Shown here in pieces: positions 1 through 64,000 of a stretch of DNA of 64,000 bases. The notes beneath the pieces are model-generated. The model was not told the origin of the DNA, did not search any database, and saw nothing but the letters and a program-made list of their open reading frames with translations. The stretch spans positions 15,185,001 to 15,249,000 of the forward strand of contig CM072336.1 in the NCBI GenBank assembly GCA_036874045.1, written 5' to 3'. Every line of letters starts with the position of its first letter. Position 1 is the first letter of the stretch. The DNA comes from Cymodocea nodosa. Taxonomy: Eukaryota > Streptophyta > Magnoliopsida > Alismatales > Cymodoceaceae. Made by a program: the position numbers and the translations under genes.

Positions 1-507
1 TTTGAACTATATTATTCTAAAGATAGTTCAATAGATCTTATAAGATATACTAATACTGATTACATAGGATTTAAATTTGATAGAAAGAATACAAGTAGCA
101 CATGTCAATTATTGAGAAATAATTTGTTGTCATGGTTTAGTGAAAATCAAAACTATGTAACACTTTCAACCACTGAGAGTGAATATGTTGTTGTACTGTA
201 TGGTTCTCAAATTCTATGGATGAGGCAAACTTTAGAAGATTTTGAATTATCTTATGATACTATTGAAATTTATTGTGATAATAATTCAAGTATAAATCTT
301 TCCAAAAATCTTGTATTGTATTCTAGAGCAAAACATACAAAGGTTAGACATCATTTTCTAAGAGATAATGTAATCAAAGGTAAAATTAAATTAAAATTTA
401 TGTCTAGTAAAAATCAATTAGCTGATATATTTACAAAATCTTTAGATGAAAATACTTTCTGCAATATAAGATTGAATTTAGGTATTTATAAGCTATGTAA
501 TGTGTAA
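1..507 (+). CDS. 3' end of Ty1-copia pol (RNase H), SIRE/Maximus-like, 5'-cut by window edge
   Basis: The frame is open from base 1 and gives 168 residues before a TAA at 505-507. It is the copia RNase H region that degrades the RNA strand during reverse transcription. Visible motifs are LSTTESEY, YCDNNSSINLSKN, KHTKVRHHFLRDN and, near the end, NQLADIFTKSLD, the usual C-terminal signature of copia pol. DNA and protein closely match the plus-strand copia D pol at 61580-61967, so both belong to one family; this copy keeps the C-terminal tail that D has lost. No stop codon interrupts the visible part. The rest of the element lies left of the window. About 70 bp after the stop the sequence is cut by the LTR of an unrelated minus-strand copia element. 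Confidence 0.85.
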   Translation, partial: FELYYSKDSSIDLIRYTNTDYIGFKFDRKNTSSTCQLLRNNLLSWFSENQNYVTLSTTESEYVVVLYGSQILWMRQTLEDFELSYDTIEIYCDNNSSINLSKNLVLYSRAKHTKVRHHFLRDNVIKGKIKLKFMSSKNQLADIFTKSLDENTFCNIRLNLGIYKLCNV

Positions 508-575
508 AATGCTTAAACTTCACAAAATATAAAAATTAATGATGATATTGATGATGTTATTTACCTCATAAATAT

Positions 576-717
576 TGTTAGAAGTGGAGATGAAGAAGAG
601 AGAAGAGTTGCAATTCAGTATTCAACAGGAACTATAAATAGTAAATATATATGGTGAGGGATCCATATACCCAACTAACCTAATACCCAACACTTAACAC
701 ATAATAAAACTCTAGCA
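576..717 (-). repeat. Short 3' LTR of a minus-strand copia element
   Basis: On the minus strand this 142 bp segment starts TGCTAGAG and ends TCTAACA, so it has TG...CA ends. It lies just downstream of a polypurine tract (minus-strand reading of 718-732, CAGCTTGAGGGGGAG), the typical junction of a copia 3' LTR. LTRs this short occur in some copia lineages. The matching 5' LTR was not found. The right boundary is firm because of the polypurine tract; the left boundary rests on the terminal CA only. Confidence 0.65.
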
Positions 718-2395
718 CTCCCCCTCAAGCTGAAGAGTATATATCAGTCAATCTCAACTTGTTACAAAGATAATTAAAAGACTTATGACACAAAGCCTTG
801 ATAAGAATGTCTGCACATTCTTTAGTGGAGGAGATGTAAGGTGTATGAACAACTCTCTTTGTGACAAAATCTCTAATGTAATGACAATCTATCTCAATGT
901 ACTTGGTGTATTCATAGAAGATCTCATTCTTGGCAATATAAATAGTACATTGGTTGTCGTAGTACATCACCATTGATTCTTTAACCTCTAGCCTTAGTTT
1001 TCCTAATAGAGAATTGAACCATATTATTTCACACCTAGTAAATCTCATAACTCTATATTCAGCCTCTACGCTAAAACAAGATATCACACTCTGCTTTTTA
1101 CTCCTTTAGGTGACCAAATTCCCACCCCCCACATATGTTAGATACCCTAACATGGATCTCTTATCTCCTTTGTCCCCCGCAAAGATGGTATCTAAGAAAG
1201 CTTCAACCTACAAATGTCCATGATCTTGATACAATAGTCCCTTCCCTAGAGTGCCTTTCATATAGGCAAGCACCCTCTAGGCCCCTTGTCAATGTATCAT
1301 TCTAGGTTGATGCATAAACTAGCTAAGTAGTCCCACAATGTATGCAATGTCGAGCCTAGTAACAATGAGATAAATGAGTTTGCCTACTAATTTCCAGTAG
1401 TTATTAGGATCTGACAATTCTTCTGATAATAAGTCCCAAAAGAAGAGACTTTACTCAACTAGTGTGGCCTCAAATTTGCACCCCAAAATACCTGTCTCTA
1501 CTAAGAGATCAAGAGCATATTTCCTCTACGACAGCATCATCTTCCTTTTGGAGTATGCAAACTCAACACTCAGAAAATATCTTGGTCACTCTAAGTCCTT
1601 AGTTTCAAAAACTTTGGCAAGATGCTTCTTGATTTTGACAATGTCCTCACTATCATCACCTATGAGAAGAATGTCATCAACATATATAACTAGAATAATA
1701 TACCCCCTGTCAAATCTACAAATAAAAACTAAGTAATCAACAACACATCTTTGAAATCCTCTAGCAAATAAGACACCACTCAACCTCTCAAACTAAACTC
1801 ATGGACATTGCTTCAACCCATAAATAATCCACTTTAGTTTGCAAACCATCTATCTACCCTGGAGTGCATACCTAAGGGGTTAGGCCATGTACACCTTCTC
1901 AACTAGATCTCCATATAAGAATACATTCTTCACATCAAGCTGATTGAGCTCCCACCCCCTATTGACTGCCACAAACAGTAACACTTTCATAGAATTGAGA
2001 CGAGCCACTGGTGAGAAAGTTTTAACATGGTCAACGTCGTACTCCTGAGTAAAATCTCTAGCAACAAACTGCACCTTGTATCTCTCCACTGTACCATCTG
2101 ATTTAAACTTCACAGTAAAGACACTTGCAAGAGACTAAATTGACATCAACAAGACACAAAACCAGCTCCCATATGCTAGATGACCACAGGGCTTCCATTT
2201 CTTAGTCCATGGCGTGTTTCCAAGTGGGACATTGTAATGCTTCCTGATATGTCTTAGGTATATTCTCAAACATGACAGATAAAGTAAAGATATGACAGGA
2301 AGGAGTAAGGTGATCATAGGAAACAAAATGGGAGATAGAATGTTGTGTGCATGTACATGTACCTTTGCGAAGGACAATGGACAATTCATTTGAAG
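718..2395 (-). pseudogene. Ty1-copia pol remnant 1 (RT and RNase H)
   Basis: Read on the minus strand from 2395 downward, this is the second half of a copia polyprotein. The order is the segment before RT (HSISHFVSYDHL, KTYQEALQCPTW), then RT with LDVKNVFLYGDL at about 1890-1960 and the catalytic YVDDILLIGDD at about 1650-1700, then RNase H at 725-1087 (SVEAEYRVM, YYDNQCTIYIAKN, CADILIKAL). The frame is broken by many stops and shifts, so it is not functional. It ends in a polypurine tract and LTR at 576-732. Gag, protease and integrase of this element are missing: at 2395 it abuts a different copia element in the same orientation, which supplies its own RT start. Confidence 0.8.
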
Positions 2396-2539
2396 TTGTA
2401 GGATCTACATTTAAGAAAATCCTTGGTGGAGCTAATGAGTCAACCTCAAGTCATTGTCATAGTTCGTTGAGAGAGAAATCGTGTGTTCGGAAGAACCGAA
2501 TCCCTAACACATTGTAACTTATATTAACATAGGTAATGG
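2396..2539. other. Junction between two copia remnants
   Basis: This 144 bp stretch has no copia protein similarity that I can see. The minus-strand reading of 2456-2510 starts TGTTAGGGATTCGG, which could be an LTR start, but there is no matching CA end or second copy. It separates two RT N-terminal regions in the same orientation, so it marks a deletion or insertion breakpoint between two different elements. Confidence 0.4.
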
Positions 2540-4773
2540 TAAATGGACAGACGAGCTTCTCTCCACTCTTAGAAATTTCATAGCCTTCTAATTGATACAT
2601 ATACAACTCTTCATCCAACTCTCCATGGAGGAGGGCTGTTTTGACATCCATCTGTTCAAGATATAAATTTTCAACTGCAACTATACTTAAGATGGCGCTT
2701 ATGGTTGTAATCTTGACAACCAATGAAAAAACTTCAGCACAGTCTAAATTATGAACTTGTTGAAACCCTTTAACAACTAATTTTGCCATATAAAACTTTC
2801 AACCTCTAGAGTCCTCTTTTAATTTGAAGACTCACCTATTTTATAAGGCCCTTTTGCCATCAGGTAAGACAACTAGTTTTCAAGTTCTATTCTTCTTCAA
2901 TGACCTCATTTCGTCATTCATTGCAAGCTCCCATTGAACTACATCACTACTTGCAAGCTTCAGAGTAAGACTCTAGTTCCCCACTATTTGTAAGGAGAAG
3001 ATAGTTGAATGAAGGAAATAGGTCTAATCTTTCTAGAGGTTTAGAGACTCTTAAGGATCTTCTGAGTGGTGGAGCTACAAGTTCTTGAATTTCTTCATCT
3101 TTCTTTGAGTCAATGCCATTAGTATCAGATTAATTGTTCTCATCAAAACCATTTTTAATTTCAAACCTTGAGGTTTTCATGTCAAACTCCACCAAATCCT
3201 GTTTTTCTTCTAACTGATTTTCATCTTTGTGTTTATAAAGCTTGTTTTCACAAAAGCCAACATCTTTAGCTCTAAAGACTCTTTTGATTTCTTCATTTCA
3301 GAATCTGAAACCAAAATAATCCCTCCTATAACTAATAAAATAGCACTTCTATGCTTTGGCATCTAATTTATCCCAATGAGCAACATCAAGATGAGCATAA
3401 GCAACACATCCAAAGACCTTTAAATAAGATTAATCTACCTTCTTTTCAATCCACAATTCCTTAGGTACCTTGAAACCAATTGGAACTAAAGGACCCTTGT
3501 TGATAAGATAGGTTGTAGTGTTTACAGCCTCAGCCCAGAAGGTTTTTGGAAATCCAACATGTATTCGCATATTTCTAGCTCTCTCATTTAAGGTGCGATT
3601 CATTCTTTCAGCCACTTCATTTTGTTGTAGGTTACTAAGGATTGTTCTAAGCCTCCTCATTCCATTTTCTTCACAATAACTTTTGAAGTCTTTGCTATCA
3701 TATTCACCTCTATTGTCAGACTTGATACACTTCACCTTTAGCCCCACTTGATTCTCAACTTCAGCCTTCCATTTTCTGAAAATTGAAAAGACTTCAAACT
3801 TTTCTTTAATGAAATAATATAAAAGTGACATAATATAAAAAGCCAATAATGGATCGAACAAGGGCAAGTCCCCATACATCTAAATGAATGAATTCAAGTC
3901 TATTAGGCTTTAGATTGTGACCTCCTCTTGAAAAGCTTACCTTCCTTTGCTTTCCAAAGATGCAACCTTCACATGTTTCCAAGTCCTTGGTTTACAATTT
4001 AGGAATTTTATCTTCAGCTACGAGCATCTTCAAACCCTTCTCATTAATGTGTCCCATCCTCCTATGCCATAGAGTAGGATCATTATTGTTGCCTATTGCA
4101 GCAATAGAGTCATTATCTTCATTTGAAGTTAAGTACAAAGTACCTTTCTTGATGCCTTTAGCAATTACTCGAACTCCTTTTGAGATTTTCCATCTCCCAC
4201 TGCCAAAGACAATGCAGTAGCCATTGTCGACTAACTGGCTCATGGAAATGAGATGTTTAGCTAGACCTAAAACATATCTAACATTCTTCAACACCCAACG
4301 ACCCCGTTTAGTGTCATATGAACATCACCTTCACCTAAGACATCTAGAGCTAGATTATTGGCAAGATAAACTTTCTTAACATCTATAGCTCTATAGTTGC
4401 AAAGTAGTTCCTTCTTGAAGGTTGAATGAAAGGAGGCTCCTGAATCAAGTACCCAAGAATCTATGGAGCTGACAACACAACAAACTAAAACATCATCTAA
4501 CCCATCACATATTGAGTGTGCACCATCACCTTCAAATTTGTCTTGTTTCTTTTTAGGAGTTCTGCATTCAGACATGAAGTGACCTCCCTTATTACAATTC
4601 CAACAAACCACATTCTTTCTCCCCTTATTATAAGCCCTTGATTTTGATCTTCCTTTATTCCTATTTTCATTTCGATATCTTCCCCTACCTTCCATAGTAA
4701 GAGCTAAAGAGGAAGACTCTCCACTTGCTCTTCTTCTAATATCTTCATTTAAGATAAGATCTCTAATGTCATT
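2540..4773 (-). pseudogene. Ty1-copia gag-pol remnant 2 (zinc knuckle, protease, integrase, RT start)
   Basis: On the minus strand the order is: end of gag with a CCHC zinc knuckle, CWNCNKGGHFMSEC, at about 4570-4610; protease with VLDSGASFHS at about 4425-4455; GAG-pre-integrase with LWHRRMGHINEKGL at about 4030-4080; integrase core with SDNRGEY and NEVAERMNRTLNE at 3590-3720; then the RT start with QMDVKTALLHGELDEEL near 2625-2680. Stops and frameshifts separate the blocks. The RT stops before its catalytic YVDD, where the element is cut at about 2540. The gag is cut at 4773 by a solo LTR and resumes at 7027. It is a different element from the remnant at 718-2395 because both carry the RT N-terminus. 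Confidence 0.85.
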
Positions 4774-5005
4774 TGTTTAGAATGAAAAAGTGTATAACAT
4801 TAACGGTTAAATAATGGTTAATTGCATAATATTTAGCTTATCATATGAGAATTAAGCCATTTTGTTATAATTGCACTGTTATATGCGTTAATGAAAGAAT
4901 CTACTTAATTTCAGGGAATTAATGTTAATTTAGTACATTTCTGAACTATCAGTAAATTGCAGGCTGTGAAATTCTTAAGTATCCGAATTTTCTATTATTT
5001 CAGAT

Positions 5006-5110
5006 AGTTATGTTTAACGTACCGAACAGTTATGTTTAACGTACCGAATAGTTATGCTTAATGTACCAAAGAGTTATGTTTAAATTACCGAATAGTTATG
5101 TTTTAAAAGA
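5006..5110 (+). repeat. 22-bp tandem repeat in LTR (about 4.8 copies)
   Basis: Units of the form AGTTATGTTTAACGTACCGA plus 2 bases start at 5006, 5028, 5050, 5072 and 5094, with few mismatches. They lie in the part of the LTR upstream of the TATA-like site. The unit contains the ACCGAATAGTTA core also seen as CGGATAGTTA in neighbouring repeats. Confidence 0.85.
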
Positions 5111-5156
5111 ATATTTTATTATTTCCTGAAGTACACATGTCAAAACTATAATGCAT

Positions 5157-5530
5157 GATTTAAGTAGACTTTCGGTGAGTTATCTCCAACTATCCGAAAT
5201 TGCAATTGGGCATCGAATAGTTATATGTGTAACTCTCCGAAATCTCCTTTTATTATAAAATTGCTGATGACACGTGTCATGTTCTAGAAGAATGACTTAA
5301 ATGGATTTTCGGTGAGTTATCTCTAACTATCCGAAATGCATCTGGGCATCAGATAGTTAGACTTATAACTCTCTGAAATATTTCTTTATTATAAAACTAC
5401 TAATGACATATGTCGTGATCTGGAAGATTGACTTAAGTTATATATCGGTGAGTTAACTGTAACTATCTAAAATGCATTTGACCATCGGATAGTTAAGTCT
5501 GTAACTATCTGAAATGTACCTGAGTATCGG
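5157..5530 (+). repeat. About 136-bp tandem repeat in LTR (about 2.7 copies)
   Basis: Copies start at GATTTAAG 5157, GACTTAAA 5294 and GACTTAAG 5430. Each carries TCGGTGAGTTA, then AACTATC(C/T)(G/A)AA, then a (C/T)ATCGGATAGTTA-like block; the first two copies also carry an ATTATAAAA stretch and a CACGTGTC-like site. The repeats sit in the upstream part of the LTR. Similar blocks, in the same order, occur in the copia D LTR at 42360-42600. Confidence 0.8.
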
Positions 5531-5783
5531 ATAGTTAAATTTATGCACGTGTTTTATAGTTAAATCAACGAAGCAAGTTCGTTGAATTATCTGTAACTCC
5601 ACAGACCATTTATTTTCTAATATGCCACTGTAGCGATTGTAGGAACAAGACAGAAGAAAAAACCACGATCGCACGTATCACACAGGAATTCACTTGTCAA
5701 AAGAAGAAGAAATCATCGTCGTTGATATGAATGAAGGAAATCCAACCAATCATTCAAGCAAAAGCAGTTACCACTGAAGAAAT

Positions 5784-5790
5784 ATAAAAG
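5784..5790 (+). promoter_or_regulatory. Candidate TATA box of solo LTR
   Basis: TATAAAA in the context GAAATATAAAAGAAAAG. The same context is found on the minus strand in the LTR of element C (58851-58857), so the site is conserved between two copies. It lies downstream of the tandem repeats. Confidence 0.55.
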
Positions 5791-6632
5791 AAAAGAAGAA
5801 AAAAAAATAGAGTGTGGTGGCCGATGTGTGTGGCCAATGTGTGCAGAGGAGGATCACCAAGCTTTCTGCAGACAGCGTCAGCAATTCTCTAAAGTACCAC
5901 ACCAACCATCTCCACCACCACCATAATCACCAACCATCGAAGGCCTGTGAGGATACTTTCCTGATGTTGGGTCGATTTCAAGCCAAACACAGTGCTTGAC
6001 AACTACTGTGAGGAGTGATCGCATCGCGGGAAGGGAAGCTATTTTCACCAAGCGCCGACTCATATCTCAGGAGATTGTAAAACTTCTAACTTTGGCTTTG
6101 AGTTGATGCCTGTATGTTGAAGAGAAGATCATCTTGCAATTCTGGACTCACAATTCTATAGGGAGAGGAGATAGAATTGTAAGTGATTTAATTTTCAGTG
6201 GTATAATCACGTCGCATGTAGTGACGGAAGTATTTACTGTCGACTAAGATTACTTTACATTTCACCTTTCGCCCATTTTCATGCTCATATCAAAACAAAA
6301 ATACCAAAAACTTATCTGTGTTTGTATTTTGTATTTGGGTATAGTATTGTTTGTTTTGTATCATGATTAATATTATCTTTGTCAGTATTGTGAATGTTTT
6401 ATATTTGTTTTAGTTTTACAGTTTACTGAAATTGATTCATTCAATAGACTTAAAGATTTTAATGGTTACTGTTTGAATTATCTCAATGTTAACATTGCCT
6501 AATGATAAATCCAGTGTTTACTAACATTAAAGAGTTTAATTGATGTTATTTACAATCTGTGAAACTGCCCAATGGTTGGCCGAATTCCTTTGTAAATAAC
6601 AGTATTAAATAGGAAAGACAAGCTCGTGGAGT

Positions 6633-6720
6633 TAACCTAAGTCCACAAAGTTAGTCCATTGAGTTAGCCATAACTCAACGAACTTAGTCAGTTGAGTTAA
6701 CTATAACTCAACGGAGATCT
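6633..6720 (+). repeat. Dyad motif cluster (TTGAGTTA / TAACTCAACG) in LTR 3' part
   Basis: Four or more alternating copies of GTTGAGTTA and TAACTCAACGRA occur within about 90 bp, able to pair as hairpins. The cluster is downstream of the TATA-like site and so probably transcribed. Equivalent clusters lie at the same place in the other LTRs of the family (46785-46860, 57925-58020, 8460-8560). Confidence 0.7.
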
Positions 6721-7026
6721 TATTGAATATATACATTTAATTGTTAAAAACGGAACAGTTCGTAATTCTTAAGCAATTTCCTGTGGGATCGACTTGTACT
6801 TGCACATTAATACAATAGACACTGTGCACTTGCAATTAAAATACAAATTGGAATTAATATCTAATTTGTGTGAAAGGTTGTTTGTTTACTTCTAAAAATG
6901 AATTCAGTGATATAAGCATAAAGATAAATTAACTAAGTAAAAATAGAAATTAACAAATCCAAGTTTTTTGGTGTCGTTGTCGGGGAACCAATCAAGTTTT
7001 CTGGTGCCGTGCTGGAGATCCAAACA

Positions 7027-7258
7027 TCATTCATCTTGAGTTTTTCTTGCCTAAGTAAGCTACTAATGCTAGTTGCCATGGTTGACCAGCTATGAGGCAT
7101 GGAAGATAACAAAATCAGACCTTGAATTTCATCATTAAAGGCGATAGAAACTAAGTTCAATTGTGTTAACAAGGTGTTCACCTCATTAACATGATCTAGA
7201 ACACAAGCACCTTCATGCATTTTTAAATTGAAGAGTTTTCACATAAGAAAAACCTTGT
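7027..7258 (-). pseudogene. Copia remnant 2: 5' part of gag, separated by solo LTR
   Basis: Minus-strand translation shows the UBN2-type copia gag: MHEGACVLDHVNEVNTLL, then LLSSMPHSWSTM, then KLKMNDV, where the sequence meets the LTR end. The consensus continues into the fragment at 4773 in the same frame. One in-frame TGA lies just upstream of the visible methionine (about 7229). At about 7258 the gag is cut by plus-strand gypsy sequence, so the N-terminus and 5' LTR are missing. Confidence 0.8.
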
Positions 7259-8264
7259 TGGAAGATGATGACCTTGATGAATATCACTAAGCCTTTGAAA
7301 GGCTCAACAACCAGGTGCACAACTTGGAAGAGAAGAAACGGCTCAGCCTCTACTTTAGTGGGCTACGTGATGCATTGTAATACGATGTTCATTCATTCTA
7401 TCCACAGTCATCGAGGGAAGTCATGGAGCTCGCTATATTTCAAGATCTTAAGATGAAAGAACAACATCGTATTGGCCGTACAACGAATGAGAGGCGTGAA
7501 TTGCCTCTTACACACCAACCACTACTTCTTCCAACACCCCCTTGCCATCCACGAGGAATGGCTTAACAATTTGGAACGAGTTATGTGGGACTTCCCAGTA
7601 AAAACAATGGAATTCACATATGAAGGCCAATGCCATTGTTCACAAGGCATTCAATGCCAACCCATAACTCAACACGATGGAGTTGATTGTACCAAACTTT
7701 TACGTAAAGCTCAAGAGGTATTCGCAATTAAAATTTAGGAGAGCAAAAATACAAGGGATCACGACGAGACAAACTCGCTACCATTAGATCTAGCTCATAT
7801 TCTGCAAAAATTTTCAAAAGTGTTTAACGAACCCAAAACCTTACCATTGCCAAGGACTCATGATCACCAAATTCCCCTCCTACCTAATAGTCGCCTAGTA
7901 ACATGCAAATTGTATTCTCATTCACCTCAAAAGAAACAGATTATTAAAGACTACCTTGATTGTTTAATAAAGGAGGAGCTTATTCACCAAAGTTGTAGCC
8001 CATATGCCACACTAGTTCTTCTCATTCAAAAAAAATCTAGGGAATGGAGGATGTACATACATTACCACCACCTCAACAATCAGATTGTCAAAGATAAGTA
8101 TCCCATCCCATTGATAGATGATCTATTAGACAAGCTGGGAGGGAGTCAATTTTACTCCAAATTGGATCTACAATCCAGATATCATCAAGTACATACGAAC
8201 AATTCAAATATCCATAAAACGACCTTTAAAATCCATAATGACCACTGTCTTGTCAACTTAAGTG
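7259..8264 (+). pseudogene. Ty3-gypsy (chromovirus-like) gag/protease/RT fragment
   Basis: Several short plus-strand frames together match a gypsy polyprotein. 7330-7470 resembles the end of a capsid domain (YPQSSREVMELAIFQDLKMK). 7550-7660 has WLNNLERVMWDF and TMEFTYEGQ, the protease-to-RT linker seen in chromovirus-like elements. 7820-8264 is the RT start, with HDHQIPLLPNSRLV, YIHYHHLNNQIVKDKYPIPL and FYSKLDLQSRYHQV. The RT catalytic region is missing: the copy is cut at about 8264 by an Athila-type LTR. Frameshifts and stops make it non-functional. Confidence 0.8.
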
Positions 8265-9899
8265 TATTTTTTATAAGTAACAAGTAATTTCACAAATAAT
8301 TTCTAATTTTAGTAACTTAGTTCGTTAAATTGACTATAAGTACATAGTATCTATTGTATAAGTGTGCAAGTACAAATTGAACTCACAGGAAATGATCAAA
8401 ATTTATTTGACTCTTTAAATTTTCATACCTAAGATTTAGTGTATATTCACAATATACTTACTCCATTAATTTACAATTAACTCAACAAACTTAGTTCGTA
8501 AAGTTACAATTAACTCAACGAACTACCCTTATTAAGTTATAGTTAACTCAACAAACCTTTCAAATAACTTCTAATTAAAATTACTGCTTGCAGAAGAATA
8601 CAACAATCCATTGGACGATTCTCTATATTACAAATAATAGCTTTTAAGCTTTCAAATGTTATTTTATATTACATTCATCTTTGATCTATTCTAGCATTCA
8701 ATACTCCAAACAGTAAATATATCAACCAAAATTTTAGAAATTTATATTAACTAGTTTAAACAATCAGTAATACAATTTTCTATTAACTAGAATAAAATAA
8801 ACACTAAACATTTAACATTTACTAATAATACAAACACAAACAATACAAAACAGACTTAATAAACATAAATTTGTAAGTGAAAATAGATAATGATTTTTGT
8901 TTTATTTTTGTTCTATTCCTTAAGATGAATAAGTGATAAACAGTAAAATTCTCTATTGATAGTAAGAAATTTCCATCACTACATGTGACACGATTACACA
9001 ACTGAAAACTTAACCATTTACTGTCAAATGCTCCTCTCCCTACTGGATTGCGAACTTAGACTTTTGTAAGTTGATCTCCTCTTCAACATTGTAGCATCAA
9101 TTCAAAACAAAGGTTAGAAGTTTTAATGTTTCTTGAGAGATGATTCGGTGTTTAGTGAAAATATCATTCTTTCCTTTGACGCAACTACTCCTCACAATGG
9201 TTATCAATCACCGTGTTTTACTCAGAATCGACCCGACATCTGAAAAGTATCCACACAAACCTCCGATAGATAGTGGTAATGGTAGTATTAGTGGGAGTTT
9301 AAGGAATGTCTAATGTTTTCTACAATGAACATAGTTCTCCCTCCTTCTCTTCATTCTTTTTCTTTTTCTTTTATATTTCTTACAATAATAACTACTTCTA
9401 CCTAAATCACTAGTTGGATTTCCTTCATTCTTATCAATGATAGTAATTACTTCTTCATTCTACGATTAAGATCATGACGTGGTTCATGCAATGTAGTTTC
9501 CTTCAAATTTCTTGCAACTGCTTACAATCAAATATTAGAAAATAACTAGTCTATGGAGTTAATCTAACTCAACGGACTTACTCCGTTGACTTAACTATAA
9601 CTCAATAAACTGACCTCGTTGAGTTAAGCTTAATTCAACAAACTCGTTCAGTTCTATAGTTTAGTAACACAAATATTTATATATCATTTAACATTTAATA
9701 TGTAAAAAAAGTAATTTCTAATTCATTTATAAATGATACTTAATTAATCACTAATTCCTTGAAATTATGTATATTCTTTAATTAAGACTTGTACTCGTAT
9801 TATTATGACATAATGACTTAATTTTTATATGATAAGCTAAATATTATATAATTACTTGTTCATTAACTATTAATATTATGCACTATTTCATTCTAAACA
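8265..9899 (-). repeat. 3' LTR of Athila element A
   Basis: The right end TTCTAAACA at 9899 matches the LTR terminus of element C and is followed by the same CATACCTAAGTTTTGCTAG context (polypurine tract on the minus strand). Blocks such as TATTGTATAAGTGTGCAAGTAC (the equivalent of 57825-57847) confirm identity. The left end is approximate because the terminal 100 bp or so is diverged or truncated where it meets gypsy RT. Confidence 0.75.
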
Positions 9900-11280
9900 C
9901 TTTCTCATACCTAAGTTTTGCTAGTCCCTTAGCAAACCTATTATAGTCTTATAAGAAATATAAATTTTTTGGATAAAGTACTAGGACTATATTACTTCTG
10001 TTGTTTTAAAACTACATCTTCCTATAAAAATTCAATCTTAGAAAGTTATTCAATCTTACATATATATCAAATCAAATAGAGATTTATGCACACATTTTTC
10101 ACTATCGAAATCTAATCTCAACCCATATATACTTTATATAGATGATGATATCAATCAAAACTTTAATGTCTATATTCTCATCCTCTGAAAATATTGATTT
10201 ATCTTAAAAACAAGTGTACTTATTATGTCTATTGAAAATCATTGTTTCCTCGTTGACCGTAAAAACTTCTTGCCTTGCTAAAAAAAATTAAATGGCAAAT
10301 GATGCAAATGCATTTTTAGGAAAAGAGTTTTCTCTTTTCTTTCTTCTCATTTTTTTTTTTTACTTTTCTTCTTTCTTTTTTCTCTTTGGTAAATTAACCA
10401 AAGTCATAACCTTAACTTTATTAAACCAACTACTACAAATATGTTACACCAAAAATTGCTAAGGCAAGATAGTAATAAATGAGAAAGATAATTTTCAAGT
10501 AGACAAAAATTTAATACCTTACCCAATAGTATTATGGGATGATCCTACTTCCATTAATTGTCTTGATTAGCATCATTATAAAGAGAAAAATACACAATAG
10601 TCGAAACTATACAAAGATTCCCTTTCCTCAACTAAATAATGTTAGAAAGTTTCAATAATTTTAGTATAAAATTTCAAAAGGTTTCAGTAATACATCGGAT
10701 GGTTTTGTTTGATTTCAAAAGGTTTACACTTTAGTTTGGGAAGGTTTCAGCAAAATTCACAAAAATTTTATTAGATTCAATAAAAAACTGCAAAACAATC
10801 CTAATTCCTAAAAATGACAAAATTTAATTCTATTATAATCTAATCATCTTTTTCCCATACCTACATTTTACATTGTCATTAATATAATAGATTAACATAA
10901 TATGTAGTACATGATAGTAGACATGATAAACTAATTTTGTTGGCTTAAAGCCTAAGTCAACAAACTTAATTCGTTGAGTTAGAACCTAACTCCATGAATT
11001 GCACAAGAATGTAATTTTAATGAAAGGTAATTAATCAACATACATTATTCTCTTGTAACTCCATTAATGTCTTCCAACTTTTATTCCTAATAAGTCTTCC
11101 ATTCACCAAAATTAACAATATGACAAATAAAAGTAAAACAAATAGTTTTATATATGTTTAGTACAATAATAAAAATAATTTTTTTATTATATGTTTAGAG
11201 TTTTCTATATAATTTTCTTTTTTGAATATATATTTTTTTCTATTTACTATTTTTCTATAGTCTACATATATATTATTAAT
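9900..11280 (-). other. Athila A 3' untranslated region with two polypurine-tract-like sites
   Basis: No coding sequence is visible. A PPT-like tract borders the LTR (minus-strand GTATGAGAAAG ending at 9900), and a second copy of the same context lies at about 10853 (plus-strand CCCATACCTACATTTTACATTGTC). This matches the pair in element C (47594 and 48896). A dyad pair (GTTGGCTTAAAGCCTAAGTCAACAAA region, about 10940-11000) corresponds to the sequence upstream of the F-box gene in C, but the gene itself is absent. Confidence 0.6.
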
Positions 11281-11790
11281 AATAATAACTTACTTCATTC
11301 TACTTCTCTCCTATAGGAGGTATCAATTTCATTTATATTTCTATTTAAAAGATTTGATACTGATTGACTTAGTAAGCCTCCTATAGGTCTAATTTCAATT
11401 AGTTTTTTCATTTTAAGTGTATTTCTGTTCATGTTTTGATTTTAAATTGCAATATTTCTAAATACCTAATCTAAATAATTATTCAAGTGTTGAATTAACT
11501 TTTCTAATTTATCTATTCTAATCTCTTATTCAATTAATACTTCATAATTTTGACTTTTATTATTTATATTCTCTCCTTCTAGGAAATTGTTATTTCTCCA
11601 AGATAAATTTGGATGATTTCTCCAATTAAAATTGTAAGAATTTTCAAAATTATCTCTTTAGTTTCTAACATATATAATATCTAAGTCATTCATATTTGTA
11701 TTTTGTTTTGCTAATTTTTGATTTACTAATAACTCTTCTATTTTTTTTATTAATTCATCTAACTTGACTTTAAACATAATAGTTACTATT
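11281..11790 (-). pseudogene. Athila A: C-terminal gag remnant
   Basis: The minus strand is clearly homologous to the end of the downstream gag of element C (50650-51130): shared stretches include TTATTTCTCCAAGATAAATT and the CTCCTATAGGAGGTATCAAT block. In protein terms this is the region after capsid with the NPNWRNHPN-like segment. The capsid domain itself is missing; the homology stops at about 11785, where a dyad array begins. Stops are frequent. Confidence 0.65.
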
Positions 11791-11799
11791 TCTAACTTA

Positions 11800-12000
11800 C
11801 CAAACTAATATCATTAAGTTAACAGTTAACTCAACAGACAAGCTTAAGCTTCTAATACTTAACTCCAATGACTAACTTCGTTGAGTTATAGATAACTCAA
11901 CAGAGTAACTTTATATTCTATTATTGACTTTGTAGGGTTAAGTTTAACTCAATAAACTAACTTCATGGAGTTAACACTTAGGTAATTTTTCCTAATCTGC
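11800..12000 (-). repeat. Dyad motif array between gag remnant and upstream block in Athila A
   Basis: Repeated AGTTAACAGTTAACTCAACAGAC, TTCGTTGAGTTATAGATAACTCAACAGAG and GGAGTTAACACTTAGG. It is the counterpart of 52340-52545 in element C, which lies just upstream of the gag there. Confidence 0.65.
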
Positions 12001-12299
12001 CTCTTACGTTAACTTTTATATTTGACTTCTGCATACTATCAACATGAATACAGTTAAATACATAGTCATTCATGCAATTAATTCATGTTAATAAAGGAAA
12101 ATTGATATCATTTCACACAATATTATAATTTTCAAACAAATATATATATGTATGGGATTTCAATACAACTTTGTGTTAAATCATTTCATTCACAATCAAA
12201 AAGTTTTAAAAATAGATTGAATGTCAAATATGCATATATATGTATATATAAATTGTTTTAATTATAGACACTTAGACATTTTTATATTACAAGTAGATC

Positions 12300-14450
12300 A
12301 TTAATACATTCCTTCTCTTCTTTTTAATTTATCTACTTCCTTATGGAGTTCTCCTAATTACTGTTTTAGTTGTGCTATTCGATCTAATGCTAATGCAGAT
12401 TCTCCAACAAATACATCAATGGCAGTGGCAATAGCACCAATAGCATAATTTCTAAATTCTTTCACAGAGATAGCTCTAGATCTGATCTTCTTTGATGTCT
12501 ATCTTATGAAATCAATAGCATTCATCATTAACACTAATATAAAGTCTCCAAAACTTATTTTCTTCTTAGCAAATTTACTTTTGGATAAGAAGACCCTGCA
12601 CCAGTTTACTTGAATTTTATTAACAACTACATAAGTAGCCAATTTAACAAATTGACTTAACTTTATATCGTGGTCATGTCTTTAATAGACAATCTTTACT
12701 AATATGTTTGCCATCATGTGTGTCTTTCCTTTGAGATATTTCATTCTATTCAGCAATGACACATGAGGATCAATGGCAAAACATTCGTTGATTTCCTGTT
12801 CTATCCAAGTGCAACTATATTTTCCAAAATTTCTATGCCTTCATTTCTAAGCCTAAAATAATTGTAAAGGAGCTCAAGTGTTAACTGTATTTCTACCTCC
12901 TCCACATTTGAAATCAATATTTCATTTTCTTCTCTCAGATTGGCATAAAAATTGAATACTAAATTCTTATATATTACATAACCATTAGATTTGGGAATTA
13001 ATTCTAGTAGGCCCTAAAATTCAAATAGTTTTCTAATATCTTCCATTTTAGTCTAATTTACTAACCTACTATATATAATATCATGTCCCTTTATCTCTTG
13101 ATATTTGTCAAATACTTTCTAACTCCTAAAATGCACTACATTCATCATTATTGTTACAAAGGGGCCAAGACATCGAACTTCTATTTCAAGTTTTAGAGGG
13201 GTTTGTTCTTCTATTTCCTCCTTAAGTTGCTAATGTTGTTGCTAAAAAGAATATATATTTGGAGATTCTTGTTCCTCAGCTTTGATATGTGGTAGAGAGT
13301 CAATAGTACTTTTCACACTTTTTTTTCTTAAACTATCTAGATATTCTTAAAGAGTTTCATCTTCCTCAGTAAAATCTATCGAACTATTCTCTTCAATTTC
13401 TATAATTTCTTTTTCAGCTTCTCCTTCTTCTTCTTCCTCCTCTCCAATCTTTATAGTCATAGCCTTTTTTGAATTTATAGAGGAATTGGATGTAGGCTTG
13501 GGAACAACAGATTCTGCCCTTTTAGATTTTTCTTCTTCTTCTTACTACTACATTTGCTACTCTTCTTGTTGCTCTAACTCTTCCTCTAATAATAAATCAA
13601 TGTATATGGGTTCTTTTCACCTTCCTAAAAAAATTATAGACTCCTACTTAATTTCTTAAGCCTCAAACACTTTTTCTCTCTTTTTTTCTGATTAATTGTG
13701 TCTGTTCATCTTATTCTTCTGATAATAAAAACTCTTTATGCCTTTTTGCCAAATTATAGGCCCCAGCATAATAGTTGGAGCCTTAAGTGCTATTTCTTCC
13801 TTTACAGCAGCTGACTTTGAAGGCCCAACTTCAATTTTTTTTGTACAATGACTAGTGTTATCTCAACTACCACATGATATTGTTCTACTTTAACTTCATA
13901 ACAGGCTATTATCCTATCTTCTGCTCATTTCTTCATCATGGCATTGTATAAAATATGTGTTTTGGCTACAACCATGATATCTTCATCTCCCTCATCTTTA
14001 TAGAGTTGAACTAATCTCACAAATTCTTCACTCTGCTTTGTAGACTCAAGTACACTAAACTGAACAGTTACCCTTGATGTTTCTGATTGTTGTGAGAGTC
14101 TCGACTGTTCTTGTTCTTCCTATGGTTGTTCTCTATTTCCATATTTTTCCGTATAATAAGCTATTTTCTTTCAGAACCATAACTTGGATTTATGTTTAAT
14201 CAATTCTAAGGCAACTTCATTATTAGATCTTAACATTCTTTCCCTGTTAACGACAATTTCAGTTGCCACTCTCATTCTAGTTTCTAAAATACTTAGTATT
14301 TTTACATTTAAGTCTACTATCTTTTGCGTAAAGTAGAAAATTTGTTCTACCACTTGCAACTCTTTCTCCCTAGTTGTATTTCAAATCCTTTTTCTTGAAA
14401 GCCAATCTTCAAAGTGCTTGAGAAACTCTGTAGTGTTAATCTCATCTCAC
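12300..14450 (-). pseudogene. Athila A: extra coding remnant resembling the putative plant transposon protein family
   Basis: The minus strand carries a long, lightly broken frame between integrase and gag. 14171-14359 gives a charged helix (ETRMRVATEIVVNRERML). The middle is acidic and Lys/Glu-rich (IKIGEEEEEEGEAEKEIIEI around 13420-13460). 12850-13040 reads with a single stop and contains GYVIYKNLVFNFYANLREEN, then a block ending in LRNEGIEILENIVALG. The LV-FYANL pattern is what I recall from the plant family named putative plant transposon protein, often found in gypsy elements; this assignment is from memory. The block is absent from element C. Function unknown. Confidence 0.5.
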
Positions 14451-14659
14451 TAATTCTATTTCATCTTCTACTTCATTGTATTACAAGACTAAATAGAACG
14501 AAAATGGCTTTCACAATGATAAGTACTAAATGATTTTTGCTAATAATGCCCCTAATCCTAAGTTTTTAAAGGCTAAATAAATCCTAAGTTTTGACGGATT
14601 ATCAGGTTATTTACCATGTAAATTATGCACTTCTAATTTGATTAATTGTATATTTCTAT

Positions 14660-15660
14660 GTCGTACACCTTTATCTATGTTAATATTTAAAGTTTTTAAT
14701 GCCTAATAAATTTTAAGTTCTAATTCAACAAGTAACTCTTTTCATATACTATCCTAAAATGTGACATTCCTATATTAGTTTTATAAACAGTTCTATAATA
14801 CTAAAGTGCATCTATTAACTTTACAGTCCAATCTTTTCTAGTAGGATTAACTAATTTTTCCAAAATTAGTTTGATTTGCTTATTTGCACTTTCAACTTGT
14901 CCACTTGTTTAAAAGTGATATGAAATTGTAATCTCGTGATTTACTTCATATTTCTTCATTAAAGCTTCAAGACTTCTATTATAAAAGTGAGTTCCTCTAT
15001 CACTAATAATAGTTTTAGGTACTTCAAATCAAGTAATTATATTAGTTTTTATAAAATGTATTACCACTTTGTTGTCATTGATTTTTGTAGAAATTACTTC
15101 TATCCATTTAAACACATAATCCACACCTAGGAATATATAATTATATTGATTAGAGAGAGAATGGACCTATAAAATCAATTTTCCACATATCAAAAATTTT
15201 GACTTCAACAATAAGATTTAAAAACATCATGTTTCTCCTTGATATTCTTCTTATTTATTGACATCTTAAACAACTCAAACAATATTTGTAAACATCTTTA
15301 AATAATGTTGGCTAATAAAATCCACATTGTAATACTTTAACAGTAGTTTTTCCTAAACCAAAATACATTCTACATATTTGGTTATGATAAAAAGAAAATA
15401 TATTTTCATATTCAATTCTAGGAACACACCTCCTTATGACTAAATTAAGACATTTCTTAAATAATTAAGGGTTTTCCCAATAATAATATTTTAGTCTAGA
15501 AAAAAAAAATTTCTTATCTTGTCTATTCCAATCAGTAACTATTAATCTTGTAAGTAAATAATTAACTATATCTACATATCAAGGTATTATTTCTAATGTC
15601 ATTAATTGTTCATTAGGAAAGTGACCCTTAATCTTAATTTTAGATTTTTCTATTTATAAC
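14660..15660 (-). pseudogene. Athila A: integrase remnant
   Basis: The DNA aligns along its length with the integrase of element C (53200-54190): for example TGCACTTTCAACTTGTCCACT, TTATCTTTAATTT-type flanks, and the segment coding the Cys-rich zinc finger near 15250. The equivalent of the ISD catalytic block lies near 15000. Many stops and small deletions interrupt the frame, which makes it clearly non-functional. Confidence 0.7.
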
Positions 15661-16982
15661 CTTAATAAATGATCAACTACTACATTCTCACATTCTTTTT
15701 TATCTTTAATTTTTAAATCAAATTCTTGCAATACTAATATCCATCAAATCAATCTAAACTTAGTTTCCTTTTTTGCTATCATGTTTTAAAACTGAATAAT
15801 TCGTTTATACTATTACTTTAACTTCAATTAATATGATCTAAATTTTTCTAAGGTAAACACAACAACTAATAATTCTTTTTTAGTAGTTGTGTAATTTACC
15901 TAAACTTAATTTAAGGTTTTGCTTGCATAATGAATTATTCCAGGAGTTTTTTCTATTTTCTGCCTTGGTACATCTCTTATAGCAAAATCAAATACATTAC
16001 ACATTAATTCAAATCAATGATTCCAATTAGATGTTTGTATTATAGGAATCATAATTAAACTAGTTTTAAGTTTAAATAAAGCTTCCTTATAATTTCTATC
16101 AAACTTGAATGAAACATCATTTAACAAATTAGTTAAAGGTCTAGCTATTTTGTTAAAATCTTTGATAAATTTCTTATAAAATTCTATATGTCCTAAAAAT
16201 AATTTAATATCTCTTACTGATTTAGGTTCTGGTAAATTTAAAATAACTTCTATTTTGACTTTATCTACCACTAATCCTTTCATCAAAACAACATACTTTA
16301 AAATTATTCCTTGTTTCACTATAAAATGACATTTTTCCCAATTCAAGACCAAATTTTTCTCTACACAACGGCTCAACATTAGTTCTAAGTTCTTTAAACA
16401 TACTTCAAATGAAGTTCCATATATTATAAAGTCATCCATGAATATTTCTAGAAAATCTTCAGTCATTTCGATAAAAATATCTTACATACACCTTTGAAAA
16501 ATAATTGGTGTATTACATAATTCAAATGGTATACTTTTAGAAGCATAAGTTTCATTAGAACATGTGAAAGTTATTTTCTCTTAATCATTTAATGCTACTG
16601 GAACTTGATCATATCTTAAATACCCATCTAAGAAACAAAAATATTCCTGACCTAGTAATTTTTCTAACATTTGATCTAAAAATGGTAAAGGAAAATAATC
16701 TTTCCTAGTCACAACATTCAATTTCCTATAATCCACACATACTCTCTAGTTTGATTAGATTCTTATTAGAATCAATTTTTAACTTTCATTCCTAATAATT
16801 ATTATTTCTGATTTAGAAACGACATAGATTGGACTAACCTATGAACTGTCAAAAATTAGATATATAATATCATTATCTAACCATTACACAATTTTTTTCC
16901 TAACTACTTCTTTAAGGTTTAGATTTAATCTACATTCAAAAATTCTTACTGGTTTAACATTTTCTTCCACATATATATGATG
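15661..16982 (-). pseudogene. Athila A: RT and RNase H remnant
   Basis: 16014-16466 is an open 150-residue stretch with the RT catalytic motif EIFMDDFIIYG, followed by [17 protein letters not shown] and PKSVRDIKLFLGHIEFYKKF, the RT thumb and connection. 15661-16010 covers a broken RNase H. 16500-16980 covers the RT fingers. It is the same lineage as element C (about three quarters identical in protein by eye) and is cut at 16982 within the segment equivalent to CHHIYLEEN of C. Confidence 0.8.
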
Positions 16983-17755
16983 TGGGGCATGGTGAAGACA
17001 AGGTCGACTCGTGTAACTACAAGTGAAACATTTGTGCAAGTGGAAGGTAAGTGTACACAAATGATAGTTAGCATGATAATGCCAAGGGAAGGATTGTTGT
17101 CTAGAGATTGTTCAAACAATAATGAATCACCTAAGTACGTTCATGGATAACATTCAAAACTTGCTTTACAACCTAAGTGACAAAATTGAATGACTAGAAC
17201 TAAGAGAAGAGAGTCCTCCATCAGAGTGACAAACGATAAAGCTAAAAGATCACTGGACAAAAGTGTAGGATGGACAAGATATCATGGTGGGTTCAACACA
17301 TCCTTTTAGGATAGAGGCTAGGATTGATTTGTCAAAGTTCAATGAGAGCATTGACATGAATCAATTGAATACATGATTTGCCCAACTGAAGACATTTTTC
17401 ACTCTATCACTATTAAGATGTGAACAAGGTAATGGTCACAAGACTAAAACTTGTTCATCATGCTCTACAATGGTAGAACAATTATGTCAGGAGTTACGAG
17501 TTGCGACACTAATGTGGGTAGACTTCAAGCAACAGATGCAAGAGGAGTTCTACCTAATGAGGTACCTCCAACAACATTGGATCAAGTGCTACATGCTAAG
17601 GTAGCAATGGAACTAGACAGTACATAGGTATACTACAAAGTTCAAGTAAATGGTAGTAGCCATGGGAATTCTATTAGAGGGAGTAGAAGTATATGAACAG
17701 ACTGAATCCTTAAGTTCAAAAGGAACTAGTATGTTTCAAGGTACATGGAATTTCT
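16983..17755 (+). pseudogene. Decayed Ty3-gypsy gag-like sequence
   Basis: An ATG at about 16991 opens MVKTRSTRVTTSETF, the kind of start seen in many plant gypsy gag proteins. Further on, RIDLSKFNES and an aromatic-poor capsid-like stretch follow, broken by stops every 20-60 codons. Similarity is weak and assigned by pattern only. It begins exactly where Athila A ends. Confidence 0.35.
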
Positions 17756-17900
17756 ACAATATTCACTATTAGAAAAAAAAATTGTTAGAGCAACAATTTA
17801 TCTAAAGTGATTTTGAAGATGGACAAATGATATCATTAACAATGAACAAATGACATCATTAATGATGAACAAATGATGCTATTGATAATGGATAGAGCAT
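17756..17900. repeat. CACTA-like terminus and short tandem repeat
   Basis: CACTATTAGAAAAAAAAA at about 17762 resembles the terminal repeat of plant CACTA transposons, but no partner end was found. From 17827 to 17890 a unit of about 27 bp with ACAAATGA(T/C)ATCATTAA is repeated about 2.5 times. Confidence 0.3.
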
Positions 17901-20149
17901 GAAAAGCATGTTGCAGAAATAAATACAAAGCACATTATAGCAAAACAACAAGAAAATTTTGAAGACTTGATGCAAAAGCAATTTCAAGAAAGAAAATTCA
18001 TTAGGATATTAATGTACACTCAATCATGTAGCAAATTAAAGTGTGTTTCTATCTCTAACATCCTTTAGGAACTATCTTTGGACTTAACTCATCTTTTGGA
18101 TGCCTATTCATTTTTCCAATTCATCTCACATCTTTTCAACACATCTTGAATCCAAATTTTATTTTTTTGATCAAATTAAGAGTTTTTCCGATAGTAATAT
18201 TCTATTTTAGATACCTTTTTGAAAACTTTTACTTTATCAAACTACCAAACTCCAAATCCTTTGGCCTATTTCTTTCATGTCAATTATATTTCTAATTAGT
18301 TGTTAGGTTCCTAACTCAATTGGGTTTTCCCAATCCATTTAATACTCTTTTGATACCCATTTGGGTTTTTAATAGGAATATTTCATTCCAAATTCTTTTT
18401 CTGATACTTATTCAAGTTTTCCTTTAGAGAGAAGCACACTTTCCTTCTTGAGGTTGCAATAGAAATAGTGATTATTTGCATTGAATAATCACTAACAAAA
18501 TGCAAAGATACTTAGAAATGCACTCACACTCGTGATAAGAGAAGAAGGAAAAAGAAACATAGGATTTTTACATGAGTTAGCAACTACCTACATCCATAGT
18601 CTTTCTCTCTCAATATAGTAATATCACTCAACCACAAACAAGTGTTTACACTTACAATTATATTGTACAAGACCCTTAAGACTCTTTTTATAAGCTTCCA
18701 TTAAGGTATAGGCTTACCATAGTAAATTCGATTACAAACAATATTGTTGCAACAACTAACTGCTAATTGTGTAAAGTTGATGAACAATTAGAATCTAACT
18801 CTCTGAATCCGATAGAATGCAATGCTAAACCCTTCGAGACTCAACAAATGCTTAGGCGCAACCCTTTGATACCTTCAAATACATAGGTCTTAACCATTCA
18901 AATTTCACAATCTTCAAGCATTAACCCACTAGCTTCATAGTGTTCAACTAAACTTAATCAACATTTGTAGTCTTTAGCTAAACTCAATGAACTCCTCATG
19001 GTTTTCAATTAAACTCTACAAACCTTCATGGTCTAACTCTCCTAACCTTTTGGAGACATAAGGTTTAACTTGAGTTTTAACAAAGACTTGAGCCTTAACC
19101 TTTCAAGCTTCTTCGAAGACTTAAGCCATATTTGTTTGAGCTACCGTCACGTGCTGACGTAAGTCACGCATGTGACCCATTAACTATCTGAAAGACTTTG
19201 AATACTTAAACTCAACCTGACAAACACTTAGCTAAATAACTGACCAAATTCTAAGGCCTTTCCTACAAACCTATACCTACCTTCAAAGTACTTCTCTAGT
19301 TGCTCTCTAATAGCCTATTGAAAAGCATCTTCACTTCGAACAATCTCTCACTTGAAGATTCTTTCAATAGTTATTTCTATTAATCTTCTATAGTAACCTC
19401 TCCTACTATAGTGATCTTGACTTAATAGATTCAAGGCTATCTTTAGATTTCTCAAGCTCCATCTTCTCCATTATAGGAGGGGGCAAGGTGATCTACAATA
19501 AGGAGTTTGCTACGAAAAAGAAAGGAAGACAACAGCAAACCATAGTTAGTGGAGCCTAAAATTGATAAAGTCAAAATGACACTACAGCGAGATCAAGATA
19601 GAGTCATTAGAGTTACTAGAGAAGACCAAAAGAAAGATCTTGCATCAATAGAGCAACTATACATGATTAGAAAAGTGCTTGCACATGATCGAAAAATTCA
19701 TCAACCAAATTAGAAAAACCTAATAGGTGGATTAGAAAAACTCGATAAGTGAAGCAGAAATTCAATAAGCATAGATCAAAATTTTCAATAGACTCTACAT
19801 TTTTCAAAGCAGATGGATGGTTCAATCTATTGGCATACATGGCAGGACATGGAGCAATGCGGCCAAACCCAATTTGTACATGTACGAGCAAGTAGGGAAA
19901 TCCTAAAGACAACATGTCTATAAGTCGTGTATAAACATCATCTAGGTTGGAAGGGTATGAAGGTTGACCTATGGTGCCCATGACATCTATATATATGATT
20001 GGAAGGTTCTCCAACTAAAAGAAAGAGCTGATTACAACTGAAAGAGAGAGAAAATAATTGCATAATTTTGAATGATAGTAGTAATACAATAAAACATTTT
20101 CTATCCACTAGGACAATCTCATTTTATCCTCTCTTTCTCCCTTCACTCA
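17901..20149. other. No recognisable gene
   Basis: AT-rich sequence with short frames only. The longest (minus, 19667-20014, 115 codons) has no motif that I recognise, and codon 1 is not preceded by any promoter-like signal. Part of the left half may be retroelement-derived untranslated sequence, but I cannot assign it. Confidence 0.4.
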
Positions 20150-21029
20150 AGCAAATCCAATTGAGCTAGCAAAATTTTGGCAAACTATTCCCTATTTTCT
20201 TCCACCTTGAAAGCTTAGAAATTTGAGAGGGGTCAAGAGTACGGATCAGATAATTTAATCACTAGCATTCCTTTTAGAATAACTCCACTACTCAACAATT
20301 TCTTGAAATTGCCATTGTTTTCCTTAGGTAACTACACCTCCTGATTTTTCTCTCTATTGACTTGCTAGCTACCTATACCCTCATAATTTCCTATTTCTCA
20401 TTAACAATCCCTATGTCATAAAATAATTGTTTACTAGGCACCCATCCTCAATTGGTGGCTATTATCCCATTTTTTCATTGTTAGTGGGATTCCTGTAACT
20501 TTGCTTGTGAAACCACCAATAGTAGATCTATCATTGAAAACATTTCACATCACATCGTATGTCTTCTCACAATCTCCCAACAAAATAGTCAGTCAAACTC
20601 TCCTCTATCTAGTCACTCAAGTTTACAAACTAATAAACTCCTTTAGATATTCCACGATAATCCCAATTTCAACAATTTAAAGAGTTCTTCCCTATATTTT
20701 GTAGTGGGGTCTTATCAAAATAAGCTATGAGCCCTCCCATGAACTTGCCCCATTCCACTTTTGTTCAATCATCTAAAAATGATTTGAACCAATTAGATGT
20801 CACACCATGGAGGTTTATCTAGGCTACCATTAGAGCTTTACTTGATTATGGACTAAAAAATCTCAACAATATGGCTCCACTCAATGGAGTCTTCCCCCAT
20901 CAAAAATTAGGAACTCTAATTTCAAGTCGAGAAAATGCCTACCTAAGGTTTTTCCCTTCCTTTAATTTGCCATTTTGTCCTCTCCTAGCTTAGTAGCCAA
21001 ATTTCTTGCCTACAACACTGCATTAGAGC
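20150..21029 (-). pseudogene. Ty3-gypsy gag remnant, interrupted by the Harbinger element
   Basis: The minus strand reads, with stops, RNLATKLGEDKMAN, then DLKLEFLIFDGGRLHWVEPY (capsid start: K-LEFP-F-G-P--W), then a capsid core with INLHGVTSNWFKSFLDD, then LVVSQAKLQES (the QA--LAKLQE helix) and near 20220 DPSQISKLSRWKKIGNSLP, which normally leads into the zinc knuckle. The frame is continuous across the Harbinger insertion with the piece at 27376-27440. It ends at about 20150 before protease. Confidence 0.6.
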
Positions 21030-21032
21030 TTA

Positions 21033-21060
21033 AGGGGGGGTTTGTGCTTTGGGAAATAGT
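21033..21060 (+). repeat. Left terminal inverted repeat of Harbinger
   Basis: AGGGGGGGTTTGTGCTTTGG. The reverse complement of the right end shares GTTTGTGC and the run of Gs; a GGGAAAT block also recurs inside both ends. Confidence 0.8.
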
Positions 21061-21139
21061 GGGAAATCGTAGGTAATGAAGTTTCTTGTATTTGTGCATG
21101 ACAGAAATCATGGGAAATCTTTCCCATGATTTCCCAAAC

Positions 21140-21560
21140 AATGTAAAACTTTTGCCGTCCGTTGCCGAGCAGAACAAGTTCGAAAGAAGGGGAAAAGCCT
21201 CCGTCCCTTCGCTCTCGATGACGAACCGTGCCGAAGAAACCATTGACGGCGCAGGCGTTGTCAACGCCCTTTTCGTCCTCCCTTTGCTTCGCTTCCGTCG
21301 CGTTGTCGCGCAAGCATCAGTGCTGAAGTTCCTCCTTCCATCAACTGCTCACGGTGTAATTTCTTCGACCTTCCCTTCGCAAGTGGTGTCGACTTCCGAT
21401 CGAAGCAGACTCGCCTTCGTCCAGGCCCGAAAGAAAGGGAAAAGCTTTGAAGGGCACTGACGCGCTGGTTTCCCGACCGACATTGTTTCGTGAAGCCTGA
21501 TCATGCGTCAATCCCGACCACGTGTCAAGCCGAAAAAAGCACAGTCGCCTTCCTCCTTCC
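21140..21560. other. GC-rich block in the Harbinger 5' region
   Basis: A strong local rise in G+C and CpG compared with the rest of the window. It contains several CCTCCTTCCxTC--CTGCTC-CG-type imperfect repeats (about 21330, 21550, 21655). Overlapping frames are open on both strands (plus 21086-21460 and 21503-21895; minus 21023-21313), as GC-rich DNA tends to give, so none is convincing as a gene. It could be the promoter and 5' leader of the element or captured host DNA. Confidence 0.5.
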
Positions 21561-21899
21561 GTCAGCTTCAGCTCACGGTAGCGATTTCGTACATTGGTTT
21601 GTTGTCCTACTCTGTACTTTCCCCTTTGAGTTTTTTTGTTTCGTATATCGGCTTCCTCCTTCCGTGTGCTGCTCGCGATAGCGATTCCGTCATTGCTGTA
21701 TGTGTGGTTTTTGTTTCAAATGGGGATAATTGGTTAAGAACGAAAGCTCTTTCTTCTTCTCATTGTTTGTTGTCCTCCCGTCGACAATGTTTAATGGCAA
21801 TCACAACTACAGAAACTGCAGTAGTTGTAGTGGCTTACAACTACTTGAATAGTATGATTTTTTTGGAGTTTTGGCTATGTTTAAATGAGTTTTGAGTGG

Positions 21900-24200
21900 T
21901 TTTGAATGTAGATTACAATTCTGGAGTTCGATAAATTTTATGAGCTCATCTGAATAGGTTTTCTGATTTTATTCAAAGCATGTGCATTGATAGAATCGAT
22001 TTGTAAATAGAGCAGAATTTATGTGTTATGGATTAATTCAGAATTTGCTAAGTGGTTCTGCTTTTTAAGTTCTGTCACTTAGGTCTGTTAGATTAATGAA
22101 TCATCTTTCTAACCCAAGTGATTTCACGAATTTTCATTAATATGGATGAAGATATGGAGTTTTTGCTTCAAGTGTGCTCTGTGCACTTCTCTGCAATTTC
22201 AAGAATCGGGTGTGAAATATTAAGCATGTTTTTGCTTTCAGGTGTGCTCTGTGCACTTCATGATTTAACAGGCATAACAAAAATATGGATTTCAATGCAT
22301 GAATATGATACAACTTTATAAACTAGTGCATGGATTTCCATGCTAATCAGTGCATGGATTTGCTTAGCATGAAATCGTAACTCTACAGCTTTTCCAAACC
22401 ACTACATTTTGTTGGGTTGTAAACATCTTTCATATATCTTCAAGCATTCTCATAATCTCATTAATCTTGTTGTTTCAACCTTCAACAGTTTCTTTTTGAA
22501 TTCAAATTCTTCTTTCATGAAATTCATTAGTAGTCAAAGGTTTCATAAACATATGATTTCATTTAGTTGATTCCAATGTATATGATATAGATTTCTCTTT
22601 TATGAAAAATGGAAATAACTTTATTAGGATTTCATTGTCATGTGTGGGGTTGGCAAAACCATTTACATTTATGAATCTTTTGTTTTAGGTGGTTAGGCAC
22701 AAAACATAACTTTATATTAGGTTCTACTTTGAATATGATTGCAATGATTAGGATTCTACGTTGAATATGATTGCAATATTTAGCTAATTTGTTTGAATTT
22801 CCATGCATATTAGAAATTCATATAAGGATTGTCTATGTTGAAAGTGTAAAAGATTTATTGCACTGATTAGTGTAAAAGACTTATTTCCATAGCATTTTAC
22901 ATACTACATATGAGTAAAAGAGCATGGTGGTTGTGCCTCTTAAACCACAAACACAACCGTCAAGGTTATGTTTTTGAGTGGATCATAACTTAGATGATGC
23001 TGATGATTCTTGCCTCTTGAGGGATTGACTTGAGTGTTTGCTGTTTTCTTAAATTTTGTTTCCATGCTTCTTATCTTTGAACTTTTGTTAATTCATTTCT
23101 TGGCCTTAATTTTACTATAACAAAAGTTTATAAATTTGTGATTGTCACTAAGAAAATAAATGAAGACGTAAGTTGTTTAACCCAAGCACCTTGCAATGAC
23201 TTCTTCATTACACCTTGCATCTGGTATGTTATAGATTAATGTTGCCCAGCGCAAGTTCCAAATATATGTTTTGACAGTTCCTTCTTGTTGTCCACAAAGA
23301 TCTACATATTTCCTAATTGCTTTGTGCAAAATTTAGATGGTATCCAAGCAGACCATATTATTCTTTACATATTAATCATATCCTCAGGGAATGTTATCCA
23401 CAATCACTTTGATATGTACCACTCACCGTGTGAACTTTCCATGATCCAGAATCTTATCAGTTAACTATTGTTATGTTCTATCTAGTCAAGGAAGAAAGCC
23501 AACTAGAAAAAGTGATTTATAGTCTATATCACATGCGTCAAGATCATACCACAATGTCAAAGCGTGATTGATTTCAATCACAACGCTACAGTGCACATTG
23601 CTTTTTAAGCTAATCCTTGTTCACTGCAGCTTCAATCATTTGCCTGCAGACCAACTCAAATTTCTAATTTAGCCTCATTCATTACTAAACCCTCCTGTGA
23701 TATCAATCACTTGGCAATTGAATTCTATATCCTAACATATTCCATGCTATGTAGTATACATTTTGCTCCTCAGATTACAATTAAACTTATTGCAGTATAG
23801 CAGTTATATCTAATTGTTAGAAAAAACTAGAATAATAAAATAATGGAGGCATGCCATATCATGTTTGTTTAGTTAAAAACCGTTATATTCATCTTATTGT
23901 TCATTTGGAGTGTCTGAAGTGTAGGTCTATCTTATTTTTGGAAATTCACATGATGTGCCTATTATATTCCGCATATTGCATGCATGTGCAATGTTTTACT
24001 TGAAGTTATTTCGTTGGATCGCACTGATTTCCCTTTTTGGTATTTGTGTCATTGTTGTTTTGTTCTATTGTTTGATTGATTTGTTGATTCATTGTTATAT
24101 TATTGTGAATGCGTATAATCTTAATTTGTAAGAAAATTATGTATACGATTGAATATACTTGCAAAAGGAAAAATTCAATTCTCATACTTGTTCTAGCTTT
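21900..24200. other. Non-coding 5' region or first intron of the Harbinger element
   Basis: No conserved frame. The region lies between the GC-rich block and the Myb/SANT gene. It includes near-duplicate stretches (GTGTGCTCTGTGCACTTC at about 22168 and 22242). Long introns or leaders at this place are common in this superfamily, but I cannot show splice sites. Confidence 0.4.
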
Positions 24201-24223
24201 GTTAATGAACATAATACAGGAAT

Positions 24224-25180
24224 ATGACTTCTAAGAAGAAAAAGTACGTAAACTGGAGCATCAAACAAGATGAAATTTTTTTAGGTATCTTAGCATCAGA
24301 AATAAGAGAGGGAAATGCAAAAGCACATGATGGGAAGATCAGAGCTGAGACATGGCAAAAAGTAATTACTGAATACAATGATAAAACTAATGCTAATGTT
24401 GAGAAAAAACATGTAGAAAGTAGAATGAAAACATGGAGGACAATGTATAAGAATTATACAAAAATTTCCAAACAAAGTGGATGGGGGTGGGACTACATCC
24501 GTGGGCATACTGACATTCCTAAAGAAATTTGGGATGAATTTGTGTAGGTATGTTATTTTATTTGACAGTATTTTTGTATTTCTTTGAACTTTCATATATT
24601 AAGTAATTTTTCATTTATTTGTTATAGCAACATCCAGAATGTAAAGCATGTTGGGGAAAGTCATGTACAATATATGATGATCTGTATATAGTGTTTGATG
24701 GGAATATGGCAACTGGAATGAATAGTCGCATTCCCCAAGATTTCACAACACCACAACATGTGAAACCCCAAGAACCCGTGGACACCTTCCCTGCATTCAG
24801 TACTCAAGTTCCTCCGGTACTTCCTAATAGTAGAGAGGATGAACATTCACCAAGCCCTTATACAGGTGAAAATGTTGGTAGAAAGTCAAGGAAAAGAGCC
24901 CGACCACATGCTGAATCATCTCATTCAATTGTCAATGAATGAACTGAGTAAAAGTATGGCAAAGATTGCAGAAAATGATGAGAAGTGGCAGAAATCAGAA
25001 CTCAGGAAAGAAATTGATGAAGTTATTCCCCAAATATGGGATCTTGAGGGTCTTATAGAAGTAGAGAAAATATTGTCTCTGGATTTGCTAGAACAGCCTG
25101 TGAAAAGAACTATTTTTTTAGGGTTATCTTCTAATGCTGTACGAGTTACATGGATAAGACATCATATTGGGAGAATGTAA
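24224..25180 (+). pseudogene. Harbinger ORF1: Myb/SANT-like DNA-binding protein
   Basis: This protein normally binds the element's DNA and helps bring the transposase to the nucleus. Exon 1 (24224-24547) carries a trihelix with spaced tryptophans: YVNWSIKQDEIFL, AETWQKVITEYN, RMKTWRTMYKNY, then GWGWDYIRG and IWDEFV. Exon 2 starts at about 24628 after TTATAG and continues QHPECKACWGKSCTIYDDL, the usual next block. The donor GTATGT at 24548 follows an in-frame TAG, so exon 1 ends in a nonsense codon unless GTGTAG at 24542 is the donor. After SSHSIVNE (24942) the frame shifts by one base and continues as ELSKSMAKIAENDEKWQ to a stop at 25180. The defects suggest a recently damaged gene. Confidence 0.75.
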
Positions 25181-25290
25181 ACTACTATTTGTTATATGCA
25201 TTCTCTAGATTTTTTCCCCTTTGTTACATGCACCTCTGTTTGAACATTTTTTTGTAATGTTAAGGGTGGATATAGTTATCCCTCTTTTTT

Positions 25291-25530
25291 ATTGTGATGT
25301 AATAATTTGTAGTTGGACTTTATTGTTGTTATTATGATGTTTGCGAGTTATGTTGTTATTGAAAAAATATTTTATTGTGATGTTATAATAATTTGTAGTT
25401 GGACTTTGTTGTTGTTATTATGATGTTTCCGAGTTATGTTGTTATTGAAAAAATATTTTATTGTGATGTTGTAATAATTTGTAGTTAGACTTTGTTGTTG
25501 TTATTATGATGTTTGAACATTATTGATATT
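25291..25530 (+). repeat. 83-86 bp tandem repeat between the two Harbinger genes
   Basis: Copies begin ATTGTGATG at 25291, 25374 and 25460. Each has AATAATTTGTAGTT(G/A)GACTTT, TTGTTGTTATTATGATGTTT and, in the first two, GAGTTATGTTGTTATTGAAA. About 2.7 copies, a few percent diverged. Confidence 0.85.
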
Positions 25531-25595
25531 ATTGAATATTTACCTTCTTTGCTTATATTTGACATTTTTTTTTTTTACATATAGTTTTCCTCTAC

Positions 25596-27008
25596 ATGGA
25601 CAACTATGATGAAAGTTCTCAACGACGATTACAGAGGCAAAGACGAAGGCAAATATGCAACATAATTACTCAAGCGTGTGGAGGAGTTGCACATATTATT
25701 ACACATATTACAAGGAATTCTACTGAACGAATATATAGTAGGGAGGGAGAACGATATATTAGGACATTATTAGATTTATCAATACCTCACCAATCATATA
25801 ACTGTCAAAAAATATATCACATGAGTCAAATTGTTTTTATGGAATTTTGTGAGTTGCTTAAAAGAGAAAGAGTTATACAAGATAGTCGAGGTATAAGTGT
25901 AGAAGAGAAATTAGCAATTTTTCTTGTTATAGTTGGTCAGAACCAACGATATGGAGTAACTACTAAGCGTTTTTGGAGACCTGCTTAGATGATTAGCACA
26001 TATTTCAATGAGGTTGTCAATGCTATAATAAGATTACATGATATACTTATAGCAAAACCTTCATCTTCAACGTCAAACCGAATTCGTAATGATCCAAATG
26101 TCTACCCATATTTTAAGGTAAAATGTGAATTATATTATTATATTCATCTATTTTATTGAATGTATTTTGCATAGATGTTTAACAATACATTTTTTACATG
26201 TTCTCAATACAGGATTGCATTGGCGCTATCGATGGTACACATGTCAATGCCACAATTTATAAACAAGAAACTGCTAAATACAGGAATAAGAAAGGAGAAT
26301 TAACACAAAATGTATTAGCAGCTTGTAATTTTGACATGGAAATTACGTATGTACTTGCTAGTTGGGAAGGATCAACTACAGATGCAAGGATTTTACAAGA
26401 TGCGACTTCTCGACCGCATGGGCTTGAAGTACCACCTGGTATGACAACACTATTGTCATTCAGATTATTTGTTTATATAAATGTAAATAATAGAAAGTGT
26501 TAAATGTTATGTATATTGTGCAGGTAAGTATTATTTGGTAGATGCAGGATTCCCAAATCGTCCAGAATTTATTTCTCCATTTCAAGGTGTACGATATCAT
26601 TTATTAGAATATGATCAAAATCGAGTTCCAAGTAACGCAGTAGAGAATTTCAATTACAGACATTCTCAATTGAGAAATGTTATAGAACATACATTTGGGG
26701 TGATCAAGCATCAATTTGCAATTTTACGAGGTTACATGCCATATCCATTTGAAACACAAGTTAAAATTGTTTTAGCATGTTTTCTTGTCCATAATTTCAT
26801 TAGAAGAGCAGATCGAGAAGACTTATTACAAGATCTGGCAGATGAATTGCGGGAAGAAAATGTTGTATTAAATGAAGAATTTGTTAACAATGTCGAAGAA
26901 GATAATGTACATTGTTCTATTAATTTGAGCATGGAACAAAAGAAAGTAGTAGCTAATGTAATGCGTGAAAGAATTATGTATTCCATGTGGGAGAGGGATA
27001 ATATGTAA
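25596..27008 (+). pseudogene. Harbinger DDE transposase, three exons, one in-frame stop
   Basis: Exons 25596-26117, 26213-26438 and 26524-27008 join in frame (410 residues) with GT-AG introns of 95 and 85 bp. Exon 1 gives the helical N-terminus (IYSREGERYIRTLL, VEEKLAIFLVIVGQNQRYG). Exon 2 starts DCIGAIDGTHVNATIYK with the first catalytic Asp, and ASWEGSTTDARILQDA with the second. Exon 3 has YYLVDAGFPNRPEF, NYRHSQLRNVIEHTFGVIKHQF with the catalytic Glu, and VLACFLVHNFIR. A TAG at 25986-25988 replaces what is usually a Glu codon in the SGET-like segment. All other family blocks are present. It lies 0.4 kb downstream of its partner gene in the same orientation. Confidence 0.85.
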
Positions 27009-27339
27009 AAAAATATATTCAATGTAGTTTTAATGAATTTTACTTTTGATGAAAAAGTTATTTTATATGTGCATTTTATATAGTTATTTGAAGTCAATAC
27101 GTTAAAAATTTAGAAATATTCATAATATATATTTAAAATGATTTATAAAAGTAAATTTAAACCATTTAAAAAAATTTCTTGTCATTTCCTATCATTTCCT
27201 AGTATGCACAAATAGCTCAAATTTTCTTATCATTTCCTTTCGTTTCCTACTATGCACAAACATCATTTTATTTCATGTCATTTCCTGTCATTTCTTCTTC
27301 TTTTCATTTCACACTATTTCTTGGATCTCCCGTTGTTTC

Positions 27340-27371
27340 ATTTCCCGTCGGGAAATGTGCACAAACGGGCC
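27340..27371 (-). repeat. Right terminal inverted repeat of Harbinger
   Basis: Minus-strand reading GGCCCGTTTGTGCACATTTC pairs with the left end. The subterminal region is rich in CATTTCC motifs (27180-27350), the complement of the GGAAATG-type motifs at the left end, as expected for transposase-binding repeats. Confidence 0.8.
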
Positions 27372-27375
27372 TTAA

Positions 27376-27540
27376 GGATACAACCTAATTCTCAAGCACA
27401 AACATCCTTACCACCAACTTCACATCCAAATGTTGGATAACTCAACGACTGCCAACTCCACCTCTATGAATGTCAACCATCACTATTAACTCCCTTTTTC
27501 CTCAAAGCATCTTGCTCTAATACCAAATAAGGCACATGTT
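27376..27540 (-). pseudogene. Start of the gypsy gag and its primer-binding-site-like sequence
   Basis: The minus strand carries TGGTATTAGAGC at about 27512-27523, one base off the initiator-Met primer site used by many plant LTR elements. It is followed by a short leader and the gag frame (HLDVKLVV region) that runs into the Harbinger target site and resumes at 21029. The LTR should lie to the right (27525 upward), but I could not delimit it. Confidence 0.5.
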
Positions 27541-28049
27541 CTCAAGCATAGATGGTCCAATGTTAGTAATGTCGAGAAAATTGATGATTTATGGTGAAAG
27601 AATAGATGAAGGTAGTTGGAAATGGAATTAGCGTTTTCTTCCCACTTGAGAGGTAGCAATCTCTTCATAGTTTAATACAACAAAATGACTTTGTTGCCCT
27701 CCTCCCTACCACATGTTTCCTTAGTAATTCAACTACTAACACAACAAGAATAAACAAGTATTGGACTGGGCTGCAATCTACGATGAGTTGGCCAATTCTC
27801 CTCCCAAGTTTGTTACAATCATTTTCACACTCTAAGTCGACACTACCATGTTTCAACCAATGTTACATTTTTTGAAGTTCAATCCTACTTCATTAGGTCT
27901 AATAGTCTAGAGATTCATTACCTAAACCTATTGAGTTAAGTCTTGATCATGATGACTCCAAGGTTGACCCACCTATGTAGGATATGGATGAGTGGCAATC
28001 ATTACAAATATAACATGGTCAGCAACGGCCACTCCTAAACCTTTCAATG
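27541..28049. other. Probable LTR of the interrupted gypsy element; no gene seen
   Basis: By position upstream (minus strand) of the primer-site-like sequence this should be LTR, but no second copy is in the window and no terminal repeat is certain. The short frames here show no motif. Confidence 0.3.
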
Positions 28050-28330
28050 CTACCATCCTTCACTACCTCTACAGGTCCACCTACCAAGGACACTACAAAT
28101 GATTTACATTTACACAAGGGTACCCACACATGTACACAATATCCCCTAACTTTGTTTCCTATAACAGCCTTAATCAAACCTTTCATAGTTTTGACATGTC
28201 CCTTGCTTCAAAGTCTTTATCCAAGAATCATGGGAAAGCTTTATAATCACCACATTGGAAGACAACCATGGATGAGAAAGTGACAACATTGACCTCTCAT
28301 GACACTTGGGATCTCATATGTTGTCCTCTT
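28050..28330 (+). pseudogene. Ty1-copia fragment (segment before RT)
   Basis: LHKGTHTCTQYPLTLF and IGRQPWMRK match the segment just before copia RT; the same pattern occurs in remnant 1 on the minus strand (RKGTCTCTQHSISHF, PTWKHAMD). A frame change and stops follow, then TLGISYVVLL, where the WELV motif would be. Only about 280 bp remain. Confidence 0.6.
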
Positions 28331-29917
28331 AGAGTGAGTGTTGTTTCTCATAAACTACACCACAAACACAAGCCCAATGGTAGAGAGCAATGGTGAGTCC
28401 AGGATTGGTGGCAAATGATGGTGGGTGTTTGTGAACATAGAAAATCACACTTAACATGAATATGCAACTAGTATAGCTACATTGATGATCAAGTATAAGT
28501 GAATTTTGAAATATAACGAAAATTTTGAAAAAGACCAAATTATTGGAGTTACTTTTACGCACACAAACTTTTGTATCCAAAAGAAAAAGCAGCTTGTCCT
28601 TAGATGAGTCAAATTTAAGGAATGACGATTAGAGCCCCAAGAGGAATTTCAACCATAATAAAATGTTTCTTAAACAGAATAAAAAATATCATTCAATGAA
28701 TGCGAGCATGTTAACCTTAATAAAAGCAGATCTACAAATTCTAATAATAAACATGATGGCCAATTCATTTATAACCTGATTGAATATGCACAATTATGTC
28801 ATGTATAATTATGACATTGATCATATTGAAGCTATGAAGTCATGCCAAACAAACAAACAAAATAACTACCATCATTTATTAATTAGAGAGATTCTTACCT
28901 CTTGGTGTACCTTGGTTTAGTTGGTTACCAAGGAAAAGAATTTTTCTTAAAATATCCTTCAACCTCGTAGAATTTCGAATCTGGATGCCAAATGGTTCCT
29001 TTGTGGTTGGCTTAAACCAGGCAGATAATGAAATGTAGACAGAAAAATTGACAAGGCAAAAATACCTCTTCATATGCAAAATTTATTGTTCGTAAATTTT
29101 CCGTAAGACTGGAAATCTGTAAATAAGTAAATTAATATGATCCAACAAGCATTAAACGTCTATATAACTAGCTAAAGGAAACTGTATACCTTGTAGCGAA
29201 AGTCAATCTTGAATGCAAAAACTCTTAGCTTGGACTCTCTACACGTTGAACTTTCATCGTCTCTAAAAAGAACTGCAGCAGTATAGTTGTAACTCGGCTC
29301 AAAACATAAAACAGATTTTTCTAGACAATGACAAATAGTCAATTAAAAATATTTAATGCCAGAAATTTCATTTAGAAAAGGAATGTAAAGTTAACTGACA
29401 ATGACAAAAAGAGAAATATATAAATATATACAACAATAATCTAAATCATAATCCTCAACTATATGAATTCTTTTCTTCCATATATTTTTAATTATGGTAA
29501 AATCTTTTGTTAAAGTACATAAATATAAATCCTTTCTCACAATTCCTAACCAAATAATTGTAGATCTTTCCTAATTTTTTTAGTTTCTTTTGCACTAATT
29601 AATTTTCCTCTCTTAACTAATGCATCCTTTAGCACCCTAAAAATATAATCAAACTACCTAAACTAATCTCTTATCTTAAATTCAATTAGTGCAGCTCCTA
29701 TTTTATCCTTAATAAAATTGGTTCTTAATTTATCCCTCATAATATTACTAGTCATCTATATAAACATTTAGATCTCTATAATACTAACTTTTTATATATG
29801 AACATGTTTTACAACACAGCATCCTAAATCATAAAGTATAGCCAAGCAAATAATAATTTTACAAAACTTTTCTTTTAATTTTATTAATTAGTACAGAAGA
29901 AACTAAAGTAGATGAAG
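28331..29917. other. Undetermined region, possibly with exon fragments
   Basis: No transposon protein recognised. Two short exon-like pieces on the minus strand are listed separately. The rest is AT-rich with nothing that I can support. Confidence 0.35.
28898..29330 (-). pseudogene. Possible exon fragments of an unidentified gene
   Basis: The minus strand shows a coding-like stretch ending ESKLRVFAFKIDFRYK followed by GTATAC (29190). After about 80 bp an acceptor-like TTTACAGATTTCCAG leads to a second stretch (28898-29100) that ends at a GTAAGA donor-like site. Composition is less AT-rich than the flanks. I do not recognise the protein. It could be a captured host gene fragment or part of an old element. 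Confidence 0.25.
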
Positions 29918-30096
29918 GCTTATGATGATACTACTGTCATTCCAGTTCTAGTTTCAAAATACCAATTCTACTGGTCTTACGATGATACTTCTGCACTTTA
30001 GAACCTAATTAGACTATGCTTATGTTCCAACATTTTGATTCTGGTTTTGAAATTTCGATTCTACTCATCCTGTGATGATACTTCTACATTTTAGAA
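29918..30096. repeat. Diverged short direct repeats next to the LINE 3' end
   Basis: GATGATACTTCTGCACTTTAGAACCTA (from about 29980) and GATGATACTTCTACATTTTAGAACTTA (from about 30073), plus two copies of a TTC-AGTTT--AAAT--C-ATTCTACT block, form an approximately 90 bp repeat with two to three units. Confidence 0.5.
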
Positions 30097-30498
30097 CTTA
30101 TTTTTTTTATATTAATTACCCAAGTCAATAATGGGGTGGGGGCCCACCTTTTGAAAAAGGATACAAGAGTAGAAGGGACTAGGCCAAAACACCACAAGAT
30201 GAAGGATACAAATTCAGGGAGAAAAGGAAGGGATAAAAGAGAGGCTGCCAAGCAAGGCCAACCATAAAAAGAAAGAGATGTCTAACAAATCCAAGTGTCA
30301 TTGTTGCCAAGCAAACAGAGGAAGTTCTCTGAATGACTTGAATAATTCCAGGCCCCTACAGTTGAGGCTATGCTTTGCAAGAAAGTCTGCCATCTGATTA
30401 GAAGCTCAAGGGGTATATTTGACACTATGAGCTTTCCTAAGGAGTTGATGAATATTTGAGTCCACTGGAGGCTGAGTTCTTGTAGAGTTGCGGATATT

Positions 30499-30894
30499 CT
30501 AGATGCAGTTCAGGAGTGTCAAGGAGTCACACTCTATCTCTAGGTTGAGTGAGTTAATGCTGGATTCCATGTAGATTGTTAGCCCTCTGTCCAGGACTTG
30601 GAGACCTGCTATTAGGACATTGGAGTGTCCATAATGTTCTGAGAAAGCAACTATCAAATAGGCCCTGGAATCATGGATTGCACTCCCACCAACTGCTAGT
30701 CCATCATAGCAAATCGCACTGTCAGTGTTTAGTTTGATAAAGTTATGAAAAGGTTTGGCCCATGCAGCCCAAGAGGTCTTAGCGTTGTGAGCATTGTCAG
30801 GTTTTATACCAAGTTTGCATAACATCAACATCTCAGAAAGTCTAAATTTCCTGGACATGGCAGATTTGGAAGAAAGACTTAAGGAGGCTTCCAA
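30499..30894 (-). pseudogene. LINE RNase H-like domain
   Basis: 131 residues on the minus strand. FIKLNTDSAICYDGLAVGG gives the first acidic residue and glycine turn of the plant RNase H-like family (usually KLN-DGA), VAFSEHYGHSNVLIAGLQVL matches the next block with A-L of the helix (its usual Glu is changed to Gly), and NLEIECDSLTL holds the E-D pair. It presumably removes the RNA template in the intact element. The frame itself is open, but upstream parts are broken. Confidence 0.65.
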
Positions 30895-31533
30895 TCGGGT
30901 AATAATATTCTAAAATGAACCAAATTGTTGTAAAGAATAGTGCGTCATTCTTTCCAACACTCCCAAAGGAGGTTGGCAACAAAGAACTTTAGAGCACCAA
31001 CACAAAGAGTTTTGCTATTGTCGTAGAGTACTTTATGAGCAAAGTTTTCCAACTCAGTGGCAGGTGATAGCATGCCAAGTGGTTCTGATGGATCTCCAAC
31101 AAGCTGGTACTGTCCTGAGCTATTTGTGGAAAGGAAGCCCAAATTTAGAGAAGAGAGCTTCAGCCCATAAGTACTTATACTTGATAATTCTCCAAGCCAT
31201 TTTCATTTGCAGTGAGGTCATGAGTTCCCTAAGGTTCCACAGAAGACTCCAACACATTAAAGGCACTAAGCAAACTGAACAACACATGTCTAATCAACAT
31301 AATTCTAACCCTAAGAGAGAAGAGTTTGCTCTTTCATAAGGCAAGCTTTTCTTGAACCTTGTAAACCAGACATTCAAAGTGCATACATTTAATTCTCCCT
31401 TTGAAGATGGGGCATCTTAAGTAGCAAAAAAGAAAATCTCCCTGATGGAAACCAGTAAGCTCCTTGATCATGCTCACTTGCTGCCTAGGAAGGTTTTGGG
31501 GCCAATGAAACAACTTTTGCTGAAATTAATCTT

Positions 31534-32474
31534 CTAACCAAACAATTCCTTGCAATCCTTCGGAAGATTTAGGACCTCCCTGGTGCCATTTTTCTTGTCG
31601 TTAAGGAAGAGGATGATGTCATCCGTGTATAGGAGGTGTGAGATGTTGCCAATTCCAATGTTGTAAGGAGTGATCTGATTGGTTTCAAACAACCTTTGTA
31701 AGCCATGGCTAAAGATCTCTTCAATAAGAATAAAGAGATAAGGAGATAGTAAATCACCTTGGCAGAGACCCCTAGAAGCTTGGAAAAATTGTGCAGTAGA
31801 GCCTTGAATCATCACTGAAAAATGATTATTATCTGCACATCCTTTCAACAATTCAATGTTTCCATGAGAGAAGCCAAAATTGCTTAGTACTTTTCAGATA
31901 GCAGGTCATTCAAACCTACTAAAGGCTCTTTCCATGTCTAGGTTGAAAATGAGATTCCCTCTACGATAACCATTATTTATGCTTTGTGCCAATTCCTAAG
32001 CCAAAGATACGTTATCTAGAATATTGCAGCCTTCTACAACGACACCTTAGGCAGGAGAAATAAATTTAGCTAAGAAGCAGGAAATCCTTTTGACTATGAT
32101 TTTGGCACTGATCTTGTACCTAACAATGCAAAGACCGATGAGGCGGAAATCCTTAAAACTTGTTAGTGCCTCTTTTTTAGGTATTAAAGATAGAAAGGTG
32201 GCTTTCCATGATCAGTCAAGTATTCTCTCTTTGAAGAAGGTTTCAACAGCAAGAAGCAGATCCTCCTTAATAATGTCCCAGCAACATTTATAGAACTCAA
32301 CCGTAAAGCCATCAGGGTTTGAAGCATGATCACTTCTATGGAGAAGGTGACCTCTTTGATTTCATCCATATCAAGTAGGGACAAAAGAAAATCATTTTCA
32401 GCTTTAGAAACAATGAAAAGAATATTCTGAAGGAGGGTATCATTTTCACTACAACCCTCTGATGTGAGAAGCAT
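31534..32474 (-). pseudogene. LINE reverse transcriptase remnant
   Basis: 31534-31851 has QASRGLCQGDLLSPYLFIL and ISHLLYTDDIILFLND, the RT domain with the catalytic box as YTDD instead of the usual YADD. 32184-32474 has ENDFLLSLLDMDEIKEVTFS, the RT fingers; the following PDGF-like block is present only after a frameshift. The segment between (31860-32180) codes for RT palm pieces with stops. Confidence 0.75.
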
Positions 32475-33176
32475 CTTGAAATAGTCCAGGGCAGCCTCAA
32501 CAGCCTCCTTCAGTGTGGAAAGATTATTGGTGGCAGTAAGAGCCCCAAACCAATTAGTTTATCTTTTTTTATTAATAATTTGATGAAAAAATGCTAAATT
32601 TCTATCACTTTCAAAGAGCCATTTTAGGAGAGTTTTTTGAGCCAAAAACACGTCTTCTTGCTGATGACACCAGATCAAAGCATTTTCAACTAAATCTAGT
32701 CAAGCATAAGCTTCTTCACTCCAACAAGATTGAATATTGGCTTCTAGGCTATTTCCAACGTTAGTCTTGCTGTATCTTGGACAATGTTTCTAAAGACCTG
32801 CTTATTCCATATTTTAAGTTTATCTTTGAGGATGGAAAGCTTCCTATTGAAACTAATGATAGGATAGTCCTCATTAGTAATTCTCCAAATGTGAGCAACA
32901 ATATCTTGGAAGTTTGCCTCGAGTTTCCACATTATCTGAATGAAAAGGGGTAGCCCTTTTCCAAGAATTGTTAATGAGAGAAAGGATCATCAGGGCATGA
33001 TCAAAATGCATACGAGTCCTATAATCCACTAGAAGACTCCAATTGTGATCCTTTAAATTAGAAAAGAGAGTTCTACCAACTTACAATGGCCTGAGTGATT
33101 ACTACACCAATGTAGGATGCTTCATTAAGGCCGATGTCAACAATCATCTCATTGAAATCTTTAGAACATGAGAGGT

Positions 33177-33650
33177 TTAGAGAACCATTGGAAATAGCTT
33201 CATTACTATTCCCAACAGCATTAAAATTGCCACTGATAATCTAGGGAACATCAGTGTAAGTGGAGTTAATGTGACAGAGGTAGTCCTAAAGGAGACACCA
33301 AGAAGAAACCTGGCAAGCTGCAAAATAGCAATGAAAAGAAACCTCCTTCCATCAAAATCAATAATCCAACCAGTTAAAGATTGTTCAAATTCATTAACAT
33401 GAGACATAGAAAGTCCGGACCAAAACATCCACATTTTTCCATTGGACTTATAGTTTGGAAGTTGGATGTATTGAGTCATGCCTTGGCATCTATCAGCAGA
33501 GAGAAAGGGTTCTAGAATGGTAACTAGATGTATATTGTGAGTTTTGATTTTCATTTTGAGAAAGAATTAAGAGGCCCAATTACCTAGACCTCAGCAATAC
33601 CAAACAAAAAAAATTCATTTTAAACAGGCAAGGAGGCCATTTACCGTAGT
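33177..33650 (-). pseudogene. LINE AP-type endonuclease remnant
   Basis: The start at about 33600-33640 reads GLGNWAS after a broken WN, the usual WN-RGLG motif with the catalytic Asn. It is followed by KIKTHNIHLVTILEPFL (the catalytic Glu in the E-box) and GKMWMFWS. It is then broken by a frameshift; 32744-32932 (EANFQDIVAHIW, ILKDKLKIWNKQVF) is the linker toward RT. Confidence 0.65.
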
Positions 33651-33779
33651 TAATGTTCTGGAAAAGAAGATGAGGAAGCCAAGCTCTTCCTCTTGGACTT
33701 TTTCCAACTTCTAGTATAAATCTTATGAGTCTTTTTCCTAGAGTAATCTTCCTCTGTGCAATGGCTACAACCAAGGTTC

Positions 33780-33905
33780 ATCCTATTACATCCAACCAAA
33801 GTTTTTTAACTTTCTCAAGTTTCAAAGTCAACACAAACAGTATAAAAATTTTCTAAACTTTCATTTCTTTCCTTTCTAGAGTTTCCTAACAGGTACAAAC
33901 CCCCC
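33780..33905. other. Possible MITE terminus similar to the Harbinger end
   Basis: ACAGGTACAAACCCCCCCTA at about 33887-33906 is, on the minus strand, TAGGGGGGGTTTGTACC, which shares the first 12 bases with the left end of the Harbinger element. No partner end was found nearby, so it may be a fragment or a coincidence. Confidence 0.3.
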
Positions 33906-33959
33906 CTAGACTCATTATCAAGTAATTAAATATTTTTTGATATTGCTTATCAAAATTTT

Positions 33960-34340
33960 CATAATTGAATACCTTTTGTTAATGATTATCAAAATTTCCA
34001 ATGAGAACTGGAATAAGCTTTTGTCTAAAAGGCTCTTAAAATGATGTCACTTCCAACATTGTTCATTGAAACTTTTAATGAATAATACCGAAAGATTAAC
34101 TAAGTCATGGAAAGATTAATATGTAAGACGATATCTTAACCTATTATTGGGTAAATGGGCTCTTTTTAATACTATTTATTGAAATTTATGATGAGAATCA
34201 GAATAAGCCTTTATATGGGATACCAATTAATTAGTCAAATAGCATCTTAACCTATTATTATGTAAGTAAATTCTTTCCAATACTCTTTATAGGCATTTCC
34301 AATGAGGATTGAAATAAATTTTTACTTGTAACATCTCTCA
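33960..34340. repeat. Diverged tandem repeat, about 120-140 bp unit
   Basis: Three related units contain the pattern ATTTCCAATGAGAA-TGGAATAAG / ATTTATGATGAGAATCAGAATAAG / ATTTCCAATGAGGATTGAAATAAA, the latter two preceded by CTTAACCTATTATT. Similarity is low but ordered. Confidence 0.45.
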
Positions 34341-36699
34341 ACACCGTTCATATCGATAGGTTGACCGAGTCGTTGGAAGGTTATCCAATGTTTTAGCCAA
34401 TATTCTGATAACTAATATAATAAACTTTGACGATCCACAACTTTAACAACAACCTATGTGCAAGCAACGACTTTTTTATAATTCTTTAGAAGAAGAATAT
34501 TTTAGCATGACAGCATAACAGCATAACAACTTGCCACATTAGACCAATCAGGCATAAATATGTGATGCCACGTCAACTCTACCTTAACAACCTCTAACAA
34601 CCAAAGTCTCTTATGCCTAAATCCTATAAATACCTCTTCGGTCAACTTTAGCAAGATATCGAAGAGAAACCACCAAGGCATACACTAGCAAACAACGATT
34701 AATCATTTTTTTCGCTCCTGAAGCGTCAACAACCTCTAGCTCTTCAATTAGGATAATTAGAGGTCAGCTATGGTTGAGTACATTGAGGTGCCTAACACTT
34801 TTCTCATGTATAGCGCTTACTTAGATATGAAGTTTGCAAACTTCATTTTTCCACTTATCCAAGAAAATGTTTCGTGGATGTCTTTGGTTTTTCTAATTTC
34901 CACCAAAACAAATCGCGACTCCTTTTTGCCCTTGCTTTCTTGTTTTTCTTTTCTCTTTCAAAAAGAACAAAAATCTTGACAGTCAAAGTATCACCGTCAA
35001 TCCACTCTGTAATTTCAGTATTACATTTGCTGCTTTTTAATATTTATTTTAACCATCTTGAATTCCTATTGTAAGCACAAGGTGATATATAAAAATAATG
35101 TCAATAATTTGCTAAAAATAATAGAACAAATCCATAATTACAAAATATAAAAATAATACAAGAAATTATAGAAATAAAAAAGAAAATGTTGCATCCATGA
35201 AGAACCTCCTATCGTGGTGAAAATGGAAGTGGGAGGAGTAGGTGGATTCGGTTTTTAAGACAAATCACGAATCAAAACATAATTTTTGGGTTGGTCACAA
35301 TTTCATAAAAGTTGCGTGTTTTAAAAAGATAAACAACGACAAGCAAATATTCCAATACCATCTTCAACAAATATCTATTTTTAAAAATGAAAAAATTTAT
35401 GTATAAACTTATATATATCTTAAACCACGAACCGAAATATAACTTTTTCGCAAGGTTAAACCAAACCACCATTTGGATTGGGTTCAACTGATTTGTTTTA
35501 AACCAAGCTAGATGCACACTAAATTTTAAATCCAAAATCCTAATATACTTGAACTAAACTAGACGCACCCTTGCTAATCTAAAGATCAAAAATGGTCATA
35601 TGGGCACTAACAGTTTATATGGGTAATTTTTACATTTTATAAATATTTCACGAGGGAAAAAGAAAAGATCATATGAATTTACAAAGGGAGACTTCGCTTC
35701 TATAATCAACATTATAAAGGACGCGAAAGGAGTCTTTGTTTCACCTACTTCCGTGGAGAAACTAAGAGAATGATTATAAAATCTCTTTTTACGTTAATTT
35801 CTAATGGAATTGATGAGAAGGAAAAGAAGAAGAAAAAAAAAAATCAAAATTTCATTGATTAAATGGGCCCATCATTAAGGATAGAGGGGTGATGTTTTCC
35901 TTTTAATATACTTGAATAGATAAGGATAGCTATCAAGTGGCTCTGATCAAGTCTAATCGCCCCCATTCAGGCATAACCTGCTTATAAACTAATAGGGTGA
36001 CACTCATCCCATTTAGGAGTGCTAAACACAAATTTGACACATATAATTTCAAGTTTGACCTAACTCAACATTTTTATAAATATTGGATCTATAGAAATTT
36101 ATGCTTCTTACAATGAAACACAACATATATATGTTGGAAAATACAAAGTTAGAAAACATGATAAAATGAGGCTGCGTACATTTAATACCAGCAGCATTAT
36201 AAGTATTAGAACATATATATGACAGACGGAATACACGTGGGTGGGGCACCACAAGTGGTGATCCACAAGAGACGAAAGACGTGGGACTGTGAGTGGTGTT
36301 CCATAGGTGGGGGTGAGCGATGATTCACAGGAGAGGTGGCGGTGATGGCTGTAGACTTCGTGAGATTTGGATGGTTGTTGCAGAGAGTGGGAGAAGTTGT
36401 CCTTCGAGTAGCGGTTGCAAATCATGAGTGGCGACGAAAAAGGATGACGAGACACGGTAGTGCACATGCAAGCCGACAAGACTATTTGGTGCGAGGGCAA
36501 TGAAGTCTAGGATGGACGAGCTTGAGCGATGACAGGTGAGGGGAGATGAGGGTTGAGATTAAACTTAAGTCATCCATTTAGGGTGAGATACACACACACA
36601 CATATAGGTAGATGCAAATGAACAACAGAAATGTAAGACGCATATATAACATGCTCTCAAATTGGAGAGAAAATTGAGTAGATGCCCAACTTACTAACA
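34341..36699. other. Undetermined region with one TATA-like site
   Basis: CCTATAAATACCTCTTCGG at about 34621-34639 looks like a plant core promoter, and a 69-codon frame begins at 34770, but the frame has no motif and may be LTR or leader sequence of an old element. Another locally GC-richer stretch lies at 36230-36560. A (CA)n run occurs at about 36588-36603. No gene supported. Confidence 0.35.
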
Positions 36700-37660
36700 G
36701 TAGAGTTTAAAATAGATATGATACAAAGGTTTTGTGAAAACATCTACATTCTAGTGTGATCCCTTTTACAGCAGCAGTCCCTATAGATGGTGTCATTCTA
36801 ATTAAATTTTCTCATAAACTACATGATAGTCATTCTTTATATGCTTGGTAAGTTCATGACAAACTAAGTTGACAGTAATGTGAATGGCAATTATATTGTC
36901 GCAATGCAAATTTGTTGGTTGCTTAATCAAGCATATTCAAATCCAAAAACGTATAAATTATGTTAATTCACACATAGTAATTAATAGCCAATGCATGATA
37001 TTTAGCTTTAGAGAAAGATCTAACTATGATCTATTTCTCTTTTGTTTTCTACAAAACTAGAGAATTGCCAAAATAAATGGTGTAACCTATGGTGGACTTT
37101 CTTAAGAAAATGCAACTTCCCTCAAAATCAATGTAACATTTTAAACGTAACAAGCCTTCCTTTGAAAAAAGGATTCCTTGGCTTGGGTCACCTTTAATAT
37201 GTCTAATAACTTGAAGTACAACATCATAATGCTCCATAGAGGGTTTTGTCATAAATTGATTAAGATGATTAATAGCATTAGAAATATCCAATCTAGTAAC
37301 GTAAAATATTTTACTTCACCAATCATCCTCTTATATTTATTAAGATCCTTCAAAAAAAAATTTCGTCATACTCTAAATGCAAGTGACAATCAAAATGTAC
37401 TTTAGCAGATTTAGCTCCTAATAAACACTATTCCTCGAGAAGTTTCAAATTATATTTTCTTTAGTTTATATTTATTCCTATTTTAAAATAAGAAAGCTCT
37501 AAATAAAGAAACTACTTTAACTTACCCAAGTCCTTCGTTCTGAACTTCACAAGTGTTTAATAACAACAATAGCATAGATATCATTTCCAACAATTAATAA
37601 GTCATTCACATAAACAAGAATGATAATTTGAGGTTGATTTTTGTTATAACTAAATAGAGA
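36700..37660 (-). pseudogene. Ty1-copia RT-RNase H fragment
   Basis: The minus strand shows IILVYVNDLLIVGND (RT catalytic box, with D changed to N) at about 37590-37630, DISNAINHLNQFMTKP and VLQVIRHIKGDPSQGIL at 37170-37290, CYIDFEGSCIFLRKST (RNase H) near 37080-37120, and NLHCDNYNIAIHI with HELTKHIKNDYH at 36790-36920. Each block matches copia order; stops interrupt. Both ends are truncated. Confidence 0.7.
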
Positions 37661-37859
37661 GCAGTTTTAGCTTTAGATGGTTTAAAACCCAAAAAAAATA
37701 AAAATACGAAAGAAATTATGAAACCAATTTCTAGAAGATTGTTTGAGGCTATATGAAAATTTTCAATATGATATCAGAAATTATGATATCACAATATTAT
37801 ATTAATAATTTTGTAATATTACTTGCATGTAATTGAAGAATAATTGAATTAAATTATAT

Positions 37860-38720
37860 TTTCCTTAACAAGTGAAGTTTATATAGATCATAAGTATTAT
37901 ACCTAGTGGAACAACTAAACTATTGAATTAACTTATTGCATCTTTAAGAAGTCAAGTGTTACCAATTGATCTTTTCCATCAACTAAAAATATAGGTAAAT
38001 TTCATATCAAAATTGTAAGTAACTAAAATGTTTTGTGATAATTCACCTTTACTGTTTCTAAATCGTAAATTCTTTTTTTCATAAATTGTAACTTTAATAT
38101 GTGTATCATCAATAACACTTATATAATCTTATTTGCATCAAAAATAAATGCAATTAATATTTAAATGATTAACATCAAATAAGTTTATGTAAAATAAAGG
38201 GTGAAGTATTTACCTTAAAGTATGAATAAACATTTAAGTCATTCTAAATTTGAGTGTGTAACCAAATCATGTTTACCTAAAAGCATATCACCTATTTTTT
38301 AATATAACGTTGATCATTTCATTGAAATATGTACTAACAGTCTATGTTGAGCAATAAAAACACTCTCTAATTACTCTATATCTTTAATTTTGTTCAACTA
38401 TCAATAAAAAAATTGTAAGTTTTTCCTCTATAGTTATATTTGTACTATTTGATATTACTTTTATATTTCTTAATAAACTACAAAATTATGAGAAAACATA
38501 TTGACTTATTCAATAAATTTTTTTGTAATTGTATACTTGATATGGTAATGAAGCATCTAATAATCTTTGTATATATTTTGTTCCTTCCCTACTATATATA
38601 CAAGTGATAGATGCTTTAATTCCACTTATAGCTAACAACTTTTTTTTTCTTTCTTCATTCTTCCTCCTTGTTAATAATTAGCATAGAAGACTTCATAACT
38701 TCCTATTCATGAATCTATAC
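37860..38720 (-). pseudogene. Second PIF/Harbinger transposase, heavily decayed
   Basis: Read on the minus strand it parallels the transposase at 25596-26438 block by block: IYSREGTKYIQRLLDAS, TIEEKLTIFLLIVEQN, TVSTYFNEMINVI, then NDLNVYSYFK directly followed by GTAAAT at the same intron position (about 38218). The next exon reads DYISVIDDTHIKVTIYEKK, RFRNSKGELSQNILVTYNFDMKFTY and LKDAIS. Stops are frequent. The third exon (with catalytic Glu) is missing; sequence stops matching at about 37860. It is a related but separate element in the opposite orientation. Confidence 0.75.
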
Positions 38721-38959
38721 ATATAGAGAATATGAGCATATGAATAATAAAACATATAAAATTAATTAAATCTATTCATACCACATAACACATAATACAC
38801 AAATAATGAAACATGACACATGCAACTATGAAGGAAGAAAACATATCAAATTAATTAAGTATGTTCATACCACAACTACCATAAAGGGAAAAAATATATC
38901 AAATTAAAATTATCTGTTACAACATAGAAGACAAAGGAAATTAATAAAGTTCATATGAT

Positions 38960-39486
38960 AAACACCCTAATGCAAAAAAAATAACACATCATTTCAAGTT
39001 AAACAACCATGAAGTTCTCACATGATTTGGTAGATGTCTAAATTGATTCCTCTTTGATTCAATCTTTAATGACTACATTGTCTTATGCTTCTCTTCTTTT
39101 GTAAGATTTGAAAGTGAAAGTGAAATTATCTTAACATCATCTTTTTCACACTCTTTTCTTTCTAAATATTCCTTCTTCTTCTCTATGTAAGCCATCTTTT
39201 TCTCTTGCATACGTTTTATCAAAGCCATCTTTCTCTCTTGCATTGAAACTATTTTCTCTTATACTTATGCCATACACTTTGTGAAAGTCATCTTCTTAAT
39301 ATTTTCTTCTATATCCTCATTAAAATAATTCATAAGTGATACACCACCATCCTTCATTGTAGTCACCACAAATTGTGATTCAACATATGAACATGGACAT
39401 TTTCCTTTCCTACATAAGTCTACATCTTTCACAGATAGAGATTGTACTTGAGTTTCAACCTCAAGTTCAAAAGGATTTTGACTACG
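38960..39486 (-). pseudogene. Probable ORF1 remnant of the second Harbinger
   Basis: Upstream of the decayed transposase on the same strand is a Lys/Glu-rich helical stretch: MQERKMALIKRMQEKKMAYI and EKKKEYLERKECEKDDVKII, preceded by KGKCPCSYVESQFVVTTM. The end resembles the C-terminal region of the Myb/SANT or NAM-associated partner proteins of this superfamily. Order and orientation fit, but the DNA-binding part is not seen. It abuts Athila B at about 39487. Confidence 0.4.
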
Positions 39487-39487
39487 T

Positions 39488-39877
39488 AGGCCTTCCTATA
39501 TTTCATTCTTCTCTAGTGATAGGATTTCTAATCAAAATATCGGGTAACAGAATTGCATACCTTAGTTTGGTTCTGTAAATAATTAATCTTTCATCTATCC
39601 CCATAATATGATCTATTCCTTCTAATCTATTGGGTGGAATTCCAATAGTTTCTTCTATATTCAGACATTCATAGCTTATTGAACTACGATTAAATGACTT
39701 CCATAAAAATCCATCTCCAATATTAGTCATTTTTGTAACTTGTAGTCCATGAAAATATTTTCTTCTAACACATTCTTTAATTTCCTTTAACACACAACAC
39801 AATCTACACAGATCTTTAGCTGATAAGTTACTTAGTACTTCCCTTAGTGCATCTAGTGATAATTTCATTAATTCCAT
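39488..39877 (-). pseudogene. Truncated F-box gene of Athila fragment B
   Basis: From the ATG at 39877 the product reads MELMKLSLDALREVLSNLSA, then KDLCRLCCVLKEIKECV, the F-box, then a region ending LPDILIRNPITREE. It is homologous along its length to residues 1-119 of the intact F-box protein at 49634-50482. A TGA replaces the Trp after REE; a few codons later (GRP) the match ends at the junction with Harbinger-like sequence. It lies downstream of gag on the minus strand, as in element C, with a TATATAG-type acceptor-like site 11 bp before the ATG. Confidence 0.85.
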
Positions 39878-39949
39878 CTGTTGCGATTCTATATAAACAA
39901 AATTTAGCAAAGATAAAATTAACATGGTTACTTACTTACCCATGTGGAG

Positions 39950-39990
39950 TTAGGTCATAGTTCGTTGAGTTAAGTAATAACTCTATGATA
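39950..39990 (-). promoter_or_regulatory. Dyad motif upstream of F-box gene in Athila B
   Basis: Plus-strand GGAGTTAGGTCATAGTTCGTTGAGTTAAG, about 75-110 bp upstream of the F-box ATG; the counterpart in element C is 50545-50612. The function is inferred from recurrence only. Confidence 0.5.
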
Positions 39991-41038
39991 TTACTAACTA
40001 TAATTAAACTTACATTTTTTTCTTTTTATATTTTTCTACTTACTAAATTATATATAATTGCTTCAGTTATATTACTTCATTCAGTTTCCCTCCCAAAGGA
40101 GGTATCAATTTCATTAACAATTCTATTGATAGGGTTAGGCACTACTTACATTGGCAATCCTCTAGTAGTTCTAACTTTTATTGATTTCTTCTGTCTAGGG
40201 GATATATTTCTATTCATATTATGATTCTAAATGGCAGTATTTCCAAATATAAGATCTAGATGATTGTTTAATTGTTGAATTATTTTTTCTAACTTCTCTA
40301 TTCTAGATCCTTGTTCAATTAATGATTCATAACTTATATTTTTGTCATTTATATTTTCTCCTCCCTAAAAATTGTTATTTCTCCAAGATAGGTTAAGGTG
40401 ATTTCTATAATTAGGGTTATAAGAATTTCCAAAGTTATCTTTCTAGTTTCTAGCATAAATAATATCTAAGTCATTAATATTTGCATTCTTTCTGCTAGTT
40501 TTTGATTTAATGATAACTCTTCTATTTTTTTTATTAACTCAGTTAATTTAATTTCAAGCATAGTGCTTGAATCTATTTCATGCATTCCCCTTAGCAATAT
40601 TCTTTTATCTGTAGTAGCTTTAGCCAAGTTTTCCCACTATGTAGTTTTTTTTACAAACTTTTCTAAGTATGCCTAAGCTTCTTCACTACACAATTTTAAA
40701 AATCCATTCTCACACGTAGATTCTAATAAAGATTTAGTTAAAACATCAATGCCTTCATAAATTATACTTATTAATTGTGCTTTACTCATTGCATGATGTA
40801 GACATTGAGTCAGTAAATCTTTATATCTTTCAAAATATTTCCAAAATGATTCTCCTTGTTTTTAGCTACACATTAATATTTCATTTTTTTTTAATCATTT
40901 GATGCGTTGGATAATATTTTTCCAAAAAAATAGAGCAAAATTTAGTCCATGCAGAAATTGAATTAGGCGATAAAGTATATAACCATCTCTTAGTTGTGTC
41001 TTTTAAAGTAAAAGGAATATATCTAAGTTTAATAGCAT
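39991..41038 (-). pseudogene. Athila B gag remnant
   Basis: The minus-strand DNA aligns with the downstream gag of element C (50640-51630), including the capsid part around 40560-41038 (region of the KYYPTHQMI and GESFWKYFERFK blocks) and the C-terminal NPNWRNHPN-like part at 40380-40450. Several stops. It is cut at 41038 within the block equivalent to 51630 of C by an LTR in the opposite orientation; the preceding AGCAT (41034-41038) is a candidate target-site repeat. Gag precedes the F-box gene exactly as in C. Confidence 0.75.
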
Positions 41039-41776
41039 TGTTTAGAATGAAAAAGTGCATAATATTAATAGTTAAATGATGGTTAATTACAGAATATTTA
41101 GCTTATCATATGAGAATTAAGCTATTATGTTATAATTGCATTGTTATATGCTTTAATGAAAGAATCTACATAATTTCAGGAAATTAGCATTGATTAAGTA
41201 CATTTCTGAACTATCGGTGAATTGCAGGCTTTTTAATTCCTAAGTCTTTGAATTTTCTATTATTTTAGAGAGTTATATTTAATGTACCGAACAGTTACAT
41301 TTTAAATACTAAAAGAATATTCAGGTACATAGTAACAACTTATTGAGTTATAGGTTTAAATGTGTAAAACTATCATGTGAGAACTCATTGAGTTAATGAG
41401 TAAAAACTGTAAGTTGTATATCTGAACTCGTTAAGTTAGATTTATACACATGTTGAATTTAAATGCTTTATTATGTCACGTGAGCTGCACATGTTTAACT
41501 CGTTAAGTTAGTATAATTATACGCGTTGAGTTAATTGAATATACACTAAGGTAACACGTTGTGTTAGTAAGCTTATAAGTTATTTCTTTATTGCACGTGT
41601 TTTATAGTTAAATCAACGAAGTAAGTCCGTTGAGTTATCTGTAACTCCACAGACCATTTATTTTCTAGTATGCCACTATAGTAGTTGTAGAAACAGGAAA
41701 TTCAAAGGAAAACTACGATTGCACGTATCACATAGGAATTCACTCGTGAAATGAAGAAGAAATCACCATCGTTGAT
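41039..41776 (+). repeat. Athila-type LTR, 5' part, interrupted by copia D
   Basis: Begins TGTTTAGAATGAAAAAGTGC, identical in form to the start of the solo LTR, and runs to CCATCGTTGATG at about 41776, equivalent to position 5725 of the solo LTR, where the copia D LTR starts. It is inserted in opposite orientation to Athila B. It contains many GTTAAGTTA / GTTGAGTTA motifs (41340-41650) but lacks the 136 bp repeats of the solo LTR, so it is another subfamily. Confidence 0.8.
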
Positions 41777-42039
41777 GTTTGTTGAGTATTTTTGTTTTGA
41801 TGATGTGTGCTGAATGAAAATAATTATATTTGCTCAATTACTATTGCTTGTGAAAAGAAATTAAAATCATCAATTAATACAGAAAAAGCTTACTGATATA
41901 AATACTTGTCTGTATTGGATCTGAAGTTAATAACTAGTCATTTCGTTGCATTAATTTCTCATTTAGCTAAACGTTAAGTTAACGTGTGGTTTTATTGAAA
42001 AGCATGATATGTTTTAAAGTTATATCTTCTGTATCATGA

Positions 42040-42770
42040 ACAGTGCATGTTTAGATAAATCGTTAAGTTAGAGTTTTGTTTGTATAGAGGTCACGTGAGA
42101 ACTCGTTAAGTTAGATGCTTAAAGGTTAAAATAGGTCACGTGATAACTCGTTAAGTTAGTGAGTAAAAGAAGAGACGAACTCGTTAAGTTAGTGTTATAC
42201 ATGTGGTGAAATTATAAGTTACGAATGTTGTATTGTATCACGTGAGGTGCACATGTTTAACTCGTTAAGTTAACATAACTAAACGCGTTGAGTTGCTATA
42301 TTGAACACTAAGGCAACACATTAGGTTAGCGTTATAAACTTAAGTTGTTATTTTTGCACGTGGTAAACTTCTTATTATAAAAACATTTGTTTATTACTGA
42401 ATCGGTGAGTTAAAGTTTTTCGGAGACTTACAATCGTAACTATCCAAAAGGTAACTTAAGTCATGTTTTCAGGTCTTAACACGTGTCTCACTAGTTTTAT
42501 AATATAAAAAGTTTTTCGATGACTTACATCCGTAACTATCTGAAACTTAAACTGTTTTCGGTGAGTTATCGTTTAACCTTCTGAAAGAAAGGTTAAGTTG
42601 GTTCGTTGAGTTATCATAACACAACAGAGATGGTTCGTTGAGATAGCATAACACCACGGACTTAGTTCGTTGAGTTAGCTACAGTACTCGTCACGTGAAA
42701 TGGCACATGAGGAACTCATTAAGTTAGAAATGTTAAGTTATATATATATATACTTGTGTTACTCATTTAG
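42040..42770 (+). repeat. Motif array in copia D LTR shared with Athila LTRs
   Basis: At least eight copies of CTCGTTAAGTTA or TTCGTTGAGTTA, several TCACGTGA sites and TCGGTGAGTTA / AACTATC(C/T) elements. The order CACGTGAGGTGCACATGTTT, ACTCGTTAAGTTA, ACGCGTTGAGTT, ACTAAGG(C/T)AACAC is the same as in the Athila LTR at 41475-41570 and, on the minus strand, at 59061-59141. Confidence 0.8.
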
Positions 42771-42998
42771 TTAACATTAAAGTAACGACTTCTTATTATA
42801 TTGATGAAAAATTTTTGGACGAGAAAGTTTATTTTGCAGGAAATTTTTCAGAGATCAAAGACTGATGATTAAAGGAAATTTGAAATATAAACATGGGTTA
42901 GAACATGTGTGTTTCGATGAAGGAAAAAGAAAAGACGTGGAGAAGTGGAAAACTAGTAGTGATTAAATGTGGAGGATATGCATGAAATGAAGATACAG

Positions 42999-43007
42999 TA
43001 TAAAAGG
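42999..43007 (+). promoter_or_regulatory. TATA box of copia D LTR
   Basis: TATAAAAGG in the context ATACAGTATAAAAGGCATAG, about 440 bp before a polyadenylation signal, a usual LTR arrangement. Confidence 0.65.
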
Positions 43008-43029
43008 CATAGAGTTCTCGTTAGTCAAA

Positions 43030-43114
43030 CCATCCTTGCACACAAAAAGAAAAATCTTTTCAAGGATCAAACCATCTCTGCACACCAAAAGAAAATTTTT
43101 TTTCAAGGATCAAA
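43030..43114 (+). repeat. Tandem duplication, 42-43 bp, downstream of TATA
   Basis: Two copies, 43030-43071 and 43072-43114, share CCATC-TGCACAC, AAAAGAAAA and TTTTCAAGGATCAAA with a handful of differences. Confidence 0.85.
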
Positions 43115-43435
43115 AACACCTTCTTGGGGAAAATCTCTCAAGTGGAAGAAAATTCAATGAAGCATAAAAAGGTAAGATTTTCGTCATTGAAGATTTGAAG
43201 TATCATAAGAAAGAAAATTCGGTGAAGTAGAGAAAGACAAGATATTCGTCACTGAAGAATTGCTGAAGAAGAAAGAAGAAGAAATATCTCAAACAGGGAG
43301 AAATATTTTAAATTCCGCAAATTAGTTTTCTCTATTTGTAGTTATGAAATTGTATAGATGAAACATGGTATCGAGATATAATTGCATCTACAATTTCTAA
43401 GGAGAATTGAATTGTATATTGTAATTGAAACTTTG

Positions 43436-43441
43436 AATAAA
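43436..43441 (+). terminator. Polyadenylation signal in copia D LTR
   Basis: AATAAA in CTTTGAATAAAAATG, about 120 bp before the LTR end. Confidence 0.5.
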
Positions 43442-43562
43442 AATGATTTTATGAAAACAATGTCTCGACTTGTTTTTGAGTTTTAAAGTTTTAATTATAT
43501 TTCAGAAAATATTAAAGATACACAATTCACCCCCCTCTTGTGTAGCCATACGATCCTACAAG

Positions 43563-43574
43563 TGGTATCAGAGC
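43563..43574 (+). other. Primer binding site, initiator-Met tRNA
   Basis: TGGTATCAGAGC, the standard plant copia primer site complementary to the 3' end of initiator-Met tRNA, two bases after the LTR end. Confidence 0.9.
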
Positions 43575-43760
43575 TTTGTTAATAATCTTTGATATAAAAT
43601 CTATACCAACTTATTTAATATCATTGCTTATTCTACCTTCCTTGTTTTTAAACATAAATTAATATCTGAGCATACGTTTAACTTTCTTGATTTAAGGCTC
43701 AAGTTGTTTTAAAGCTTTTAGATTGTTTAAAATCAAACAGGTTGAAAAATCTAAGGTAAG

Positions 43761-44963
43761 ATGGCTATTGGAAATGGTAATTTTTCTTTATATGAATGCC
43801 AAAATCTTAATCGTCCTCCTTTATTTGATGGAATACATTTTAAATATTGGAAATATAGGATGACTATTTTTCTTCAAAGTATAGATCATAAGTTGTGGTT
43901 CATGATTTCTAAATCATATACTCCATTAACTACTCCTTATAATACTTGGACAATTACTGAAAAAGAAAATGAAACTCTGAATGCTAAGGGCTTAAATATT
44001 TTATTTTATGCATTGAGTTATGAACAGTTCAATAAAGTGTCGGCATATAAATCTGCTTATGAGGTGTGGCATGCATTAGAAGTTTCACATGAAGGTACTT
44101 CTCAAGTTAAAGAGACCAAAATAAACATGTTGATTCATAAGTATGAACTCTTTAAGATGCATGAAGACGAAAATATTTCTGAGATGTTTTCTAGATTTCT
44201 TGATATCATAAACTCTTTAAAATGTTTAGGAAAGAATTTTGAACAGAAGGATTTGGTGAGGAAAATTCTCAGATCCCTAAGTTCTAAATGGTCTCAGAAA
44301 GTAACATCAATTAAGGAATCACAAGATTTAAATGTTTATACTATGAATGAACTTATAGGAAATTTAACAGCTTATGAAGTTCAATTAAATGAATCACTAA
44401 GTCACAACAAACTAAAAATGAAGAAAGAAATAGCCTTCAAAATTAATTCAGATTCTGATATATCTACTGATTTTGACAAGGATTTGATTTTACTGACTAG
44501 GAAATTCAAGAAAGCATGGAAAATTAAGAAACAGCAAAGGAACAAAAATGATAAACCCCCAACGTCAAAATCACTAAATGACAAGAATTCTTCATCTAGA
44601 AAGTATGTATGTTACAACTGTAAGAAACTTGGACATCTTTCTTCAAATTGTCTTATGAGGAAAAATGAAAAGCAAAGTAAGACAAATCAGAAGAATATGG
44701 CTCAGAAAACTCAGAAAAAGTTTTACAAGAAAAAGGCTTTGAAGGTCACTTGGGATGACACGTCTGAAGAGTTTGAATCTGAGAAATCAGTATCAAAATC
44801 TTTACATTCAGAAGGAGAACAAGAGTTAGAAGACGTTGCTCATGTGTGCTTCATGGTAGATGAGTCTGAGGTAATATCTGATCCTGAAAGTCATTCAGAT
44901 TTCAACTTTGATGAATTATTATGTGCTTATCATGCATTATTACAAAAACTTAAAAGTATGTAA
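43761..44963 (+). CDS. Copia D gag (capsid and zinc knuckle)
   Basis: 400 residues from the first ATG after the primer site. N-terminus NRPPLFDGIHFKYWKYRM is the typical start of SIRE-type gag. The UBN2 capsid region follows (YEVWHALEVSHEGTSQVKET, KINMLIHKYELFKMHEDENI, FLDIINSLKCLGK, LRSLSSKW). A CCHC knuckle CYNCKKLGHLSSNC lies at about residues 287-300 and binds the RNA genome. The tail is acidic. After residue 396 a frameshift (about 44950) leads the natural continuation, a coiled coil, into the next frame, so this stop is premature. The N-terminal 395 residues have no stop, unlike pol. Confidence 0.9.
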   Translation: MAIGNGNFSLYECQNLNRPPLFDGIHFKYWKYRMTIFLQSIDHKLWFMISKSYTPLTTPYNTWTITEKENETLNAKGLNILFYALSYEQFNKVSAYKSAYEVWHALEVSHEGTSQVKETKINMLIHKYELFKMHEDENISEMFSRFLDIINSLKCLGKNFEQKDLVRKILRSLSSKWSQKVTSIKESQDLNVYTMNELIGNLTAYEVQLNESLSHNKLKMKKEIAFKINSDSDISTDFDKDLILLTRKFKKAWKIKKQQRNKNDKPPTSKSLNDKNSSSRKYVCYNCKKLGHLSSNCLMRKNEKQSKTNQKNMAQKTQKKFYKKKALKVTWDDTSEEFESEKSVSKSLHSEGEQELEDVAHVCFMVDESEVISDPESHSDFNFDELLCAYHALLQKLKSM

Positions 44964-46047
44964 ACTGGAAAATAAAAATATTAGAAAATGTTCATTCATT
45001 ATGGAAGAAGAAAATTGTTTCCTATCTACTACATTAGAAAAGTTTAAATGTGATAATGAAAATCATGCTAGAGATTTGCAAAAATTTAGATTTAATGAGT
45101 GTATCTTGCATGAACAAATACAGAATATAAATGCTGAAAAATTAAAGATAGAATCTGAAAATGAAATGTTGAGAAACAATATAAATGAACTTGAATTAGA
45201 GATAGATAAATTAAAATTGAGAGAGCAAGATTTAAATTCTACCATTGAGAAATGGAATTTAAGTCAAACTAAGTTAGACAAACTAACTAGTACATCTGCG
45301 GTGTCTTATAAATTTGGTTTAGGATTTGATTATCCTAAATCTCAAGCCAATAAATGATTTATTAGTTGCAGTTCAAGTAAATCTAAGACTAAAATTCCTT
45401 TTATTATGAAACAAGGTAATAAATATGTAGAAGTAGGTACTTCAAGGGATGAATCAAGCAATAATAATATAAATCAATGTGATTTGTCAAATTATACTTC
45501 TAACATGACTATAAATGTTTCTATAAATCTTGTTTCTTGTTCTAGAAATTCAGTTTCTAATGTTTCTAAAATTTTAGACAATTGTAGTAAAATGAAAATT
45601 CAGAAACCTAAGCATGTAATTCAATACATTGGTATTAGACCAATTACTCATTCTACATGTGATAAAACTAAAAATTCTTGTGCAGAAAAAGATTTTGTAT
45701 GTACGGAAAATGTTAATACAAGTACAAAATCTTGGTATGAACTTACTGAAATGTATAAGCATGACCAAAATAAATTAACATCTGATAAAAATCTGTTTGG
45801 TCTTAATTATACTACATCTGAAAACAAAAAGAATGATTGTAAAAGCAATAATGCTATATGTGAGTATGAAGCTAATGATAAATCAATAGTACTTACAACT
45901 AATAAGAATATAAATGATAATGTTAAACTATTTTTAAACAAAAAGAAGAAATATGCGTTTAATGAACTTGGTTGTCAACAACATTGGGTACCAAGAAAAA
46001 GTTTTTCTTAATTTGTGTTGTAGGAGGAAATAACATCAAAATGGATC
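44950..46047 (+). pseudogene. Copia D gag C-terminal region (coiled coil), frameshifted
   Basis: In the plus-one frame the protein continues as a coiled coil (EKLKIESENEMLRNNINELE, LEIDKLKLREQDL, residues at 45130-45240), ending in the GLGFD segment typical of SIRE-type gag (45319-45333). A TGA at 45355, a TAA at 46009 and a TAG at 46021 break it; between them is a 200-codon Ser/Asn-rich stretch leading to the protease. All pieces share one frame, so only the frameshift near 44950 and three stops separate gag from pol. Confidence 0.75.
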
Positions 46048-46505
46048 TTGGACAATGGAGCGTCAAGTCACATGATTGGACAGAAAAGTCTATTACAAAA
46101 TTTTACAAATACCATGAAAGGAAGTGTAACATTTGGAAACAAAAGCAAAGATAAAATCATAGGTATGGGCAATGTTCAAATAACTCCTACTTGTGTTATT
46201 TCGAATGTACTATATGTAGAAAACCTAGGATTTAATTTGCTGAGTGTCATAAAACTAACTGAAAATGAATATTATGTAGTGTTTGAAGATAATGTATGCA
46301 AAATAATTGATAAAAATACAAATGAAATTAAGTTTATTGCTAAAAGAAAAGGTTATGTATGTATTTTATCTTTACCTTCTGGTGTAGTTGATTTAAATTC
46401 ATGTTTGCTAGCTGAAACTAGTGATGCATATCTATGGCATAGAAGGATTGGGCATATAAATATGAAACTGTTACATAAACTATCTAGGAAACATTTAGTG
46501 AGAGG
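46048..46505 (+). pseudogene. Copia D protease and GAG-pre-integrase, interrupted by Athila C
   Basis: WILDNGASSHM is the protease active site with the usual DSG changed to DNG. GFNLLSVIKLTEN and the GAG-pre-integrase block YLWHRRIGHINMKLLHKLS follow. At RKHLVRG (46505) the reading frame is cut by the Athila C LTR and resumes in frame at 59457. The changed active-site residue suggests that the protease was already decaying or has mutated since. Confidence 0.8.
46501..46505 (+). repeat. Target-site duplication AGAGG, left copy
   Basis: AGAGG at 46501-46505 and again at 59457-59461 flank Athila C exactly. The copia frame is continuous once one copy is removed. Confidence 0.95.
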
Positions 46506-47593
46506 TGTTTGTGTTTTTCCAGCACTACACAAGAAAAACTTGGATTTGTTACTTCTATTTTTACTTAGTTAATTTATCTTTATGCCTATTCTTTCTTTTA
46601 GAAGTCAATAAACAACCTTTAATACAATTTAGATATTAATTCCAATTTGTACTTTAACTGCAAGTGCACAGTGTCTATTGTATCAGTGTGTAAGTACAGG
46701 TCGATCCCACAGGGAATTGCTAACGAATTTAAGAAATATTTAATTGTGAACAATTCAAATATATATTCAATAAGCACTCCTTTGAGTTACAGTTAACTCA
46801 ACAGACTAAGTTCATTGAGTTATGGCTAACTCAACGGACTATCCTCGTGGACTTAAGTTAACTCCACGAGCCTGTCTCTTCTTTATAATACTGCTATTTA
46901 CAAAGGAATTCGGCCAACTATTGGGTGATTCCACAGATTGTAAATAACATTAATTAAGCTTTTTAATGCTAGTTAACATTGGATTTATCATTAAACAATA
47001 CTAACATTCAGATGATTCAAACTATAACCATTAAAATCTTTAAGTTTTTTGTACGAACCAATTTCAGTAAACTGTAAAATTAAAACTAACATAAAACAAT
47101 CATAAAACTAATACAGATAACATTAATCACGATACAATACAAACAATACAACACTCAAATACAACATGCAAACAAAGATAAATCTACGTGTTACCTTAGT
47201 GTATACCTAACGCGTTACCTTAGTGTATTTTCATGTAACTCAACGCGTGCAGTTATGCTAACTTAACGAGTTATAACTTAAGTAAATCTACCAGCTCTCG
47301 ACACGTGTCAATAGCAGTTTAAACATAAAATAACAATTCGGAGAGTTACAGGTATAACTATCCGATGCTTAGATGCATTTTCGGATACTTAAGAATTTCA
47401 CAGCCTACAACTTATCAATAGTTCATAAATGTACTAAATTAACATTAATTCCCCAAAATTAAGCAGATTTTTCAATTAAAGCATATAACAGTGCAATTAT
47501 AACATAATGGCTTAATTCTCATATGATAAGCTAAATATTATGCAATTAACCATCATTTAACCATTAATAATATGCACTTTTTCATTCTAAACA
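46506..47593 (-). repeat. 3' LTR of Athila C (internal deletion)
   Basis: TGTTTGTG...TTCTAAACA in plus orientation. About 26 differences in the first 430 bp from the 5' LTR by eye. It lacks the roughly 0.7 kb present at 58330-59065 of the 5' LTR, including the TATA-like site; the solo LTR has that segment, so this is a deletion here. Confidence 0.9.
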
Positions 47594-47605
47594 CTTCCCC
47601 CATAC
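47594..47605 (-). other. Polypurine tract of Athila C
   Basis: Minus-strand GTATGGGGGAAG immediately before the 3' LTR start TGTTTAG; it would prime plus-strand DNA synthesis. A second copy with the same context lies at 48896-48909. Confidence 0.85.
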
Positions 47606-49633
47606 CTAAATTTTGCTAGTCCCTTAGCAAACTAAGATTTACTTAATTGGTCTTTCAAAAAGTGCTAGAATTAATTCTTCCCCTTTTGTTTTTTTTTTCT
47701 TCTGTTTAGCATAAACATATATTCTGTATGTTTCAGTAATCAACCTGCAAAGATATTTAGAATATATGTAAATTACATACAAAGTATATCATCTTCATAT
47801 AGGTGTTAATTATATTATCGTTTGTTCTTCTTTTCATCATCTGTAATCCTGAATTTTCCAATAAGTTTTCTAGAAGAAATTTCAACAACATACGAATCAA
47901 AGTACAATCCAATTCAATATGATTAAGACAAGTAGAATAAAGAATTGTATTTCTATTAAACAACTTCAAAAGTCAATTCTAGATTCATATTTCAGCAATT
48001 CTAGATAACAGAAAATATACTCGATTCATAAGATATCTGTATTTCACAAAACACTTGTATCTTTTCAAAACAGTATATATATATTTTTTTTTTGTGTACT
48101 TTAAAAGTTAATTTAACAAGCTTGAATCATACAAGAGCTTTCTAATGTACCCATGTAACGAGCTTTTAGTCAACAATCCCAGATCTGATCAAGATCTTAG
48201 GTTGACAGATTTTCAGAGTCCTTTTTCAGGTCAGCAATCCTTACATACCTATTTGCTCAAGTATAAAAGACTCGTGATCAAACAAGTCAATAAACTCTCA
48301 AAGTTTTTTTTTTTTTTTTTCTAAAAATAAATGCACACACAAAACAAAGCATTAATCACATACTATATATGCACGTATTTCATTAATACATATGTAGTAA
48401 AACACCAATCTTATATAATCCTACTTCTATCATTTACTAAAAATATGAATCCATAACAATAAGCTCATACTTTATTTGTAGTTTAATAAGATCTACACAT
48501 AAATCATTCTACAAGTTCAATCAGTCAAAGTAAATGTATCTTTCATCATATGTGTTTTATTTAATCTAGAATTCACATCTCAGCTCCTTTAGGACTTCAG
48601 ATAATTTTTTGATTAAGCATTAAATATTCTGATTTCATTTTAAAATTGTGAAACTGTTAAACTCATGAAATTCAGAAAAATCATAAGATACTATATCTAG
48701 ATTTACATAAATAATAAATTCTATAGCATCTTCTATAGCCTTCTAAATATAACATTCAAGCAGTTTATAAAAATTTTACAGTCTCAATTATCGGATAGTT
48801 ACAGCAAGTTCATAAAAATTTTCAATTTCGTCAAAACTTTGCAGTACCATTTTAATTCCTTTAATTAACAAACTTACATGGCTGTTACTTTAATTACCTC
48901 CCCCCCATACCTACATTTTGCATTGTCCTCAATGTAAAAGATTTGACAATAAGTACAGTAATTGTAGCAGGCATGAATAAAGTTTTGTTTGATTTAAAAT
49001 TCAGGATAAGTAATTGGTTACATACCTTGTTCCATTTGTATCTCTTTCTGCATATTCCGATTTTTGATTTTGAAAAACTTTTCATTCCCAGATAAATACA
49101 GAATATAAAATAAAATAACATTTAACAGATATTAATAAATCAGTGTCTTGTGTGGAACCCAGACTACTATGCCTTTGGTGGCTCACAAGCAAGCCAGTTG
49201 GTTTCCCAGAATAGATACCAACAAACTGGATTGATATTTTGTTTTGTTTTTTTTTTTTATAAAATGAACATGAAAAACTTCAAAATTCCTTTTTTTTTTC
49301 TAAAAATGCAGAATACACACGTTAAACACACAAAATCACAGCTTAAGAACATGATTGAAAAGTAGAAACAAATGGAATAAATGTATTAGTCCAAGCAAAC
49401 TTTTTAGGCATAGTTCTTCTTGCTATTTATTCTGTTTTAATGTAGTTCTTGTTTCTTTTTAATTTGTAAACATGCAATATATTATAAATTCCAAATACGA
49501 GTGTAATACCATTAATGATATGTAATGTAGAAAGGGATCTTTTTTGGTTCCAGGGTAATGTAGCAGTGTCTATTTCTACATCTATTTCAATATACTCCTC
49601 TTCCCACTTTCATTCATTCATGTCTTCCATAAT
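47606..49633 (-). other. Athila C 3' non-coding region
   Basis: No coding frame of note. It contains the second PPT-like tract (48896-48909, minus-strand GTATGGGGGGGAGG preceded by GCAAAATGTAG), homopolymer T runs on the plus strand (48307, 49245) and sequence shared with Athila A. Confidence 0.6.
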
Positions 49634-50482
49634 CTATATTTGAAATTTCATCAGTTCATGCCACCATCTTATCAGACATAAAGTAAGATCATCTTCTTCA
49701 TTATACCACATTCCTATTTGAATTTCATTAAATTCTACAGATAGTGGTTTAGCTATTTCACTCGGTACAAGTAAAATTTCTATATAATCATCATAACTGT
49801 CTATGCTCACTATGTATAAATCAGATCTATATGCTAATGATATCTCCGTGACTAAATAGATATATCCATCAAGTATGACATGTGTTTGGTTAATTAATGA
49901 TTTCTGTCCTAGATATATTATAATGTTTTCATTCCAAGATCTGTTCAGAAAATTATACACACTTAAGCGTAAATCTACACCCCAATTTCCTGTAGGTCTC
50001 CAATAATATAATTTTTCAGGAATTGCAGAATTTTTATCAGAAAATATTAAAGCTGACCCACAATTTTTAGTTGGTGCTTCAAATATATTAGGTCTTCCTA
50101 TATTCCATTCTTCTCCTGTTATAGGATTTCTTATCAAAATATCAGGTAATGATAAACTTGCATACCTTGGTCTCGTCTTGTATATGATTAATCCTTCATC
50201 TATTCCCATAATATGACTCATTCCTTCTAATGCATTGGGTGGAATTCCAGTAGTTTCTTCCATAGCCAGATATTCATGGGTATTTGAACTACGATTAAAT
50301 GACCTCCATCTGAATCTATCTCTAATCTTACTCATTTTTGCAGCTTGTAGTCCTTGAAAATATTTTTCTTCAATATAGTCTTTAATTTCCTTTGATACAC
50401 AACACAGCCTGCACAGATCTTTAGCTGACAAGTTACTTAGTATTTCCCTTAGTGCATCCAATGGTAATTGCATTAATTCCAT
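49634..50482 (-). CDS. F-box protein carried by Athila C
   Basis: 282 residues with no stop. Residues 4-45 are an F-box (LPLDALREILSNLSAKDLCR, then LCCVSKEIKDYI), the domain that binds Skp1 in SCF ubiquitin ligases. The remainder looks like an F-box-associated region, with strand-rich stretches SLPDILIRNPITGEEW, SVYNFLNRSWNENII, DGYIYLVTEISLA and a C-terminal LCLIRWWHELMKF. No transmembrane segment. It lies downstream of the gag inside the element, 166 bp after the dyad cluster, and a TTTTACAG acceptor-like site (50492-50500) is 9 bp before the ATG. A truncated homologue sits at the same place in fragment B. Substrate and role are unknown; a host-derived gene is the natural inference. Confidence 0.85.
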   Translation of the reverse strand: MELMQLPLDALREILSNLSAKDLCRLCCVSKEIKDYIEEKYFQGLQAAKMSKIRDRFRWRSFNRSSNTHEYLAMEETTGIPPNALEGMSHIMGIDEGLIIYKTRPRYASLSLPDILIRNPITGEEWNIGRPNIFEAPTKNCGSALIFSDKNSAIPEKLYYWRPTGNWGVDLRLSVYNFLNRSWNENIIIYLGQKSLINQTHVILDGYIYLVTEISLAYRSDLYIVSIDSYDDYIEILLVPSEIAKPLSVEFNEIQIGMWYNEEDDLTLCLIRWWHELMKFQI

Positions 50483-50544
50483 TTGTCGATTCTGTAAAAT
50501 AAAAACAAAAATTTAGCAGAGACAAAAATTAACATAACTACTAC

Positions 50545-50612
50545 AGACCCTCGTGGAGTTTAAGGCATAACTCAACGGATTAAGTTCGTTGAGTTAAAAA
50601 TTAACTCTATGA
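50545..50612 (-). promoter_or_regulatory. Dyad cluster upstream of F-box gene
   Basis: Plus-strand TAACTCAACGGATTAAG, TTCGTTGAGTTAAAAATTAACTC. It has the same motifs and spacing as in fragment B. Role inferred from recurrence. Confidence 0.55.
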
Positions 50613-50639
50613 TACTATTAACTAAAAATAAAACATATA

Positions 50640-51100
50640 TACATACAGATAGTTGCTTCATATATGTTGCTTCATTCAGCTGCCCTCTTAGAAGAGGTAT
50701 CAATTTCATTAACCGTTCTATTGACAGGATTAGGTATAGCTTGTTTTGGAATTCCTCCAGTAGGTCTAACTTCCATTGGTTCCTTCTGTCTAAGTGATAT
50801 ATTTCTATTCTGATTTTGATTTGCAGTATTTCCAAATATAAATTCTAGAGGATTGTTTACTTGTTGGATTATCTTTTCTAATTTTTCTATTCTAGCTCCT
50901 TGTTCAATTAATACTTCATAACTTATGTTCTTCTCATTTATATTTTCTCCTCCCTAGAAATTGTTATTTCTCCAAGATAAATTCGGGTGATTTCTCCAAT
51001 TAGGATTATAAGAATTTCCCAAGTTATCTCTCTGGTTTCTAGCATAAATAATATCTAAGTCATTTATGTTTGTATTCTTTTCTGCTAGCTTTTGATTTAA
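50640..51100 (-). pseudogene. C-terminal part of Athila C downstream gag
   Basis: Continues the gag below after a TAA/TAA pair near 51101. The minus strand reads LNQKLAEKNTNINDLDI, then SYNPNWRNHPNLSWRNNNF (typical post-capsid segment), a stop, then KLEKIIQQVNNPLEF and IPNPVNRTVNEIDTSSKR. No CCHC knuckle remains at the place where one is usual. Confidence 0.65.
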
Positions 51101-52021
51101 TTATAACTCTTCTATTTTCTTTGTTAATTCATTTAATTTCACCTCAAGCATAGTATTGGAATCTATTTCATGCATTCCTCTTGGCAATAATCTTTTATCT
51201 GCAATAGCTTCAGCTGAATTTTCCCACTGTGTAGTTCTTTTTGCAAAATTTTCTAAATATGCCCATGCTTCTTCACTACATAATTTTAAAAATCCATTTT
51301 GACAAGTAGATTCTAATAAAGATTTTGTTGAAACATCTATGCCTTCATAAATTATGCCTATTAATTGTGCTTTACTCATTGCATGATGTGGACATTGAGT
51401 CAGTAAATCTTTAAATCTTTCAAAATATTTCCAAAATGATTCACCCTGTTTTTGGCTACACATTAATATTTCTTTCTTCTTTTTAATCATTTGATGTGTT
51501 GGATAGTATTTTTCCAGAAAAACAGAGTAAAATTCAGTCCATGTAGAAATTGAATCAAGCGACAAAGTATATAACCATCTCTTAGCTGTATCTTTTAAAG
51601 CAAAAGGGATATATCTAAGTTTAATAGCATCTATACTCATGTTCAGCATTCTCATCATTTGACAAGTTTCGTTAAATTCTCTAAGGAAATAATAGGCATC
51701 TTCTCTTTCTAATCCATGAAAATGTGGCAATTGACTAATATAATTAGATTTCAGTTCAAACCTATTTCCCTCAAAGTTTGGCAATCGAATACATGAAGGT
51801 TCATCAATTAATTTAGGATACAGAATCTCTCCTAATGGTTTTTCTACTGGAGCAGCCATCTCTACGTTCTCTTTTAAAGAAAGGTTAGCTACACCCCAAA
51901 GAATTTCATTAAAGTTCAGTTCAGAAAATTTTTCAGTACTCCTCTGCAATGAAAATTCCTGGGTAGGTGTTCTTACTAATCGTTTAGTACTTAGAGAACG
52001 AGTCCATGTGCTCATAAACAA
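51101..52021 (-). CDS. Athila C capsid gag located downstream of pol
   Basis: 306 residues, first ATG at 52021 (a second at 52015). The retrotransposon gag domain is clear: SNYISQLPHFHGLEREDAYY, FLREFNETCQMM, IKLRYIPFALKDTAKRWLYT, STWTEFYSVFLEKYYP, QGESFWKYFERFKDLLTQCP, IGIIYEGIDVSTKSLL. It would form the capsid of virus-like particles. In ordinary Athila elements this domain precedes protease; here it follows integrase and has its own TATA-like site 160 bp upstream. No stop in 306 codons. It ends at tandem stops where the conserved gag tail continues (50640-51100). Confidence 0.88.
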   Translation of the reverse strand: MFMSTWTRSLSTKRLVRTPTQEFSLQRSTEKFSELNFNEILWGVANLSLKENVEMAAPVEKPLGEILYPKLIDEPSCIRLPNFEGNRFELKSNYISQLPHFHGLEREDAYYFLREFNETCQMMRMLNMSIDAIKLRYIPFALKDTAKRWLYTLSLDSISTWTEFYSVFLEKYYPTHQMIKKKKEILMCSQKQGESFWKYFERFKDLLTQCPHHAMSKAQLIGIIYEGIDVSTKSLLESTCQNGFLKLCSEEAWAYLENFAKRTTQWENSAEAIADKRLLPRGMHEIDSNTMLEVKLNELTKKIEEL

Positions 52022-52178
52022 ATAGCAGAAGATTAATTACATACCAGTCGGAAGCTTTCCATTCTATCAATATTTGTTGTCGGATGAAGGTTGAATCAGC
52101 TGCTTCTCCGTCTAGTTCCTCCAATGCTTTCTCCTTTCTTTTAAAAGTGCTGGTAACTCGTAAATAACATTCTGTTTC

Positions 52179-52187
52179 TTATATATA
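52179..52187 (-). promoter_or_regulatory. TATA-like site before downstream gag
   Basis: Minus-strand TATATATAA in CGCAGTATATATAAGAAACAG, about 160 bp before the gag ATG and downstream of the dyad array. It suggests a separate transcript; not proven. Confidence 0.45.
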
Positions 52188-52339
52188 CTGCGCATCCATA
52201 AAGTGAATAAATTTTGTTGCAAGAACGTGGCTTGAAACGTGCATCGTGGTTCCTGTTTTTATGGGTACGTGTACCACTACTAATTTAAAATTTTGGTAAC
52301 CGCTAAATCGACGAAGTTTTGTTTGTGGTTAAAAGAATA

Positions 52340-52545
52340 ACCGTTCTACTTAATCCACGAACTAACCTCGTTGAGTTATAGATTACTCAACAGAACACAG
52401 TCGGTTACTGTTGCTAACTCCACGGACTAACTTCGTTGAGTTACAGATAACTCAACGGAGTGACCTTATATTATATTACTGACCTCGTGGACTTACGGTT
52501 CACTCAACGGACTTATTTCGTTGAGTTAACACTTGGCAACATCTA
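52340..52545 (-). repeat. Dyad motif array upstream of downstream gag
   Basis: Five or more copies of TTCGTTGAGTTA, TAACTCAACGGA and GGACTTACGG-type elements in about 200 bp; the counterpart in Athila A is 11800-12000. It lies between pol and the TATA-like site. Confidence 0.7.
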
Positions 52546-52580
52546 AGTTTCACTCTCATAAGTTTTCTATTCTGTTTTTT

Positions 52581-52800
52581 TACCGGTTTAACCGATATTA
52601 TGCTTCAGTAAAACCAATATTTTTTTTTGAAAATTAATATACAATTTTTTTCCGGTTTAACCGATACTACGCTTCGGTCAGACCTAAATATTTTTTATTT
52701 TTTATTTTTCTTTCGGTTAGACCGATACTATGTTTCGGTAAAATCAATATTTTTTTAATGTTCCGGTCATACCGATGGATCCAGTCGGTTGAACCGCAAC
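52581..52800 (-). repeat. CGGTTTAACCG palindromic repeat array after pol
   Basis: Copies of CCGGTTTAACCGATA(T/C)TA(T/C)G start at about 52583 and 52652, with more diverged copies at 52713, 52762 and 52784. Most are followed by GCTTCGGT and T-rich spacers. Spacing shrinks from 69 to 49 bp. The core is a perfect palindrome (CGGTTTAACCG). An AT-rich inverted repeat (TTTTTAATGTTT / AAACATTAAAA) follows at 52828-52864. Confidence 0.8.
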
Positions 52801-52876
52801 TATTTTTATATTATATATATATTTTTAATGTTTTTTTTTTAAACATATATATATAAACATTAAAACTGATTTCTTA

Positions 52877-53165
52877 CTAAGTAAAGCTCGAGTAGTCCTC
52901 TACTCTGACTTCTTCTATAATTCCAAAGGAGCTTTTTGGTGTTTTCAGAATAGGTTTAAGTCTTTGTCCATTTACTTTAAATATATTCTGATTTTTAGGA
53001 TTTTCAATTTCAATAGCTCCATAAGGATAAACATTTCGAACTATGTAAGGTCCTGCCCATCTAGATATTAATTTTCCTGGATGGTTATGGAGTCTAGCCA
53101 TATAAAGATATACTTCTTGTCCTATTTCAAAGCTTTTAGGAATAATTTTTCTATCATGCTAGAAT
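52877..53165 (-). pseudogene. Athila C integrase C-terminal domain
   Basis: KLISRWAGPYIVRNVYPYGA and FKVNGQRLKPIL are the GPY/F-type C-terminal module of gypsy integrase. It is separated from the core by a TAA at 53163 and a TAG in the FWHD-like segment (about 53159), with a frame change between; otherwise the sequence is contiguous. Confidence 0.8.
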
Positions 53166-54242
53166 TTAATTTTCTCTTACAGTCTTCGAATAAGCTTCAT
53201 TTCTAAATTCTTCTAATTCAATTAGTTGCATTTTCCTATTTTCAGCAGCTTGATTTAAATTAGTGTTCAAAGTTTTTAATGCCCAATAAGCTTTATGTTC
53301 TATTTCAGTAGGTAAATGACAACTTTTTCCATATACTAGCCTAAAAGGTGACATACCTAAGCTCGTTTTATAAGCAGTTCTATAAGCCCAAAGTGCATCT
53401 ATCAATCTATTAGCCCAATCTATTCTAGTAGGATTTACTACTTTTTCCAAGATTAATTTAATTTGTTTGTTTGCACTTTCTACTTGTCCACTTGTTTGCG
53501 GATGATATGATGTTGCAATTTTGTGGTTTACTGCATATTTCTTCATTAAGGCTTCAAAACTTCTATTACAGAAATGAGTTACTCTATCACTGATAATAGC
53601 TTTAGGTATTCCAAATCTAGCAAATATATTTGTTCTTATAAATTGTATTACCACTTTGTTATCATTAGTTTTTGTAGGAATAGCTTCTATCCATTTAGAT
53701 ACATAATCCACCCCCAACAATATGTAATTAAATTGATTAGACATAGGAAATGGACCCATAAAATCTATTCCCCACACATCAAAGATTTCAACCTCAACAA
53801 TAGGATTAAGAGGCATCATATTCCTCTTTGATATTCTTCTTATTTGTTGACATCTTAAACAACTTAAGCAATATTTATGAGCATCTTTGAATAGTGTTGG
53901 CCAATAAAACCCACATTGCAGAATTTTTGCAGCAGTTTTCCCTGAACCAAAATGTCCTCCACAAGCTTGGTCATGATAGAAAGACAATATGCTCGAATAT
54001 TCAGTTTCTGGAACACACCTCCTTAAAACCAGATCAGGACATTTCTTAAATAAGTAATGGTCTTCCCAATAGTAATATTTTACTCTTGAGAAAAACAATT
54101 TCTTATCTTGTCGATTCCAATCCTTAGGTGTTAAACTAGTAACAAAATAATTAACTATGTCTGCATACCAAGGCATTGTGTTGATGGTCATTAATTGTTT
54201 ATCAGGAAAATTATCCTTAATTTCAATATTTGATTTTTCTAT
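53166..54242 (-). pseudogene. Athila C integrase core
   Basis: 341 residues from 54191. The HHCC zinc finger is [11 protein letters not shown] plus CLSCLRCQQ. The catalytic triad is visible as [20 protein letters not shown] (the usual GG after the Asp is changed to RV) and [32 protein letters not shown] and [16 protein letters not shown] are Athila-type. A single TAA at 54243 separates it from RNase H in the same frame. Confidence 0.85.
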
Positions 54243-55112
54243 TTATAATCTTGATAAATGATCTGCTACTACATTCTCACTACCATTTTTATCTTTAATT
54301 TCTAAATCAAATTCTTGCAATAATAATATCCATCGGATCAATCTAGGTTTAGTTTTTTTTTTCTTTATTAGATATTTTAGAGTTGAATGATCCGTGTATA
54401 CTATTACTTTAGCTCCAATCAAATATGATCTAAACTTTTCTAAAGCAAACACAACAACTAATAATTCTTTTTCAGTAGTTGTGTAATTAACTTGAGCATC
54501 ATTTAAGGTTTTGCTTGCATAATGAATCACTCTAGGAGATTTTTCTATCTTCTGTCCTAACACTGCTCCTACAGCAAAATCAGAAGCATCGCACATTAAT
54601 TCAAATGGATGGTTCCAATTAGGTGCTTGAATTATAGGAGTTGAAATTAAGCTAGTTTTAAGTCTGAAAAATGCTTCCTTGCAATTTTTATCAAAGTTAA
54701 ATGGAACATCTTTTAATAGATTAGTTAAAGGTCTAGCTATCTTGCTAAAGTTTTTAATAAATCTTCTATAAAAACCAGCATGTCCTAGAAATGATCTAAT
54801 ATCTTTTACTGATTTAGGTTCTAGTAGATTAGAAATTACTTCTATTTTAGCTTTATCTACTTCCAACCCTTTTTTAGAAACAACATGCCCTAAGACTATT
54901 CCTTGTTTAACCATGAAGTGACATTTTTCCCAATTTAAAACCAGATTTTTTTCCACACAGCGCTTTAATATTTGGTCTAAATTGCTTAAACACACTTCAT
55001 ATGAGTTGCCATATACAGTAAAATCATCCATAAATATTTCTAAAAATTCTTTAGTCATTCTAATAAATATGCCCTGCACACACACCTTTGAAAGGTAGCT
55101 CACGCATTGCAT
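54243..55112 (-). pseudogene. Athila C RT (second half) and RNase H
   Basis: [20 protein letters not shown] holds the RT catalytic Asp pair. [20 protein letters not shown] and [20 protein letters not shown] follow. The RNase H has [41 protein letters not shown] and [10 protein letters not shown] before the stop. It is joined to the first half through a frameshift near 55100 in a TGTGTGTG run, next to a TGA. Confidence 0.85.
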
Positions 55113-56305
55113 AATTCGAATGGCATTCTTTTAAAAGCATAAGTTCCATTAGGACAGGTGAAAGTTGTTTTCTCTTGATCCTCTAATGCTACTGGAATTT
55201 GATTATACCCTGAATACCCGTCTAGGAAACAAAAATATTCTTGCCCTGCTAATCTTTCCAGCATTTGATCTATAAAAGGTAAGGGAAAATGATCTTTCCT
55301 AGTCACAACATTCAGCTTTCTATAGTCTATACATACTCTCCAACCTGATTGAATTCTAGTAGGTATCAAGTCTTGACTTTCATTCCTAATAACTATTAAT
55401 CCTGATTTCTTGGGAACTACATGGATTGGACTAACCCACGAGCTATCAAAAATCGGATAAATTATATCATTATCTAACCATTTAACTATTTCCTTCCTAA
55501 CTACTTCCTTAAGGTTTGGATTTAATCTCCTCTCAGGAATTCTAATAGGTTTAGCATTCTCTTCTAAATATATGTGGTGACAGCATAAAGTTGAACTTAA
55601 CACTTTTATATCAGTCGTAGTCCATCCTATTGCTTCTTTATAACTTTTTACTACATCTTTTAATTTAGCTATTTGATCCTCTTTTAAATCTGAAGCAATA
55701 ATGATTGGACATGTCCGTTTATCTTCCAGAAATATATAGGTTAATTCAGGAGGTAAATGTTTTAATTCTAAATGTTGCCCATCAGAAGCTAGAGCTCTTA
55801 ATTGAACATCATCATTTTTTAAATTAATTTCTTCCTGATCTCCTTGTATATTTATGCTTTCACTTTCTTCTAAAGTTTCAGAATTGATTTGCCAATTTAA
55901 TTCTTCTTGAATCACATCATCTAACATATCTCCTTCATCCTCTAAAAAGTCTATGGTATGTAAGGACATTTCTAACTCCTCAAACCTTTCTAGTTTGAAA
56001 ATATTTAATTGAGTATCCTCATTACCATATGCTAACTTCATTACTCTAGTTTTACAATTTATAATAGCCCCTAATGTTGCTAAAAATGGCCTTCCCAAAA
56101 TTAAAGATGTATCACTATTTTTATGCTTAATTTGTTGAGAATCCAAAATTACAATATCAATAGGATATATAAAATTCTTGATTTTAATTAAGACATCCTC
56201 TATTTTTCCTCTAGGGTATCTTATACTTCTATCAGCTAATTGAATAATCGTACTAGTAGGAGTTAAGCCTTCTAATCCTAAGGATGCAAATATATCACTT
56301 GGCAT
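55100..56305 (-). pseudogene. Athila C protease end and RT first half
   Basis: It starts within protease (MPSDIFASLGLEGLTPTS; the active site, which reads DLGAG instead of the common DLGAS, lies just upstream) and includes TSLILGRPFLAT. A 60-residue acidic linker follows, then RT: IRIPERRLNPNLKEVVRKEI, WVSPIHVVPKKSG, GWRVCIDYRKLNVVTRKDHF, FCFLDGYSGYNQI and [15 protein letters not shown]. 401 codons without a stop. Frame lost after CNA. Confidence 0.88.
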
Positions 56306-57540
56306 AACATTTATACCTGCACCTAAGTCTATTAAGGTTCTTTCTAGAATGATATTTCCTATGGTGCATGATATAACAGGGATTCTAGGATCAGATAACT
56401 TTTTAGGAATTTGTGGCAGAAATAGGGAACTACTTTGCTCAGCTAAAAAGACCTTTCTAAGAACTTTTCGCTCTCTTTTCTTAGTACACTAATCCTTCAG
56501 AAATTTAGCACAAAGTGACATATTCTGCAATAGATCTAACATAGGAATGTTAACTTGTACTTTTTCAAAAATTTCTTTGATTTTTTCTTGTTTTTAGGAA
56601 TTGTTTGTTGTAATCTTTCAGGATAGGGTGCTAAAGATTTTGATTTCAAAGACTCTTTTTCTTTCAGTTGATTTATTTGATCATTTTTAGCTTCAATTGT
56701 AGATTCAGATTGTTCTTCAGTGATTTCTAGATTTTCAGCTATTACATTTTCATTATCATTTTGATGTTTACTCTTGTCCACCTTCATATCATTTTCATTT
56801 TGAGTTCTTGGTGGTATATCAGTTCTAGATCTTAATGTTACACATACATCTTCTAGATTTTCGTTACTTTCATGATGTTTTTGTATATCATTTTTGTGAT
56901 TATGATCTTCAATTATTTTTAGTTTTAAAGTGCATTCTTTAAATTCTCTTACATTAGTGTTTTCTGTTTGCTGTATATTTTGCAAGTTGTGCAGGTTTAT
57001 AACATTATAATTTCCATTGTCCTACTGCAAAACTTGTATTTTCATTGCATTTTTGTCTAATGCTTTTAATTTTGTTTCCAGATCATCTAATTTCATTGCA
57101 TTCAATTTTTGATCAATTTTTTTTATGGCCTTTTCAGTTTCGTAAATTATATCCTGTTTAGGTTCTGAATATGCCTCCTTATAGTTTAACCGGTTGACTT
57201 CTTGTTGTTGACACACAAAGTATTCCAGTTTGTCCAGATTTTGCTCTATACTATGCTCTAGTCTGTCATAGCTATCCCTAACTTCAGTGTCTCTCATCAT
57301 ATTACACATTCTATACTGACCATCAGTTGGGTAAACTATAGGATTATCATACTCGGCTCTATTATATTGAGGATAATTCATTTGTTGTTCATGGGATCTA
57401 ACAATCTGTAAATGTCTCAATTTCAAACAATCAGAAATGTCGTGTCCTTCAGAATTGTAGAATTCACATATGCTAATTAAATGTTTCAGAAATCTTTGAG
57501 CATAAGCATATGTCATATTCTCAATTACAGAAGAAAACAC
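56306..57540 (-). pseudogene. Athila C 5' frames: gag C-terminal-like region and protease start
   Basis: 57022-57540 (172 residues) contains CEFYNSEGHDISDC, a zinc knuckle whose second Cys is Tyr, then a coiled-coil-like Lys/Glu stretch. 56536-56985 (149 residues) has CVTLRSRTDIPP and PYPERLQQTIPKNKK, the usual gag-to-protease linker. 56306-56535 codes protease start with two stops. There is no capsid domain between the primer site and these frames, only about 90 bp, so the capsid is truly absent from its usual place. Confidence 0.75.
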
Positions 57541-57587
57541 ACAACTCTAGCTATTAAAACGAAACAGCTCTAATAGTTGCTTATATC

Positions 57588-57631
57588 TATTCAATTCAAT
57601 TCAATTCACTTCGACTCAATTCAATTCAATT
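57588..57631. repeat. TCAAT-type short tandem repeat
   Basis: ATTCAATTCAATTCAATTC..., a 5 bp unit repeated about eight times with one interruption, directly downstream (minus strand) of the primer site. Confidence 0.85.
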
Positions 57632-57648
57632 CCCCAGCAACGACGCCA
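57631..57648 (-). other. Primer binding site, tRNA-Asp-like
   Basis: Minus-strand TGGCGTCGTTGCTGGGGA matches the 3' end of plant tRNA-Asp with two mismatches, as expected for the Athila lineage. It is 7 bp from the LTR. Confidence 0.8.
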
Positions 57649-57655
57649 TAAAACT

Positions 57656-59456
57656 TGTTTGTGTTTTCCCAGCACTACTCTAGAAAAACTTGGATTTGTT
57701 ACTTCTATTTTTACTTTGTTAATTTATCTTTATGCCTATTCTTTCTTTTAGAAGTAAACAAACAACCTTTAATACAATTTAGATATTAATTCCAATTTGT
57801 ACTTTAATTGCAAGTGCACAGTGTCTATTGTATTAGTGTGCAAGTACAGGTCGATCCCATAGGGAATTGCTGATGAATTTAAGAAATGTTTGATTGTGAA
57901 CAATTCAAATATATATTCAATAAGCACTCCGTTGAGTTACAGTTAACTCAACGGATTAAGTTCGTTGAGTTATGGCTAACTCAATGGACTATCCTCGTGG
58001 ACTTAAGTTAACTCCACGAGCCTGTCTCTTCTTTATAATACTGCTATTTACAGAGGAATTTGGCCAACCATTGGGCGATTCCATAGATTGTAAATAACAT
58101 CAATTAAGTTTTTTAATGCTAGTTAACATTGGATTTATCATTAAGCAATACTAACATTCAGATGATTCAAACTGTAACCATTAAAATCTTTAAGTTTTTT
58201 GTACGAATCAATTTCAGTAAACTATTAAATTAAAACTAACATAAAACAATCATAAAACTGATAGAGATAACATTAATCATGATACAACACAAACAATACA
58301 ACACTCAAATACAACATACAAACAAAAATAAATTGTTTTTGGTATTTTTGTTTTGATGTGAACATGGAAATGGGTGAAAGGTGAAATGTAAAGTAATCTC
58401 ACTTGACAGGAAATACTTCCGACACTACTTGCAACGCGATTACACCACTGAAAATTAAACCACTTACAATTCTGTCTCCTCTCCCTATAGAATAGCGAGT
58501 CAGAATTGCAAGATGATCTCCTCTTCAGCATACAGGCATCAACCCGAAGCCAAGGCTAAAAGCTTTACGATCTCCTGAAATATGAGTCAGCGTTTGGTGA
58601 AAATGTCTTCCCTTCTCGCGACGCGATCACTCCTCACAATGGTTGTCAGGCACTGTGTTTGGCTCGAAATCGACTCGACATCAGGCAAGTATCCTCACAG
58701 ACCTCCGATGATTGGTGATTATGGTGGTGATACGATGGTTGGTATGATACTTCAGAGAATCACCGATACTGTTTGTAGAAAGCTCAGTGCTCCTCCTCTG
58801 TATACACTAGCCGTCCATCGATCACACTTTCTTCTTTTTTTCTTCTTTTCTTTTATATTTCTTCAGTAGTAACTGCTTCTGCTTGAATGATTTGTTGGAT
58901 TTCCTTCCTTCAGATCAACGACGATGCTTCCTTCTCCATGCACGATTGAATTCCTGTGTGATACGTGCAAACGTGGTTTTTCCTTCCAACTGTTTGTTCC
59001 TGCAACCGCTACAGTGGCATTTTGGAAAATAACTATAAAATACATGCAATAAAGAAATAAGCCGCTAACCTAACGCGTTACCTTAGTGTATTTTCATGTA
59101 ACTCAACGCATGCAGTTATGCTAACTTAACGAGTTATAACTTAAGTAAATCTACCAGCTCTCGACACGTGTCAGCAGCAGTTTAAACATAAAATAACATT
59201 TCAGAGAGTTACAGGTATAACTATCTGATGCTCAGATGTATTTTCGGATACTTAAGAATTTCACAGCCTGCAACTTACCAATAGTTCATAAATGTACTAA
59301 ATTAACATTAATTCCACAAAATTAAGCAGATTTTTCAATTAAAGCATATAATAGTGCAATTATAACATAATGGCTTAATTCTCATATGATAAGCTAAATA
59401 TTATGCAATTAACCATCATTTAACCGTTAATAATATGCACTTTTTCATTCTAAACA
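57656..59456 (-). repeat. 5' LTR of Athila C (1801 bp)
   Basis: Same ends as the 3' LTR. It contains a TATA-like site (58851-58857), dyad clusters (57925-58020) and the block 59061-59141 shared with the copia D LTR. Confidence 0.92.
58851..58857 (-). promoter_or_regulatory. TATA box of Athila C 5' LTR
   Basis: Minus-strand TATAAAA in GAAATATAAAAGAAAAG, the same context as the solo LTR. Confidence 0.55.
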
Positions 59457-61997
59457 AGAGGTTTACCAAAGATTAAATACTCAAAGAACTTTATATGTGA
59501 TGCATGTGAGTTAGGTAAACTTCACAAAAACTCTTTTAAATCCAAAATTGATATTTCAAGCAAGAGAGTCTTAGAACTTATACATATGGATCTATTTGGA
59601 CCAACAAGAATCATGAGTCTTGGTGGTAAACGGTATGTATTTGTTTTAGTAGATGACTTCTCTAGATACACTTGGGTATATTTTCTAGCATCTAAGACAG
59701 AAGTTTTTGAAAAATTTAAAATGTTTTGCAATTTTGTTCAAAATGAGTAGAGTGTCTTTATTCAAAAACTTAGGAGTGATCATGGAACTGAATTTGATAA
59801 TGATCAAATGGATAACTATTGTAACAAGCATGACATTAATCATAGATTTTCTTTTCCAAGAGCACCATGTCAAAATGGTGTTGTTGAGAGAAAGAATAGA
59901 TCACTTCAAGAAATGGCTAGAACTATGTTGAATGAACATAAGTTACCTCAAAATCTTTGGGTTGAAGCAGTAAATACAGCTTGTTATGTTATTAATAGAA
60001 GTCATTTAAGACCTCATGTTAATAAAACTCTTTTTGAAATTATGTTTAATAGGGTTCCAAAAATTTCCTATATGAAACCATTTGGCTGCAAGTATTTTAT
60101 TCTTAATACTAAGGATAAAAGGGATAAATTTCAAGCTAAATCGGATGAAGGAATTTTTGTAGGTTACTCTACTAGAAGTAAAGCCTATAGAGTATATAAC
60201 AAGACTTCTAGGACTATTGAAGAAACCCTCTATGTAAGCTTCAATGAAAATTCTCTTAGAGAATCTCAATCTAAAGCTGATAATGATGATATGATCAATT
60301 TTCCAAATGAGTTAGAGATCAATAGAGAGATTGATGATTTATCTGAGAAAATAAAAAATATGAACTTAAATGATCAAACTAATGATGAAAGTGATGGATT
60401 TTCAGATGTTGATGAGAATATTGAGGAAAATCAGAGAAATTGGCATTATTCTTCATCACATCTCATTACTCAAGTCATTGGTGATATTAATGAGGGAGTT
60501 AAAACTAGAGCTTCAGTAAATTTAAATAGTATGTGTATATTTGTTTCTATGGTGGAACCAAGGAATATACAAGAAGCATTATCTGATGAAAATTAGATAG
60601 TGGCAATGCAAGAAGAACTAAATCAATTCATCAGAAATGATGTATGGGAATTAGTCTCTCCATCAGAAAATCAGTCCATAATAGGTACAAAGTGGATCTT
60701 TAGAAACAAAACTAACGAAACTGGTCAAATTATAAGGAATAAAGCTAGATTAGTTGCACAAGGGTATACACAGGAAGAATGATTAGATTATGATGAAACA
60801 TTTGCTCTTGTGGCTAGGTTAGAAAGTATTAGAATATTATTGGCCTATGCTTGTTATATGGATTTTAAATTATATTAAATGGATGTAAAGTGTGCATTTC
60901 TAAATGGTTTAATTAATGAAGAAGTCTATGTTAAACAATCACCTGGATTTGAAGATATTAAAAATCCTGACTTTGTGTATAAATTGAAGAAAACCTTATA
61001 TGGTTTGAAGCAAGCATCTAAATCATGGTATGAAAGATTGTCTACTTTTTTAATAGAAAAAGGCTATATCATGGGAAAAGTGGATCATACTCTATTTATT
61101 AAGAGAGATGGTAAAGATCAGATTGTTGTTCAAATATACGTGAATGATATAATCTTTGGAGCAACCTCTAATAAGTTGATAGAAATATTCTCTGAAGAGA
61201 TGACTAATTAGTTTGAAATGAGTATGATAGGAGAACATTCATATTTTCTACAACTTCAAATTAAGCAAATGGATAAAGGTATATTTTTAAATCAGGAAAA
61301 ATATGCAGATAAAATGCTTAAGAAATTTAATTTTAATGATACAAGGATTCGAGGAACTCCTATGAGTACTACTTTAAAGTTAGATATTGATGACATAGGA
61401 AAATCTATAGATCAAAGAAAATACAGAAGTATGATTGGTTCTTTACTTTATTTGACTGCTAGTAGACCTGATATTATGTTTGCTGCGTGTGTTTGTGCTA
61501 GATTTCAATCTAATCCTAAAGAATCACACTTAATTGCAGTTAAAAGAATATTTAGATATATACAAGGAACTAAAAATTTTGGACTGTATTATTCTAAGGA
61601 TAGTTCAAAAGATCTTATAGGATATACTAATGCTGATTATGCAAGATCTAAATCTGATAGAAAGGGTACCAATGGCACATGTCAATTATTGGAAAATAAT
61701 TTGGTGTCATGGTTTAGTAAAAAGCAAAACTGTGTAGCACTTTCTACTACAGAAGCTGAATATGTTGCTGCTGCACTGTGTTGCACTCAAATTCTGTGGA
61801 TAAGGGAAACTTTAGAAGATTTTCGATTATCTTATGATATAACTGAGATTTATTGTGACAGTAATTTTGCAATACATCTTTCCCAAAATCCTGTATTACA
61901 TTCAAGAGCAAGGCATATAGAGGTTAGACATCATTTTCTAAGAGATAACGTAATTAAAGGAAAAATTAAAGAAAATTATCAATATTCACTATTTTGA
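59457..61997 (+). pseudogene. Copia D pol: integrase, RT, RNase H with five nonsense codons
   Basis: One frame throughout. Integrase: zinc finger end ICDACELGKLH, then LIHMDLFGPT, RSDHGTEFDN, NGVVERKNRSLQEMAR (the D, D and E residues). RT: GTKWIFRNKTNETG, QMDV-equivalent MDVKCAFLNGLINEEVY, TLYGLKQASKSWYERL, YVNDIIFGA (catalytic D changed to N). FEMSMIGEHSYFLQLQIKQ is SIRE/Maximus-type. RNase H: STTEAEYVAA, YCDSNFAIHLSQN, RARHIEVRHHFLRDN. Stops at 59748, 60594, 60780, 60876 and 61209 each look like single-base changes. The last 30 or so residues (the ADIFTK tail) are replaced by unrelated sequence from about 61968. Confidence 0.9.
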
Positions 61998-62854
61998 AAA
62001 AAAAATAATTGTTGTTTCATTAATTACAGATATCTTTGAATCGCATATAGTTTCTACCAATATGACTACTGATTTATTGAATCAACATTAGTACTTTTAA
62101 AAACATTTATTTGTGATACATTCTTTTATTCTCCTTGAATTAATCACATTGAGTTCAAAGTTGTGTTTTGATTCATATATGGTAGGAATTGATTTTGGAA
62201 ATCATTTTTGATGATGTGAGGATAACGGAAGTCTCTAAAAAGAAAATCTAAAAGTATAGTTATACTTAACATCTATTGTCACTACAAGTATATTTTGTAT
62301 TTTAGTTGAATATATTTGAAGTATATTTGTAGGGGGAGGATTAACAATGTCGAAAACAGATTAATATAATTTAGGATACAAATCTTAGTTAATCTGAATT
62401 AATGTCTTCTTAAAATCTTGATGAAATAATTTAAAAAGACAAATAAACTATTTTAGATTCAAAAGACAAAATGTTCAAATTGTTTACAATGTTCTCAAGA
62501 TAATGTTAAGTTTAGCATGTGTGTTGTTTTCAGAACGTTTTAGTTGGAAGTATCCGAAACTTGTTTAAGTGTACTAACTAGACGTTATATTAGATAAGGT
62601 AACGTGTAAAACTACCTGTAGACAGCGTTTTACTTGTTAGGTTAGTTAACTCAACGAGTTATACTTGAATATTTTGGGTACTTTGATTGAATAAGCTTTA
62701 TTCAATATTTATTTTATTTCTAAACCCGACTTCTGTTCACGTTGAGTTATATGCCTAAAAACCCTATTTAAACACTTATTACACGGGCACTTAGGTTATT
62801 TGTAAACTTTGTTAAGAAAATCTTTCCTTCTTGTTGCTGTTACAACCTACGACG
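61998..62854 (+). promoter_or_regulatory. Region between copia D pol and the right-hand ORF: PPT-like tract, dyads, TATA-like site
   Basis: No coding frame. GTAGGGGGAGGATTA at 62331-62345 looks like a copia polypurine tract, but the sequence after it does not match the 5' LTR. Dyad motifs occur at 62640-62660 (TTAACTCAACGAGTTATAC) and about 62738 (CACGTTGAGTTATA), and a TATCCGAAAC element at 62552. TATTTAA at 62765-62771 lies 84 bp before the ATG, followed by a CT-rich stretch (TCTTTCCTTCTTG at 62821). Confidence 0.5.
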
Positions 62855-64000
62855 ATGGTCTCCAAGTTCTACAAAGGTCGTGGCAAAGGAAAAGGCAAAA
62901 GCAGAAGTGATGCTAAAGGAAAAGAAATAGAGAATGATGAAGTTCAACGTACTTGGTTTAAGAAAATATTTCGAGTGGACAAAAGGTTAGCAGAACTTTA
63001 TAGAGATTACTTCTTTCCTCAAGATATATTAGATGAAGTTAGACAAGAACTTCAACATACTGATGCAAATATTACATACATGGGTATTCGAAGTAAATTT
63101 GATAGAGGATATAGAATGAAATCTGCTGAGATTGCATTTTTGGAACAGTATGCAAAATATTTGGAAAAAGGTGTAGGTTCATCAAATAGAACTCCTCAAA
63201 CTCCTATAAACGGTACAAGACTACATGCATTTGAGGAAGAGCATGAATCAGCTATCCCTACTCCTTTATATTCACAACAAGTAGAATCAGATATTGCTGT
63301 AGAAAAAACAAAAGTTGATAGTCTTCGAAAGGCCGTTACAATAGAAAGTGCCTTAGAAGAATTAAAGCAGAAAACTTTTATGGAGCAATTTAAAAAGAAA
63401 ACAGCAATACTTGAAAAGGAGAAACAGAAATGTTATAAAAGAAGGAAAGTCAGAAAAATTATGTCTAAAGAAACAAAGTCTATTGAAAAAGGAAAATTAG
63501 ATGAAAATTTATTTCCAAAGGACAATGTATGTCTAGACATTGTACCTTATTATGCATCTGATAAACTCATCAGATCCGAACACATTGAAACTGATGAAGA
63601 TAATGAGACTTTATTTTCCCTTGCTAGAAAGCTTGAGAAGAAATCCAAGTCAAATATGAGCTCAAGTTTTTCTATTAGTACTAGTCCTGATGATGTAGAA
63701 ATTAACAAATTAGAGCATCAGACACCTGACATTGAACAAGTTATTGCAGATATAATTGACAATGTTGAAGTAGTAACTAGTTCACAGGCTGAATTGTCTA
63801 GAGTAGCAGATATTGAAAATGTTAACACTCTAGAAGAGCTAAAAGTTAACCAGCCTTCTATAGAATCTATAGAAGCAGAGTCTGAGAATTCACAGCATAA
63901 ATCAATGGAATTATCTGTTGAACAAAATGAACAATTACAGATAGATACACCGGTTGTAGAATTTGTGGAAAAATTGAACTCTAAACATTCTATAGAGACT
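62855..64000 (+). CDS. Unrecognised lysine/glutamate-rich protein, open at the window end
   Basis: From the ATG at 62855 the frame stays open for 382 codons to the window edge, highly unlikely by chance in such AT-rich DNA. The N-terminus is basic and Gly-rich (MVSKFYKGRGKGKGKSR). Residues 35-110 are mixed (VDKRLAELYRDYFFPQDIL, YRMKSAEIAFLEQYAKYLEK). Residues 150-210 are a highly charged probable coiled coil (ESALEELKQKTFMEQFKKK, ILEKEKQKCYKRRKV). The rest is acidic and Ser-rich. No signal peptide, transmembrane segment, zinc knuckle or enzyme motif is visible, so an envelope role has no support in the visible part. It sits downstream of copia D pol in the same orientation, where SIRE-type elements often carry an extra ORF. 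A host gene or another element is possible. Confidence 0.7.
   Translation, partial: MVSKFYKGRGKGKGKSRSDAKGKEIENDEVQRTWFKKIFRVDKRLAELYRDYFFPQDILDEVRQELQHTDANITYMGIRSKFDRGYRMKSAEIAFLEQYAKYLEKGVGSSNRTPQTPINGTRLHAFEEEHESAIPTPLYSQQVESDIAVEKTKVDSLRKAVTIESALEELKQKTFMEQFKKKTAILEKEKQKCYKRRKVRKIMSKETKSIEKGKLDENLFPKDNVCLDIVPYYASDKLIRSEHIETDEDNETLFSLARKLEKKSKSNMSSSFSISTSPDDVEINKLEHQTPDIEQVIADIIDNVEVVTSSQAELSRVADIENVNTLEELKVNQPSIESIEAESENSQHKSMELSVEQNEQLQIDTPVVEFVEKLNSKHSIET

Follow-up and report, generated by a model that had tools for sequence, protein, structure and literature searches.

Structure of the Element at the Locus

The window analysed here is a stretch of 64,000 nucleotides of Cymodocea nodosa (contig C2, positions 15185001–15249000; the genome comprises 374.6 Mb in 28 contigs), and it contains on its minus strand a complete Ty3/Athila-like LTR retrotransposon of 12,951 bp (46506–59456), hereafter element C, delimited by its LTR ends, by matching 5-bp target site duplications (TSDs) and by a blastn map. 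The TSD, AGAGG, is read in the flanks at 46501–46505 on the left and at 59457–59461 on the right. All parts of the element lie on the minus strand. In the 5′ to 3′ direction, the 5′ LTR (57656–59456) is followed by the primer binding site (PBS, 57631–57648), which we take to be tRNA-Asp-like and whose motif recurs in the fetched copies, by two short ORFs, the PR/RT part of pol (55100–56305), the RT/RNase H part of pol (54243–55112), the integrase (INT, 53166–54191), the capsid part of gag (51101–52021; Pfam Retrotrans_gag, E = 1.1e-19), an F-box ORF (49634–50482), the polypurine tract (PPT, 47594–47606) and the adjoining 3′ LTR (46506–47593), which falls short of the 5′ LTR in length by about 0.7 kb. 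Among the pol domains, RT, RNase H (RH) and INT are recognised by Pfam, and the protease (PR) is placed by position, its Pfam match being weak (Peptidase_A3, E = 0.031).

The order PR-RT-RH-INT is likewise found in two other copies of the family, c6a and c15a, and INT precedes the capsid part of gag in element C, c6a, c15a and one older copy. The hallmarks of Ty3/gypsy elements are present, namely TG..CA LTR ends, 5-bp TSD, PBS and PPT, with the exception of copy c15b, whose LTR starts with TA. The sequence-only reading had named an Athila retrotransposon. This stands as far as a complete, TSD-flanked, Ty3/Athila-like element is concerned, but not for the canonical position of gag: because the capsid part comes after INT and not upstream of pol, the element is called Athila-like here, a label that rests on the protease, gag and PBS motifs.

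The ORF preceding the protease (57022–57540) carries a zinc-knuckle-like remnant. Such a remnant stands before the protease in element C and in c6a (in locus L023), with the capsid part behind the integrase, and the gag of these two elements may be split around pol. The assignment of a nucleocapsid zinc knuckle is weakened, as each of the two keeps three of the four ligand residues; a Pfam search gave no match for the counterpart of this ORF in c6a, and no zinc knuckle was matched within the piece of c15a examined. Element C itself looks like an insertion into a Ty1-copia-like element, so labelled by inspection, which lies on the plus strand and is split by element C into two parts (43761–46572 and 59586–61211); gag-like ORFs begin at 43761, with pieces reaching to about 46572, and IN/RT pieces begin at 59586.

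The F-box ORF is in sense with element C. It has 282 open codons with the F-box domain at residues 4–40, it matches PF00646 with E = 1.1e-10 and 41.4 bits against a curated cut-off of 20.5, and the plus-strand frame at this place has 29 stops. Its position between gag and the 3′ LTR, as first read from the letters, agrees with both Pfam and the LTR map. The gene had also been described as intact: there is indeed an ORF open over 282 codons in which Pfam recognises an F-box, but it is not intact, since other copies reach 379 codons. In element C the homology runs on to 49346 past stop codons in frame (codons 283, 291 and 352), so that the full region of F-box homology (49346–50482) is interrupted here.

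Two further Athila-like fragments lie in the window. In fragment B, the truncated F-box homologue that had been pointed out is present on the minus strand (39488–39877; 72% amino acid identity, cut at about codon 131), beside and downstream of a gag homologue in two pieces with 80–83% amino acid identity (40514–41039, minus strand). No F-box was found in element A (about 9.0–17.0 kb of the window), nor a capsid part of gag except a 17-residue match at E = 0.027. Internal deletions, or a state before the capture of the gene, are offered as readings of this. The pol of element A has 68–75% amino acid identity.

The F-Box Protein and Its Relatives

An F-box ORF of 379 codons is present in c3 (the same locus as L007), c15a (L004), c2, c7, c6a and c9, and frames of 375–379 codons were read in five of the 11 fetched B-type copies, a set selected for long frames. 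The F-box domain (PF00646) was matched in all 12 full-length copies scanned. Moreover, FBA_1 (PF07734) was matched at E up to 1 in five of these 12 (best 0.0028; 14.3 bits in one member against a cut-off of 21.1), so that the C-terminal part weakly resembles FBA_1. In the genome itself, an FBA_1 search gave no match among 31 candidates, and the control of that search likewise matched nowhere, so that nothing about a host origin follows from it. Prediction of the structure from a single sequence reached a pLDDT of 34, which is not usable.

Neither one sequence nor an alignment (A1) found a homologue among 5.8 billion proteins, in collections that may hold few plants, and none was confirmed among viral contigs, a collection of which the same may be said. 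In the PDB, no relative was found with one sequence, and alignment A1 gave one match at E = 0.15, which is not credible.

As for the closest host gene, which the sequence-only reading had suggested identifying, 12 places were picked from the best 150 listed PF00646 matches, that is, 11 with open frames of at least 260 amino acids and the top-scoring one. Among them, 11 are of the element type. The sole host-type place (L040) matches the element protein at chance level (best E 0.62), and the donor was not found among these 12 places.

Presence of the Gene Across the Family

The abundance of the gene was estimated with short patterns, with up to three mismatches for the F-box 32-mer. This pattern occurs at 3,726 sites genome-wide (1,867 + 1,859), a gag 32-mer at 3,558 sites and an RNase H 32-mer at 2,653 sites, counts that depend on the conservation of each 32-mer; the reversed control of each gave 0. 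Occasional transduction of a gene, seen in one or a few copies, is ruled out by the 3,726 sites. A protein search with the window F-box scored 138 of 6,266 first-look candidates, all spanning query residues 1–282 and 90–94% identical, the window's own copy apart, and the query from fragment B scored 150 places of 4,879 candidates.

On contig C1, the listed exact sites (88 for the F-box, 94 for gag) form 31 pairs in which gag lies 1.5–2.3 kb upstream on the same strand, against a mean of 0.18 and a maximum of 3 in 1,000 random placements; there are 0 pairs with gag downstream and 0 on opposite strands. Similarly, the 40 exact RNase H sites form 13 pairs with an F-box that follows 3–10 kb downstream in the same orientation, where random placement gave a mean of 0.65 and a maximum of 5; 0 pairs have it upstream and 1 has it on the opposite strand. 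On this contig of 28.9 Mb, 87 of the 88 exact F-box sites lie between 4.6 and 22.9 Mb, a clustering that is as expected of a pericentromeric family.

Among 27 distinct copies, which were chosen through F-box searches and many of them for open frames, 23 have gag, whole or in part, upstream of the F-box within about 2.2 kb. These comprise eight of 10 C-type copies (exceptions c7 and c6b), nine of 11 B-type copies (exceptions L033 and L036) and all six further C-type loci, the window copy included, where gag has at least 200 codons. Many family members carry such a sense additional ORF between pol and the 3′ LTR. Matching 5-bp TSDs were found in all seven elements of which both LTR ends could be read (c7, c9, c15b, c15c, c6a, c6b and element C), the check covering 10 fetched C-type copies and element C, with the ends of c3, c15a, c19 and c2 unreadable.

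It is conceivable that this is an ordinary host F-box family with retrotransposons inserted nearby, as plants have large F-box families. Against this, the gene lies within LTR and TSD boundaries in all seven testable elements, its spacing to gag is fixed, and, of the 12 places chosen among the 150 PF00646 matches listed, 11 belong to the element; this explanation is refuted for the copies examined and is extremely improbable in general. It is thus strongly supported that the F-box gene travels with the Ty3/Athila-like family, as had been concluded from two copies. The same claim is upheld by the near-equal counts of F-box and gag sites and by matching synonymous divergence, and the retrotransposon flanks proposed as a check on it are found around F-box copies examined.

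Derivatives Without pol or gag

The order PR-RT-RH-INT is kept upstream of the F-box, in the same orientation, in two of the 10 fetched C-type copies (c15a and c6a). In addition, c19 retains a piece of INT and c2 is rearranged; in the remaining fetched C-type copies, no pol belonging to the copy itself was seen. Copies c15b, c15c and c7 (L019–L022 and L017/L018) share one pol-deletion junction without GT-AG and have different TSDs. Splicing as the source of the pol-less copies is rejected in view of this common junction without GT-AG, which is read as an inherited deletion, and its occurrence in three insertions indicates that a pol-less, non-autonomous subfamily was amplified. Furthermore, c7 (L017/L018) and c6b (L025/L026) are flanked by TSDs and lack both pol and gag, so that the F-box is their only recognised gene; c7 retains the full 379-codon frame and c6b has stops. 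These derivatives were picked by their F-box, and their frequency is not representative of all copies.

Lineages and Age of the Acquisition

In amino acid identity to copy c6a, the C type lies at about 93–95%, intermediates at 80–87%, the B type at about 75–78% and L051 at 59%, and an older copy beside c6b, with the order INT-gag-F-box, at 56%. The synonymous divergence of fragment B is 0.33 for gag and 0.33 for the F-box, and in the older copy dS is 0.57 for gag, 0.69 for INT and 0.71 for the F-box. Since the F-box and its neighbours have like values of dS, the gene would have been there before the lineages split; that is, it was probably acquired before that point.

F-box and gag distances are correlated across 17 copies (r = 0.85, 0 of 2,000 permutations), and no such correlation was seen within the subfamilies (r = −0.24 and −0.03), which speaks against the explanation preferred below.

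Signs of Selection on the F-Box Gene

The pairwise dN/dS set consisted of 25 ORFs of at least 300 codons, 13 of 38 having been dropped because they were shorter than 300 codons or had no initial M. The median dN/dS is 1.03 for the three youngest pairs (dS below 0.03), 0.60 for 27 pairs at dS 0.03–0.06 and 0.34 for 85 pairs at dS 0.3–0.6 (range 0.22–0.47). Between B and C it is 0.35, in 72 non-independent pairs of nine B and eight C copies, c15c being left out. When neutral evolution was simulated under the observed mutation spectrum at a dS of about 0.3, the ratio had a median of 0.84 (5–95%, 0.65–1.09) and a minimum of 0.52 of 100. It is in the F-box itself that the real ratio is lowest: residues 1–45 have a dN/dS of 0.13 (dN 0.082, dS 0.624), to which the high dS over 45 codons contributes, and the part beyond residue 45 has 0.41 (dN 0.118, dS 0.288). 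The sequence-only reading had made a dN/dS near 1 among element copies a point against it; such a value is found in the youngest pairs only, and 0.34–0.35 at depth, a pattern which indicates selection while the element was mobile and decay thereafter.

Changes shared among 29 F-box copies were also compared with changes seen in one copy. Singleton changes have an N/S of 301/124 (2.43) and shared changes of 187/127 (1.47; p = 0.0017), against a neutral expectation of 3.39, and there is one shared nonsense change vs 19 singleton ones. Within B the contrast holds (p = 0.0035), and within C it does not (p = 0.48). For gag (18 copies), singleton N/S is 158/72 vs 63/58 for shared changes (p = 0.0025), nonsense changes numbering 18 among the former and 10 among the latter. 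An MK-type contrast between subfamilies, with 4 S to 10 N fixed and 206 S to 369 N polymorphic, gave p = 0.78 (0.51–0.79 at looser thresholds).

Several copies were left out of these sets. L004 and L007, being the same loci as c15a and c3, were left out of the pairwise, MK and shared/singleton sets; L003 and c15c, frame-shifted near their ends, and L029 were left out of the MK and shared/singleton sets; and six of the eleven copies L041–L051 were left out of the shared/singleton set. Copies of gag under 200 codons were left out of the shared/singleton, stop-density and distance sets.

The dN/dS of the F-box (0.40–0.46) is higher than that of gag (0.22–0.25) and pol (0.16–0.26), which counts against a reading by selection. 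On the same side stands the density of stops, which is equal in F-box and gag, with 15 in 2,268 codons for the F-box vs 11 in 1,759 for gag, in six copies not selected for open frames (the window copy and five taken by score). A faster decay of gag than of the F-box was dropped as a result, the contrast having arisen from the choice of copies with open F-box frames.

Under another explanation the gene would be a passenger, that is, a captured host gene without function whose conservation is only apparent because the copies are young. The value near 1 in the three youngest pairs, the MK-type contrast that is not significant, the absence of a shared/singleton difference within C and the fact that both F-box copies of the window are broken all agree with it. 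Nevertheless, all 85 deep pairs lie below the minimum of the neutral simulation, nonsense is nearly absent among shared changes, and frames of 375–379 codons persist in lineages with a dS of about 0.3, and we regard this explanation as unlikely. Taken at face value, the constraint at depth suggests that the gene was kept functional while the element spread.

Proposed Role of the F-Box Protein

F-box proteins pick proteins for destruction; the N-terminal domain binds SKP1, and the C-terminal part chooses the substrate. The explanation we prefer, and hold to be fairly probable, is that of an early-captured F-box gene under purifying selection in the mobile phase, by which the SCF ubiquitin ligase would be redirected for the benefit of the element. 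A Ty3/Athila-like lineage would have taken up a host-type F-box gene before the present subfamilies split, and would since have carried it in sense, with the capsid part of gag before it and the 3′ LTR behind it, amplifying it to thousands of copies. In the mobile phase the protein would be subject to purifying selection, and each inserted copy would then decay neutrally. When expressed, the 379-amino acid protein would bind plant SKP1 through its N-terminal F-box, and its C-terminal part would present a substrate, turning the ligase to the advantage of the element. Since the gene seems to have been kept working during the spread, the element may use the protein-disposal system of the plant, and a role as an SCF adaptor is likely. 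The logic would be comparable to that of accessory proteins of viruses.

As for the benefit, we favour the lifting of a host restraint, and a role in the element's own cycle is the main alternative. In the former case, the F-box protein would remove a plant factor of silencing or immunity and so free the element, in analogy to polerovirus P0, which acts in this way on ARGONAUTE. This would fit an element with thousands of copies and a C-terminal part that evolves faster (0.41) beside a conserved F-box (0.13); the same pattern of rates is, however, usual in plant F-box genes generally. In this specific form the explanation is rather improbable, and suppression of silencing by the protein is speculation. 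In the latter case, the protein would serve the turnover of Gag or INT, or control of the cell cycle, on which nanovirus Clink is reported to act. The F-box adjoins gag in sense, which agrees with this, but TSD-flanked derivatives without pol, two of them also without gag, retain the F-box, which argues against a role tied to Gag or INT encoded in cis, and we consider such a role unlikely.

Returning to the redirection of the SCF ligase, a more far-reaching version can be put forward tentatively: the protein may be a family-wide ubiquitin-ligase adaptor that turns SCF against a restraining factor and is useful enough that pol-less and gag-less derivatives were amplified as mobile F-box genes, in elements whose capsid gene has moved behind the integrase.

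Relation to Known Systems

It is known that retroviruses hijack ubiquitin ligases, and that polerovirus P0 and nanovirus Clink are F-box proteins of plant parasites which enter SCF ligases; the latter two belong to viruses and not to retrotransposons, and are likened to the present protein by function, not by sequence. In the literature search, no tested ubiquitin-ligase hijack by a plant retrotransposon was found. Among the papers listed, at the level of titles and the beginnings of abstracts, no published description was found of a family-wide, selected F-box gene in an LTR retrotransposon, from which absence from print does not follow.

An F-box gene inside a retrotransposon is as such already known. 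In flax, a Ty1-copia element whose LTRs enclose an F-box gene was described in 2016 (PMC5142383), and in Thlaspi arvense an "LTR-gene" in the F-box family has been reported (PMC8764390). In both, the gene lies inside LTR boundaries, as here; the passages concerned tell of one case each and of no family-wide presence or selection, and the flax element, unlike the present one, is Ty1-copia. What is real here is that the F-box is an acquired gene of a plant LTR element throughout its family, and there are signs of selection at the protein level. The env-like ORFs of Athila and Bagy2 are likewise in sense, between pol and the 3′ LTR, and kept in many copies, but here an F-box is recognised in the additional ORF, and the text of the review that treats them contains neither "F-box" nor "ubiquitin" (PMC7264820).

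It has been reported that orchid Ty3/gypsy elements carry a 2-ODD/AlkB m6A demethylase ORF, a host-type gene which was kept through subfamily formation, as in the present case; however, those elements are Tat/Ogre-like, the domain is another one, and it was biochemically tested (PMC9289625). The survey of 121 angiosperm genomes in that report gives 15 extra domains, and its main text does not mention F-box (PMC9289625). Genes captured by LTR elements in rice and sorghum are also host genes within LTRs, part of them under purifying selection, but that work is a catalogue of captures and "F-box" is absent from its main text (PMC3726574). The giant gypsy elements of planarians named Burro are LTR elements too and carry domains with links to ubiquitination and apoptosis, differing in animal host, in other domains and in much larger size, again with no "F-box" in the main text (PMC6431247). 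The main text of PMC11963269 does not contain "F-box", and PMC12786077, which names the orchid demethylase, does not contain "ubiquitin", "proteasome" or "SCF". The reverse case, animal F-box genes that captured transposon domains, is the subject of PMC12062965.

Its thousands of copies, its several lineages and those derivatives that carry only the F-box make the family a natural experiment, in which the question of a hijacked ligase is directly testable. In addition, since transposon copies account for 11 of the 12 places chosen among the 150 F-box matches listed, counts of F-box genes may be inflated, which is a warning for annotation.
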